Source of the DNA: Anastatus disparis | Lineage: Eukaryota > Arthropoda > Insecta > Hymenoptera > Eupelmidae | NCBI GenBank assembly: GCA_017163975.1 | Contig: JAFFSR010000307.1 | Span: 2,243,001 to 2,307,000, forward strand | Length of the DNA stretch: 64,000 nucleotides | Direction: 5' to 3' | The notes under the pieces: generated by a model | Told to the model about the DNA's origin: nothing | Database searches by the model: none | The model's input: the letters and a program-made list of their open reading frames with translations, nothing else | Program-made: the position numbers and the translations under genes | Part shown: piece by piece, positions 1-64,000 of the stretch | Position numbering within the stretch: the stretch's first letter is position 1 | Layout: each line of letters begins with the position of its first letter

Positions 1-357
1 CATTTCAATTATGCATTTTAATAAAAATTTAACTATTTTTGACTAAAATTTATAGAAGAGACACATTCTTAACATTCTAAAGAATCTATTGCAATGTTAA
101 AAGACAGAATAAAAGTGAAAATAAAGACAAAAACTGCATAATACGATTATTCATAACCACATTGAAAAGTTAATCGTATTAAGCAATTTTGCCTTTATTT
201 TTACCCTTACATTGTCTTTTAACGTTGCAATAAATTCTTTGGCATGTTAAGAATGTGCCTCTCCTACGAATTTCAGTCATGAATAGTTAAATTATTATTA
301 AAATTCATAATTTCAATGTAGATAAGGTAGAACTCTATGTCGGTATGAGGATTCCCC
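1..357. mobile_element. TTAA-flanked MITE, family 1, copy a (cut by window start)
   Basis: The right end reads CGGTATGAGGATTCCCC and is followed by TTAA at 358-361. The body carries long inverted segments around an AT-rich centre. The same unit recurs at 42547-42943, 47894-48285 and 56246-56650, always between TTAA sites, with termini of the type GGGGAATCCTCATACCGAC and GCCGGTATGAGGACACCCC. TTAA target duplication suggests mobilisation by a piggyBac-like or Kolobok-like transposase. No coding capacity is visible. Confidence 0.85.
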
Positions 358-361
358 TTAA

Positions 362-1036
362 CCCATAACAAACAATTTGATTTTTTATTTATCTAGATAA
401 ACTTATTAGAACCGGAGATATTTTTAATTGAGTGCAAATAGTTGGTGCAACGTCGAGGCGCCCGGACAAATTCAACTATAACTCAGCTTCTAATGAATAT
501 TTTTCATCGGCTGAGGTCTTATTGTAAAGGTACAAGTGTATCCTACATTTACATGTGATAAAAAACCACTTTTATTAATATAGAAACAAGCGGGAACCGA
601 AAAATGTCGATATTTTTGCTGTTTTTTTGTTAGTCTATTTGTTTATAAAAGTATAAATGAATGTTCCAGGTCAAAAACTCACTTGAAAATTACATGTAAC
701 GATGGGGTCTTACTTCTAGATTAATACCCATTTTGATTTTTGAAAAAATATTGAATATAATTGAAGTTATCGACATTTTAACGATCGCTCGCGCCATGGC
801 GATGCGTTGGTGCGCGGCATCCGCCGAGCAGCCGTCATCGATGGCTAAGTGAGGCATCTCTCAGAGATTACTTTTACCTGTTCTAAATTGTCATACACTA
901 ATTTTGAGAGTGAATTTTCGACAAGTTAGTAACTTTTTTAATTATCAGCACATTTGTTTTTTAAATAGTCTACAAAACGTCTAATAATAAATACAACGAT
1001 ATAATCCACGATTAATCGTAATATTTAAAAATTTGT
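362..1036. other. AT-rich intergenic stretch, no gene seen
   Basis: No coding sequence is recognised. A short GC-richer patch at about 781-850 contains only an 18-codon ORF and has no recognisable homology; it could be an eroded exon or repeat remnant. Confidence 0.4.
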
Positions 1037-1252
1037 ATTAATAAGGCAGCAATCAAGCTTGATCCAACTTTGTTCGGTTTTGTTGAAGGAGATAGAAATT
1101 CGAAAATACAAAAATGTACAACTCTGCTACCTCCGACTGATGAATTATTGCCGCCTTGCAATTGTAAAGTTTGCAGCACAAAAGCATGCCCTTGTAATAA
1201 AAAAGGTTTACAATTCTTCATTCTGTGCGTGCATGAAAAACAAGTCTTGTAA
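1037..1252 (+). pseudogene. Cys-rich tail remnant of a transposon-type protein
   Basis: An open stretch of about 70 codons holds the segment LPPTDELLPPCNCKVCSTKA followed by CPCNKKGLQF and a further Cys. This spacing of CxC, C, CxC and a final Cys resembles the C-terminal Cys-rich tail of a protein repeated many times in arthropod genomes and usually treated as transposon-derived. Only the tail is present, and no start or upstream domain is found. The assignment rests on remembered motif spacing, so it is tentative. Confidence 0.4.
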
Positions 1253-1495
1253 AAATCCAACAAACAATGAAAAAAACATTTGAATATTATTTAAGTATAC
1301 AAATGTCTATATATATACTTATTGATCAAGGAAAATCTTGAATTTATAATTGATAGATAGATTTTACGATATCATAATCTCATTGCTTTGGTGAAAACGT
1401 CCGTCACAGTGCGGCATGTACATTATTGTAGCCAGAAAAAATGGCATTTCCTTACTCTAGAGAAAAATCCGTTACAGTACGTATGTATGAATGAT
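1253..1495. other. AT-rich spacer
   Basis: Nothing recognisable. It ends at the T-run that marks the 3' end of the R1-like LINE lying on the minus strand. Confidence 0.4.
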
Positions 1496-1699
1496 TTTTT
1501 TTTTTGGTGGTCAAAAAACGGGTAAATCTACTATCAGACCTATAGCGGCATAGGCTATGACCAAGTCACTTCAGCCGCAGTGTATACCACTGGTGTGATG
1601 GATTCCTGATGCCCCAGTAGCTTGGAGGCAGAAAGACGTCTTATAGACTTGCATTCACTCTTCGAGCATCCACAGACAGGGACCGTTTAAATCCCCTTG

Positions 1700-2400
1700 A
1701 CTCTGGCCGCGGAACGAGAACAAGAAAATGTTCTCGTTAAACGAACGGGGATCCGTAACATCCACCGAACTCATCCGCAACGTGGGACTGCGTTAGCATT
1801 ACTTTACGTTGGGAATCTGGTCTATAGTCATTCGTTTTGTCCGTCCGTCTAACAACCAGGCTCTGTCCATTCATATGTCTATTCATGCATGCATCCTTTA
1901 ATCTTTTTCCACACACTCTTCTCCATTCACTCGTAGCTCGGTTACGCGGGGTCGCTGGGCCCAAGGACTTTACAGCCCCTCTGTGTCAACGCACATCACA
2001 TTTCAGGCATTCTTCTAATCTCACAGCTTACCATTCACTCAGCTCGGGTATGTAGGTTTGCTAGGCCCAAGGACTTTTTAGTTTTCCTGCGTAAGCACAC
2101 ATAACTTTACAGAATTCCTTCCATTCTTCCAACTTACCATTCACTTAGCTCGGGTACGTGAGGTCGCTAAACCCAAAGACATTTCTGTCTCCCTGCGCGT
2201 ATCAAGCTCGGGTACGTGGGATCGCTAGGCCTAAAGACTCTATAGTTTCCCTGCCATAGCACACTTCACCGTTCAGACGTCTAACCATTCGTACAACTTA
2301 CCATTCGCTCAGCTCGGATACGTGGGGTCACTAGGCCCAAAGACGTTTTCGTCTTCCTGCGTGTTTGAATTACACATTTTCTCATCATACTCAGCATCCT
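1700..2400 (-). repeat. Tandem repeats in the LINE 3' untranslated region
   Basis: At least five diverged units of very roughly 70-130 bp carry the core AGCTCGGGTACGTGGGGTCG (variable) followed by CTAGGCCCAAAGAC and a short tail with CCTGCG. They lie between the RT C-terminus and the A-tail, so they belong to the LINE 3' UTR. Confidence 0.75.
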
Positions 2401-2540
2401 TTCTCTTTCTTTCCTCTAAGAACGATCCCGACAAAGGCCGACACCGCTGTCTAGTTTTCTTCGTTCTCTAGCATCCTGTCAATAATGTTGTCTGGCGTAA
2501 AGTCCCCTGTCCATCTTTTCAAGATCCGTCTGTCGGCATT

Positions 2541-4440
2541 CTAACGCGAGCACTCAAAGAATATATGTTCTGCTTTGTCTCTGTCGTGTCCACAGTAGGT
2601 ACAGCCCGCATACTGTGTCCGGTCAGAAATTGGGTCCCGTATCAGTCGTCTTATCCACGTGCCCGTGCTGTCCCTTATCCATCGTTCGTTCCATAGCTTG
2701 ATGGTCCGTTCTTTTTCGCGAACTGCCGCCTCTGTCCGTCCTATGTCGATGCTTTTTTTATAGAACCTCTTGCGCTCTTGCGCAAGCAGGCCTATGGGGA
2801 TGACGCCCGTGACAATCATCACAGCCTCTGCGGAGACCGTTTGGTAAGCGCATGCCACCGGTAGCGTTTCCTATCTCTGTACTTTCATCAGTTGTTTTCT
2901 GTATCCTCGAACACGGAGCGCGTCGGCCCATATTTCCTACATGTACAACATGATCGAGTGAGTCGTCGACATCAGTAACCGTTTCTTGCTTGTTCTTTGT
3001 CTGTACACATTTGCCATAAGCTGGCCTAGTGAAAAGGTCAATTTTTTCGTCCTTTTGGCCACTCTCTGTATGTGTGGCCCGAAGGTTAGCCTAGTATCTA
3101 GGGTTACCCCACGATACCTCAGGCTTTCTACACTCTCTGTGCTTTCAGTATTGACTATCATTCGGATTAGCGTAGGTATGCGCCTCCCTGTCAGTAGCAT
3201 CAGTTCCATCTTATTCAGTGCCAGCGTCAGTCCATGTTTCATCATCCATCGACTGACCTGTCTCACTACCATGTTCAACATCAGCTGTGCCAATCCCGGA
3301 GTCCTCTGGAGATCACCACTGCTACGTCGTCAGCGTAAGCGATAAGTGACACGCCTTTTGGCATCTTTAGTCTCAGCAAGCTGTCGTAGTCTACGTTCCA
3401 AAAGTCTGGTCCCAGAACGGAACCCTGTGCCATCCCCGCGGTTATCGTTCTGATGTCCAGTCCTTTTGTCGTTTTATACGTTATACATCTATTACGCAAG
3501 TAGTCCTCCACCACCCTCATCAAGTAGTCCAGCTCCCCGAAAGACCTATAGGCCTCGAGGATATCGGAGCACCTGGCACTGTTAAAGGCGTTATCAGAGT
3601 AGCGAGTAAGACTATGGGTATCGATCCTCGGTTCACCTATGCTATGTTTCTGGAAGGCTCAAGAACTTTCCGGATGGTGTCTAACGTTGATCAACCCTTG
3701 CGGAATCCGTACTGATTGTCTGTAAGCCCCACTGCCCTGTCCGCTACGTCCGACAGGGACGTAGCGGACAGTCTCCCTTTCAGTAAAAGTTCATACACCT
3801 TTCCTGCTGTGTCTAAAAGGCACAACGGCCTTTAGGAATTTTGCACATCCGGCTCTCCCTCTCCTTAATACAGAAGAACCAGCATGGCCTTCTTTCAAGG
3901 CGTGCTGAAGGTTCTTGTCTGTAAACATCCGCTATACATGTCCAGAAGCAGCTCCAGCCTGCCGATAGCGACATGTCAAAGAATCTCCCCTGGAATGCCG
4001 TCCAATCCTGGCGCCTTTCCGGGTTTCAGAAAGGCGGTTGCTACCAGCAGTTTCGCAGTCGTGAACTCCAGAACGGCTTGGCGTCCATAGTCAACTGGTC
4101 CCTCCATCACCGGGTGGTTTTAGAACAGCTTGTCTACTATCGTCGCCATTGACTGTCCGTTCCTGTGTTTAGAAGGACCGAAAGCTCCGAGTTTCTGAGT
4201 TACTAGTTTATAACTCAGACCCGAGGGGTCCTGGTTCACCTCTTCGCACAGCTGTCTCCAGCATCGCTTCTTACTATACTTTATAGCGTTCGTCAAGATT
4301 TTCCGATCGTCTTTGTACGTTTTTTAAAGCGTCGTTACTTCATCGTGTTTCTTTTTTCGCGCTCTGTACAGTCTCCGTTTGTGTCCTATACACGCCTTCC
4401 GCAAGTGGCTAATCTTGTCCGTCCACCAGTAAGCTGATGT
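2541..4440 (-). pseudogene. R1-like ORF2: reverse transcriptase and C-terminal zinc motif, broken
   Basis: Minus-strand translation gives, in order: a linker with YWWTDKISHLRKACIGHKRR (about 4430-4370), the RT segment with KPGKAPGLDGIPGEIL (about 4030-3980), LCLLDTAGKVYELLLKGR, TDNQYGFRKG, then GMAQGSVLGPDFWNVDY and the catalytic YADD box (about 3330-3440). The thumb region follows at 2937-3293. A C-terminal CTYCGHDRDKAEHIFFEC motif (near 2545-2605) matches the zinc-binding tail of R1-clade ORF2. The order is collinear with an R1 RT, but several frameshifts and stops break it. RT would make cDNA by target-primed reverse transcription; this copy cannot. Confidence 0.88.
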
Positions 4441-4494
4441 TTTGTTACGTCTTGATCCGGAGCCCAGCACATGAGCACATCCCGTGAGCCCAGC

Positions 4495-5165
4495 CTACTT
4501 ACAGAGATAGCACGTCGCGTTTTGGTTAGTGCAGGCCCTACTAACATGTCCCGGCAGGCTGCATTTACGACACAGCCTGCTTCTGTTTGTACCTTTACAG
4601 TCCCGTCGCTTGTGTTCGAAACCGAAACACCTGTAGCATCTCGGTACCATCAGTCCTGTCCGTATACGGCAGTCCGTCCATGCGATTTTATTTCGGCTCT
4701 TCCAAAATGCACTGCGCTCTCCTCCACACTGCAGACGGCTATACAAACGTTCTGTTTGTTGGGACCGAAGATATGCGGCTTCAGATCCTGCACTGTCCCT
4801 GTCTCACGTCTTATGGCGTCCGTTATGTCCCGTACCTCTGTGACGTAGTCCAGATCAAGGATCACAATCTGCACCTTTGGCGTCAAGTCCCGTACAGTCC
4901 CGTTATCCCCTAGTGCCTTCTTGATCTGTTGTTCAAAGTGCAGTCGGTCTTCTGTCTTACATCGTATTTTTAGCAACATCCCGTCATCTCTTGTCTTACA
5001 GCAGCCCTGTACTTGTGCTTTGGTTGCGTCATCTCTTGTCTTACGGCAGCCTCGTACTTTGCTTTGGTTGCATCGGGGTTAACGTCCTGTTTTAGTTTCC
5101 GTAAGGCGTCTGTGTACAAAGTACCCGCAGGCAGCCCTATATCGCTGATCTGGACAACGGATTAT
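4495..5165 (-). pseudogene. R1-like ORF1 (gag-like protein with CCHC knuckles), fragment
   Basis: Minus-strand frames give a leader rich in charged residues, a segment with LTPKVQIVILDLDYVTEV, and then zinc knuckles: CYRCFGFEHKRRDC, CRKCSLPGHVSRAC and a third beginning CYLCK. This order is usual for ORF1 of R1-clade LINEs, a nucleic-acid-binding coat protein. The N-terminus is missing beyond about 5165, and at least one frameshift lies near 4975. The third knuckle is cut where the endonuclease domain should follow. Confidence 0.82.
4983..5072 (-). repeat. 45-bp in-frame duplication in LINE ORF1
   Basis: GTCATCTCTTGTCTTAC starts at 4983 and again at 5028. The 45-bp period is exactly 15 codons, so the duplication keeps the frame. 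The two units differ by a few bases. Confidence 0.8.
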
Positions 5166-5453
5166 TGTATTGTCATTGGAGATCAAGGTCTATGCCAAAT
5201 TTTAGAAATTTCTATTGACAAAAAGTGCCTTAAATCGAGCGTGCAAGATTTGATTACAGACAGGCAAACATACGTGAAAGCGAGCTTAAGAAAAGCGTGT
5301 GCAAAAATACTATATTTCAATAAAAATTATTATTTTGAAAAAATTTTGAAATTTCATCAAAGTTTTAAAATATTTGCTTCACTAGTATTAAAATTTAAAC
5401 ATATTCGAATTCAACATTACTTTTGAGGAGATGTAAAATGGACACTACACCTG
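5166..5453. other. AT-rich spacer
   Basis: No gene or known repeat recognised. The string GAGGAGATGTAAAATG near 5425 resembles the terminus of the TTAA foldback at 52841, which may hint at a decayed relative. Confidence 0.3.
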
Positions 5454-5748
5454 TACTCATAAACATTGCCTATCTTTTCATTTCATTGCAAAATTTCAGG
5501 AAAATAAATACATTAGCTTTTGGTATACATCGTGAACATTATTCAGTTAAGTTTTTAATAACTTAGGGTTTCTGGCATAAAATCAAAAAATTTTAATTTT
5601 TGATATTGAAACTCAAAGTTATTGAAAACTAATGAATGAATTTATTCAAAAGTTTAACTGAATAATGTTAATGGTACATACTAAAAGATAATGTATTTAT
5701 TTTCCTGAAATATAGCAATAAAATAAAAAGATAGACAATATTTGAGTA
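5454..5748. repeat. Foldback element
   Basis: The arm beginning ACTCATAAACATTGCCTATC is mirrored by the arm ending GATAGACAATATTTGAGT. Both arms contain a shared GAAAATAAATACATT block and pair around an AT-rich centre. No ORF is present. The target duplication is not clear. Confidence 0.65.
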
Positions 5749-5799
5749 CTGATGATGGAACTTTTCGATGACCGTACCCGTCCCGTCCCCGTTCGATTC

Positions 5800-6402
5800 T
5801 ATGACGCAGTGTCATATCTAGACTACCTCATGTTCCCTGAGAAGTTCGATAGTAAACGTACGACGCCTTTCTATTGAATTTAATAATAATGCTTGTCCTT
5901 ATTGAAAATAATAACGTCTTTCTAAGACGTCTTTGGTCGTGTCTTAGATTGGAACAAAAAAAATACGTCATTTTTCCAATGTTGAGAAAAGCTATTTAAC
6001 AAATGAAGTCTTCTTATTATTTCAAAAAAGTATTTTTTAAATAAAAATAACGTATTTTCCTACGAATTTTTATTTAAAAAAATACGTCTTTGAAATTATA
6101 AAAAGATGTCATTTGTTAAATAGCTTTTCTAAACATTAGAAAAATGACGTCTTTTTTTGTTCCAATCTAAGACACGACCAAAGACGTCGTTTTCTCCAAA
6201 CTTAGGAAAAAAAATGTCATTTTTCATGAATTATGTCATTGGAAAATGACTTTACATGATAATCATTTCCCGTTAAAAGGAAAAAATAAAAACGAGGTAA
6301 ACCTCGTAGTTACAACTCTTCGAAAAACAAAGAGCATTTGCGACTAAGCCAAGATCATTCTGGCCTTATATATCTGCATCTTCGAAATTTGCATCAAGGA
6401 TC
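5800..6402. repeat. Dispersed repeat C1, copy 1 (left part)
   Basis: This palindromic AT-rich unit contains repeated GACGTC-type and AAAATACGTC motifs. It is homologous, in opposite orientation, to about 48640-49320: shared landmarks are TCATGTTCCCTGAGAAG near 5830, the inner inverted repeats, and GGCCTTATATATCTGC near 6363. The match stops at 6402 and resumes at about 46361, because the LTR retrotransposon inserted here. This gives an independent check on the retrotransposon borders. Confidence 0.75.
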
Positions 6403-6406
6403 AGAA

Positions 6407-6572
6407 TGTAGGCAGGCTACATATATACGCATTAGCGCGCAAGCGCAGTCAGGAGAGAGGGAGAAAGAAGGAGAGACCTGTAAGAGCAAGCATGGAAGGC
6501 GGCCAAGCCGCGATAGTCAGTCATGTGTCATGCTTGCTATACACTCGAGAGTCGAGAGTTCGTCAATACAAT
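6407..6572 (+). repeat. Truncated 5' LTR
   Basis: It matches the 3' LTR from its first base (46062) to about 46224, sharing GTAGGCAGGCTACATAT, GCGCAAGCGCAGTCA, GACCTGTAAGAGCAAGCA and GGAAGGCGGCCAAGC. At about 6572 it passes directly into integrase coding sequence, so roughly the last 130 bp of the LTR and all upstream internal sequence have been deleted. Divergence between the two LTRs suggests an old insertion. Confidence 0.85.
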
Positions 6573-6859
6573 GGCGTAGAGAGGAGTACCCTCTGTACTG
6601 TGACATTCATGAAAACGTAATAAGACCCTACGTACCGGTATCTCTTCAAAGAGAAGTATTTGATATTTATCACTCTCGTGCACACCCCAGTGCTAATGTC
6701 ACAGACAAACTCATAACGAAAAAATACGTATGGCCTAACATATCAAAAGATGTTTGAACTTGGTGCAAGGAATGCATAAGGTGTCAAATCTTAAAAGTAA
6801 CCAGGCACAATAAATTCCTACCAAAACTATTTCGTCCTATTTCGTAGTTTCAAATAACA
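6573..6859 (+). pseudogene. Integrase zinc-binding domain (Ty3/gypsy pol), piece 1
   Basis: The frame shows HENVIRPYVPVSLQREVFD, then the HHCC zinc-binding motif: His in YHSRAHPS, later CKECIRC, with WPNISKDV between them. A VTRH motif follows, typical of the linker before the catalytic core of insect gypsy-type integrases. TGA at 6755-6757 interrupts the frame between KDV and the CxxC pair. The sequence breaks at 6860 where element A is inserted and resumes at 15943. Confidence 0.88.
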
Positions 6860-6889
6860 GGTTTTCTCACGTCTATTACGCTGGCACAG

Positions 6890-9600
6890 CCGCTAGACAA
6901 CGCCACTATCTAACCATTACCATATTTTGTTGCTAATTTGTTGCTAATTTGTTACGCAAAAATCAATTTTGTTGCTCTAGCCGTTCCCGAGAAACACGGG
7001 CCGTGCTAGCGTAAGTCTTACGCTAGCAAGGCCACTGCTGTAACTCTTATTCTAATTAAAATATTTTAACTATTCGAACGGCATAATTTGTTGCTAATTT
7101 GTTGCTAAAAGATGATATTTTCCAAAATTCAAAAACAATAGTATTTGACCCTAATACCGACATCAGGCCCAGTTGAATTTCAAGAAATCAGTTATTTTTC
7201 AGGGTATGACTAAAACTAAAGAGTAATAATTTGTTGCTAATTTGTTGCTGATGATTCCACCTTGAAACAATTTTTTTGCTCCAGCCGTTCCCGAGAAACA
7301 CGAGCCGTGCTAGCGTAAGTCTTACGCTAGCAAGGCCACTGCTGTAACTCTGGTTCTAATTGAGATATTTTAAAGATTCGAATAGCATAATTTGTTGCTA
7401 ATTTGTTGCTGAAAGATAATATTTTCCAAAATTCGATAACAATTGTATTTGACCCTAATACCGACATCAGGCTCAGTTGAATTTCAAGAAATCAGTTATT
7501 TTTCAGAGTATGACTAAAACTGATGAGTAATAATTTGTTGCTGATTTGTTGCTGAAAGATGATGTTTTCCAAAATTCGAAAACAATTGTATTTGACCCTA
7601 ATACCGACATCAGGCCCAGTTGAATTTCAAGAAATCAGTTATTTTTCAGGGTATGACTAAAACTAAAGAGTAATAATTTGTTGCTAATTTGTTGCTGATG
7701 ATTCCACCTTGAAACAATTTTTTTGCTCCAGCCGTTCCCGAGAAACACGAGCCGTGCTAGCGTAAGTCTTACGCTAGCAAGGCCACTGCTGTAACTCTGG
7801 TTCTAATTGAGATATTTTAAAGATTCGAACAGCATAATTTGTTGCTAATTTGTTGCTGAAAGATAATATTTTCCAAAATTCGAAAACAATTGTATTTGAC
7901 CCTAATACCGACATCAGGCCCAGTTGAATTTCAAGAAATCAGTTATTTTTCAGAGTATGTTTAAAACTGATGAGTAACAATTTGTTGCTAATTTGTTGCT
8001 GATAATTCTACCTTAAAACAATTTTTTTGCTGCAGCCGTTCTCGAGAAACACGGGCCCTGCTAACGTAAGTCTTACGCTAGCAAGGCCACTGCTGTAACT
8101 CTGGTTCTAATTAAGATATTTTAAAGATTCAAACGGCATGATTTATTGCTATTTTGTTGCTAATAGATGATATTTTCCAAAATTCGAAAACAATAGTATT
8201 TGACCCTGATACCGACATGAGGCCTAGTTGAATTTCAAGAAATCAGTTATTTTTCAGAGTATGACTTAAACTAATGAGTAATAATTTGATGCTAATTTGT
8301 TGCTGATAGTTCCACCTTAAAACCATTTTTTGGCTCCAGCCGTTCCCGAGAAACACGGGCCCTGCTAGCGTAAGTATTACGCTAGCAAGGCTACTGCTGT
8401 AACTCTTGTTCTAATTAAGATATTTTAACTATTCGAACGGCATAATTTGTTGCTAATTTGTTGCTGAAAGATGATGTTTTCCAAAATTCGAAAACAATAG
8501 AATTTGACCCTAATACAGACATCAGGCCCAGTTGAATTTTAAGAAATCAGTTATTTTTCAGAGTATAACTAAAACTGATGAGTAATAATTTGCTGCTAAT
8601 TTGTTGCTAAAAGATGATGTTTTCCAAAATTCGAACACAATAGTATTTGACCACAATACCGACATCAGGCCCAGTTGAATTTTAAGAAATCAGTTATTTT
8701 TCAGAGTATGACTAAAACTTATGGGTAATAATTTGTTTCTAATTTGTTGCTGATAATTCCACCTTGAAACAATTTCTTTGCTCCAGCCGTTCCCGAGAAA
8801 CACGGGCCCTGCTAGCGTAAGTCTTACGCTAGCAAGGCTACTGCTGTAACTCTTGTTCTAATTAAGATATTTTAACTATTCGAACGGCATAATTTGTTGC
8901 TAATTTGTTGCTGAAAGATGATGTTTTCCAAAATTCGAAAACAACAGTATTTGACCCTAATACCGACATCAGGCCCAGTTGAATTTCAAGAAATCAGTTA
9001 TTTTTCAGAGTATGACTAAAACTGATGAGTAATAATTTGCTGCTAATTTGTTGCTAAAAGATGATGTTTTTCAAAATTCGAACACAATAGTATTTGACCA
9101 CAATACCGACATCAGGCCCAGTTGAATTTTAAGAAATCAGTTATTTTTCAGAGTATGACTAAAACTGATGAGTAATAATTTGTTGCTGATAATTTCACCT
9201 TGAAACATTTTTTTTCCTCCAGCCGTTCCCGAGAAACACGGGCCCTGCTAGCGTAAGTCTTACGCTAGCAAGGCTACTGCTGTAACTCTGGTTCTAATTA
9301 AGATATTTTAATGATTTGAACGGCATAATTTGTTGCTGAAAGATGATATTTTCCAAAATTCGAAAACAATAGTATTTGACCCTAATACCGACATCAGGCC
9401 CAGTTGAATTTTAAGAAATCAAGCATTTTTCAGAGTATGACTAAAACTGATGAGTAATAATTTGTTGCTAATTTGTTGCTGATGATTCCACCTTGAAACA
9501 ATTTTTTTGCTCCAGCCGAGAAACACGGGCCGTGCTAGCGTAAGTCTTACGCTAGCAAGGCCACTGCTGTAACTCTGGTTCTAATTAAGATATTTTTCCG
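6890..9600. repeat. Left subterminal repeat array of element A
   Basis: Units alternate. One contains the 23-bp palindrome with arms GCTAGCGTAAG / CTTACGCTAGC around a single central base, preceded by GCCGTTCCCGAGAAACACGG. The other contains TTGACCCTAATACCGACATC, GAATTTCAAGAAATCAGTTA and paired TTTGTTGCTAA strings. Eight palindrome copies occur (near 7005, 7307, 7758, 8060, 8360, 8810, 9247, 9535), spaced about 290-450 bp. Confidence 0.9.
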
Positions 9601-9665
9601 CATTCTAACCTCAAAATCGCAACTTCTTTTCTCATTTTCGGCTCTCATGCGGAAAAAAATCATTA

Positions 9666-9734
9666 TTAACCTCTGGTGTAAAGGCTGTTTTACGAAACTC
9701 GTTACGTAAATCCAGCCTTTCCACCCCAGGTTAA
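9666..9734. repeat. Short TTAA-bounded hairpin
   Basis: TTAACCTCTGGTGTAAAGG is mirrored by CCTTTCCACCCCAGGTTAA around a short loop. TTAA at both ends makes it a possible miniature TTAA element. Confidence 0.5.
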
Positions 9735-11520
9735 TTATGTACTATTATAGCACTGCGTGAGCTAAATCCGCGTTTTCTACACCATTTAGCTGGAGCTAAG
9801 TACAACTTTTTTGAACTGTGTAAAAAAGTACTACTGTAATATATTTCACACCCTATTATGCTGTTCGAAAAAGTAATCATATCGAAATCACGCGTCACAA
9901 TCACTCTTTGTACGTTTATTAATACGTAGAAATATCTTTTCACTTATAATAACACGTAGACAATTAACCAAAAAATATAAATACCTCAATAAAGAATTAA
10001 AAGCATCAAGAAAACGAAAACTATAGTTTATAAATTCTTATTGTGCCGTGAGTTGTCGAAATATATAAAACCTCTGTGAGCGCGCATGCGTGTACAGTGT
10101 ATACAGCCTAACGATGAGAAAGAGAGAGATGCATATATGAAAAATGAACTAGATGTTTCGCTTTGTCTGACTTATGTATACATAAATCTGAATAATCGGC
10201 AAGATTTTGTTAGCATATTGTATTTAATTATTAATAAAATATCAGTGATATTAATAATTATCAATATAATTTCACACTCTAAAAATGCTTTTGAAATCGT
10301 TTTTACTTTTCTTATTTGTTTGTGAAGGGTTTAGTTTTGATAATGTATATAATTTTCATTTTTTTCGAATTATCGTTCGTAGAGTGCATAGTTTTGTTGA
10401 TATATAGCGTTCGTTTTTATTTACGAATTATCATTCGTGGAGCGTATAGATTTCGTTGAAATTCATTTCCTATAGTATAGATTACGTGTGGTGGATTTAT
10501 CTCACACGTGCTATAAAATAATATACGATTTGTATGCTCGAAGTGGTCCTCTCACATGACGTGCTTAGCACCCTCGCTGCGCTCGGGTGCTAAGTGCGCG
10601 TTGTGTTAAAAAAGACCACTTAGAGCACGTGTATCGTAATGTACTATTAACGATTCGAACGGCATAATTTGTTGATGAAAGATAACATTTTCCGAAATTC
10701 GAAAACAATAGTATTTGAATCAAGTTTTGTTTATTTCTGCCGCCCAGTATTTGCTGCACGAGCGAGAGGGGTACTACTGGCTGGCAGCGGCAGGAATGAA
10801 TAGCAGATGCACTAGTTTTTTTATTTATAAGAGAAAGAGAGAGAGAAAGAGTTAGAGTTAGAAAAAAGAGGGTCTCGCAAAGCGCGCCCGAGATTGACTG
10901 CGGTTCGAGTAACAAATTCGCCCCGTATTAATCCTTCTTACTCCCAAATGGCGTGGATGATTCTATGTCGTTGTAGCAGGTATGAGGGACTATCAAATTA
11001 TAAATGTGCAAATTCGCTATCCTTCTTTCTTTTGATTTGAATTTGAATAAACGTATGGTAACAGTGTAGACGCGGATCGTCTGCGGAACCGTCATTGATG
11101 TGTCACAAATTTGACAAGCTGACCACGCATATCACGCACATTTTATAATTAATGTTTTTTTTCACTGTCTCACTTTCACTATAATAATAATTTTGTTGTT
11201 ATTTGTACTAATTTTTTTTCATTATTTGCACTAATTTTTTTGTATGAATAATCAATTTTTTAAAGGACAAAATGTGAAAAGAAAAAACAAAACACGCCGA
11301 TTAAACTAACCAATTTTACGACTTCGACGATCGCTTCAGAGCTAATTACTACCTTGTAGTGTGACGTATAGATGACTCCATACGTCACCATGTGAGGTAT
11401 GGAATCATCTATATTTTTTAATGTGAAGTATAGCAAACTGAATATAGTTGTGCTACGAATTAAAATGTATGTAACCTCAATACCCATTTAACTAGCTTTG
11501 CACATACAACGCCGAATACC
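9735..11520. other. Interior of element A, no gene seen
   Basis: AT-rich. It contains a hairpin CTTAGCACCC...GGGTGCTAAG with a TCGCTGCGCTC loop (about 10566-10596), a partial array unit (10640-10720), and TTTCTGCCGCCCAGTATTTG (about 10735), which recurs inverted near 14795 and marks the inner edge of the inverted ends. The ORFs here are short and lack recognisable motifs. Confidence 0.45.
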
Positions 11521-11529
11521 TGATACGAC

Positions 11530-11530
<1 letters not shown>

Positions 11531-11581
<51 letters not shown>

Positions 11582-11627
11582 AAGATATATCGCCTACGCC
11601 GCCGCTGTCGCCGCCGCCGCCGCCGTG
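11531..11627. repeat. (TA)n microsatellite followed by a (GCC)n-like tract
   Basis: TA repeats at 11531-11578 are followed after a short gap by CCGCCG-type triplets (about 11593-11627). Confidence 0.85.
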
Positions 11628-11639
11628 TATAAGATTTTT

Positions 11640-11970
11640 ATGTGCCCTCAGTCAGCTGAAATTCAGCTAAAATTTAGCTGAAAGTTAGCTAAAAGTTAGC
11701 TGAAATTAAGATAAAATTTAGCTGAAAGTTAGCTGAGAGATAGCTGAAATTAAGATAAAATTTAGCTGAAAGTTAGCTGAGAGATAGCTGAAATTCAAAT
11801 AAAATTTAGCTGAAAGTTAGCTGAGAGATAGCTGAAATTCAGATAAAATTTAGCTAAAAGTTAGCTGAGAGATAGCTGAAATTCAAATAAAATTTAGCTG
11901 AAAGTTAGCTGAGAGATAGCTGAAATTCAGATAAAATTTAGCTGAAAGTTAGCTGAGAGATAGCTGAAAT
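11640..11970. repeat. 44-bp minisatellite
   Basis: About six units with a 44-bp period, each built on TTTAGCTGAAAGTTAGCTGA, GAGATAGCTGAAATT and a short AAATAAA spacer. Within a unit AGCTGA itself recurs about every 10-12 bp. It lies upstream of the helicase fragment and may be part of the Helitron. Confidence 0.88.
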
Positions 11971-12190
11971 GTAGTTTTTGTTAGCCAATTAAGCTTAATT
12001 GATATTTAAGAACGTTCTCTTGGAAATTGATATTGATTTTCTTAAAATATCAATTTAAATTATATAAAGTAGATCTTTGTAAGCTCTTTCAATTTATATA
12101 GCATGCCATATTAATTTTTAAATAATCAGCTTCTAAAGTTGCGATATTTAACACAGGAATACTATAGTCTGCCTCTTCCTGATTTACGTT
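11971..12190. other. AT-rich spacer upstream of the helicase fragment
   Basis: No clear coding sequence. The string CAGGAATACTATAGTCTGCC and following bases may be decayed helicase sequence, but I cannot support a reading frame. Confidence 0.3.
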
Positions 12191-12901
12191 TTGCTTGATA
12201 ATATATGTCATAAAATTTATAGTTCAGAAATAATAAAAAATGAAGATTTATCAGATCGAGCTATTTTGGCATGTCACAACGAAGATGTATATATATTAAA
12301 CAAAAAAATATTAAATTTAATAAAATCAAAAGAAGTAATTTATTATAGTACTGATTGTGCAAAACATAAAGGAATCGATGCATCTGATGAGAATGTTCAA
12401 TTAAATTATCCAATAGAATATTTAAATTCTTTAAAAATACCTGGATTACCAAAACATAAATTAATTTTAAAAATTGGAGCAATAGTTATGTTAATAAGAA
12501 ATATAAGTATTAATGATGGTCTATGTAATGGGACTCGATTAAAAATATTAAAACTATACAAATATAATATTAAAGTAGTAATAATAACAGGACATAACAA
12601 AGGTAATATAGCTTTTATCCCTCGGATAACTCTTAATTCAGAAGAATCATCTAATTTACCTTTTGTATTATATCGTCAACAATTTCCTTTAGTACTAGCT
12701 TTTGCAATAACAATTAATAAATCACAAGGCCAAAGTTTCCATACTTTAGGAATATATATTCGAAGACCTTTATTTTCTCATGGTCAATTATATGTAGCTT
12801 TATCAAGATGTAAAAATCCTAAAAATTTATTTATTGAAAATATTTCAAATAACGAAAGTAAAATTAATAATATTGTATGGAAAGAAATATTTAAAGAATA
12901 A
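12191..12901 (+). pseudogene. Helitron helicase C-terminus (PIF1-like), truncated
   Basis: An open frame of 236 codons, very AT-rich. It corresponds to the last part of the Rep-helicase of Helitrons: DRAILACHNEDV, then a stretch with LKIGAIVMLIRNISINDGLC, the line RITLNSEESSNLPFVLYRQQ, and the motif ITINKSQGQSFHTLGIYI followed by FSHGQLYVALSRCK. These match the helicase V/VI region of PIF1-type helicases, and the FSHGQLYVALSR ending is typical of Helitrons. The Rep domain and the Walker A half are missing. There are no internal stops, so the fragment decayed little or was truncated recently. A DNA-virus PIF1 helicase is a less likely alternative; the nearby CTAG/hairpin terminus favours a Helitron. 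Confidence 0.85.
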
Positions 12902-13841
12902 TTCAATAAGGTTTCAAAATATAAGTAAATATATACAGTCATGATTGTTAATAAATATAAATTATAATGTTAGAAAAAAAATTTTAATTAACATAATATG
13001 AATTATTTTTAAAATTCTTAAATTTAATGTATAAATTTAAATAAATAATCTATAAAATATAAAATTTATATTTAAAAATATAAATTAAAACATTAAAATT
13101 TAAATATATTAATAAAGTAATTATTAAAAAATAATACATTTTGATATATTTTCTCTTTTTTACATACAAATTAAAAATCAAAATTTTGATTGCATTTTAT
13201 ATATAGAATAATCATTTTAAAAAATTTTTTATATTTTATATTATTGTTAGACATGGTATAATAATATTGAATTGAAAATATTTATATGATTATCCATATA
13301 CACATATGTAATCAACATAAAATTTTATGGTTATGTAGGGCTACAGGCGAAGAAAACCATGGTCTTATTTGAAATATATTTATATATAATAATAATGAAA
13401 TAATTTTATTTGATTTTAACATGTCTTAAAATCGATTAAATTTTATTAAGTTTATTTTTATAATAATATTTCATATAAGACAAAAAAAAAAAACAACGCG
13501 CTGATATCATATATTATTTAATAATTGAATTATGATATAATTATTTAATATATGATATAACAGTACCTCTTTAGGTAGTGTGGAAATCTGTCACTTTTTT
13601 TTAATTTTAAAGAAAATCTTAACTTTCTGTAATAATTGTTTAAAAAAATATAAAAATAACATATTAAATAAAATTTAATTATATATTCTGATGAAGGAAA
13701 AATTAAGCGAACAAAATCTTATAAAAGTAAAACAAACTTCATAATTTGATAAGGAAATTCAATATTTAATTTAATAGAGTCCTTAATAAGTGTATTTAAC
13801 TTCTAATAAATACTAAATGGGGGTTATGAGCAGAAGAAGCA
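12902..13841. other. Helitron 3' noncoding region
   Basis: Extremely AT-rich. It contains an AT palindrome (about 13505-13560) and CAGTACCTCTTTAGGTAGTG, which resembles the block at 61128-61185 in the second Helitron copy. Confidence 0.5.
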
Positions 13842-13856
13842 GGGGGGAACCCCCTA

Positions 13857-13857
<1 letters not shown>

Positions 13858-13925
<68 letters not shown>
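13858..13925. repeat. (TA)n microsatellite
   Basis: Nearly pure TA repeats directly after the Helitron terminus; a frame of Ile-Tyr repeats read through it is an artefact. Confidence 0.95.
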
Positions 13926-13932
<7 letters not shown>

Positions 13933-14170
13933 TCATATATATATATATATATATTTATATATTTATATAGCTAAAACAACTCATACGCCTCCTGTTCGCA
14001 CCTCCCACGCTTCAAGAGAAAAAATCTCTCGCGAAGAAAACGTTGCGAAGAAACAGAACTTGACCTAACCATAACCATTGGTGGAGATGTAAGCTCGTAT
14101 TATAAACTCAGCAATTCTTACTTAAATCCATTACTATTTAAATTACAATTATGAATTCGAATCAAATATA

Positions 14171-14412
14171 TATAATATCAACGAATATAGACGCTTATAG
14201 AAGCGTACTCTTAAATGGGAAATTTCTGCCAAAAATGAGTTACCCAGCTACTGAGGGCGCCACTACATCCCATGTATTTTTATATCTATATATATCAAAT
14301 TTTTCATATGTATAGATATACAAACAATGTTAAAGTGTTACCCAGCGTATCGAACGAAAAATTTAACCCAGAAGTACGCTTCTATAAGCGTCTATCTTCG
14401 TTGATAATATAA
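14171..14412. repeat. Foldback with about 38-bp arms
   Basis: AATATAGACGCTTATAGAAG near 14185 is mirrored by CTTCTATAAGCGTCTATCTT near 14380, extended outward by TATCAACGA and TCGTTGATA. The centre is unrelated AT-rich DNA. No ORF. Confidence 0.75.
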
Positions 14413-14780
14413 TTATTTTGTACTAATAGAATACATAATAAAAATGTAAAAATCTATAGTTACAATTAAAACAAATCTATATATAAATTTCGCCCAAGGT
14501 TTGGACAAAAAAATTTTATTTGAATATGTTTTTTTTGGTTTTTACAATAGAACTTATTTAGTCATAACCTGTCAAACACATTATAATGCAATGAATGCTA
14601 TGCATCTAAAGATTCGTTAATATGTTATTTATATCTTTCGACTTTTAAACATAAAAGAACGTATCTAAAAACTTTTGAAATCCAAAATTTATGAAAAGTT
14701 AAATTTGAAAAGCTTTATTAACGTAATATGTCATTTTTATACTCTCATTTCGTTGCTGCCGAGATGTATTATATCATGCA
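14413..14780. other. Interior of element A, no gene seen
   Basis: AT-rich without recognisable motifs. Confidence 0.4.
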
Positions 14781-15900
14781 GCAAATGCTGGGCGGCAGAA
14801 ATACTAATTAGTAACTAATTGAAATTACTAATTAGTTTTAGTCATACCCTGAAAAATACCTGATTTCTTGAAATTCAACTGGGCCTGATGACGGTATTAG
14901 GATCAAATACTATTGTATTCGAATTTTAGAAAATATCATCTTTCAGCAACAAATTAGCAACAAATTATGCCGTTCAAAAAGTTAAAATATCTTAATTAGA
15001 ACAAAAGTTACAGCAGTGTCCTTGCTAGCGTAAGACTTACACTAGCACGATCCGTGTTTCTCAGGAACGGCCGGAGCAAAGAAATGGTTTCAAGGTGGAA
15101 TTATCAGCAACAATTTAGCAACAAATTATCACTCATCAGTTTTAGTCATACTCTGAAAAATAACTGATTTCTTAAAATTCAACTGGGCCTGATGTCGGTA
15201 TTAGGGTCAAATACCATTGTTTTCGAATTTTGGAAAACATCATCTTTCAGCAACAAATTAGCAACAAATTATTACTCTTTAGTTTTAGTCATACCCTGAA
15301 AAATAACTGATTTCTTGAAATTCAACTGGGCCTGATGTCGGTATTAGGGTCAAATTCTATTGTTTTCGAATTTTGGAAAACATCATCTTTCAGCAACAAA
15401 TTAGCAACAAATTATGCCGTTTGAATCTTTAAAATATCTCAATTAGAACCAGAGTTACAGCAGTGGCCTTGCTAGCGTAAGACTTACGCTAGCACGGCCT
15501 GTGTTTCTCGGGAACGGCTGGAGCAAAAAAATTGTTTTAAGGTTGAATCATCAGCAACAAATTAGCAACAAATTATTACTTTTTAGTTTTAGTCATACCC
15601 TGAAAAATAACTGATTTCTTGAAGTTTAACTGGGCCTGATGTCGGTATTAGGGTCAAATACTATTGTTTTCAAATTTTGGAAAATATCATGATTTAGCAA
15701 CAAATTAGCAACAAATTATGCCGTTCGAATAGTTAAAATATCTTAATTAGAATAAGAGTTACAGCAGTGGCCTTGCTAGCGTAAGACTTACGCTAGCACG
15801 GCCCGTGTTTCTTGGGAACGGCTAGAGCAACAAAATTGATTTTCGCGTAACAAATTAGCAACAAATTAGCAACAAAATATGGCATTGGTTAGGTAGTGGC
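14780..15900. repeat. Right subterminal repeat array of element A (inverted)
   Basis: Contains the same units as 6890-9600 in reverse orientation, with three palindrome copies (near 15025, 15472, 15777), the first diverged. The outermost 250 bp mirror the left end almost base for base. Confidence 0.9.
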
Positions 15901-15942
15901 GTTGTCTAGTGGCTGTGCCAGCGTAATAGACGTGGTTTTCTC

Positions 15943-16289
15943 ATGTACATATGGACATAGGAGGCCGACTGCTTGAAAGCGAGGGCAATCGATACATATT
16001 AACCATGATAGATCGGTATTAACGCTGGCCAGAAGCCATCCCATTGTCAGAAATCACTGCGCTCGTAGTAGCTCGTGCATTGTTTGACACACTGATATCA
16101 AGTTATGAATCTCCAGCAGTCCTAACGACAGACCAAGGCTTAAAGTTTGAATCACAGCTGTTCAGAGCACTACTAGAAATCATTGACTATCAGCGCATGA
16201 GAACAACAGCTTACCATCCCAAGCAAATAGGATGATAGAAAGATGGCATAGAGTCCTTAAAGCTGCCATTAAATGTAATACCGACGATT
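15943..16289 (+). pseudogene. Integrase catalytic core (Ty3/gypsy pol), piece 2
   Basis: Frame with HVHMDIGG (first catalytic Asp), RYILTMIDRY then RWPEAIPLSE, AVLTTDQGLKFES (second Asp), AYHPKQ and IERWHRVLKAAIK (catalytic Glu in ERWH). This is the rve D,D(35)E core of a gypsy integrase. TAA at 16020-16022 and a frameshift near 16210 break it. The left edge is the 9-bp duplication of element A; removing element A and one duplication joins it in frame to piece 1. The right edge at 16289 is the insertion point of element B, and the frame resumes at 35680. Confidence 0.9.
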
Positions 16290-16334
16290 ACACAGCCCTA
16301 CAAAAAAAGTGTCAAAACCCACGAACCAGACCAT

Positions 16335-17515
16335 ATACATCTTATGTTTTTGGGATCGCTGAATCCGAAACCGTGGTCAGTTTGACCCCAATCACCTCAG
16401 GGTCAAGGTCGTTTGAAGGTCAAATGTACGAAATTAGTGGGAACCATATTTAAACAGTATCTGTTTATGTTTTTGGGATCGCTGAATCCGAACCCGTAAT
16501 CCGTTTGACCCCATGACCCCAGGGTCAAGGTCATTTAAAAGTCAAATCTACGAAATTAGTAGAAACCATATTTTAACAGTATATATTAATGTTTTTGGGA
16601 TCGCTGAATCCGAAACCGTGGTCAGTTTGACCCCAATCACCTCAGGGTCAAGGTCGTTTGAAGGTCAAATGTACGAAATTAGTGGGAACCATATTTAAAC
16701 AGTATCTGTTTATGTTTTTGGGGTCGCTGAATCCGAACCTGTAATCCGTTTGACCCCATGACCCCAGGGTCAAGGTCATTTAAAGGTCAAATCTACGAAA
16801 TTAGTAGAAACCATATTTTAACAGTATATATTTATGTTTTTGGGGTCGCTAAATCCAAATCCGTGATCCATTTGACCCTATGACCTCAGGGTCAAGGTCA
16901 TTTAAAGGTCAAATCTACGAAATTAGTGAAAACCATATTTTAACAGTATATATTTATGTTTTCGGAGTCACTGAATCTTAATCTGGGGGCTGTGTGACCC
17001 TATGACCTCAGATCAAGGTCATTTGAAGGTTAAATCTACGAAATTAGTGGGAACCATATTTTAACGGTATATAATTATGTTTTTGGGATCGCCGAATCCG
17101 TGGTCCGTTCGACCCCATGACCTCAGGGTCAAGGTCATTTGAAGGTCAAATCTACGAAATCAGTGGGAACCATATTTTAACCGTATATATTTATGTTTTT
17201 GGGGTCGCTGAATACGAATCCGTGGTCCGTTTGACCCCATGACCTCAGGGTCAAGGTCATTTAAAGGTCAAATCTACGAAATCAGTGGGAACCATATTTT
17301 AACCGTGTATATTTATGTTTTTGGGGTCACTAAATTCGAATCCGTGGTTCGTTTGACCCCATGACCTCAGGGTCAAGGTCATTTGTAGGTCAAATCTACG
17401 AAATTAGTGGGAACCATATTTTATCAATATACATTCATGTTTTTGGAATTGCTGAATCTGAATCCGTGGTTCGTTTGACCCCATCACCTTAAACTGAAGG
17501 TTATTCCAAGGTTAA
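16335..17515 (+). repeat. Tandem 121-bp repeats, left end of element B
   Basis: About ten units with a period of about 121 bp. Each contains TATGTTTTTGGGATCGCTGA, TTTGACCCCATGACC, the block GGGTCAAGGTCATTTGAAGG and TACGAAATTAGTGGGAACCA. Units 1 and 3 are nearly identical, as are 2 and 4, suggesting duplication of a pair of units. Confidence 0.93.
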
Positions 17516-17557
17516 GTATACAAAATTCGCTTAAAACAAACCTAAATTCATGCTATT

Positions 17558-19577
17558 TATTTTTTCTTACTATATCTCACACGTTTCTCATCAAATGATC
17601 GGTGCAAAGGTTTCCTTTTACGTTTTTTCTCAGTGGTTTTACAATCTCTTTTCAACATCTAGCAGTAATCAGCCAGCATACTAGTATCCTATCTACCTTG
17701 ATAACGCTTCTGCATTACTTTAATGTCTTGGTGAAAACGCTCTCCCTGTTCTTCACTATAATCTCCACAGTTGTCAGGAAAACCATCCAAGTGATTGTGT
17801 AGAAAATGTAATTTATAGTTCATTAGGCAACCCATTTTCCAAAAGTTCTCAACCATTTTGGATACAATTTCTTTGTATTTTGGGCTCCTGCGATTACCCA
17901 AGAAGTTTTCGGTAACTTCCTGAAAGCTAAGCCATGCAGCTCTTTTAATGTTTGTCATGGAACTAATGAACTGATCATCAGACATCATTTTCCTGATTTC
18001 TGTACCATCAAAAATACCTTTCTTTAATTTTGCATCTGATTTATTTGGAAACTGGCTTTCAAAGTATTTAAAGCACTGACCATCTTTATTCGAAGCCTTA
18101 ACAAATTGTTTCATTACACCAAGTTTTATGTGTAATGGTGAATGAGAACTTTTTTCGGGTCAACCAATAGAGTAGCTATAACGTTACTTTTTCCGACTTC
18201 GAGAGATTTTATTTTAGGCCATTTATAATTTGTATAGTGCTTTGCATGGTCTCTACTATCCCATAAGCACAAGAAACATGGCGTCTTCGTAAATCCAGAT
18301 TGCTGTTCTAACAATATTCCAGAAACTTTCAAATCGCCACATATAAGCCATTTATGCTTGTCATACTGAATTTTTTGTATTATAATTTTCAGATTGTCAT
18401 ATGTTTTCTTCATTGTAGAGGAGTGCGCTATTGGAACTGAGGCATAGTGGTTTTCGTTGTGTAGTACTACAGCTTTTAAACTTCTGTTTGATAAATCTAT
18501 GAACAATCTCCATTCTTCGACTTTATATACATTAGGCTGAATTTCATTCATCAAACCTTTTACATCTTTACAATATACTATTTTATCGCCATCATGATTT
18601 ATTTCTTTAAAATATGGTTCAAAACTATTGCTTCTTGTTCTGTAAAAAGATATTTTAGTAGAATTTGCCAACTGATTCATGGCTTTGAAAGATGAAGCTA
18701 AATGTTCTGCTCCATCTTTAGGTAAGTTGAGCTCTCTCACTAAGTCGTTTAGTTTATTTTGAGTCTATAACTTTACGCTTTTGTCTTTTTTGTCCGCTGG
18801 AAGGAAAAGGTTGTCATCGTCGTCATCATCATCATTATCACCGTTATTTTCAATTTTTTCATAACTATCGCTTTCATAGGATTCATCTTTTAAATCATTC
18901 TTATGAATGGTATCTCCATGAATGCTGCCATGGACTTCGTTGTTATCTTTATCATTATATTTTTCACTGTCGGAATCTGATTCAATTGATAGCCTCTCAA
19001 GAAAATCTAATTCTTCATCTCTTCTCGTTTTTTCGATAGGTCTTTTTACAGAAATAACATCAGCATAATTTACAGTAATTTTGTTTTTACTATTCATTCC
19101 AATAATTTTGGTGTTACAGAAGTAACAATCCTCTATTCTATCTAGTTGATACCATTTCATTGGGCTATCAAATTTAACTTTTTCATCTTCTTTTGTTTTA
19201 TCTCACATGCAAAGCATTTTGCGACATTGTTCGCAGATACTACATGGAGTCCACTTTTCTATATTTACATCTGTTCCCAATTTAAAGCAGGTTTTGTAAA
19301 TTTTTTGAAGATTTTCATTAAAATGTCTTCGAGATTTTAGCGGAGTGAATACTCCACAGACTAAACAAAAAAGATTTCTGTGCTTTGGACAAATATGCCC
19401 TCGAAATGTAGAAGGTGAATGATCCATGGTCTTTAACATAATCCCGCACGTTAGGGATCCTGGTCCGATCGCAGGTGAGTCTGCTGTTCCGGAGGTGATA
19501 ACTCTTATACCTCTCCGGAGCTCAGTATAAGAGCTTTCCGACTTTGACAAGGACAATATTAACTTGTCGTCGGACAC
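17558..19577 (-). pseudogene. Unclassified transposon gene, copy 1 (SEEQGERFHQDI family)
   Basis: Read from 19577 down. An N-terminal zinc-binding segment (HICPKHRNLFCLVCG, later CSICEQCRKMLC) probably starts at the ATG near 19442. Then come WYQLDRIEDCYFCNTKIIG, an acidic Asp-run near 18815, KISFYRTRSNSFEPYF, TPCFLCLWDSRDHAKHY, a line with KQFVKASNKDGQCFKYFESQ, FLGNRRSPKYKEIVSKMVEN, HFLHNHLDGFPDN and SEEQGERFHQDIKVMQKRYQ, ending in a basic tail. I recognise this as a protein found in very many copies in arthropod and hydrozoan genomes, usually unnamed and probably a transposase. Stops at 19203, 18765, 17689 and nearby, plus a 1-nt frameshift near 18145, break it. Several stops fall where Trp is expected (TGG to TAG). 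Confidence 0.75.
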
Positions 19578-20040
19578 ACTACAGCCTCATCCTCACACCC
19601 TAACGCCCCCCTGCAAGGCAGTGCGCTTCCACTGGCATCGTTATCTCGACAAGCTTATGAGCGGATCATTTCACACATCCCCATTTGGGGCAGTGTCACC
19701 GTCACAGTTTTTGTCGAGGCAGCAGGTAAAGGTTATTTTAACGAAAAAAATTCATGTCCAAATTTTTCTTATTTATTTAAACGTATATTTATATAATTAG
19801 AAAAGATACGCTAATTTTTTACAAAATTCTTCACGCATCACAGAAAACTCTAATGCATTTTGAAATTGTATAATGTACTATCTCACAAATAAGAGAAAAT
19901 TAAATATGATCTTTTATTCTTAAAAGTAACCTTATATTCAATTGAAATTATTCAATATTTCACAACAACCCTAAGATACCGTGGATTAGGTTTATTTTGC
20001 ATGAAATTAATATATTTGACCTTAAAATTACCTTTGTAGA
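19578..20040. other. Region upstream of transposon gene copy 1
   Basis: A GC-richer stretch (about 19440-19735) without clear homology may be the gene's 5' untranslated region and promoter. The remainder is AT-rich spacer. Confidence 0.35.
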
Positions 20041-20158
20041 TTTGACTTTAAAATCAATTTTGTAGATTTGACCTTGAAATGACCTTGATCCTGATGTGAT
20101 GGGTCGAACGGATTATGAATTCTGATTCAGCGACCTCAAAAACATAAGCTGTCCATGG
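20041..20158 (-). repeat. Single 121-bp repeat unit in inverted orientation
   Basis: Matches the right-end units (ATTTGACCTTGAAATGACCT, GATTCAGCGACCTC). It lies between the two gene copies and marks the internal junction of element B. Confidence 0.75.
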
Positions 20159-20662
20159 TCTTGTCAACATGATGACGAAGATAATGATGAAGAAGAAGAT
20201 GACAGAGTTCAATTTGATAGCCGAATGGAATGGTATCGAGCAGATGGAAGAGAGGATTGTTACTGCTGCCACACCGAAATTATTGGAATTAATAGTAAAC
20301 ATAAAACAAACGTAAATTATGCTGATGTCATTTCTGTAAAAATACCTATCGAAAAAACAAGAAGAAATGAAGAAATAGATCTTCTTGAGAGGTTATCAAT
20401 TGAATCAGATTCCAACAATGAAAAACACGATGATAAAGATAACAACGAAGTCCATGACGGCATTCATGGAGATACAATCGATAAGAATAATTTAAAAGAT
20501 GAATCCTATGAAAGCGATAGTTATGAAAAAACTGAAAATTACGATGATGATGATGATGATGACGATGACGATGACGACCTTTTCCTTCCAGCGGGACAAA
20601 AAAACAAAAGCGTAAAGTTATGGATTTAAAATAAACCAAATGACTTAGTTAAAGAGCTTAAC
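20159..20662 (+). pseudogene. Unclassified transposon gene, copy 2, 5' part
   Basis: Plus-strand homologue of 18765-19200: MEWYRADGREDCYCCHTEII, VISVKIPIEKTRRNEE, NNEVHDGIHGDTIDKN and an Asp-run near 20545-20577. The N-terminal zinc segment of copy 1 is missing; the sequence passes directly from a 121-bp repeat unit into the gene. One position that is a stop in copy 1 is Trp here. The gene is split at 20662 by a 13.6-kb insertion and continues at 34245. Confidence 0.75.
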
Positions 20663-21610
20663 TTATAGTCTGCAGTACAGAATCCTTTTTAAAAAATGAT
20701 TACCACATACTTAGAACTTTGTAAGCGGCTTCATTTTGTCAAGTCTACTAAACTTTTCATCTACAAAAACTCTCAAAACCGCTGCGTTTTTTAATAATTA
20801 ATTATTAAACACGTCGATTCGACGATGTATTGTTATGCAACGACCACATACTTTTTTTTTACATGGAACTAAAAGATATTTTTATAACAAAAATCAAATA
20901 ATGTATGGCCGACAAAAATAATTCTGCATTAGATGAGTCTACCATTTGAATTATGTCGATTGGACGGGGTTATGTTATGCGATGACCACATAGCCAATTT
21001 TTATGGGATTGCTTGATAATTAATTATGAAACCATAAGATCATAATGTCCGACAAATTTTTTGCAGATTTTTTTTAGTCCAACAATCAGAACATGTCATT
21101 GTTACGAGGTATGGTTTTGTGATTACCATATGTCGGACAAGGGTATGAGGTGTCACATAATATCATTTTATGTATTAAAAGGGCAATGACCGACAAAAAT
21201 ATTGTATCTTTACATCAGACCGACAAAAAAAGATTTATAATTAACGCGTCACCTATGTATGTGTCATATAAAGAACACGTAGTTCAAAATTATCTAATAA
21301 AATTTAAATTTATATTTTGCACAAATGAAACTAGTTAGTATGATCAAGTAGACATAGAAAAATACATTCACATTTTTTAATTTTTGAAATTAATTTTTTT
21401 TTCCAATTTTTACAGATATTTTTATAAGTACGAAAATGAAAAAAAATTAAATTCTTAGAATAATCTAATTTTGCAGCTATGGTTGTTATTTTCATAACGT
21501 CAAAAATTATACGTCATTTTTGTGTCATCTTAATAAAAGATTTTCATAGAAGGATCAAAATACTATTAATAAAACATGCCTCTTATTTTTTAATATAATT
21601 ATCTGATTAA

Positions 21611-22295
21611 GGGGACCAGGTACTATTGAAACTTGAGAAATTCAAATATGAATGATTAAAAATGTATTGCTTTTATCCAAGGAAATAAATTTTTTGAAAA
21701 AATACATATGTTTCAGAAGACTTTTTATTTCTGAAACTTTTATCTATCTTGAAAATTCAACTTATGGTCCCCGTTAACATTCTGGTACTGAAAACAGATT
21801 GGTCGCAAGGGTTTTTTCAAGAGTTTTCATCTGATCTTGATGAAATTTGGTGGAGATTTCCAAAATCATATTAGAATCCACATGAGCAAGAGACATTCCT
21901 AAAAAATTCAAATAAAAAAATTTTCTAAAAGAAATCAATTTTTTTAAAAATTTGTTTATTTATTTTTATAAATAATAAGTTAATACACAAATTAGCATAT
22001 ATATATTTATAATTTGCTATGCTCATTAATTCTAATATAATTTTAAAAATCTCCACCAAATTTCATAAAGATCCGATGAAAACTCATGAAAAAACTTTGC
22101 GACCAATCTGTTTTTAGTACCAGAATGTGAACGGAGACCATCAGTTGAATTTTTAAGATAGATAAAAGTTTCAGAAATAAAAAGTCTTCTGAAAAATAAA
22201 TATTTTTTTAAAAAATTTTTTCCTTTTGGATAAAAGTAATAAATTTTTAATTATTCATATTCAAATTTTTCAAGTTTTAATAGTACCTGGTCCCC
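21611..22295. mobile_element. TTAA-flanked MITE, family 2
   Basis: GGGGACCAGGTACTATTGAA at the left is mirrored by TTTTAATAGTACCTGGTCCC at the right, with TTAA at 21607-21610 and 22296-22299. Arms of roughly 300 bp pair across most of the element. Confidence 0.88.
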
Positions 22296-22832
22296 TTAAT
22301 GGGGCATTTAGAGAGTAGGTATGTATTGTACGCGGTACATGCGTAGACAATGACATGAAATACATTATTTGTTATTAACTATTTATTATTCGCAATCAAA
22401 GGTTTTAAATTCGATATTGAAACATCTAATTTATAGCAACTTTCGTAAACTATAAAACGATGTTATTTTTAGGGTGGATAACTGGCGCAATGTTATCCTT
22501 GTTTTTGAGTCATTGCCTAGCAGTAAAACTCGGGTATTAAGTGCCCGTCAGTCAAAGTATTCTGTATTTAATTATTTATGACGCAGATATTAATTCCGTT
22601 TTTATTTTAAGAAAATTAATCAAATTTTATTATGATACTTCTATTGTAATTATTTTTGTTTTATTATTTAGTTATTAAAGATTAATATATAAAAAAAGAA
22701 CGTAAAAGAAAAATAATTTTAATATTTTCTAATTTGAAATTCGCGAATTTATTTTATGAATGATATGTTAGTTCCTTAACTTCCTTATTTATTAGATATA
22801 TTTACTTTCCGTTCTAAAAGGCATTAATAACC

Positions 22833-24521
22833 GAGTCTCTCGTGAAGTGACCGGGCTATTTTAGAATGGCTTTCCTAATTAGATTTTTTTTTGTTGTTGC
22901 TACCTATCGCGCGTTATAAATTTTATTCGCAAAGGTCTCTCCTTAAGTGACCAGAGCAAACAAAAGTGTAACAAGATTATGAAAATGTGGTATAAAAATT
23001 TTAATAAGTAGAATTAAATAAAATAATTTTTGTCGAAACTATTGAGTCAATAATAGCTTACTAGGAGAGTGTCACACCTCCGGATCACTGATTTTGCTCA
23101 AACTTCGGGATAAGTTTTCAGATGATAAAATATGGAAAAAGCTAAAGTTATAGTCATAAATACTCAATATTTCCCTAGTTACAGGCAATTAAAGAAAATC
23201 ACTAAAAAAGTTACTAGATTTTTAAACACATATAGTTCTTTAGCATTGATAGCTACAAGCTTGAAACTTTTTTTAAATTAAAGCTAAGCTCAAATCCTTT
23301 CGAATTAGTAGTTATAGCATATAAAAATATTATTTTTTCCCAAAGTTAGAATGTGATAAACATTGGACCTGATTTTTCTTTTAAAAACATTAATTAATAA
23401 TAAAAGCTGAAATTAGGTCCAATCCTTATTAAGCTCTAACTTTGGGAAAAAATAATATTTTGATATGCTATAACTACTGTTTCGAAAGGATTTGAGCTCA
23501 GATTTAATAAGAAGTTTCAAGCATGTAGCTATCGACGCTAAAGGACTATATGCGTTTAAAAATCTAGTAACTTTTTTAGTGATTTTCTTTAATTGCCTTT
23601 CTTTTTTTTGCCCAGATGTCTACTCATTTAATCACTACAACTTTTTAACTAGGTACTTGATTCTTTACATTCTTGTTCTTTAATTGCCTGTAACTAGGGA
23701 AATATTGAGTATTTATGACTATAACTTTAGCTTTTTCCATATTTTATCATCTGAAAATTTATCCCGAAGTTTGAGCAAAATCCGTGATCCGGAGGTGTGA
23801 CACTCTCCTAGTTAGTCTTTCCTGAAGTGACCGAGATATTTTTGAATGACTCGCCTATTCGTTTTTATTTGTAGCTACCCTACGCGTTATAATTTAAATT
23901 CATAAATGTCTCTCCTTAAGTGACCAGAATAAATCGAAATTATAAAACTTCTTTTAATTTTAGTATTTTTCCTTTGGGTATGTCCGTCCCAAAAGGAATT
24001 ATAAATGCGTCGAAATGTACGTTTGTGCTAGTTAGTCCTTTGCTTTTATTTTTGTTTTATTTTCTTTTTCATGAAATTCTTATTCAACAAATCAATGTAT
24101 AATTTTTTTTAAAAGAAGATTTTCCTTTGACTAAACGACTATTTTTTAAATTTATTTTAAATAAATGGAAAAACTACGTCTTCTTTTTTTATTTCTATAT
24201 TAAAGAAGAGAAAAATTTATAGCGACCAAACAAAAGTCCCTCCCGAAGTGACCAATGTACAGCTGATATAAAGTTTCCTATAAAGTTAGAAAATATTCGG
24301 TCTCTCGTGAATTGACCAAAAATATTTTTAAACTCTGTAATTCCTCTTTTACAAGAAACCCAAAAGAAAAAAAAATATATGAAAACAAGTAAATAAAAAT
24401 TTTATTAAAAGATGTAAATTACTATTTAGAAAAAGTTCAAGTTTATTAACTAATTTGCCCTTTCGGCATAGAAATTAAGTACTAACCGACAAGGAATATT
24501 ATAGTCTCTCGTGAAGTGACC
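22833..24521 (+). repeat. Seven dispersed copies of an 18-bp motif
   Basis: GTCTCTCSTGAAGTGACC (S is C or G) and close variants occur, all in the same orientation, near 22835, 22935, 23815, 23908, 24236, 24300 and 24504. The intervening DNA is mostly unrelated, apart from a partly repeated stretch (GCTACC...GCGTTATAA) before two of the copies. A MITE (23061-23811) separates the second from the third. Confidence 0.8.
23061..23811. mobile_element. TTA-flanked MITE with CTAGGAGAGTGTCACACC ends
   Basis: The 751-bp element lies between TTA (23058-23060) and TTA (23812-23814). Termini CTAGGAGAGTGTCACACCTC are mirrored exactly, and the arms pair for several hundred bases. The duplication type suggests PIF/Harbinger. 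Confidence 0.85.
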
Positions 24522-24608
24522 GTAATCTTAACTTGTTTGGTTAAGTTATAATTTCTTTTCTTTTAGATTTTAATAGATTATAAAAAAAATTTTTTTTTTT
24601 GTTGATAC

Positions 24609-27600
24609 TGTTACGGGTGGAATATTCTAGAAAATAATAAAACGTAGAAGCATAAGAAATATATCCCATACAGCATGAAAGGACTTTGAAAGGATTCTGA
24701 AAGGATTCATGAAAGGACTACAATCTTTCAGAAATATATCACTGAAAGGATTCTGAAATAATTCTATATCCAAAATATTATTCTTTTAAAAATAATACAA
24801 AAAAATATTTCATAAAGAACTCACAAGACATTTCAAAATCCTTTCAATGGAAGAATTCTGTAAGGATCCATGAATTCTTTTGGTAATAATTCGTAAATCT
24901 TTTCATACATCTTCCATTGAAAGGATTCTGTAAGAATGATTAGAAATATTTTTAAAATATTTCATTGTATTATTTCTAAACGGAATATACCCCGGACATA
25001 GAATCATTACAGAATCCTTTTAATGAAAGAATTCTGTAAGGATCCATGAATTCTTTTGGTAATAATGCATTAATCTTTTTATATATCTTTAGTTGAGAGA
25101 CGTATAAAGTTGTAGAAACTTTATTCTTTCCTGTATTATTTAAGAATCAATTTAGAATTAATACACACACACACATACGCGCGCACACACACGCACACAC
25201 ACGCACACACACACACACACACACGCACACATATTAATTATTTATAGGGTTACGAATAGTTTCACAGCGGTTAAAATCGAAGTTATCATAACACAGACAT
25301 CGAACGCATAACAATTTATAGTTTCCATTTTAGATTCTTATTTTCCTTATATATGAAACGGGAAGCACTCTTACCGCTTACGAGAGTAAGAGATACCGCC
25401 ATCAAGTGGATAAATTATAAACTAATCCCGAAAATATTTTTAAATAATTCTGTTATATTTCACGTTTTCTTTCAAAAAGTCCTTTCAAAGTCCATTGAGT
25501 AAGGATTCATGTAATAACTTTTATTCTCGTCATGATAAGTTCTTTCATGAGTTATTTCAAAAAGATTTCAAAATTATTCCATGTATGATTTCTTAAGACT
25601 TTACCAAAATATTGCATGAATTATTATATGAATGCTTTTTGAAAGAATCTCGAAATGATTCGGTGAAAGAATACCTTAGATCATTCCGAAAATCTTTCTG
25701 AATTATTTTACTACTGGAACCTTCGAAAGAGTTCTCAGTTCTTTCTTGTTCCCTTTCAAGAAGTCTTTTCAAAGTCCTTTCAGTAAGGATTTATGTAATA
25801 ACTTTTATTTTCATCATAAGTTATTTCATGAAATATTTCAAAAAGATTTCAAAATTATTTCATGTAAGATTTCGTGCGACATTACCAAAACATTGCATGA
25901 ATTATTACATGAATGCTTTTTGAAAGAATCTTGAAATGATTTGGTGAAAGAATACCTTAGATCATCCCAAAAATCTTTCTAAATTATTTTCTGAATTTAA
26001 TCGTTATAAGATTTCAGAGTTGTTTCTTGTTTCCTTTCAAGTAGTCTTTTCAAAGTCCTTTCAGTAAGGATTCATGTAATAATTTTTATCCTCATCATAA
26101 GTTATATCATGAAATATTTCAAAAAGATTTCAAAATTTTTCATGGAAGATTTCGTGCAACTTTATCAAAACATTGCATGAATTATTACACGAATGCTTTT
26201 TAAAAGAATCTTGAAATGATTTGGTAAAAGAATACCTTAGATCATCCCAAAAACCTTTCTAAATTATTTTCTGAATTTAACCGTTGGAAGATTTCAGAGT
26301 TGTTTCTTGTTTCCTTTCAAGTAGTCTTTTCAAAGCCCTTTCAGTAAGGATGCATGCAATAATTTTTATTTTCATTATAAGTTATTTCATGAAATATTTC
26401 AAAAAGATTTCAAAATTATTTCATGTATGATTTCTTAAGACTTTACCAAAATATTGCATAAATTATTTCATGAAAGCTTCTTGAATGAATCTTGAAATAA
26501 TTAGGTGAAAAAATACCTTGGATCATTCCAAAAATCTTTCTAAATTATTTTACGACTGGATCCTTCGAAAGATTTCTGAGTTCTTTCTTGTTTCCTTTCA
26601 AGAAGTCCTTTCAAAGTCCTTTCAGTAAGGATTTATATAATAACTTTTGTTCTCATCATAAGTTATTTTATGAAATATTTCAAAAAGATTTCAAAATTAT
26701 TTCATGTATGATTTCTTAAGACTTTACCAAAATATTGCATGAATTATTTCATGAAAGCTTTTTGAATAAATCTTGAAATGATTCGGTGAAAGAATACCTT
26801 GGATCATTCCGAAAATCTTTCTAAATTATTTTATGATTAGAACCTTCGTAAGATTTCTGAGTTCTTTCTTGTTTCCTTACAAGAAGTTTTTTAAAGTACT
26901 TTCAGTAAGGATTCATGTAATAACTTTTATCATCATAATAAGTTCTTTCATGAATTATTTCAAAAAGATTTTAAAATTATTTCATGTAAGGATTCGTGAG
27001 ATTTGACGAAAATCTTACATGAAATTATTACGTTAAAGCTTTTTGGAAGAATATTGAAATTATTCGGTGAAAGAATAACTTAGATTATTTCGAAAATCTT
27101 TCTGAATTATTTTACGACTAGAAACTTCGAAAGAGTTTTGAGTTCTTTCTTGTTTCCTTTCAAGAAGTCTTTTCAAATTCCGTTTAGTAAGGATTCATGT
27201 AATAACTTTTGTTCTCATCATAAGTTATTTCATGAAATATTTCAAAAAGATTTCAAAATTATTTCATGTATAATTTCTTGAGACTTTACCAAAATATTGC
27301 ATGAATTATTTCATGAAAGCTTTTTGAAAGAATCTTGAAATGATTTGGTGAAAGAATACCTTAGATCATTCCGAAAAACTTTCTAAATTATTTTCTGACT
27401 TGAATCGTTGGAAGATTTCAGAGTTGTTTCTTGTTTCCTTTCAAGAAGTTCTTTCAAAGTCCTTTCAGTAAGGATTCGTGTAATATTTCATGTCTTAACT
27501 TTCGTTTTCTTTTTGGTATTATTTTTGTAAAGATTTTATAATCTTTCTGTGTATTATTTCATAAATTCTTTTCAAAAGAATATAGTTATCTTTTTAAGTT

Positions 27601-28223
27601 CTTTTTAAATGTTTTCAACGCATTATTACTTGTAATATTTCATGAAATTATTTAAAAATTCTTTCATGCTGTGTGGGATTAAACTAAATGAATAAGCCAG
27701 TATGAAAGCGCTGACTAGACGTCTGAAACCAGCTAGCAACAACTTGTGATCGAAAGAAATGATGACGAACTAGCTGACAAGTTAAGACCTGTAGAGAACG
27801 AACAAAGTGAAGCATGGAAAAACAGAAGCCACGAGGTAGAAACTTCTAGAAGAATAAAGAAGTGGGAAACAACGAACCCAGTAAGTATAAATACGACCGG
27901 GCGAACCACGCCGCGGCCTACTAGGCTACGAGGCATTAGAGCACCAAGAGAGATGTAGACTACTCGAACCCGACCAGAGCATAAAGAAGCACGAATCCAC
28001 GATCGGCGCAGCGAGGACGTATCAGCGATTTTACACCAGTAGTACAGTAGACACATCTCTCTCTCTCTCGCGACTAACGTAATAATAAATCAAACAGTTC
28101 ATTTTAAATATCGTCTTATTAAATTAATTACCTTCACGCAATTTGACTACTTGGATTTACCAAGCTTAGTCGTGATAAAAAGATACCCACAATATAATAA
28201 ATCAATTACGTGAAAACGTAACA
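24609..28223. repeat. Solo LTR, split by a 3-kb insert
   Basis: Starts TGTTACGGGTGG and ends AAAACGTAACA, with the 4-bp duplication ATAC at 24605-24608 and 28224-28227. Removing the insert at 24663-27679 leaves about 600 bp, the size of an insect gypsy LTR, including a TATAAATACGACC box near 27887 and AATAAA signals. No internal retroelement sequence accompanies it, so it is a solo LTR formed by recombination between two LTRs. Confidence 0.8.
24663..27679. mobile_element. 3-kb element with ATCCCAYACAGCATGAAAG ends and 285-bp tandem repeats
   Basis: Terminal inverted repeat ATCCCATACAGCATGAAAG (24663-24681) against its inverse at 27661-27679. From about 25450 to 27480 lie eight diverged units of about 285 bp (starts near 25455, 25745, 26025, 26315, 26585, 26870, 27150, 27430), each with CCTTTCAAGAAGTCTTTTC, CTTTCAGTAAGGATTCATGT and TTTCAAAAAGATTTCAAAAT. 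A (CA)n tract lies at 25163-25232. No ORF beyond repeat artefacts. Confidence 0.78.
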
Positions 28224-28227
28224 ATAC

Positions 28228-29506
28228 AAAATTACTTACGCTTAGAAAAGAATATAAGGTAAACTCCTTTTAGAAATAAAAAGATGTTATTTAAATTTAA
28301 AGTTATTTATTCAATTAAAAAAAACTGTGATACAAAATTAACAAAATATTTTTTCGGATTTATTTACTATCAAAAATTTTAAATCTAAATTGAATCGAGT
28401 TATGAAAGAAAAAGTAAAATTTTTTTGAAAATCCTTCAAGTTACAATAAGTATGAATCTGTTCTGATAGAAAATTAAAACAGTAAATCACGATAAAAAAA
28501 AATGAGAAAAATTTCTAAGTTAATTCAAGAAAATGAAATTTTAGAGAAAAATTCTAAGTTCGATCTCGAGAAATGAACTCGAGCGAGAAAAATTATGGAG
28601 TGTGTGTACATCGGTCGGTCAGGCCCTTTTTATACCTAAACAACTAATACTGTAGCATGCTAATAGATAATCTACAAAATTATCTAACAATTTTCTCCAA
28701 TTAGAGAAAATTGTTTTTCTAACGCTTTTTTTACATGATTTCTATTGGCCTTTGCTTTTCTTAAGAGGTCAGAGAGGGACCTTAAACCCTCCTAAAATTT
28801 GAACTTTGACCTTGAGTAATGTGTAAGACAAAGAGAGAAACTAGGGTATAGAAGTTTTTCTTGCAGCAGAGGGGGTATATCTGGAAAGATATGCCACCTC
28901 TCTTAGAGAAGCCCTATTTTGTCTCTTGATCTTTTACAATTTTTCTTAAATTGTTAAAAATCATTATAAATCGTTATTAACTAATTATGGTCTAAATTAA
29001 ATATCTCTATAATATTGCAATTAAAATTCTCTTTAAAACGATATAAAATATGCCTATTAAGCTAGAATTTAATGATTTTAAAAAGAGAAATTGATATAGT
29101 ATTTCCTTGTTATTTAATTTTATTTGCAATATTATTCGACACATATGTAAAATTACAGTTTCTTACGAATCGCCATTGTTAATAATTTTTTTAATTTTTT
29201 TTCTTCTTGTGTTTTTCGCTCCTTAAATTTTCTCTTGAATTAATTTAATAATTATTTTTATTGCTATTTAAAAGGGGAACAATTATGACCAAATAATAAT
29301 AAGATCGAAAAAAATCATTTTGTTTAAAAAGTTAAAATAAAATTTGAAAATGAAAGAACGCTTGCATGACCGTACATCTAAAGAAGCGAGGTTTATAGCT
29401 TACAGATCTGTACGTTACAAGTGTGTGCATCCTTAAAGGAATCAAGGAAAGAAGCTAAAACAGAAATATTATTTGAGGTTAGAATTGTTTCCCTTTATTA
29501 ACTTAA
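28228..29506. other. AT-rich interior of the 13.6-kb element
   Basis: No gene, no defined repeat. Contains short self-complementary strings only (for example AATTGTTAAAAATC). Confidence 0.35.
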
Positions 29507-29654
29507 CCTTTTAAAGACGAGACTGGTCGATATTTCGACCACTCAAGTATCATAATATTTTTGAGTTTTTTAATATAATATTATCCTCAAAATCACTCAA
29601 AAATATTATGATACTTGAGTGGTCGAAATATCGACCAGTCCCGTCCTTAAAAGG
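29507..29654. mobile_element. TTAA-flanked hairpin, family 3
   Basis: TTAA (29503-29506), CCTTTTAAAGACGAGACTGG, a perfect stem GGTCGATATTTCGACCACTC plus TATCATAATATTTTTGAGT with its inverse, then TTAA (29655-29658). At 148 bp it is one of the shortest of the TTAA guild; CGATATTTCG inside the stem is itself palindromic. Confidence 0.8.
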
Positions 29655-29658
29655 TTAA

Positions 29659-29938
29659 TATTGTAAATTTTTTTCTTTTTTCCTTATATAAAAATAATGA
29701 TTAAAAACAAAATAAAAATTATTTATCAAAAACTTTTTATGCATCTAAAATTTTTAATATTAAAATTCGCTATAATGTGCGTATATTAATTAATTAATCT
29801 TAATTACTATTAAATCTATTTCTTTATGATTGTGATTAAAAGTAAATTATTTTTGTAAATATTTGGAATTGAAATTATAAAATTTTCCTCGCATAGAAAA
29901 GAAAAGTTTTGGTTTTCGTTTCTATGACATGTGTATAC

Positions 29939-30003
<65 letters not shown>

Positions 30004-30417
30004 CATGACATGAACGTCTTCGTATCTGTTCGACTTAGGAATTTTTATAGCTTTCAGCTGTACCGATAACTAAACGCGTGTTTGTTTTTTTTTCTTCATC
30101 TTTGGAAAAATAAGATGAGAACTATGAGAAAATAATTTTTAAATGTTTTGTATTTTGATAGAATTAAAAATTATTTTATTTAATAGAGATTTTTATTATT
30201 CCTTTTACGCATAAACAGATACAGTGATCGTTCGGTTTTTACCTTAGACGACCTGAGTACTTTACTATTATTATTGGACTTGAATAATAAAAATTAAATT
30301 TCGCATGAATGTAAAAGTATAAAAAATTTAATTGTTTGATCCGATTATGTTTATAAATGTACGTATAATTCGTTTACATAGTTAGGTATATCCACCTATA
30401 TATAGTTATGGCCGTAC

Positions 30418-30449
<32 letters not shown>

Positions 30450-31864
30450 ATATATAGGTGCATATACACTTGCCGAGCTGACCCGCCTACGGTGCATACA
30501 CGCTCAAGAGCTTCGGCTCCTAAGTCTTTTATTGCCGTTTGCTTTCCTTTTTGGGGTTTTCCTTTTTATTAGTATTACTAAAAATTTCTTAAATTATAAA
30601 ATAATTTCAAAAATTTTCTCATTAGATGTGTTTGACATTACACTTATGGATGCTTTAGGTTTCTTAAACTTCCGAAGCGCACCTAGAGGAACTCAAAATA
30701 AGTCAAACATATGAAAAAATATTTACTTTTTAACTGGGAAAGGGGTCTCGGACTCAAAAGGTTAAAATAAAAAATAAAATTTCTAAAAATTTCATTCTTT
30801 GTAAAAAAGTAAATTTGCAGTGCTAAAAATAATTCATGTTAATTTAAAATCATTTTTTTTCAATTTTTATTCAAACTTTTTTTTTAATTGTCTATTAAAT
30901 CGATATTTTTCCATTTTTTATAATTTAACATTTTATCGCTAAAATATACAGCATGAATTCTTTCTTTATAAAGATTTAATTATGAATATTTTTCTAAGAT
31001 CACATTTTAATCCTCGAAAATGAGCATAAAATGTTATTATTTTATCAGCATTACATAGGTAGAAAAACATTTTATATTGGTTAAAGAATTAGCTATAAAA
31101 ACTCCCATTTTCAACTCTTCATTTCAAAGCAATAGGCATAAAATAGTAAAAAAATCGTTTTAATTTCTACTAGGGTATTAGACTGATAAATAATTCTATA
31201 CATACCACTAAAATATTTCTTTATATGAAACCTAGATTTTAGTGTTTACTTATCAATTAAAGAATCGTTATTATTATTAGAAATATTAATCCATTGTTCA
31301 TATTTAAGTATTTAATAATTAAACTTTTAAATACATAATTTTTTAAAGGAATTTATAAAAAAATTAAGTTTTTTTTGACACATTGTTAATATAATGTGGG
31401 AATGCTTGAAAATCTCAAATTACAATATTGTAAAAGGCATACTGCAATTTAGTAAACGAATTTTAGCAAACGAATACAGTAAAAGAAATAAGAAATGATA
31501 ATAATTGAAAAGTAATAATATTATGTAAAATTTAATAGTCTTAATGATATTAAATAAAACATTAATTAACAACATGCTTTAAGAAAAAAATTCATTTTTG
31601 ATTAATTCATAAAATTAAAAGTTTTGCTCATTTTTCTCATATATAAGTTATTTATTTTCATTGCTATTTATAAATTTTTGTTAAATAAGTTTTTCAAATT
31701 TAATATATTTATGTCTTATTTAGAATTTAGACATAAAATAATTGTCCTAAGACAGTTGAGTTCTACAGGGTACTATCACCCAACAAGCAAACGGTGTCAA
31801 AGAGAGAATTAAAAAAGAATTCTTTATGTATACTTCCGTAAACGAAAGTATCAATAAAGAGTTC
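29659..31864. other. AT-rich stretch with TA/TG microsatellites, no gene
   Basis: (TA)n at 29943-30000 and a TA/TG tract at about 30418-30455. Open frames here are short, compositionally biased and without motifs. Confidence 0.4.
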
Positions 31865-31868
31865 TTAA

Positions 31869-32249
31869 GAAGGGGCCGAACTATCTGTCTTTGTCTAATA
31901 GCGTTTTTCATCATTTATGTAAACACTATCCGGTATAACAAGAAAAAAATAGCAGACCCCGCTAGATATTAGTATAATAAGTAAATTTTGTAATAACAAC
32001 CAAATTTTTTCACTGCGTAGTTTTTGAATAATTAGAGACCTACCAAAAAAAGATAGGTTATATTCTAGATTGCTAGTAGGTCTCTAATTAGTCAAAAACT
32101 ATGCAGTAAAAAATTTGGTTGTTGTTACAAAATTTACTAATTATACTAATATCTAGCGGGGGCTGCTATTTTTTTCTTTTTATACCGGATAGTGTTTATA
32201 TAAATGATGAAAAACGCTATTAGACAAAGACAGATAGTTCGGCCCCTTC
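31869..32249. mobile_element. TTAA-flanked MITE, family 4
   Basis: GAAGGGGCCGAACTATCTGT is mirrored at the right end. TTAA lies at 31865-31868 and 32250-32253. Arms of about 180 bp are nearly identical, around a short centre with CTAGATTGCTAG. It abuts the next MITE, sharing one TTAA. Confidence 0.88.
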
Positions 32250-32253
32250 TTAA

Positions 32254-32634
32254 GAGGGGGTCACGTATCTCTGTCCTTTTCTAATCAAAGAATTGAGTTT
32301 TTTACACAAACTAACAACTTTAGCAAAAAATGAAGAGAAAGCCGCATCTCGTAATAAAAAAAGCAATATTTTCTTTGATAAGAAAGAATTAATTTTATTG
32401 CTTCGTTTTCAAGAAAACCTTGAAAAACCAAATTGTCCACCCTAACCTCTATGATTTAAGTTTTTCAAGGTTTTTTTGAAAACGAAGCAATAAAATTAAT
32501 TCTTTCTTATCAAAGAAAATATTGCTATTTTTGATACCAGATGCGGCCTTCTCTTCATTTTTTGGTAAAGTTGTTAGTTTGTGTAAAAAACTCAATTCTT
32601 TGATTAGAAAAGGACAGAGATACGTGACCTCCTC
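32254..32634. mobile_element. TTAA-flanked MITE, family 5, copy 1
   Basis: GAGGGGGTCACGTATCTCTG and its inverse (CAGAGATACGTGACCTCCTC), with TTAA at 32250-32253 and 32635-32638. A second copy lies at 60547-60926. The centre has GGTTTTCTTGAAAACGAAGC strings facing each other and a unique TTGTCCACCCTAACCTC. Confidence 0.88.
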
Positions 32635-32849
32635 TTAATGATTGCTTTGTTTATTCACGAATGTCCGACCACTTTAGTTTTTAAAGTATTCACAAAGTAT
32701 TCACAAACAATTCTTTTGATTGAATCAAATTCGCAAAATACTTTTTTTCATCATAAAATTATAAATAATTCTTCTATTTTACATGATTATGAAAAATAAA
32801 AAATGTTATAATTGATTAAAAATAAGCTATTTAATTAAAAAAAAAAAAA

Positions 32850-32945
32850 ATTATTTGTTCGAGATTCGAACCACGGTTCTTCAGGATGTCAAACAAAATA
32901 AAAAAAGTGTTGCCCATGACTTAGTCTACTTGGCTACCAACTCAT
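32850..32945 (-). other. tRNA-like sequence with Pol III signals (pseudo-tRNA or SINE head)
   Basis: On the minus strand a box A-like TAGCCAAGTAGACTAAG is followed about 55 bp later by the box B-like GGTTCGAATCTC and then a T-run at about 32840, a Pol III terminator. The length and a long middle insertion would fit a class II tRNA, but the acceptor and T stems pair poorly. A degenerate tRNA-derived sequence is more likely than a functional gene. Confidence 0.4.
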
Positions 32946-33770
32946 CTGTTAATAAATTCTCGAAATTTGTACACGTTCATTGGTATAAGCAGAAGAAATG
33001 TTAGTAAATTTGTTAGTTAATTATTCATGGTTAATAATATTAGCCAAACTACATTTTTATTTGAATAACTTAAGTAAAAATTTATTAAATATTCAAGAGA
33101 TACCTTAATTTAATAAAAGAAATTTTTTGTGAAGTCATGGTTAATATTTATATATTTTGTTTTATAAAATGTTAACAATTTTTTTGTTTAAAATAGATCA
33201 AAATTATTTATATTATTAAATGATTAATAAAATTGAATTTTTACATTTTATAAAATTATAAGGAATTTCAAGTTTTCAATTTTGAATTTCATGAAAATCA
33301 AAATTAAAAATGATTTTAAAATAATCTGAGAAGCAATAAAATATCCATTACATCTTTCGATTTTTGAAAGTGACTAAGTTACTAGAAAATCAGTGTTTCA
33401 AAAGTATACTTTTTGACTACTTTATGAATACTTTGGATTATGATTGCTGTTTCAAAAAAGAATTCTTTATGAATACTTTCTTAATCCTTTTAAAATATTT
33501 ATAAAGATAAGTTGAAGAGTTGTTTTTTATTTAAATTTTGTGGAAGAATACTTTGTGAATATTTTATGAATACTTTATTAATATATTTTATATTCACTTC
33601 AGAGCGGACATTCGTGAATTCTTAAAGAATTCTTTTTTCTAGATGTGTGCTAATTGGGTACTTATTTTCGATTAATTTTCTTGTGATTTCCATTAGATTT
33701 TGGTAGCAATTTCGTCGGCCGCATATTCTAGTGTACTCTACATTTTATTTAAAACAGAAAAAATCCCAGG
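32946..33770. other. AT-rich stretch, no gene
   Basis: Nothing recognised. Contains repeated AAGAATACTTTGTGAATA-like strings that suggest local degenerate duplication. Confidence 0.35.
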
Positions 33771-34244
33771 ATGGACATGTGGTAATCACAAAACCATACT
33801 ACGTAACAATGACATGGTCCGATTGTCGGACTGAAAAAGATCTGCAGAAAATTTGCCGGACATTATGATCTTATGGTTTCATAATTAATTATCAAGTAAT
33901 CCTATAAAAATTGGCTATGTGGTCATCGCATAACATAACCCTGTCCTATCGACATAATTCAAATGGTAGACTCATCTAACGCAGAATTATTTTTGTCGGC
34001 CATACATTATTTGATTTTCGTTATAAAAATATCTTTTAGTTCCATGTAAAAAAAAGTGTGTGGTCATTGCATAACAATACATCGTCAAATCGACATGTTT
34101 AATAATTAATTATTAAAAAACGCAGCGGTTTCGAGAGTGTTCGTAGATGAAAAGTTTGGTGGACTCGACAAAATGAAGCCGCTTACAAAGTTCTAAGTAT
34201 GTGGTAATCATTTTTTAAAAAGGGTTCTGTACTGCGGACTATTA

Positions 34245-35410
34245 CCTAAAGATGGAGCAGAACATTTAGCTTCAGCATTAAAAAGCATGAATTAGTTGGC
34301 AAATTCTACTAAAGTATCTTTTTACAGAACAAGAAGCAAAAGTTTCGAACCATATTTTGAAGAAATGAAACATGATGGTAATGAAATTGTATATTGTAAA
34401 GATGTGGAAGGTTTGATGAATGAATTTAAGCCTAATGTATATAAAGTCGAAAAATGGAGATTGTTCATGGATTCATCAGACAAAAGTTTAAAAGCTGTAT
34501 TACTACACAACAGCAACTACTATGCCTCAGTTCCTATAGCGTATACCACTACAATGAAGGAAACATATGACAATCTCAAAATTATACTATAAAAAATTCA
34601 GTATGACAAACATAAACGGCTTATATCTGGCAATTTAAAAGATTCCGGTATTCTTTTATGACAGCAGTCTGGATTTACAAAGACGCCATGTTCCTTGTGC
34701 TTATGGGATAGAAGAGACGGTGCAAAGCACTATACAAATCATAAATTGCCTCGAAGACAATCACTCGAAATCGGAAAAAGTAACGTTATAGCTACTTCAT
34801 TGGTTGACCCGAAAAAAGTTCTCATTCCGCCATCACACATAAAACTTGGTGTAATAAAACAATTCGTTAAGGCTTCAAATAAAGATGGTCAGTGCTTCAA
34901 ATACTTGGAAAGCCAGTTTCCAAATAAATCGGATGCGAAATTAAATGAAGGTATTTTTGATGGTCCAGAAATTTGAAAAATGATGTCTTATGATCAGTTT
35001 ATTAGTTTCATGACAAACATTGAAAGAACTGCATGTCTTAGCTTCCAGGAAGTTACCGAAAACTTCTTGGGTAATCGCAGGAGCCCAAAATACAAAGAAA
35101 TTGTATCCAAAATGGTTGAGAACTTTGAGAAAATGAATTGCCTAATGAACTATAAATTACATTTTCTACACAATCACTAGGATAGTTAACCTGACAACTG
35201 TGGACATTATAGTGAAGAACAGGGAGAGCGTTTTCACCAAGCCATTAAAGTAATGGAGGAGCGTTATAAAGGTAGATGGGATACTAGTATGCTGACTAGA
35301 TTGCTGCTAGATGTTAAAAAGAGATTGCAAAACCACTGGAAAAAAACGTAAAAGGAAACCTTTGTACCGATCATTTGACGAGAAACGTGTAAGGTATTGT
35401 AAGAAAAAAT
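34245..35410 (+). pseudogene. Unclassified transposon gene, copy 2, 3' part
   Basis: Collinear with copy 1 (18740 down to 17558): KVSFYRTRSKSFEPYFEEMK, CSLCLWDRRDGAKHYTNH, VDPKKVLIPPSHIKLG, KQFVKASNKDGQCFKYLES, SFQEVTENFLGNRRSPKYK, SEEQGERFHQAIKVMEERYK. The Pro-Pro segment that is frameshifted in copy 1 is intact here. In-frame stops near 34590, 34974 and 35178 kill it. Copies 1 and 2 carry different lesions, so they diverged before dying. Confidence 0.75.
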
Positions 35411-35479
35411 AAATGGCATGAGGTTTGGTTTGTGTTACGCAAATTTTGTATATTTTGCCTTTAATTAACCATCTCTCTG

Positions 35480-35660
35480 AGGTCATGGGGTCAAATGGAC
35501 CACGGATTCGGATTCAGTGACCCCGAAAACATAAATATATACTGTTAAAATATGGTTCCCACTAATTTCGTAGATTTGACCTTCAAATGACCTTGACCCT
35601 GAGGTCATGGGGTCAAATGGATTACGGATTCGGATTCAGCAATCCCAAATTTTTTTTTTT
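35480..35660 (-). repeat. 121-bp repeat units, right end of element B
   Basis: About one and a half units in inverted orientation relative to 16335-17515, with CCTTCAAATGACCTTGACCC and GATTCGGATTCAG strings. They run directly into the T-run and terminal inverted repeat of element B. Confidence 0.88.
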
Positions 35661-35679
35661 CTGGGGCTGTGTTATGATT

Positions 35680-36444
35680 GGTCACGCCTCTCATCCTCAG
35701 TTATGCTAGGTCTTCGCACTAGTTCACGTATGGATACAGAAGCAAGCCCTGCAGATTTTGTATTTGGCACATCTCTAAGACTACCTGGCGAATTCTTCGC
35801 ATTCGGAGAATTCGAGCCAAACAGACAAATCTTCTTGGAAGAATTCCGAGAGTACATATGTAAAATACAACATGTACCGGTTGCGCACAAACACGTGATT
35901 AAACATTTCGTGTACAAGGAACTCGCGTCGTGCACCTACGTATTTTAGCGTAACAAAGCTCCTAAAACTGGTCTCGATAAGCCATACGCTGGACCCCACA
36001 AGGTTATTTCTCGCAACGATAACGAACGCAATTGCGTGATAGATATTAATGGTAATCACAAAACAGTAGCAGTTGAATTGGTTGAACCAGCTCACTACGT
36101 CCCAGATGACGTTGTAGAGTTAGTCTTAGAACCAGAAGATACATACGAACAGAATCATATCAGTAGGAACAGGTATGGTGACAGTTATAATTACGATCTT
36201 ATTAGACGTACTACTGAACCACCTCGGGTGATTAACGAAAGCCAACACGCTGGGTCAAGATCAGAAAGCTATGATCAGGACACTGTCATGCCTGACATAG
36301 ACATGAACCCACCTGTAAGGGAATACACAAGTTCTCAGGCCTCAGCAAAACCTCAAATGTCACAAGAACCCAAAAATACACAAGAGAGTAATGCATAGGC
36401 GCCCGTTAAGAGCAACGTGCGAGCTCCTCTTAGATAGTATGTAA
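35680..36444 (+). pseudogene. Integrase C-terminal region (end of gypsy pol), piece 3
   Basis: Frame with WSRLSSSVMLGLRTS, ASPADFVFGTSLRLPGEFF, HVPVAHKHVIKHFVYKEL, a TAG at 35946-35948, then KTGLDKPYAGPHKVISRN and VELVEPAHYVPDD. This order (the LGLRTS/FGTxLRLPGEF block, then the GPxxV chromatin-type segment and the polar tail) is the usual end of gypsy pol in insects. The ORF stops at 36396-36398; another frame stays open to TAA at 36442-36444. The kinase ATG follows 38 bp later. Confidence 0.85.
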
Positions 36445-36482
36445 ATAAAAATAAAATAAAATTCAGTCAGCAAAACCAGGTG

Positions 36483-37482
36483 ATGGAGATTCCTCCAAAT
36501 AAGTTAGCTGAAAAGAGGTATGCAATGCCCAAGCCAATCCCTTTGCATGAGATTTTTACAGATCTCAAACAAAACAAATGGATTATTGGACCATCAATTG
36601 GCGTTGGCGAATTTGACGAAATTTATGCGGCTGCCCTATATACAGGCAGAATCCCAAAAGATTACCTAGCAGTAATGAAGATAGAACTTCATAAAAACGG
36701 ACCTTTGTTCGTCTAGATGCATTTTTACATGCAAGCAGCACTCCCAGAAATGATAATGAAATGGGCAGAGTATGAATCAATCCCAGAAGTAGGATTACCC
36801 CAGTATCTCGGCGCAGGAAGCCATAAGATAAATAAGGAAGACTACAGATTTGTAGTTTTAAAGAGATACAACCTCAACCTAAAGCAACTGTTCTTGAAAA
36901 CAGATAAAATGTTTCCAGAATACACAGTTTACCACTTAACATGGGTAATTTCAATAGTTCTGCAATATATGCATCAAAAAGGTTACGTCCAAAACGATAT
37001 AAAAAATACCAACATCCTCATAGATAAAAACAACAAAAGTATGGTATACCTAGCAGATTTCGGTCTGTCCTGTAAGTTTAAAACCAGTATGGACTTCAAA
37101 CCTGACCTTAAAAAAGCCAACAATGGCACACTTGAATTCATAAGTCGAGATGCCCATCAAGGAGTCCCCACGAGATTTTGAATCCTTGGGATAGAATATG
37201 ATCGTTTGGGCAGGTGGCAAATTAACTTGGCACGACAGACTCGATGACCAGGAAGCTGTTTTTAATCTCAAAAACTTAGCTTTTGCGGATATTTCAGGAT
37301 TCATAGAAAGCTGTTTCCATGGTAAAGATCACCCTCAATTAATTGATGCGTATTTCGATGAAATATCTCAATATGAGCACCATGAAACTCCTAATTATAG
37401 CAAAATCCAAACAATCATGTTCGCCGAAATGTGTAACTTAGAGCACTTCCCGTTTAAAAATTTCTATCCGCATTTAGATTAA
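36483..37482 (+). pseudogene. VRK/CK1-type protein kinase carried by the retrotransposon, inactivated
   Basis: About 333 codons, no introns, a full kinase domain of the vaccinia-related kinase (VRK) family, which phosphorylates nuclear substrates in animals. Motifs: glycine loop PSIGVGEFDEIYAA; beta-3 Lys in AVMKIE with NGPLF after it; catalytic loop YVQNDIKNTNILI (the usual His-Gly-Asp of VRKs is Gln-Asn-Asp, Asp and Lys kept); LADFGLSCKF at the Mg-binding position; and the VRK signature NNGTLEFISRDAHQGV followed by GGKLTWHDRL. Lesions: TAG at 36714-36716, a frameshift near 37173 and TAG at 37192-37194 (a Tyr position). It starts 38 bp after pol and ends about 120 bp before ORFX, inside the LTRs. 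A lone processed pseudogene is unlikely, because there is no poly(A) tract and a second ORF follows. Confidence 0.85.
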
Positions 37483-38377
37483 TAAACAAACTTAGCAACC
37501 ACTAATATAAATTTAAGTCACTAACCAGTTGGCGAGAATAGTTACGTGTCGAAAATGAACGGTCGACTAATTAGACGTCCTTTTCCCCCACAGATCTCGC
37601 AACATGGAACAATTAGTCCAAGTCTTTCAGGAATTAGAAACGTTTAAGAAACAACAAGCAGACCAGGCTATCAAGGCGGACGGTTTTAAGGCCGATGTCT
37701 TCCTAAACCACTTTAAAGACCACTTCCAAAAGTTAGTCGACAGACGAGAGCGGAAATTAAACCTTCATCAACGTCGCACGTATTTAAACGAGACTATAGT
37801 GATTAATCACCGTATTCCGCAACTTTTCGTAAACAAACGCCCCGTGCATAAACTATTTTTATATGATATATTCAAAGGCGTATCCAAAGAAGAAATCTCT
37901 GCGATGTCAATCTTTCGCTCTATCAATAAAGTCAAAGTGGACAAAGTTTTTCATAAAAATAACCGAGCTTTTGTTGTGGTCAGCTTCGAAGACCTTGCAA
38001 CATCAGCCAGACTTCAAGGTGACATATGCCGTAATAAATTTGAATTCAAGTACTATAAAGCAGAAAGTAGCTTTCTCAGGTGCAAACCTGATGAATCATG
38101 CTATATGCACAGTCCTAAACCACTAACTTATAGGAAAGCTGATTATCGTGTGATGCCTCTAACGGTAGCTAAATTGTTAAACAATAATATTGCCTTAAAG
38201 TTAACTGTCAAAAGATTAGACACAAACGACTTCTTTAATTTTTTTAAAGCGACACACTTTTATCCAGCGTTCTTTTCCTTTACAACGACATTCGATTCGT
38301 CAATTAAACAGTATAATTCAGCAAATTACTTTAGAATCATTCGAGAAGATGCAGGTAACTTTAGATTCACTAAGATT

Positions 38378-41300
38378 AAAGGCTATAGCAGAATAAGCAT
38401 GGTGAATTTGCCCCCTCCTAAATGGCGTATCTGATATGGGTCACTCAAAAGGTTATCAAAAAATATTAAGAAAGCCAAAATTACAGACCCCTAAACCCCA
38501 TGTAGGAGTTATAAAGCTAAAAAACGTGATTTTTCGATTTTATTTTTTTACAGCTAGGCTCTGCATTCCAGAGACTTGTAAAAAATCATGAAAGTAGGTT
38601 TTTCCTTTCTAAATAATTAAAATTTTTTACGAAACTCATAACCTCAAAATTGGATCCGAAAAACCTCATTAAAATTTTAAATCAGTGTTTTTACATTCCA
38701 GATTTCGAGGCACTAAACTCAATATAGGTATTTTTTATGTATTTTTTCCTGCTCTTCACGATGCCGTCATTAGTTTACAAAAAAAATGGTGGCACACCCA
38801 ATTTTCGGCCAAAAATCGTTTTTTTTTGGCTTTTTTACGGGGTTCTAAGCATTAATAATGAAATAAATTACTATATTATGGCTCTAAATAACACTTTTTC
38901 TATATTTTTCTACTTTCTGTTGAGTTGTGAAATCAGATTGAAGATATTTTCAGCTGAACACGCTATCCTACGCTCAGAAACGGTTTTTTGTGGGGTTATT
39001 TAAAGATTTTGTTGCGTGATTTGGCATCTGAGAGATTTGGAAAGACATATTTTGATAATCCATACATGTTCTTTACAACTGTATACTCAGATTTGCAATA
39101 TTTTAATCCATAAACCATGAAAATTTACCGAAATCTAATTTTTTTGAGGTTATGTAATAATTTCATTTGATTATATTTTATTTAAATAACTTAAATAACA
39201 AATATCAGTATTTTTTATGACTTTCTATTATTTTGTCTTATCAGATTTACGATATTTTCATTTACACGTTCCAGTATTTGCCAAAAACTGATTTTAGTTT
39301 AAGTTTATGTACAAATTGTATTAACTTATATTACATTTAAAAAGCTTAAAACAACGGTTTTTAGTTTATTTATGTTACCATTTTTCAATCATATTTTCAG
39401 TATATTGCGATGCGCGCTTAACATAGTATTTTGAGAAAATGTAATGCTTTTACTAAGTTATGTTATTCTTACTAAGTTGAAAACAGTTACTTTTAAGTGT
39501 ACTTCAATCATTTCTTAAATATCATGGCACAAATAATATTTTTTTAAACACCGCAACTTTTTATTTAAATAAAGTTGATAACAGAATTGGTAGGAAAAGT
39601 AATTTTCTCATTTTCATAGTTTGCGTAGTGAATAATATAATAAATTATAAAAAAATGTTAAATGTAACTCAAGACAAAAACTCAAGATTAGTGACAAATG
39701 AAGCCTCGAGCAACAAAAATGACCAAGCCCATTTTTTTTTAAAATTGAGTTATTAAGTAAAGCATATTTTTTAGCCTATTTTCTACTATATTTAATTATA
39801 AAATTTTTAAAAAATTTGATTTTTCAATTTTTTTGGTATGTCAAAAAACTGCTGCAAATCAAAAAAGCGCCAAGTCCATTGAACTTGCTTATCAAAAATG
39901 GTCAAGTCCAATTTTAATTTTAAGAATAGAGTACATGTGCATTTTTATGAATATACTCACGCATATACTTACACATAAACATAATACGCTCACAAATACA
40001 CACTCGTAAGCATATGCAATAATAATATACTATGTGTTACTTATAAATAATAAACGCGTATTTATGAGTGTACGTCTATGATTGTTGATAATGTTCAGCG
40101 AGCTTCCGAGAATAAACTTTAGCGATTTTTCGATTTGCAGCAGTTTTTTGACATACCAAAAAAATTGAAAAATCAAATTTTGTATGTGTGTATAGACTAT
40201 ACATACCTACAAAAGAAATATAATATTTCTAACAAATAGCAATTTAAGCATATATTTCAGTAAAGTATGTCAAGAAAAAAAAATAATCAAAAAAAAGCAG
40301 AAAACTAATTAGAAATGATTTATCATATCAGATTGTTTATTTCAAGCTTTAATTTTAATAGTTTATTTTATAAATAAAACAATTATTTTTCATATCTGAG
40401 ATTTTAAAAATGGTATTCTCATTGTTTTCTTAATTTAATAAATTTTAGTGTAAAAATATAAGTTGTTGCGTTTCTTTAGTATACTTTTTGAATTGTAGTA
40501 TTTATATGTAATCGGAAATTGAGTCTAGTTTTATTAGAATTAACTCCTGACTATAATGACTATGATCAGAAATTACTCCTTCATTAGATTTTATATTTTT
40601 CATTAATAATTTTTTTATTCATTTTATTATTATTTTTCAATTTTTTTGGTATGTCAAAAAACTGCTGCAAATCGAAAAAACGCTAAAGTTTATTCTCGGA
40701 AGCTCGCTGAACATTATCAACAAACATAGACGTACACTCATAAATACGCGTTTATTATTTATAAATAACACATAGTATATTATTATTGCATATGCTTACG
40801 AGTGTGTATTTGTGAGCGTATTATGTTTATGTGTAAGTATATGCGTGTGTATATTCATAAAAATGCACATGTACTCTATTCTTAAAATTAAAATTGGACT
40901 TGACCATTTTTGATAAGCAAGTTCAATGGACTTGGCGCTTTTTTGATTTGCAGCAGTTTTTTGACATACCAAAAAAATTGAAAAATCAAATTTTTTAAAA
41001 ATTTTATAATTAAATATAGTAGAAAATAGGCTAAAAAATATGCTTTACTTAATAACTCAATTTTAAAAAAAATGGGCTTGGTCATTTTTGTTGCTCGAGG
41101 CTTCATTTGTCACTAATCTTGAGTTTTTGTCTTGAGTTACATTTAACATTTTTTTATAATTTATTATATTATACACTACGCAAACTATGAAAATGAGAAA
41201 ATTACTTTTCCTACCAATTCTGTTATCAACTTTATTTAAATAAAAAGTTGCGGTGTTTAAAAAAATATTATTTGTGCCATGATATTTAAGAAATGATTGA

Positions 41301-42425
41301 AGTACACTTAAAAGTAACTGTTTTCAACTTAGTAAGAATAACATAACTTAGTAAAAGCATTACATTTTCTCAAAATACTATGTTAAGCGCGCATCGCAAT
41401 ATACTGAAAATATGATTGAAAAATGGTAACATAAATAAACTAAAAACCGTTGTTTTAAGCTTTTTAAATGTAATATAAGTTAATACAATTTGTACATAAA
41501 CTTAAACTAAAATCAGTTTTTGGCAAATACTGGAACGTGTAAATGAAAATATCGTAAATCTAATAAGACAAAATAATAGAAAGTCATAAAAAATACTGAT
41601 ATTTGTTATTTAAGTTATTTAAATAAAATATAATCAAATGAAATTATTACATAACCTCAAAAAAATTAGATTTCGGTAAATTTTCATGGTTTATGGATTA
41701 AAATATTGCAAATCTGAGTATACAGTTGTAAAGAACATGTATGGATTATCAAAATATGTCTTTCCAAATCTCTCAGATGCCAAATCACGCAACAAAATCT
41801 TTAAATAACCCCACAAAAAACCGTTTCTGAGCGTAGGATAGCGTGTTCAGCTGAAAATATCTTCAATCTGATTTCAGAACTCAACAGAAAGTAGAAAAAT
41901 ATAGAAAAAGTGTTATTTAGAGCCATAATATAGTAATTTATTTCATTATTAATGCTTAGAACCCCGTAAAAAAGCCAAAAAAAAACGATTTTTGGCCGAA
42001 AATTGGGTGTGCCACCATTTTTTTTTGTAAACTAATGACGGCATCGTGAAGAGCAGGAAAAAATACATAAAAAATACCTATATTGAGTTTAGTGCCTCGA
42101 AATCTGGAATGTAAAAACACTGATTTAAAATTTTAATGAGGTTTTTCGGATCCAATTTTGAGGTTATGAGTTTCGTAAAAAATTTTAATTATTTAGAAAG
42201 GAAAAACCTACTTTCATGATTTTTTACAAGTCTCTGGAATACAGAGCCTAGCTGTAAAAAAATAAAATCGAAAAATCACGTTTTTTAGCTTTATAATTCC
42301 TACATGGGGTTTAGGGGTCTGTAATTTTGGCTTTCTTAATATTTTTTGATAACCTTTTGAGTGACCCATATCAGATACGCCATTTAGGAGGGGGCAATCA
42401 CCATGCTTATTCTGCTATAGCCTTT
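38378..42425. repeat. 4.05-kb near-perfect palindrome (foldback insertion)
   Basis: Arms of about 1.8 kb (38378-40180 and 40640-42425) run inverted with rare mismatches, from GGCTATAGCAGAATAAGCAT inward, around a 460-bp unique AT-rich spacer. Secondary inverted strings (TTTTTGGTATGTCAAAAAAC and its inverse) recur inside the arms. There is no convincing ORF. A possible duplication AAGG lies at 38379-38382 and 42427-42430; with it, ORFX rejoins in frame. Such symmetry suggests a foldback transposon or an inverted duplication; it could form a 1.8-kb hairpin. Confidence 0.88.
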
Positions 42426-42546
42426 CAAGGACATTCAGTTCCTATTAAAATCTTCACGGTAATAGATATCTTCCAAGTACAATATAACACGTTCGACATC
42501 AAAGCAAATTGCGCAGGCAAAATAGTCGTAGATTTAATAGATTTAA

Positions 42547-42943
42547 GGGGAATCCTCATACCGACATAGAGTTCTACCTTATCTACATTTAAATTATGAA
42601 TTTTAATAAAAATTCAACTATTCATGACTGAAATTCGTAGAAGAGGCACATTCTTGACATTCTAAAAAATTCATTGCAACGTTAAAAGACAGAATAAAAG
42701 TAAAAATGAAGACAAAAACTGCATAATACGATTATTCATAACTACATTGAAAAATTAATCGTATTAAGCAGTTTTCGCCTTTATTTTTACCCTAATATTG
42801 TCTTTTAACGTAGCAATAAATTGTTTGGCATGTTAAGAATGTGCCTCTTCTATGAATTTTAGCCAAAAACAGTTAAATTTGTATTAAAATGCATAATTCA
42901 GATATAGATAAGGTAGATCTCTGTGCCGGTATGAGGACACCCC
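42547..42943. mobile_element. TTAA-flanked MITE, family 1, copy b (inside ORFX)
   Basis: GGGGAATCCTCATACCGACA to GCCGGTATGAGGACACCCC, with TTAA at 42543-42546 and 42944-42947. It interrupts ORFX between an IDL and a GIN segment; loss of the element with one TTAA restores the frame exactly. Confidence 0.92.
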
Positions 42944-43788
42944 TTAAGAGGTATAAACGCGACCTTACAACTTTTATCGATAGTAGATGAGTTGTTTGAG
43001 TCACATACACTGTGCTTGGGTGATTTTACTGAATGTTTTGATAAAAATTTTTAATTTACCAATGTACATAATTTAACGTTAGAAAACAACCAAAAAACTA
43101 GATTAAAATTTTTACTACTAGATGCTTTCACTAATTTAAAATCGATAACAATCAATAATTGTCATAAAATTCTTAGCTCATACCTATCTGATCTTATCTG
43201 GTATAATCGATCAATAACAACTGTTGTAGTTACAGTTTGCAAAGCCATCGACCCAGATGTACATTTTTTCAGACTAAATGAAGCCTTCTTGTCAGGCAAA
43301 AACCAACTTAAAAATATAACTTTTAATCACTCAGTGCCCAAAGACACCATGGTAGAGTTCGACTACTTACCTGATTTCGATGATAATCCAAATGTAAATA
43401 GATTAGATCTGTCAAACAACGGCAGTATGGAAAAGATAGTTTCTAATACAATCAACAATGTAAAAAATGTAATAGAGTCGAATTTGCTAAGTATTAAGAT
43501 AGAGTACGCGTTAGATTTGTCAACGCTTAAATCACTCAAAGTTGTAAAGATAAGCTACTATCCAGCTGTGAGTCAAACCCTTAAATCAATCAAACTTCTG
43601 CCAAAGAGATCTCAGTAATCAAAACTCTTGGCAAGAAAAAAACTAAATTTTTAGAAGTTCAATTCATAGAATCTATTGTCAAATGGACCAAAAAGCTGTA
43701 CGCCCATTTTGTAAGGTGTAACATAAGTTTAAACTCACTGATGATTGAAAGGTTTGATCGCAGCAAAATTACAAGTACAGGGAAAGAT

Positions 43789-44795
43789 TTTTTTTTTTTT
43801 TTTAAAAAAAAGGTTAATTATATAGAGGATATTGTCATCCTCTATATAATTAACTTTTTTCATATGATAATATTAGATAGATTCTAGCCCGGAACCGTTT
43901 AACACATTACATCAGGCTAGCCCATCTGATACACCATACCGAAATCTTTGACTGCCGATCGATGGTCAGTCACATTTTTTGTGACCAACAATCAATCGAT
44001 ACCCAATGAGATCGGATTTAGTAAGAGCCGCGCGAAATTGTTAGCACATACACTAATTTTTCTTTAGAAAAAAAGTCAGAGGTACCTGGCCAGGATTCGA
44101 ATCCATGCCCACCGCGTTGAAGGCCAGAGCTCTATCCGTTAGGGTGAAATCAAATGGAGCGGAAAATAGGCGACGGAACGTCACAGAACCTCAATTCCGC
44201 ATCTTTGTATTCCGCCAACGGAGTAAAGACGACGTAATAGACGACATCAATTTTTATTTTGTTTAAAAAAATTATTAGTGCTTCATTAACCTCACGTAAT
44301 ATTTTTAATTTGCTTTCCATAGCTGTACTTTTAATTTCAATCAAACTTTTAAATTCTATTTTGGTTAACTATTTGTTTAAACAATTTCAAAAAGTCTGTG
44401 ACGCTTCTATTATCCCGTCAAATTTGTTTCCCTATATTCACATGGAGCGGAATAGAAGTTCTGTGACGTTGATTAGCAATTTTATAATTAAAAAATAATG
44501 ATGTTAATTGAAATATTTGGTTATAATAACAAACTATATTTTATTTTTATAAAAAAAGAATCTCATTACAATAACAATAGGTGATTATTTCCAACTTTTT
44601 TAACATTTTTGTTGTTAATTTAAAATTCGCGGATACATTTGTATGCTATTTTTAACAATTTTTCAGCTACATTCCGCACCATGTGAATATAGGGAAAAAA
44701 TTTGACGGAAAACAAGGCGACGGAATGAATGTTTTGTGACGTTCCGTCGTCTATTTTCCGCTCCATCTGATTTCACCCTTACGCCACCGCTCTCT
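43789..44795 (-). mobile_element. tRNA-derived SINE in ORFX, holding a MITE
   Basis: Flanked by the 15-bp duplication AGTACAGGGAAAGAT (43774-43788 and 44796-44810). The minus strand ends in an A-tail (T-run at 43789). The head is tRNA-like: GCGGTGGCGTAACGGATAG (box A, once the MITE is removed), CTCTGGCCTTCAACGCGGTG and GGATTCGAATCC (box B). A hairpin of AGAGGATGACAATATCCTCT type lies near the tail. Without the MITE it is about 370 bp. It should move by LINE machinery in trans. Confidence 0.85.
44142..44778 (-). mobile_element. 637-bp TTA MITE (Harbinger-like), copy 1, in the SINE
   Basis: GGGTGAAATCAAATGGAGCG to its inverse, between TTA at 44139-44141 and 44779-44781. It is inverted relative to copies 2 and 3 and inserted in the SINE tRNA-like head. 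It contains a 64-codon ORF shared by all three copies that ends inside the terminal repeat. Confidence 0.92.
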
Positions 44796-44846
44796 AGTAC
44801 AGGGAAAGATAATACACATACGTTTAGATTTAATGTAAATAATTAA

Positions 44847-46047
44847 CCATATATAATTGTAAAACAACAGTACAATGTAAACCAAAAGACTGTAAAACAA
44901 CAGTATAATATGAATCAAAAGACTGGAAAATAGCAGTTTAAGGGTGAAATCAGATGGAGCGGAAAATAGACGACGGAACGTCACAAAACATTCATTCCGT
45001 CGCCTTGTTTTCCGTCAAATTTTTTCCCTATGTTCACATGGCGCGGAATGTAGCTGAAAAATTGTTAAAAATAGCATACAAATGTATCCGCGAATTTTAA
45101 ATTAACAACGAAAATGTTAAAAAAGTTGGAAATAATCACCTATTGTTATTGTAATGAGATTCTTTTTTTATAAAAATAAAATATAGTTTGTTATTATAAC
45201 CAAATATTTCAATTAACATCATTATTTTTTAATTATAAAATTGCTAATCAACGTCACAGAACTTCTATTCCGCTCCATGTGAATATAGGGAAACAAATTT
45301 GACGGGATAATAGAAGCGTCACAGACTTTTTAAAATTGTTTAAACAAATAATTAACCAAAATAGAATTTAAAAGTTTGATTGAAATTAAAAGTATAGCTA
45401 TGGAAAGCAAATTAAAAATATTACGTGAGGTTACTGAAGCACTAATAATTTTTTTAAACAAAATAAAAATTGATGTCGTCTATTACGTCGTCTTTACTCC
45501 GTTGGCGGAATACACAGATGCGGAATTGAGGTTCTGTGACGTTCCGTCGCCTATTTTCCGCTCCATCTGATTTCACCCTAAGTAATCATAATGCAATTTG
45601 CAAGCTGGATAATAGCAGCTCAAAAACTCATGTATGTTAAAAACAAAAATGTGATTTAAAACAATATAGTAAAAAAACTAAAAGGTATTAATTGTTAATA
45701 AAAAAGAAAAAGACTTTATTCATGTTGAAAATATTAAAAAGAGTAACTATTGTAATCGTTTAAATAAATAATATTGAGTCAAAACAGTTTGTTAAAAAAG
45801 ATTGTAATTATGAAAAATGTATTTTTTAAACTTTATAAAAAAACTTTTGTAATGTAACAGCGGTTGCAATATACTCTCAAAAATGTTCTCTCTAACTCTC
45901 TCTATTCTTAAATGATATCTAACAATCGCGAGTAAATACTCGAATGTTTTAAAATTTTCAATTTCCCTCATTTATATTAACATTTCTATAATTAATAATT
46001 AATATTTTAGTCGTAAAAACGATAAATTTAGAAAGAGTAGACGTCAT
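44847..46047 (+). other. 3' untranslated region of the LTR retrotransposon (with a MITE at 44942-45578)
   Basis: AT-rich. Before the MITE, short repeats of TAAAACAACAGTA and CCAAAAGACTG appear. After it nothing coding is seen up to the polypurine tract. Confidence 0.6.
44942..45578 (+). mobile_element. 637-bp TTA/TAA MITE (Harbinger-like), copy 2
   Basis: GGGTGAAATCAGATGGAGCG to its inverse, between TAA at 44939-44941 and 45579-45581. Length is identical to copies 1 and 3, and the sequence is nearly identical, indicating recent spread. A three-base TWA duplication and GGGTGAAATC-type ends fit PIF/Harbinger. Confidence 0.92.
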
Positions 46048-46061
46048 TTAGGGGAGAGTCA
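46048..46061 (+). promoter_or_regulatory. Polypurine tract of the LTR retrotransposon
   Basis: TTAGGGGAGAGTCA directly precedes the 3' LTR start (TGTAGG). The GGGGAGAG core would prime plus-strand DNA synthesis. Its position proves the kinase and ORFX lie inside the element. Confidence 0.82.
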
Positions 46062-46356
46062 TGTAGGCAGGCTACATATGTACGAGCTAACGCGCAAGCG
46101 CAGTCAAGAGAAAGAGAGAAGAAGACCTGTAAGAGCAAGCAAGGAAGGCGGCCAAGCTGCGATAGCCAGTCGTGTGACATGCTTGAAGCTATACACACGA
46201 GAGCCGAGAGTTTGGCGATACAATAAAACCTCTTTACTAATTACTTTCTGTTGTTCTGATTCATGTAGATACGTTTTGTATCCTCTTCTCGAATACGATA
46301 ATTGGTGGAGTGTGGACACCCATAAATTCCGGTCAATTCAGACCGGCAATCCCACA
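46062..46356 (+). repeat. Complete 3' LTR (295 bp)
   Basis: TGTAGGCAGGCTACATATGT to CAATCCCACA, with TG...CA ends and the AGAA duplication following. Contains an AATAAA signal (46222-46227). Its first about 160 bp match the truncated 5' LTR. Confidence 0.85.
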
Positions 46357-46360
46357 AGAA

Positions 46361-46689
46361 AACTTAGAAAAACGCCACCTAGTGATTTACAGTCGAATTG
46401 ATGGTCGATTGCGTCAATTTAATTTTAACTTACCAAGGGGCTTATTCAGTAATACCGTAACGTCTAACGGCAAGCTTAACGCCGACCCGCGCATGCGCAT
46501 TAATCATTTTTCAGCAAATACTATCGAATATCGCGAACGTTATCAGAGATTATGTTGACGTAACGTTGAAAATCTTCTAAACTGAAGCGCTAAGTCGATT
46601 TTATCGACAAATTTTACAACCAACTTGAAGCTTGGTTGTAAATCGTACGTTAAACTGTAAAACGTTATATTATGCATAACATATGTATA
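46361..46689. repeat. Dispersed repeat C1, copy 1 (right part) and flank
   Basis: AACTTAGAAAAACGCCACCT resumes the alignment with the C1 copy near 48640-48665 that stopped at 6402. After about 46400 similarity fades. An 82-codon open frame here (46310-46558) starts inside the LTR and crosses its border, so it is not a gene. Confidence 0.6.
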
Positions 46690-46862
46690 TACATTGACAG
46701 AAAAGATTTCTAGAAGCAAAATAATTACTCCGATTTGATGTGATCATTTGAATGGAAAAATAATTTCTTAGATGTAGGTAACTAGATGTTTAAATTAATT
46801 TACTGCTTCACAAATTTTAAGTTGTATCTAAGAGGATCGATATATCTTTTCTGTCAGTGTAT
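46690..46862. mobile_element. Small foldback with ACATTGACAGAAAAGAT ends
   Basis: TACATTGACAGAAAAGAT is mirrored by ATCTTTTCTGTCAGTGTA. TA at both ends would suit a Tc1/mariner-type MITE. 173 bp, no ORF. Confidence 0.65.
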
Positions 46863-47317
46863 ATATATATATGAAGGGAATATTATTTTATTATTATTTA
46901 CATTAGTGATCATAAAAATTATTTGTAATCATACATGATTAAATGATAAATTGTGTATAATTTAAAATTCAATCGGATCTGCAGGTTTTAAAGTGACTTA
47001 TATGTACTTTAACAAAAACGAACAGAAAAAAATAATATATTGTTTTAAATAAACTTATCTTATCACCAATAAAAAACGTTTTTTAATAAAATTATATATT
47101 AATCTAAATTTGCATTTTATATTCTATAGCAACAACTACAGTTTCTCGATTGAATTGTTAAGTTTGCTGCAGAATTTGAAAATATTGATTTTCAAAATTT
47201 CTTCTTTCAAAATGAAAAAGTTGGTTTGGATAATATTGAGTTAGAAGTATATATATGAATGTTACGTGTTGTGCGTTTTAAGGCAAATACTGTTAAAATT
47301 CATTTTTTCTCTGTATT
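46863..47317. other. AT-rich spacer
   Basis: Nothing recognised apart from a short TA run at the start. Confidence 0.35.
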
Positions 47318-47791
47318 CCCTAGTGGAAATCGAATCTGTGAATAACTGGGAATAACTGTGAATAACTGGGAATAACTGTTATAAACTGTTCAGTTTGAGA
47401 CAGGAATAACAGTCATTCCCAGTTATTCCCAGTTATTCACAGTTATTCACAATTATTCCCAGTTATTTACAGTTTAGTTTAAAAATAATTTGAAAATATA
47501 AATTTGAAAAAATGAAAAAAATATATTTAAAAAAAATTTTTTTTTCTATTATAAATATATTTGGGAATAACTGTTATTCGTACCTCTGTTTTTTTAAATT
47601 ATTTTTAAGCTATAAACTGTGAATAACTGAGAATAACTGGGAATAACTGGGAATAACTGGGAATAACTGTTATTCCTGTCTCAAACTGAACAGTTTATAA
47701 CAGTTATTCCCAGTTATTCACAGTTATTTCCAGTTATTTCCAGTTATTTCCAGTTATTCCCAGTTATTCACAGATTCGATTTCCACTAGGG
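47318..47791. mobile_element. Foldback built from a 10-bp minisatellite (AATAACTGGG)
   Basis: Ends CCCTAGTGGAAATCGAATCT and its inverse. Both arms are runs of GAATAACTGG/GAATAACTGT decamers and share CAGTTTGAGACAGGAATAAC in inverted orientation, with an AT-rich centre. No clear target duplication. A looser relative lies at 56660-57560. Confidence 0.8.
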
Positions 47792-47893
47792 TTGGAATTT
47801 AAAATGAATGGATCATGATATTTTTTCTAATTATTATTTTGAATATATAATTATTAGCATATAAAATTAAACAAGTTATAAAATATTACTTAA

Positions 47894-48285
47894 GGGGAAT
47901 CCTCATACCAACATAGAGTTCTACCTTATCTATATTTAAATTATGAATTTTAATAAAAATTTAACTATTCATGACTGAAATTCGTAGGAGAGGCACATTC
48001 TTAACATGCCAAAGAATTTATTGCAACGTTAAAAGACAATATAAGGGTAAAAATAAAGGCGAAAACTGTACGATTAACTCTTCAATGTAGTTATGAATAA
48101 TTGTATTATGCAGTTTTTGTCTTCATTTTCACTTTCATTCTGTCTTTTGACGTTGCAATAAATTCTTGAGAATGTTAAGAATGTGCCTCTTCTATGAATT
48201 TTAGTCAAAAATAGTTAAATTTGTATTAAAATGCATATTTCAAATGTAGATAAGGTAGATCTCTGTGCCGGCATAAGGACACCCC
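47894..48285. mobile_element. TTAA-flanked MITE, family 1, copy c
   Basis: GGGGAATCCTCATACCAACA to GGCATAAGGACACCCC, TTAA at 47890-47893 and 48286-48289. Same orientation as copies b and d. Confidence 0.92.
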
Positions 48286-48289
48286 TTAA

Positions 48290-48639
48290 AGTTTAATAAT
48301 GTCCCAATCAACTGTCCATTTGAAATCCTGATACTGAATGTGTGGAGAATACAAGATCTAATATAAATTTACAAATAAACTAGTAAAATTATAATTTATT
48401 TGCGTATAAATATGTTAAAAACTTAAACAATTTTTTTGTAACCATGTTAATTTTGATGTAATAATTATTTGAAATTATTTTAATTTTGAATATGTAAATG
48501 TCTGTTGTAAAAGATTTAATAATTAACTAAAACATTTTTCCATATATGTTTATCGATTACTTGAAAGAGTAGAGTCCTAAACGCTTTTCGACGTCGAAAC
48601 GTTAAGTCAATCGTTATCGTTAAAAAGTTAGTGAATGAC
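48290..48639. other. AT-rich spacer
   Basis: No gene. A string with TTTTCGACGTCGAAACGTTA near 48585 is palindromic and may belong to the C1 repeat edge. Confidence 0.35.
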
Positions 48640-49320
48640 CCCCCAGGTGGCGATTTTCAAGTTTTGCGATTCCTTATACAAATTTCAAAGACGCAAATAT
48701 ATAAGGCCAGAACGCTCTCAGTTTAATCGCAAACGCTCTTCGTTTTTCGAAAAGTTGAAACTACGAGATTTATCTCGTTTTTGTTTTTTTCCTTTAAATG
48801 GGAAATAAATATCATGTAAAGACATTTTTCAATGTCATAATTTATGAAAAATAACGTTATTCTTTGCTAAATTTAGAGAAAATGACGTCTAGATGTCTTT
48901 GGTCATGTCGTAAATTGGAACAAAAAATACATCATTTTTCCAATGCTTAGGAAAGCTATTTAAAAAATAACGTCTTTTTATAATTTCAAAGACGTATTTT
49001 TTTTATATAAAAATACGTCTTTTTATAATTATAAAGACGTATTTTTTTTATAAATACATCTTTGAAATAATAAAAAGGAGTCATTTGTTAAATAGTTTTT
49101 CTAAACATTTGAAAAATGACGTCTTTCTTCGTTCCAATCTAAGACACGACCAAAGACATCTTACAAAGACGTCATTATTTTCTACAGGGGTAGCTCCGAT
49201 TTCACATTGTCATGTTTGTGAAAACATCAAAATTTTTGTGGGAAAGATTGATGTTTTCACACAAATGACGATGTTGCACTTCTCAGGGAACACGACGTAA
49301 TCTAGATGGGACACTTTGAG
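48640..49320 (-). repeat. Dispersed repeat C1, copy 2 (uninterrupted)
   Basis: Inverted homologue of 5800-6402 plus 46361-46400, read through without a break. It shows the state before the LTR retrotransposon inserted. Multiple GACGTCATTTTC and AAAATACGTC inverted strings make it strongly self-complementary. No ORF of note. Confidence 0.75.
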
Positions 49321-49359
49321 CGGGTTATTGTGCGTTAAAATATCTTAGGCTCGAATTTA

Positions 49360-49996
49360 GGGTGAAATCAGATGGAGCGGAAAATAGACGACGGAACGTC
49401 ACAAAACATTCATTCCGTCGCCTTGTTTTCCGTCAAATTTTTTCCCTATGTTCACATGGCGCGGAATGTAGCTGAAAAATTGTTAAAAATAGCATACAAA
49501 TGTATCCGCGAATTTTAAATTAACAACGAAAATGTTAAAAAAGTTGGAAATAATCACCTATTGTTATTGTAATGAGATTCTTTTTTTATAAAAATAAAAT
49601 ATAGTTTGTTATTATAACCAAATATTTCAATTAACATCATTATTTTTTAATTATAAAATTGCTAATCAACGTCACAGAACTTCTATTCCGCTCCATGTGA
49701 ATATAGGGAAACAAATTTGACGGGATAATAGAAGCGTCACAGACTTTTTGAAATTGTTTAAACAAATAGTTAACCAAAATAGAATTTAAAAGTTTGATTG
49801 AAATTAAAAGTACAGCTATGGAAAGCAAATTAAAAATATTACGTGAGGTTATTGAAGCACTAATAATTTTTTTAAACAAAATAAAAATTGATATCGTCTA
49901 TTACGTCGTCTTTACTCCGTTGGCGGAATACACAGATGCGGAATTGAGGTTCTGTGACGTTCCGTTGCCTATTTTCCGCTCCATCTGATTTCACCC
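49360..49996 (+). mobile_element. 637-bp TTA MITE (Harbinger-like), copy 3
   Basis: TTA at 49357-49359 and 49997-49999. Nearly identical to copy 2 over its whole length. Its right TTA is also the edge of the next palindrome. Confidence 0.92.
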
Positions 49997-50155
49997 TTAT
50001 AGTCGACACTCAACACTCAGCACTCGGATCTTTAAGTTTCATTGTTCCGTGTTCCCTATAAACGTGTGTCTACGTTCATAGGGAACACAGAACACAGAAA
50101 CTTTAAGATCTGAGGGTTGAGAACTAAGTGCTGAGTGTTGAGTGTCGACTATAAT
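49997..50155. repeat. Hairpin element with TATAGTCGACACTC ends
   Basis: TATAGTCGACACTCAACACT and its inverse, with a second inner pair GTTCCGTGTTCCCTAT / ATAGGGAACACAGAAC. 159 bp; no coding. Confidence 0.75.
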
Positions 50156-50212
50156 ATAGAGCCTTACTATTTCCGTCTTTGTATATATTAAATAAGTTTA
50201 AAAAAATCTTAT

Positions 50213-50654
50213 ATTGTACACTTGGCGGAAAGGATATTTTTCCGAATGTTAACCTCAAATGGCAACATCGCATATTTTACCACAGACATATGACAATTCG
50301 AAATTATGAAGCTAATTTTGCATCATCGTTATTTATTACTTAATGACATAATTTTAGTAAACAAACATTCTTTCTTTTTTTATGATCCGAATTATAATTT
50401 TATAAAATAAAATATTTATTTCTTAGTTCAATAATTATATAGAATCTAATATTGTTAATTAAAATTAGATAAGCAATAAAATTTAAGCAGTTATTATTTG
50501 AATTTTACATAAATAACCTATATGAAAAAATAAAATAATTATGATACGAAACTCAATGCATGATTTGAAGTTCTCTTAAGTCTGTGGTAAAATATGCAGC
50601 GCTGCTATTTGAGGTACATATTTGGAAAAATATCCTTTCTGCCAAGCGTACAAT
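50213..50654. mobile_element. Foldback MITE with ATTGTACACTTGGCGG ends
   Basis: ATTGTACACTTGGCGGAAAG and GGATATTTTTCC are mirrored at the right end (GGAAAAATATCCTTTCTGCC, AAGCGTACAAT). Inner pair TATTTTACCACAGAC. No ORF. Confidence 0.75.
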
Positions 50655-50820
50655 GGAGCTCCTCAGTACCCGGAAGAAAATTTTGATTTTCTATAAACCT
50701 AATATTTGCGTAAACGTTTAATTGCAACCATTTCGTACATTTATATGGGCGATTGATTTATTTAGGTTAGAATTCATAAATCTAACTAAAGCAATGTCTT
50801 AAGTCAAGCGACAGCATTTA

Positions 50821-50895
50821 TTGAGTATCGATATTACTTGAGTAACGTTTATAAATTTGAACGTCAAACGTTACTCAAGTAACATTGATACTCAA
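50821..50895. repeat. Hairpin TTACTTGAGTAACG
   Basis: TTGAGTATCGATATTACTTG and AGTAACGTT are mirrored after a 16-base loop. It lies inside a larger, imperfect inverted context (about 50790-50930). Confidence 0.65.
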
Positions 50896-50954
50896 GTAAC
50901 ACTTTGGCTTGAGGTGAGACGATGCTTGAGTCAGGTCTATGAATTCTTATCTTA

Positions 50955-51090
50955 GGCTGAGTCCAGACTTGTACCATGTGAAAGTGTCTTTGCGATTTTG
51001 ACAATTCCATTGGAGCTAGCCAATAAAAGTCCACGTCACAGGCACAAAGTCGCAAAGACACTTCCACATGGTACAAGTCTGGACTCGGCC
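50955..51090. mobile_element. TTA-flanked hairpin MITE, 136 bp
   Basis: GGCTGAGTCCAGACTTGTAC and TGTGAAAGTGTCTTTGCGA are mirrored at the right end; TTA at 50952-50954 and 51091-51093. Harbinger-type duplication. Confidence 0.82.
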
Positions 51091-52094
51091 TTAATTACAA
51101 ATATCATTTTTCTTTGGGTGGCAACTTCATGGCTCTGAATGCTAATTTTGTGAAGCTTTAACTGTTACGGAATTGGCGATTATACGATACTGCAGCGCCA
51201 AAACCTCATACTAATTTCCATAAGGTGGCGAAATTTGGAACCCTTCTAAGAGTAGTTTTATATATATATATAGATATATTACCTGGGCTTTCTTAGACAG
51301 CTTCCAAGTAAATCCGCCAGGATCGTGACGGTATCGTATAATCGCGAATTGACTGGTCGAAATCGAAAGATTATGAAAAAAACCATTTTCATTTAGACAT
51401 TAATGGTAATATAAAATAATATAAAAAATATCAAATTTTTGTTCTATTCTTTATTGACGAAAAAATTCTTCATCGCCATTCAAAGAAATAATTGAAATTG
51501 CGTATCATCATGTTAGCTATAGGCAAAAAACAAATAGAACTAGCCGCTAAATGGTAAGGAAAAATATTATATATTATATTATTCCATATCAAAAACGTTT
51601 AATAAAATCTTGAATTAGAAAAAAAAGTAAAAATCTATGATAAATCAGTTTATTTCATTTAATATTGAATAAAAAATATTACAAATTATGTGGTTTAATT
51701 GTACAGCCAGCTAAGTCCATGCTGAATAATTATTTTACACTTTTGACTGATAGGATTCTTCCCATACATAGGACTATATAATGTTCTGCTATTATTACAA
51801 GATAATTTATTATCAATAGACTAAAATAGACTAATATATTCAAAGGAAATTGCATATTTATCAATGTAAATAAATTATAAAAATTTTAAGAGCAACAAAT
51901 TGATTTTCAGTAAATTAAAAAAAATTATGTAACACAAGTATGTCATATTTTATGTAAACTAACACAGAAGTAAAAATCATTCTTATTATATGAATATTTT
52001 TTGTTAAAAAAATAAAACCATAAAAATTTCTGAAAACCAATCTCAAAATATAATGATGAATACAAAAAAAACTATTTCTTTAAAGTTTTTAATT
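51091..52094. other. No gene; weak inverted repeat at 51169-51352
   Basis: GGCGATTATACGATAC near 51175 is mirrored by GTATCGTATAATCGCG near 51332, with a unique centre. The remainder is AT-rich and featureless. Confidence 0.4.
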
Positions 52095-52715
52095 CTGCAA
52101 ATTTAACCTAAAAGAATTTTTTTAATTTCATGAAATCATGCTATTTCTGATTGATTGAATTAAATAACCATAATTTACATTGTTAGAATTTTTAGATTAA
52201 ACTTCTTCATATTTTATTATCTTTTTAATAATAAATAAAATAAATATACAGTCAACAATAATGTACGTTAAGCAAATAAAATTTAAAATCACAAATTTTT
52301 ACTGTAAAAATAAATTAAAATTTATTTCTTTATGTATAATTTACCATATTTTTATTGTAGTATATTATGTAAATGTCACCCAAGCCAAAGGCGAGGGTGA
52401 CAAACATACGATTTAAGGCATTTTTCATTTACTCTCGTGGTGAATAATATACTATAATAAAAATATGGTAAATTAAACACAAAAAAATTAATTTTAATTT
52501 ATTTTTACAGTAAAAATTAGTGATTTTAAATTTTATTCGCTTAACGTACATTATTGTTGATTGTATATTTATTTATTATTAAAAAGATGATAATAAAATA
52601 TGAAGAAGTTTAATCTAAAAATTCTAACAATGTAAATTATGGTTATTTATTTCAATCAATCAGAAATAGCATGATTTCATTAAAATTAAAAAACTTCTTT
52701 TTATTCTATAGTAAT
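52095..52715. repeat. Foldback with about 275-bp arms
   Basis: ATGCTATTTCTGATTGATTG near 52138 is mirrored by CAATCAATCAGAAATAGCAT near 52655, and arms pair through ACAATAATGTACGTTA and AAAATATGGTAAATTA. The 70-bp centre holds a hairpin GTCACCC...GGGTGAC. No ORF or clear target duplication. Confidence 0.78.
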
Positions 52716-52840
52716 AAATTTTTTAAAAGTTGAAAATTTGAAAAAAATTTATTAAAAAATAATTTTTATTGTCATATAAAATAAATTTATGTGAATGATA
52801 ATAGCTCTGATTTATATATTTTTAATATTTTATAATTTAA

Positions 52841-53049
52841 GGAGATGTAAAATACCGACATTACAGTTTTCCAAATTTTTCATTCTTAATTCAAATTTTT
52901 CAAAAATATCTCTATATTGCTGCCTTCTATTTTAATTAATAAAAAGCATAATATAGAGATATTTCGGAAAATTTTCGAATTAAGATTAAAAATTCGAGGA
53001 ACTGCAATGTCGGTAACTATGTATTAAACATGTACCTTATTACATCACC
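52841..53049. mobile_element. TTAA-flanked foldback, family 6
   Basis: GGAGATGTAAAATACCGACA with mirrored TGTCGGTA and TTACATCACC; TTAA at 52837-52840 and 53050-53053. Inner arms share AATATAGAGATATTT in inverted orientation. Confidence 0.75.
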
Positions 53050-53053
53050 TTAA

Positions 53054-55024
53054 AGTAAGTAACTATTAAGTTAATCATTATAAAATGTGTAGATTTCTGC
53101 ACAGAAATTGTGATTGCTTAAATTTATTTACTTTTGTTTTATTTCATCAAAAATTTATAATAAATATTCAAAGTTGATTTAAAATAAACTTTTTGGTTGA
53201 TTACAAGACCTATATTCCTATATAAACTGTAATAAAATATTTATTTTATCATTAATTATTATCAAAAGCACAAGTAAACTGAAATTTCTTTAAAATAAAT
53301 AAATTTTTAGTGGGAAATCCAGACTAAAATTGACAGGGGCAAGTATTAAAAATAAATTTACAGTGATACAAACAGTTTTACAGGTTTCATAACTGACTGT
53401 TAATGTTTAGTATAGTTGCTTCTGTTATGTAAACATATATTTACTATTTGGTAAGACCTCACAGAAGAAAGATGTAAGATACAGCCATCTTTCTTGCAGG
53501 TGACAATAAATCTTATACATCAATGCTTCACAGTGATCCTCGGCTAATTTTGATTGTGAAGTTATTATACCTCTTTGTTTCTTTTGAATATAAATCTAGA
53601 CACCAATAAGATAACATGCCAAAAAAACCAAAATCAAGGAATAAACGATTGATATTTAATTCAATTTTTTATAATATGGTTGTCAGCATATTCAATGTTG
53701 GATGTAGAAATGAAAATGAAACTAGCTTACCACAGCAGGCCTTTGGGCTGCTGTGGCTTGAACCAAGGGGTTTTCAATAGCTTAAAAATAAAATTTTCTT
53801 ATGAAGTTTTTATTCGACCTAAATAATTTCTACGAAAAATAATTTAAAATAATGATACAAATAAACTTTGGCAATTTGAAAAAAATCGTTTGAGCTGATT
53901 TAAAATAATCCATTTAGAGATTCAAAATATGATTTTTTTGAAAAAATAGACAAAATAAAAGTAATAGAGAAAAAAAGATACATCTAAAAATGTATAATAT
54001 AAAAAATATTTACTTTTTCATATTCTATAGATTTTATTTTATTTTTTTAAGAAAATTAGTTTTTTTTAGAGTTATTACCAAAAACTCCTTTTTTTGACCT
54101 ATATTACGACTATTATGGAAAAATGGCTATAACGATTTTTCTTCTAAATAGAAACGTTCATTTGTATTATTTTGAATAGTTTCCCGTTGGAATTATTCAA
54201 ATTGATTAAAAACTCGTAAAGAAAATTCATAAGCTTGATTCCTCACACACATACATCCATACATGCATTTTAAAGAAGGCTTGTAATGACTTCATTTTGC
54301 GATAAAAATAATTTTTTTCATTATAATATAACATATTTTCAAGGGCTACATTTTTCGCGATGTCGAAAATATTAAGCATTTTCATACAGCGGTGGTGCCT
54401 AGAAATTGAAAATGAAACTGAATTTTTAAATTAATGTAGATCCGTTAATTTTCGACCTTTTTGGACATATTTTAACGAAAATATACGGAATTCAATCGAG
54501 TTTAGAATGCCATTCCAATTTTTGTAATATAAAGGACATACTTTATCTTCTCTAGAAAAAGAAGTACTTCGGTACAAACGCTTCAAAGACTTCGTTAGAT
54601 CAGCTAATTCTCTAAACATATTTTTGAAGTGATTGTAAACAACTTTTTTCAGTCTTTTTTCAAATCCTTGCACTTTATTTTAACAATCAATGATCCCATT
54701 ATTATTAATTAGTTCTTTGATAGACAGGAAAAAAATTTTTTTATCAGACAATTTAATTTATCTTACCTTTCTTATATACTTGAATACGCCAAGTCGTTAA
54801 TGATAATGCAAAAAACGAATAGTCACCATCTAGTGGCATAGGTTAACTCCCTGCAAACTAAATTTAAATTTTAGAGGAAATCAAAACTAAAAAAAATTTT
54901 TAATATCTTACGAAAAAAAATTTGTATTTTTATAAACTTAGAATCAACATGACTTCGGTTCTAATTGATCAAAAAATTTTATCATAGGTTTATTTAAAAG
55001 TTCTTAGTTCATATTTTTTATACA
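53054..55024. other. AT-rich stretch, no supported gene
   Basis: Contains a hairpin CCACAGCAGGCC...GGCTGCTGTGG at about 53731-53757. An 80-codon minus-strand frame at 54431-54673 is Lys-rich without recognised motifs. Confidence 0.4.
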
Positions 55025-55026
55025 TA

Positions 55027-55689
55027 CCCTGTTAAAAATAGTTAGCTGGATATCCAGGTGGATTATCTACTCGGATATCCAGGTGGATATCACTCTGATC
55101 TTCATTCACCTGGATGCAGCCAAAATCCATTTGGATATTTTTTACGAAAACTTATAATTAGGCATTATAAGCATTTGTATAACATAATAATACTACCAAT
55201 AAAAGAAATTTGAAAATTTTACCCAAATTAAAATTATCTAGGAGGATATACTCATGGATATCCAGTTGGATTAATAAAATCGAAAAATTAAGAAATAATT
55301 TTATCAAATAATTTACTGAAAAGCATACTTTATAATTTTTCGATTTTATTAATTCAACTGGATATCCAAGAGGATAATCCTCCTGGATAATTTTACTTTG
55401 AGTAAAATTATCCAGGATTATTACAAATAAAAGACAATTTTCAATTTTCTTTTATTTGTAGTATTATTGTTATACAAATCCTTGTAATCCCTAATGATTA
55501 GTTTTCGTAAAAAAATATCCAAATGGATTTTAGCGGTATCTAGGTAAATGAAGATCAGAGTGATATCCAATTCAATCAGAGTGATATCCAACTCAATCAG
55601 AGTGATATCCAACTCCATCAGAGTGACATCCATCTGGATATCCAAGTGGATAATTCACCTGGATATCCAGCTACTTATTTTCAACAAGG
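55027..55689. mobile_element. Foldback with GGATATCC motifs, TA-flanked
   Basis: CCCTGTTAAAAATAG and its near inverse at the right end (TTATTTTCAACAAGG), TA at both sides. Both arms carry many TGGATATCCAGNTGGAT strings, and the right arm has four AATCAGAGTGATATCCAACT repeats of 20-21 bp that create a false ORF with repeated ELDITLI. Confidence 0.78.
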
Positions 55690-55691
55690 TA

Positions 55692-56241
55692 ACTAAATGA
55701 AAGCATGAACAAATTGTAAGAATATGCGATAGTTGGAAAAATGGCATGATGCGCCATGGTATTAAAATGCTTTAAAATAAAAATATAAATAAACGTTCAA
55801 AAATCTGTTAAACAAAAATAAGGCAAAATCGTATATTTACCCCTATCCTATAAGTTATTATTTTTCATGTCAAAAAACATCAAAATTTAAAAAAAATATA
55901 TATCATTTTTTAGAAAATTGCGTTTGAAAAAAATCGCCTACTTTCGATTTTTCATAAATCGGGACGACATTTAAAATTAGATTTAATTCCGTTCATTTTT
56001 GTTAAAAACGCCCAACAAGGCAAAAAATTGACGGAGCTGCAGCAATTGCAAAATTCAAGTTCTTTTTTAATCATTATTTTTACATTCAACACTAAATACG
56101 CTATAAAAAGAATAAAATTTTTTGATCGTTTTATGAGCTAAATTATATTTTTACATACATACTAGTAAATATTTTTATCACTTAGAAGAAAAAAAAGTTT
56201 AATCAGAGACGGCCTATATGAATCTAAATAGAATCAGTCCT
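55692..56241. other. AT-rich spacer
   Basis: No gene or repeat recognised. Confidence 0.35.
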
Positions 56242-56245
56242 TTAA

Positions 56246-56650
56246 GGGGAATCCTCATACCGACATAGAGTTCTACCTTATCTACATTTAAATTATGAAT
56301 TTTAATAAAAATTTAATTATTCATGACTTAAATTCGTAGGAGAGCAGGAGAGGCACATTCTTAACATGCTAAAGAATTTATTGCAACGTTAAAAGACAAT
56401 ATAAGGGTAAAAATAAAGGCGAAAACTGCTTAATACGATTAACTTTTCAATGTAGTTATGAATAATCGTATTATGCAGTTTTTGTCTTCATTTTCTCTTT
56501 AATTCTGTCTTTTAACGTTGCAATAAATTCTTTAGAATGTTAAGAATGTGCCTCTTCTATGAATTTTAGTCAAAAATAGTTGAATTTTTATTAAAATGCA
56601 TAATTCAAATATAAATAAGGTAGATCTCTGTGCCGGTATAAGGACACCCC
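56246..56650. mobile_element. TTAA-flanked MITE, family 1, copy d
   Basis: GGGGAATCCTCATACCGACA to GCCGGTATAAGGACACCCC, TTAA at 56242-56245 and 56651-56654. It has an 8-9 bp local duplication (GGAGAGCAGGAGAG) near 56339. Confidence 0.92.
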
Positions 56651-56659
56651 TTAAACTAT

Positions 56660-57560
56660 TTGTAACATCTCATATGGAAAAAATTTCTGTACATGATTGT
56701 AAATGTTAATTACAATAAATAAATGTAAATGACTGTAAATAATTATTATAAAATGTCAGAATTGAGACATAAATGACAGTTATTTACAGTTATTTACTGG
56801 TATTTACCGTTATTTACTGTTATGTATACTTATTTAGTTATTCACAATTTTTCATATATATTTACAGTTATTTACGACTATTTATAGTTTTTTACAGCAT
56901 TCTACAGTTATTTACATTTTCGAAAATTTTCACCGATTCACTCAATTTAAAAAAATATATTTACAAATTTTTGAAAATGTAAATAATTGTTAAGAGCAGG
57001 CCAGAGTCGCTGCCCTTGTCTAGTTGAGTTTTTTTGTTATTTACTCAAGTATTAATTGATGTATCTGCAAAATGAACGTAAAGCGCAATAGATATTATTA
57101 GTATAAATATTTATGCACAAGAAAAAAAAATTCTGTCGCATTGTTTTTGAGAAAAGTAAGGAATGCTGAAGTAAAAGCTTATGTTTTTAATATTTTCGCT
57201 TTTCTTGCTTTTTCCAAACTAATGCGATAGAATTTTATTTTCTTATGCATAAATATTTGCAATAATAATATCTATTGCGCTTAACCTTTAATTTGGAGAT
57301 ACATCGATTAATACTTGAGTAAATAACAAAAAACTCAATTAGACAAGGATAGCGAATCTGGCCTGATCTTAATGATCGTAAAGATAATGTAAAAACATGT
57401 AAATAATTGTCAATAATTGTCATTAACTGTAAATGACTGTAAATAATAGTGAATGTCTGAAAATAATTATTATTTATATCTCAATTCTGACATTTTTCAT
57501 TAATTATTAACTGTTATTTACTATTATTTATAGTTATTTACAAAAATTATTATCGTATGG
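56660..57560. mobile_element. Foldback of TAAATAACTG-type minisatellite, split by a TTAA MITE
   Basis: Arms of GTAAATGACT/ACAGTTATTTA decamers with AATGTCAGAATTGAGA in inverted positions (about 56753 and 57482). Similar in design to 47318-47791. The exact ends are unclear. Confidence 0.55.
56994..57368. mobile_element. TTAA-flanked MITE, family 7, copy 1
   Basis: GAGCAGGCCAGAGTCGCTGC mirrored by GCGAATCTGGCCTGATC; TTAA at 56990-56993 and 57369-57372. Inner arms contain TATTTACTCAAGTATTAAT and TCTATTGCGCTTAACC strings. Confidence 0.85.
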
Positions 57561-57807
57561 GATGACATTATACCAGGTTAGTCTGCCTTAAAAAAAATGT
57601 TGAAATTAAATAAAAACTGATATTTAGATTAAAAAATATATGTTATTCTTTTTTTTGATTTTGTTAAAATAAAAATTTTATTTTTGTTATTTATTAAAAT
57701 TTTCAATTTATAAAATGATAAATTTTTTAATAAAGACATTTTTAATGAACAACAAATTTACAACAGTGAATTTTTTAGATACCTTTAATCCGTTTTGCAT
57801 TTTCTAA
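57561..57807. other. AT-rich spacer downstream of the transposon gene
   Basis: Nothing recognised. Confidence 0.35.
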
Positions 57808-59893
57808 TCATTCCATTTTTTTTGTTTGTCGAATAACTACTAGTTCATCCTTGCGAATAACAAGAATTTTAATGGAAGGAGTATACTTTGACATATGAGT
57901 GGCGAAATCTCCAGCATTTCTAATAAAATCAGCACCGTTCTTGGACAGATTATGTGTAGTAGCATAATGTTTGACTAAGCCCCCGATGCCATCACAAGCA
58001 TTGTTATCATGACCTGTTGCAGAAAAAAGCCATTTTCTGCTTATTTTTGAGTTTTGAAGTTCGTAAAATTGATATCTGTTTTTGAAATGACTTGCAGATT
58101 CATCAGAAATGGTTATGATTTCATCAAGCTCATGTGGAATGCGTTTTTCTTTTAAGCTGTTGATAATTAAATTCATAGTTATTAGAGCATGAGACGAATC
58201 ATGTTTAAGAGCAGGCCGGATTCGCTGTCCAATTGAGATTTTTGTTATTTACTCAAGTATTAATCGGTGTATACGCAAATTGAAGGTTAATCGTAATAGA
58301 TATTATTACAAATATTTATGCACAAGAAAAATAGCACATTACTCCATCAGTGAGCAAAATAGGTCATTCCCTCACGAGTCGATTTTGTCACCCGAGCGAA
58401 GCGAGGGTTACAAAAAAGAAGAGTGAGGAATGACCTTTGCTCACGATTGGTGTATACTATTTTTCCCAATAAGGTGAGCGGAATCCGATTTTGGTGTCTG
58501 TTTTGAGCGAGCAAAATACCACCTTTCCTCACCAAGTGGGGGAATGTAATATTTTGCTCACGCAAAACTTATTTCCCTCACCAAGTGGGGGAATGTAATA
58601 TTTTGCTCACGCAAAACTTATTTTGCGTGAGCAAAATATTACATTCCCCACTTGGTGAGGCAATGTGGTATTTTGCTCACTCAAAACAGGCACCGAAAAT
58701 CGGTTTTTGCTCACCGCGTTGGGAAAAAAATCTACCGCTTTGTTTTTGAGAAAAGTAAGTAACGCGAAAATATTATAAACATAAACTTTTACTTCAGCGT
58801 TCCTTACTTTTCTAAAAAACAAAGCGGTATAATTTTTTTTTCTTGTGCATAGATGTTCATAATAATAATATCTATTGCGCTCAACCTTTAATTTAAAAAT
58901 ACACCGATAAATATTTGAGTAAATAACAAAAAACTCAATTGTTACTCGGTTGGTATAAGATTCTACTCCGGCCTGGTCTTAATATCGTCAGAGATGATGA
59001 CATAACTGACTGTTTTATAATTTTCAAAATAGCATACTGATGTGAATATTGGTAATTGAGCTAGCTTTGAATTTCATTTTGAAGTAGGACTGCCCGATTT
59101 TCTACAAAATTAACATGAATAAATAAATGGGATTGCCTTTTTTTGCTAAAAGTTTAACCTCTTGAATTGCAACACGTTGAATTTCTTTAACCATTTTATG
59201 AATACTTACAGTGAGAGCGTACTCTCTTAACTCAATTAAGAAATCTTTAATTGTGTTAATTTTATTCAGTAAATCAATACTATTTCCAATTAGGCATTCT
59301 TTACATTCTCTTAGTATATATTTCATATCATCTTTTGGACGAAATAGTGAAAAATATATTTTCAATTCCAAAACCGCAATGTCATGTTTATTATCTTTTT
59401 TATAGTTATTCAAAGCATCGACATAAGTTTTAGGTTCTTGCAATAAACGCAAAAACACAAATCGTTGGGTAGATGGGATCCCACTTTGGTCTTGGCATAG
59501 AAAATTGATTTACCAATTTTAGCTTTAATTTAAGGATTTTCTTCTATAAATAATTATTATTTTTCTTGTATGCTTCGCGTAAGAAAGCGTTTAACTTTTT
59601 TGGTTCTTATACCATTTTGTTTAACAGATATTGTGTCACTTTTATTTGCTCTTTGACGAGAACAATTGAAATCATCGTTCAAATAATAATTTTTTATTAT
59701 AATTTACTTAATTTACTTTCGTTATAATTTTACTATCTAAAAAATGGCCACAATAGTTCTCAGGCTTTCTGTAAATATCTTTATTATTTACCAACGATCT
59801 TGCTTGATTAATCATATAAACAGTCAAATTTGGTAAAACTGATAATAAATAATTTTTGGAAATGTTGCTTGGTATAAGACTTAATAATCGCAC
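57808..59893 (-). pseudogene. Transposon-derived gene of a common arthropod family, split by a MITE
   Basis: Minus strand, from 59893 down: MRLLSLIPSNISKNYLLSVL with NQARSLVNNKDIYRKPE (a helix-turn-helix-like N-terminus), then a middle part (59102-59458) with CKECLIGNSIDLL, then VENRAVLLQNEIQS, then after the MITE HDSSHALITMNLIINSLKEK, ISDESASHFKNRYQFYEL and GHDNNACDGIGGLVKHYATT. I recognise the order and the S(H)GKGxxDGxGG-like motif from an abundant unnamed arthropod transposon protein. Here the motif is degenerate (GHDNNACDGIGG). Stops and frameshifts separate the pieces. Removing the TTAA MITE at 58209-58978 joins the halves in frame. Probably a dead transposase; family name unknown to me. 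Confidence 0.65.
58209..58978. mobile_element. TTAA-flanked MITE, family 7, copy 2, with a nested foldback
   Basis: GAGCAGGCCGGATTCGCTGT to CTCCGGCCTGGTC, TTAA at 58205-58208 and 58979-58982. About 395 bp longer than copy 1 because a foldback (about 58332-58728) sits at GCACAAGAAAAA. That insert is full of TGAGCAAAATA strings, a mirrored pair CTCACCAAGTGGGGGAATGT / ACATTCCCCACTTGGTGAG, and a direct 43-bp duplication near 58530-58615. Confidence 0.82.
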
Positions 59894-60401
59894 TTTTAAA
59901 TTAAGTATCTTCCATCTCTTAGCAGGTTTAAGATGGCAGTGGGGGTATACTTGCTTGACCTTGAATAATATATACTCTCTTTATGTTAATTTATTATGTG
60001 TAGTCCTGTATATAGCTTTAAGGTGTGCTTGTATTTAAAGTATGGTTAATGAGCGCATGGTTGAGAGTGAATATGTTACTTTTTACTTTTTGATTGACTC
60101 GTTTGATTTTTATTGTTTCATTTTAATTTTTATTGTTTTGACTGATAGATATTAATTAGACAGATTAGTTTATTTTTATTTTTATTAATGTTTATGTGTG
60201 CATTTTATTATTGTAATGATCTGTGATATCACTCTGAAAAGTAACTTACTTATGTAGTATTATTAGTTTTAGGAAATCGACTTTGATATCATGAGTGCAA
60301 TATTTACACGTAACGTTACAGTATTATCTTATTTTATATTTTATTATGTATTTTCTTTTATTACACACTTTTGTAAACTGTTTTAAAAAATACATTATAT
60401 A
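59894..60401. other. No gene seen
   Basis: AT-rich, without recognised motifs. Confidence 0.35.
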
Positions 60402-61940
60402 CTAGGGGGGGGGGGTACCCCCCTGCTCGCTCCGCTCACCAACCCCCTATTCGTTATTTAAGTTACATTATCTTTTTTTTTAATTTTATTAACTGTAAAA
60501 ATATAATTATTAAAATATATTAAGTTGTACTCAAAAATATATTTAAGAGGAGGTCACGTATCTCTGTCCTTTTCTAATCAAAGAATTGAGTTTTTTACAG
60601 AAACTAATAACTTTAGCAAAAAATGAAGAGAAAACCGCATTTCGTATAAAAAAAAGCAATATTTTCGTTGATAAGAAAGAATTAATTTTATTGCTTCGTT
60701 TTCAAGAAAACTTTGAAAAACTTAAATCATAGAGGTTAGGGTGGACAATTTGGTTTTTCAAGGTTTTCTTGAGACTGAAGCAATAAAATTAATTTTTTCT
60801 TATCAAAGAAAATATTGCTTTTTTTAATACAAGATGCGGCTTTCTCTTTATTTTTTGCTAAAGTCATTAGTTTTTGTAAAAAATAATTTCTTTGATTAGA
60901 AAAGGACAGAGATACGTGACCTCTTCTTAAATATCTATTACAAACCTATTTTTGTTTTCTTTATTTATATGATGTTATATATTAAAAGTTTTTATTGTTT
61001 ATATAAAACCAATTTTCATAAATACTAATATCTTATGAATGTCCATAGCATTGATAAGATTTTGTTTTTTTACCCAAATTATTAAATTTATAAAGTTTGT
61101 ATTATAAATATATTTCTATATTTTCCACACCACCTAGTATTTTTAAGTACCGAGGTATATTATGTAGTCGCGTTTTTTTTAGTGGTTTCCCCAGGAGGCC
61201 TATTTCCACTCACCTTTTTAAAAAATGTTTTTTTTTAATAAATGAATGAAAAAAATAATTTTTTTATTCGTATATTAAAAATAAAAAATAACATCTTTTA
61301 AATATGTTCGCTGAATTATGAAATATTAGAAATAATATGTATATTGAATTTAATATATTTAAATATACAAAAAAATATTACTTATGCTTACTATTAAACA
61401 GTATTTAGAAATTAAAAAATTTTTTAGATTTATAAATTTAGAATATTAAAAAAATTGTACCTGTTTTCATTATGACTAAAAATTTTGAAAACAGAAATTT
61501 AAAAATTTTTTTATGTATTATCCTTTTTTTTGTCAATATACTTGGAATTTTTTTTATCTTATTGTTCCAATTTTTGTAAATATTGTAAAATTATTTAATA
61601 TAATTGTTTATAAAATTTTGTATAATTTTTTATTTACTTTTACAAATAAAAAATAATATTTCTGGAAAATATTTCTTGGAATTTTTATATATAATATTAA
61701 TTATATATACATGATTCATACATATATTTTGTATAAAAATAAATTATTTTTCAACTTTTTATATTTGTAGTTAATAGTGTATAACATTTAAAAATTGAAA
61801 ATATTTAATATAAATTTTTGAAAATATGATAAAAAAAATTTTTTAATATAAATTTATATTATAAAAAATATAATACCTTTTTTAATGTTTTTATATTATA
61901 TAAACTGATCATAATTTTTAATTTATAAACCAAATTTTTT
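60402..61940 (-). mobile_element. Second Helitron 3' region (minus strand), inner end undefined
   Basis: On the minus strand the end is GGGGGGTACCCCCC plus extra C, then CTAG at 60405-60402, followed by TATATA. The G-rich hairpin and CTAG match 13842-13857. About 750 bp upstream (61128-61185) lies a block similar to 13490-13590 (ACGCG...TACCTC...GTGTGGAAA). No helicase is found; the inner limit at 61940 is only where the AT-rich block ends. Confidence 0.5.
60547..60926. mobile_element. TTAA-flanked MITE, family 5, copy 2
   Basis: GAGGAGGTCACGTATCTCTG and its inverse, TTAA at 60543-60546 and 60927-60930. Close match to 32254-32634, including the central ATAGAGGTTAGGGTGGAC in opposite orientation. 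Confidence 0.9.
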
Positions 61941-62684
61941 TTTACTGCATGAGTTGGTTGTCTGCACGTGAGTAGCGCTAAACGTCTTTCGTGACGCTTT
62001 CTGTTTCAGATATTTTTTCTGCCGCAAGGCTGCCTTCGGGCTTTTTTGTTACAGATTTCTTGCAAGCGCCTTAAGAGGCGGTCGGAACCAAATCGGTGAC
62101 TTAGTTCGGTGCTTGTAATAAATGCTTATAATAATTTATTGATTTATTAATATGGTAAAAATATAGTCATTTTCTCTAGTCATGTATATAAAGAATAATT
62201 TAAAATAGTTAAAGCCACAAAAATATACAAAATATTGTTATAAAGCGAAAAATGCCACCTAACAATCGACACGACAGTTTTTTGCATGCGGTATATGTCA
62301 AGTCAGTTTGATATTTGTAATAAATGCTTATAATAATTTATTTACTTATTCATATGGTAAAAATATAGTCATTTCCTCTAGTCATGTATATAAAGAATAA
62401 TTTGAAATGGTTTAGGCCATAAAAATATACAAAATATTATCGTAAAGCGAAAAATGCTGACTTGATATATACCGAAAGTCACCGATTTAGTTCCGACCGC
62501 CTCTTAATGTAAGACAGCGTCTATATTATAATCAGGTGGTGTGATGCTGTACTTGCATAGAATTGGAAGTTTTTCTGGAGTTGCTGAGATTTTTGAGGTT
62601 AGTTGAAACTGGCTGTTTTTGCGGAAATTTGTGGAACTATTAGAAAGACGAAATTCTTAAATTTTACCACAAGAGGGCGCCATA
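61941..62684 (+). promoter_or_regulatory. 5' untranslated region of a LINE, interrupted by a MITE
   Basis: A GC-richer leader (about 61950-62070 and 62508-62684) precedes the PHD-type ORF1. The second part is tightly upstream of the ATG (CACAAGAGGGCGCCATAATG). The exact LINE 5' end is not determined. Confidence 0.4.
62075..62503. mobile_element. TTAA-flanked MITE, family 8
   Basis: GAGGCGGTCGGAACCAAATC is mirrored by GATTTAGTTCCGACCGCCTC, TTAA at 62071-62074 and 62504-62507. Unlike the others its body is a direct duplication of about 200 bp (TTGTAATAAATGCTTATAAT twice), not a long foldback. Confidence 0.88.
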
Positions 62685-64000
62685 ATGGATTTGTGTGCTA
62701 TATGTAAGTTACCACCCACAGACGCTCGAGGCATGAAAACGTTTTATAGCTGTGGTAATTGTCGTCAACGTTGTCATGCGAAATGTATGTCTCGCACAAA
62801 AAATAGCACAAATTATATCTGCGGTAAATGTGTCGAGACAAAGACAGAGAATGGCGCCCCTACCACCAATCATAAGCATAATTTCGGCTCTAACAGTCAG
62901 CAGTCGCAAGGCATCAATAAGAACGCTAAGAAGCTGCCCCTAAGTACCTCTACGCCATTAAGAAACGACACGCAATCAGCACTGATCACCGGCATACAGG
63001 GGCAACCATCAAGTAATTCGAATAGCTCCATTAGATCTTCAAATGTTAAGGCGACTTCGAAGGCGGACGACATAAGTATTAACCCTACTGTACTTTCGCG
63101 AATTAGAGGTGGCGCTGCGCACTCTGCCCCCACTTCTTTTAAAAATTTAAAAAATAACGTAGATAATAAAAATTCAAGCAATGGTGCTGACTTTTTTCAG
63201 TCCAAGCTGCTTTGTCAGAGATTGAAGGTGCTTTGTCTTGTAAGCTTGAAACAATTCTGAGTGCTCTTGATTGACTTCCGGGCCTCGAGAGTCACGTATT
63301 GGGTATTGGTGATGGTTTGCAGGGCATTGTAAACAAAATCGATGAACAAAGCAAATTAATTAAAAATTTAGAATTAACACAAATGAAACTGCTTGATGAA
63401 AACATTGAACTTAAGGAAAGAGTCAGCACCTTAGAGGGGGAGTTGCTGTCTGCTGTAAAGGAAAATTATGAAAAAACTAACAAAAACATGGTCTCTAATA
63501 TAAATAATATTCAAGCATTTCTGCATAATGAGTTTCAAGAAGTAGACAGGAACTTCTCGGAACTTACAAGTAGGGCGGCTTGCGTGGCGCAAACCATCGC
63601 TGATCTCACTGTCTAGGAAGAACCAGTAATTGCTTCGCATACTGACACAATTACAGGGCCTGATATTTTAAATAATTCCAAGGTAGACAGTGGAAAAATT
63701 TCCCGCCAAAACATGAACAATTGTGGAACCGGGGTTAGTTGCTTGGTAATCTCTAGTTGACTGGATTGCTTGGCGACTAATGTCCGACCGGATGATTATG
63801 CTTTTGCTATTCTCGGTGCCACAGTTCCGACTATTCAGCAGACACATATATTGTCAGTAACTGCATTAATATCTTCCCAGACAAAAAGCAATGCGTCTTC
63901 TGAAGACCAGGCCAGTGCGATCGGTGACGGTTCGGTGGGCCCTTTCTCACTGCTGGTCAGACTCAGCGAGGAGGATCTGGTTCATCAGATATTTATAGAA
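62685..64000 (+). pseudogene. LINE ORF1 with PHD finger and coiled coil (CR1/L2-like), 3' end outside window
   Basis: Starts at ATG 62685. Residues about 4-50 form a PHD-type zinc finger: CAICKLPP, FYSCGNC, RCHAKC, YICGKC. A Ser/Asn/Thr-rich linker follows (about 63-160), then a coiled coil (DEQSKLIKNLELTQMKLLDE, LKERVSTLEGEL), and a C-terminal segment with DYAFAILGATVP and SLLVRLSEEDLVHQIF. This layout is known from ORF1 of CR1/L2-like LINEs, where the protein binds nucleic acid or chromatin. Lesions: a frameshift near 63197, TGA near 63268, TAG at 63614-63616 and a further TGA near 63757. The endonuclease/RT ORF would lie beyond the window. Confidence 0.75.

What the first reader, a model, noticed from the sequence alone, without database searches (positions are those of the whole stretch)
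36483..46061. A Ty3/gypsy retrotransposon with a captured VRK-like kinase and a second novel ORF between pol and the 3' LTR
Directly seen: pol ends at about 36444, a kinase ORF starts at 36483, ORFX starts at 37604 and ends at 44846, and a polypurine tract plus LTR follow at 46048-46356. The borders are fixed by the AGAA duplication and by the uninterrupted homologous flank at 48640-49320. Known: VRKs are cellular or poxviral kinases and are not part of any gypsy element I know. Inference: the retroelement transduced a host kinase and carries it where env would be, perhaps to act on host chromatin or cell cycle during transposition.
Basis: partly seen in the sequence, partly recalled or inferred. 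Interest (0 to 1): 0.88.

Follow-up and report, generated by a model that had tools for sequence, protein, structure and literature searches.

The report
Retrotransposon polyprotein with a VRK kinase
A jumping-gene family in this animal genome carries a copy of a host cell-cycle kinase at the end of its own replication protein, and natural selection has kept it, which suggests that the element uses it, perhaps to manage host factors around its DNA.

Summary
The window holds an old copy (6406-46356, AGAA on both sides), missing gag to RNase H, split by insertions, kinase broken. The same genome has 34 element places matching this kinase DNA. Of these, 32 show integrase upstream, 24 show ORFX downstream, and 16 keep an unbroken kinase frame. 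In 14 of the 16 that frame runs on from Pol: the kinase is the C-terminal domain of Pol (about 1,490 residues), not an env-position gene. Its dN/dS is 0.08-0.10 at dS above 0.2, with catalytic motifs kept. Two further lineages carry Pol-VRK fusions that look like pseudokinases, also constrained. Element kinases group together, beside the host's own intron-containing VRK1. ORFX (about 590 residues, leucine-rich-repeat part, no env features found) is separate: relatives lacking the kinase have it too. Most likely function (inferred): phosphorylating BAF, the DNA-bridging factor that VRK1 and poxvirus B1 inactivate, around the element's DNA. My literature searches found no LTR retrotransposon with a VRK.

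The parts
6402..6405 (.). AGAA, 5' target duplication
6406..6572 (+). partial 5' LTR (aligned to 46062-46224)
6575..6862 (+). integrase zinc-binding domain (degenerate); gag, protease, RT and RNase H not seen between LTR piece and here
   Evidence: Integrase_H2C2 E 7.9e-09; frames
6871..15940 (.). nested insertion 1 with inverted ends, flanked by GGTTTTCTCA (boundaries to within a few bases)
15942..16330 (+). integrase core, degenerate
   Evidence: rve E 0.0013, below Pfam cutoff; frames
16330..35660 (.). nested insertion 2, about 19 kb, inverted repeats rich in 122-bp tandem units (boundaries approximate)
35664..36437 (+). integrase C-terminal part and Pol tail, degenerate
   Evidence: found upstream of the kinase in 32 of 34 places, window included
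36483..37482 (+). VRK kinase domain, broken in this copy; C-terminal domain of Pol in unbroken copies
37576..37593 (+). candidate 3' splice site before ORFX
   Evidence: one of 9 such + strand sites in 64 kb; CAG 10 nt before the ATG in 12 of 13 other copies looked at
37604..38401 (+). ORFX, first part
38402..42401 (.). inverted-repeat element inserted in ORFX (palindrome extends to 38378 / 42425)
42402..42541 (+). ORFX, second part
42543..42948 (.). MITE-like inverted repeat inserted in ORFX
42949..43791 (+). ORFX, leucine-rich-repeat part, degenerate
   Evidence: profile match
43794..44795 (.). third insertion in ORFX, flanked by TACAGGGAAAGAT
44808..44846 (+). ORFX, end
46048..46061 (+). 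polypurine tract region before 3' LTR
   Evidence: read by eye
46062..46356 (+). 3' LTR, 295 bp
   Evidence: related LTR sequence downstream in other copies
46357..46360 (.). AGAA, 3' target duplication
48645..49182 (-). uninterrupted copy of the repeat into which the element inserted

Best explanation
Shown by sequence: a Ty3/gypsy-type lineage in this animal genome carries a VRK-type kinase domain fused to the C-terminus of Pol (protease, RT, RNase H, integrase, VRK), followed in many copies by ORFX, an env-position gene without env features. Element kinases form one group beside the host's own VRK1; the window copy is an old broken member. In lineage A catalytic residues are kept under purifying selection; lineages B and C keep the domain under selection but have lost key catalytic residues. 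Inferred: a host VRK1 transcript was captured once and joined to Pol. The kinase is made with integrase and reaches the element's DNA complex, where it phosphorylates BAF, tuning BAF's hold on that DNA or on target chromatin. The pseudokinase forms would act by binding BAF or the host kinase. Weakly supported: ORFX is made from a spliced RNA and is an RNA- or protein-binding accessory factor.
For: Borders and empty site. 35 matches to the kinase DNA in the own genome, one of them in the host VRK1 gene. Of the 34 element places (window included): IN upstream in 32, ORFX downstream in 24 by blastn; kinase frame unbroken in 16, running on into Pol by at least 387 nt in 14 of those 16; 8 of 16 have valine, not methionine, at the window's kinase ATG. 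In 2 of 2 copies read further upstream the Pol frame meets the integrase-kinase frame at a codon boundary and follows a gag frame; protease, RT and RNase H were checked by Pfam in one. A search with a beetle VRK gave 113 matches; 13 lie in stop-free frames of 1,367-1,499 codons. Kinase dN/dS medians 0.101, 0.092, 0.079 in the three dS bins above 0.2; B 0.117, C 0.104-0.144. Kinase domain of L022 vs VRK1: E 1.6e-67 over 310 residues. Host VRK1 gene is split by introns, unbroken element frames are not. Cellular VRKs split from element kinases 92.7/97; host VRK1 nearest (88.3/96); A 49-51% identical to host. BAF link: VRK1/B1 phosphorylation strongly inhibits BAF's DNA binding, and BAF binds DNA of retroviral preintegration complexes (PMC4063967, PMC7378220, passages); fly NHK-1 phosphorylates BAF in oocytes (PMC2965759, passages).
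Against: No biochemical or expression data; BAF is inferred from the kinase family only. BAF is reported to protect retroviral DNA from autointegration, so stripping it could also harm an element. Two of three lineages lost catalytic residues, so kinase activity is not needed in all; in lineage C integrase is more constrained (0.055-0.059 at dS above 0.6) than the VRK domain (0.104-0.125). Four related places, chosen for shorter Pol frames, have no kinase, and integrase relatives are very many (9,725 candidates, 101 scored). In the IN tree with those four, kinase-bearing families are not one clade (supports 54/50 and 72/48), which needs losses, exchange or more than one capture. Inner order within C differs between kinase and IN trees. 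Grouping by one capture assumes the root lies among cellular VRKs, and branches are long. In 2 of 16 unbroken kinases the frame does not run on from Pol. ORFX's RRM-like signal rests on low-confidence models.
Confidence: 0.62

Rival explanations
1. The kinase serves expression or timing rather than BAF: as an NHK-1 mimic it phosphorylates H2A or cell-cycle targets, or offsets checkpoint suppression of host NHK-1 when element activity causes DNA breaks.
For: Fly NHK-1 phosphorylates H2A T119 and its activity is suppressed by DNA breaks through Chk2 (PMC2965759, passages). Same kinase family.
Against: Fusion to integrase would place the kinase with the element's own DNA complex (inference); pseudokinase lineages could not do this enzymatically. 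No direct data.
Confidence: 0.2
2. The VRK domain is mainly a binding module (tether to chromatin, BAF, nuclear envelope or host VRK1) that steers integration; catalysis is secondary or lost.
For: Lineages B and C keep the domain under selection (medians 0.10-0.14 at dS above 0.2) although the DFG aspartate is lost. It sits at the Pol C-terminus, where targeting modules sit in other Ty3/gypsy elements (recalled: chromodomains).
Against: Lineage A keeps the catalytic motifs in 15 or 16 of 16 copies at dN/dS 0.08-0.10, which a pure tether does not need.
Confidence: 0.25
3. A host VRK retrocopy happened to land in one element copy (passive passenger).
For: In the window alone the kinase is broken and two stops separate it from Pol.
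Against: No shared flank of 8 or more bases and no poly-A tail by eye around the kinase; 34 places with conserved neighbours and dN/dS near 0.1.
Confidence: 0.02
4. Kinase and ORFX came in together as one cassette.
For: ATGTAAATAA occurs at 36439 and 44833, around the pair.
Against: A shared 10-mer arises in 29 of 500 resamples; ORFX-like sequence occurs without the kinase and the kinase without ORFX.
Confidence: 0.03

Closest known systems
Ty3/gypsy LTR retrotransposons with an env-position ORF (errantivirus-like; features recalled)
   Same: gag-pol-ORF-LTR order, 4-bp target duplication, protease/RT/RNase H/integrase domains, candidate splice acceptor before the third ORF
   Different: Pol ends in a VRK domain; no transmembrane stretch or furin-like site in the window's ORFX pieces
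Bdelloid rotifer LTR retrotransposons with captured ORF3 (PMC5408684; abstract and section 3.3 seen)
   Same: captured enzymes kept in LTR elements as additional genes
   Different: there ORF3s (GDSL esterase, DEDDy exonuclease); here a kinase fused to Pol
Orchid Ty3/gypsy elements with an AlkB m6A demethylase (PMC9289625; abstract and two passages seen)
   Same: gypsy lineage that acquired a host-type enzyme
   Different: additional ORF in a plant element, RNA demethylase
Vaccinia B1 kinase and B12 pseudokinase (PMC6395007, PMC9175622; search listing and start of abstract only)
   Same: mobile genome with VRK-type kinase and pseudokinase; B1 inactivates BAF
   Different: DNA virus; element kinases lie beside the host VRK1, not with the two poxvirus kinases in the tree
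Transforming retroviruses with kinase fusions (recalled)
   Same: host kinase joined to a retroviral polyprotein
   Different: those are usually defective and short-lived (recalled); here Pol is complete and the domain has been kept by selection

Membership tests
Ty3/gypsy LTR retrotransposon | LTRs TG...CA and short target duplication | tested here: met
   (window copy)
Ty3/gypsy LTR retrotransposon | Pol order protease-RT-RNase H-integrase | tested here: met
   L035 and L022 pieces of one copy: RVP 1.1e-4, RVT_1 4.2e-36, RT_RNaseH 8.5e-30, H2C2 2e-15, rve 8.8e-15; the window copy itself has only integrase
Ty3/gypsy LTR retrotransposon | RT phylogeny within Ty3/gypsy | not tested
   no RT tree was made; the name rests on domain order
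VRK kinase family | best similarity to VRK over CK1 and other kinases | tested here: met
   L022: VRK1 1.6e-67, VRK2 5.3e-55, VRK3 5e-30, CK1 1e-17
VRK kinase family | catalytic residues (glycine loop, lysine, HxD, DFG) | tested here: met
   lineage A, 16 unbroken copies: HNDIK 16, ADFG 15, glycine loop 15, lysine motif 15. Not met in B and C: no DFG-type motif in 18 of 18 scored loci
VRK kinase family | phosphorylates BAF or H2A | not testable with these tools
   needs an assay
env glycoprotein (for ORFX) | transmembrane segment, furin-like site | tested here: not met
   max 19-residue hydropathy 1.24, no R.[KR]R site in the four window pieces; other copies not tested
Leucine-rich repeat protein (for ORFX) | LRR array | tested here: inconclusive
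   profile A2 vs PDB: 6 rows, 2 below 1e-3 (4.7e-4), five named plant receptor kinases and one NADase, all LRR-bearing as I recall; motif count in the window 155 of 5000 shuffles; no Pfam LRR passes
RRM/NXF export factor (for ORFX) | RRM domain | tested here: inconclusive
   RRM chains among the top Foldseek rows but no E below 0.06, model pLDDT 36.8; no Pfam RRM

The most novel reading that the evidence does not exclude
A retrotransposon lineage has convergently built a poxvirus-like BAF antagonist into its own integrase polyprotein: lineage A delivers an active VRK with the integration complex to release BAF, while lineages B and C evolved pseudokinase forms that decoy BAF or host VRK1. An LTR element thus encodes its own control over the barrier-to-autointegration factor.
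Probability: 0.35. Interest if true: 0.93.

Novelty: new variant of a known kind. Interest (0 to 1): 0.86.

Why it matters
[quoted passage not shown] I know of no retroelement that brings its own VRK. A Pol-VRK fusion kept by selection in many copies, with active-looking and pseudokinase branches and kinase-less relatives in one genome, would make it testable whether retroelements control this switch themselves.

Tried and rejected
Passenger retrocopy of VRK: rejected. Kinase+ORFX as one cassette: a 10-mer flanks the pair but is reached in 29 of 500 resamples, and each gene occurs without the other. Poxvirus origin of the kinase: not supported by the tree. ORFX as env: not met in the window pieces. 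ORFX as NXF-like: only low-confidence models. Led nowhere: viral-contig scans, genome-contig scans, protein search with ORFX, Rfam, NCBIfam (only weak, general kinase and transposase matches). Results against my reading: kinase-less relatives break up the kinase-bearing families in the IN tree, with weak support; pseudokinase lineages; ORFX found in only 2 of 5 downstream stretches of lineages B and C. Never answered: own-genome searches with the LTR, ORFX and the pol tail, so kinase-less copies of the LTR family were not counted. Not examined: of the places, beyond the window's family I fetched 19; the rest were not fetched. L060 was scored in the wrong orientation; turned, its longest frame (396 codons) ends before the kinase, and it is in no dN/dS count. 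The places for one search were chosen for Pol frames of 1,162-1,188 codons, so 4 of 4 without kinase is not a random sample.
Full report
What is in the window. The finding's coordinates are right. The pol tail ends in the frame 35949-36395 (next in-frame stop at 36435), a VRK-like kinase starts at 36483, ORFX starts at 37604 and its last piece ends at 44846, and a 295-bp LTR lies at 46062-46356. The element is far larger than the finding. A partial 5' LTR lies at 6406-6572 (160 aligned bases, 13 transitions and 5 transversions against the 3' LTR, K2P 0.124). Integrase pieces lie at 6575-6862, 15942-16330 and 35664-35945 (H2C2 E 7.9e-09; rve E 0.0013, below the Pfam cutoff; frames; the last piece has no Pfam match and was recognised by eye, then by its place in other copies). 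Two insertions of about 9 and 19 kb with inverted ends split the integrase. I saw no gag to RNase H between the 5' LTR piece and the integrase. AGAA flanks the whole (6402-6405, 46357-46360). Joining the two flanks gives a sequence that aligns through the junction with an uninterrupted copy of the same repeat, about 20 bases of it on the right side. So kinase and ORFX are inside one retroelement insertion.

State of this copy. The kinase has an in-frame stop at 36714 and a frame break near 37180-37195; ORFX is split by a 4-kb inverted-repeat element, a MITE and a third insertion flanked by TACAGGGAAAGAT. Stop density implies 0.060 neutral substitutions per site for integrase, 0.020 (95% upper 0.111) for the kinase and 0.012 (upper 0.064) for ORFX, against 0.062 per lineage from the LTRs. 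The stops (4, 1 and 1) were assigned by eye and frame shifts were not counted. This fits kinase and ORFX being intact when this copy inserted.

The family. The own genome (939,413,245 bases, 399 contigs) has 35 matches to window 36430-37500; one, on C135, lies in the host VRK1 gene. The other 34, window included, were taken with about 1.5 kb on each side. Integrase tail is found upstream in 32 of 34 and ORFX downstream in 24 of 34 by blastn, in most at similar spacing; a few ORFX matches are partial or weak, such as L005 and L032. Six of the ten without ORFX (L014, L017-L021) form a subgroup in which an LTR match starts 0.82-0.85 kb after the kinase. In 16 of 34 the kinase frame is unbroken over at least 985 bases. 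In 14 of those 16 the same frame extends upstream into Pol, by at least 387 nt; in L027 and L028 it does not. Eight of the 16 have valine rather than methionine at the window's kinase ATG, so there the kinase can hardly start at that codon. Upstream stretches of two copies (L035, L036) carry a gag frame of 482 and 499 codons and a Pol frame that meets the integrase-kinase frame at a codon boundary, 639+860 and 636+852 codons. Protease, RT, RNase H, H2C2 and rve were checked in L035 and L022. The genome search itself reports frames of 1488-1499 codons for such loci. The kinase is therefore the C-terminal domain of Pol.

Selection. Nei-Gojobori dN/dS among the 16 kinases: median 0.101 (14 pairs, dS 0.2-0.6), 0.092 (53 pairs, 0.6-1.2), 0.079 (18 pairs above 1.2), 0.118 (4 pairs, 0.05-0.2), 0.212 (31 pairs below 0.05). 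Integrase part, 12 copies: 0.302 (11 pairs, 0.2-0.6), 0.112 (30 pairs, 0.6-1.2), 0.113 (2 pairs above), 9 pairs undefined. ORFX 5' part, 13 copies: 0.141, 0.128 and 0.083 in the three upper bins, 0.164 and 0.415 in the lower, 7 pairs undefined. Pairs are not independent. Choosing unbroken copies favours constraint, but neutral drift to dS near 1 would not give 0.1. Catalytic motifs among the 16: HNDIK 16, ADFG 15, glycine loop 15, lysine motif 15. The domain of L022 aligns with human VRK1 over 310 residues at E 1.6e-67.

Other lineages. A search of the genome with a beetle VRK (P0009) gave 113 matches, with 111 of 268 candidates scored, so this is a lower bound. Beyond the window's family, 19 places were fetched. 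In 18 of 19 the kinase lies in one open frame with 395-534 codons before it; in L060 the longest frame ends before the kinase. Integrase and kinase domains were confirmed by Pfam in the two read, L047 and L055 (in L055 Pkinase is just under the cutoff). Ten of these loci align with A over the integrase part, and 13 of the 19 appear in the capped integrase search. No DFG-type motif was found in 18 of 18 scored loci. By alignment, lineage B (L047, L053, L054 shown) keeps the HxD and lysine positions but has G for the DFG aspartate. Lineage C (L055, L058, L062, L065 shown) has also lost the glycine loop and has R for the catalytic-loop lysine. L061, which groups with B, lost both aspartates. They still evolve under constraint: B 0.117 (12 pairs, dS 0.2-0.6; closer pairs 0.447, 13 pairs), C 0.144, 0.125, 0.104 (4, 10, 10 pairs). 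In C the integrase is more constrained, 0.059 and 0.055.

Origin. The host has its own VRK gene on contig C135, split by introns; the unbroken element kinase frames are not split. In an IQ-TREE of 14 element kinases (4 A, 3 B, 7 others), host VRK1 exons and 12 other VRKs, cellular and poxvirus VRKs are split from all element kinases with 92.7/97. Host VRK1 is the cellular branch nearest to them (88.3/96), if the root lies among cellular VRKs. Lineage A is 49-51% identical to host VRK1 over 280-282 aligned residues, B 35-37%, the others 31-34%. L022 is 40.7% identical to P0009 over 307 residues and up to 45% to shorter fragments of other VRKs (another method). The IN tree of the same 14 loci has the same deep splits, each 100/100, with a different inner order in C. 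That fits one capture and co-inheritance. Against a simple story: four places chosen for shorter Pol frames (528-559 codons from the integrase start) show no kinase in the 2.4 kb fetched (best E 0.22-0.60) and do have ORFX-related sequence after Pol (E 2e-17, 4e-18, 9e-14, 4e-05). In the IN tree they fall among the kinase-bearing families with weak support (54/50, 72/48). So the kinase was perhaps gained once and lost, or exchanged between families. ORFX is older than or independent of the kinase.

ORFX. It is about 590 residues (462 in L029 plus 129 in L037; frames of 574 and 587 in L067 and L069) and has homologues in lineages B and C, 27-28% identical, in 2 of 5 downstream stretches looked at. 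The window piece has no relative among 5.8 billion proteins at E 1e-3. A profile of three lineages gives 6 PDB rows, 2 of them below 1e-3, plant receptor kinases and an NADase that I recall as LRR proteins. The N-terminal part shows a predicted coiled coil and an RRM-like order of strands and helices in a model of pLDDT 36.8, with RRM chains among the top but insignificant Foldseek rows. A pyrimidine-rich splice acceptor ends 10 nt before the ORFX ATG in the window, one of nine such + strand sites in 64 kb. CAG is at the same distance in 12 of 13 other copies, in many with a weaker pyrimidine tract. Expression by splicing, as for env, is inferred.

Mechanism. VRK1 and vaccinia B1 phosphorylate BAF and strongly reduce its DNA binding; BAF acts against vaccinia DNA, but it also binds retroviral preintegration complexes and protects them from autointegration (PMC4063967 and PMC7378220, passages). 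So removal of BAF could help or harm an element, depending on timing. BAF on mitotic chromosomes is also described as keeping large cytoplasmic objects out (PMC12047440, passage). Fly NHK-1 phosphorylates BAF in oocytes, and its activity is suppressed by DNA breaks (PMC2965759, passages). A VRK made as part of the integrase polyprotein would be delivered with the element's DNA. I therefore take control of BAF as the most likely role of lineage A (about 0.4), with H2A/checkpoint roles or a tethering role as rivals. The pseudokinase lineages recall poxvirus B12 (search listing and abstract starts only). No step of this is shown here.

Known or not. Captured enzymes in LTR elements are known (rotifer ORF3, PMC5408684, abstract and one section; orchid AlkB, PMC9289625, abstract and passages). 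No paper reporting a VRK or other kinase in an LTR retrotransposon turned up in my full-text searches (listings only, of one open-access library; two searches returned no paper).

Noticed in passing
window 6871-15940: About 9 kb insertion with long inverted ends made of 143/304-bp tandem repeats, flanking duplication GGTTTTCTCA, and a Pif1-helicase 2B domain in the frame 12152-12901 (E 3e-20).
   Followed up: partly
window 16330-35660: About 19 kb element with inverted repeats full of 122-bp GGTCA-type tandem units and an inverted duplicate of an unknown coding piece (17671-18725 and 34242-35297); no convincing Pfam family in the piece tested.
   Followed up: no
window 38378-42425: Inverted-repeat element whose flanking coding sequence is also palindromic for 28 bp, so its true end and target duplication are unclear.
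   Followed up: partly
window 3281-3658 and 4495-4803, - strand: Pieces of a non-LTR-type retrotransposon: RT (RVT_1 E 7.6e-08) and weak CCHC knuckles.
   Followed up: no
window 62661-63257: Frame with a weak PHD finger (E 0.016, below cutoff), perhaps the start of another retroelement.
   Followed up: no
L029:2672-4058: ORFX residues 95-155 match DUF7632 weakly (E 0.0029, below cutoff).
   Followed up: no
G000:C154:77461-77754: A single VRK-like stretch, 53% identical to beetle VRK, apart from the host VRK1 gene; possibly an exon of a second host VRK.
   Followed up: no
L035:1896-3341, - strand: Gag frame with DUF7041 (E 7.4e-12).
   Followed up: no
own genome: Integrase relatives are extremely many (9,725 candidates, only 101 scored); several have stop-free frames of 1,160-1,190 codons, the length expected of Pol without a VRK.
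   Followed up: partly
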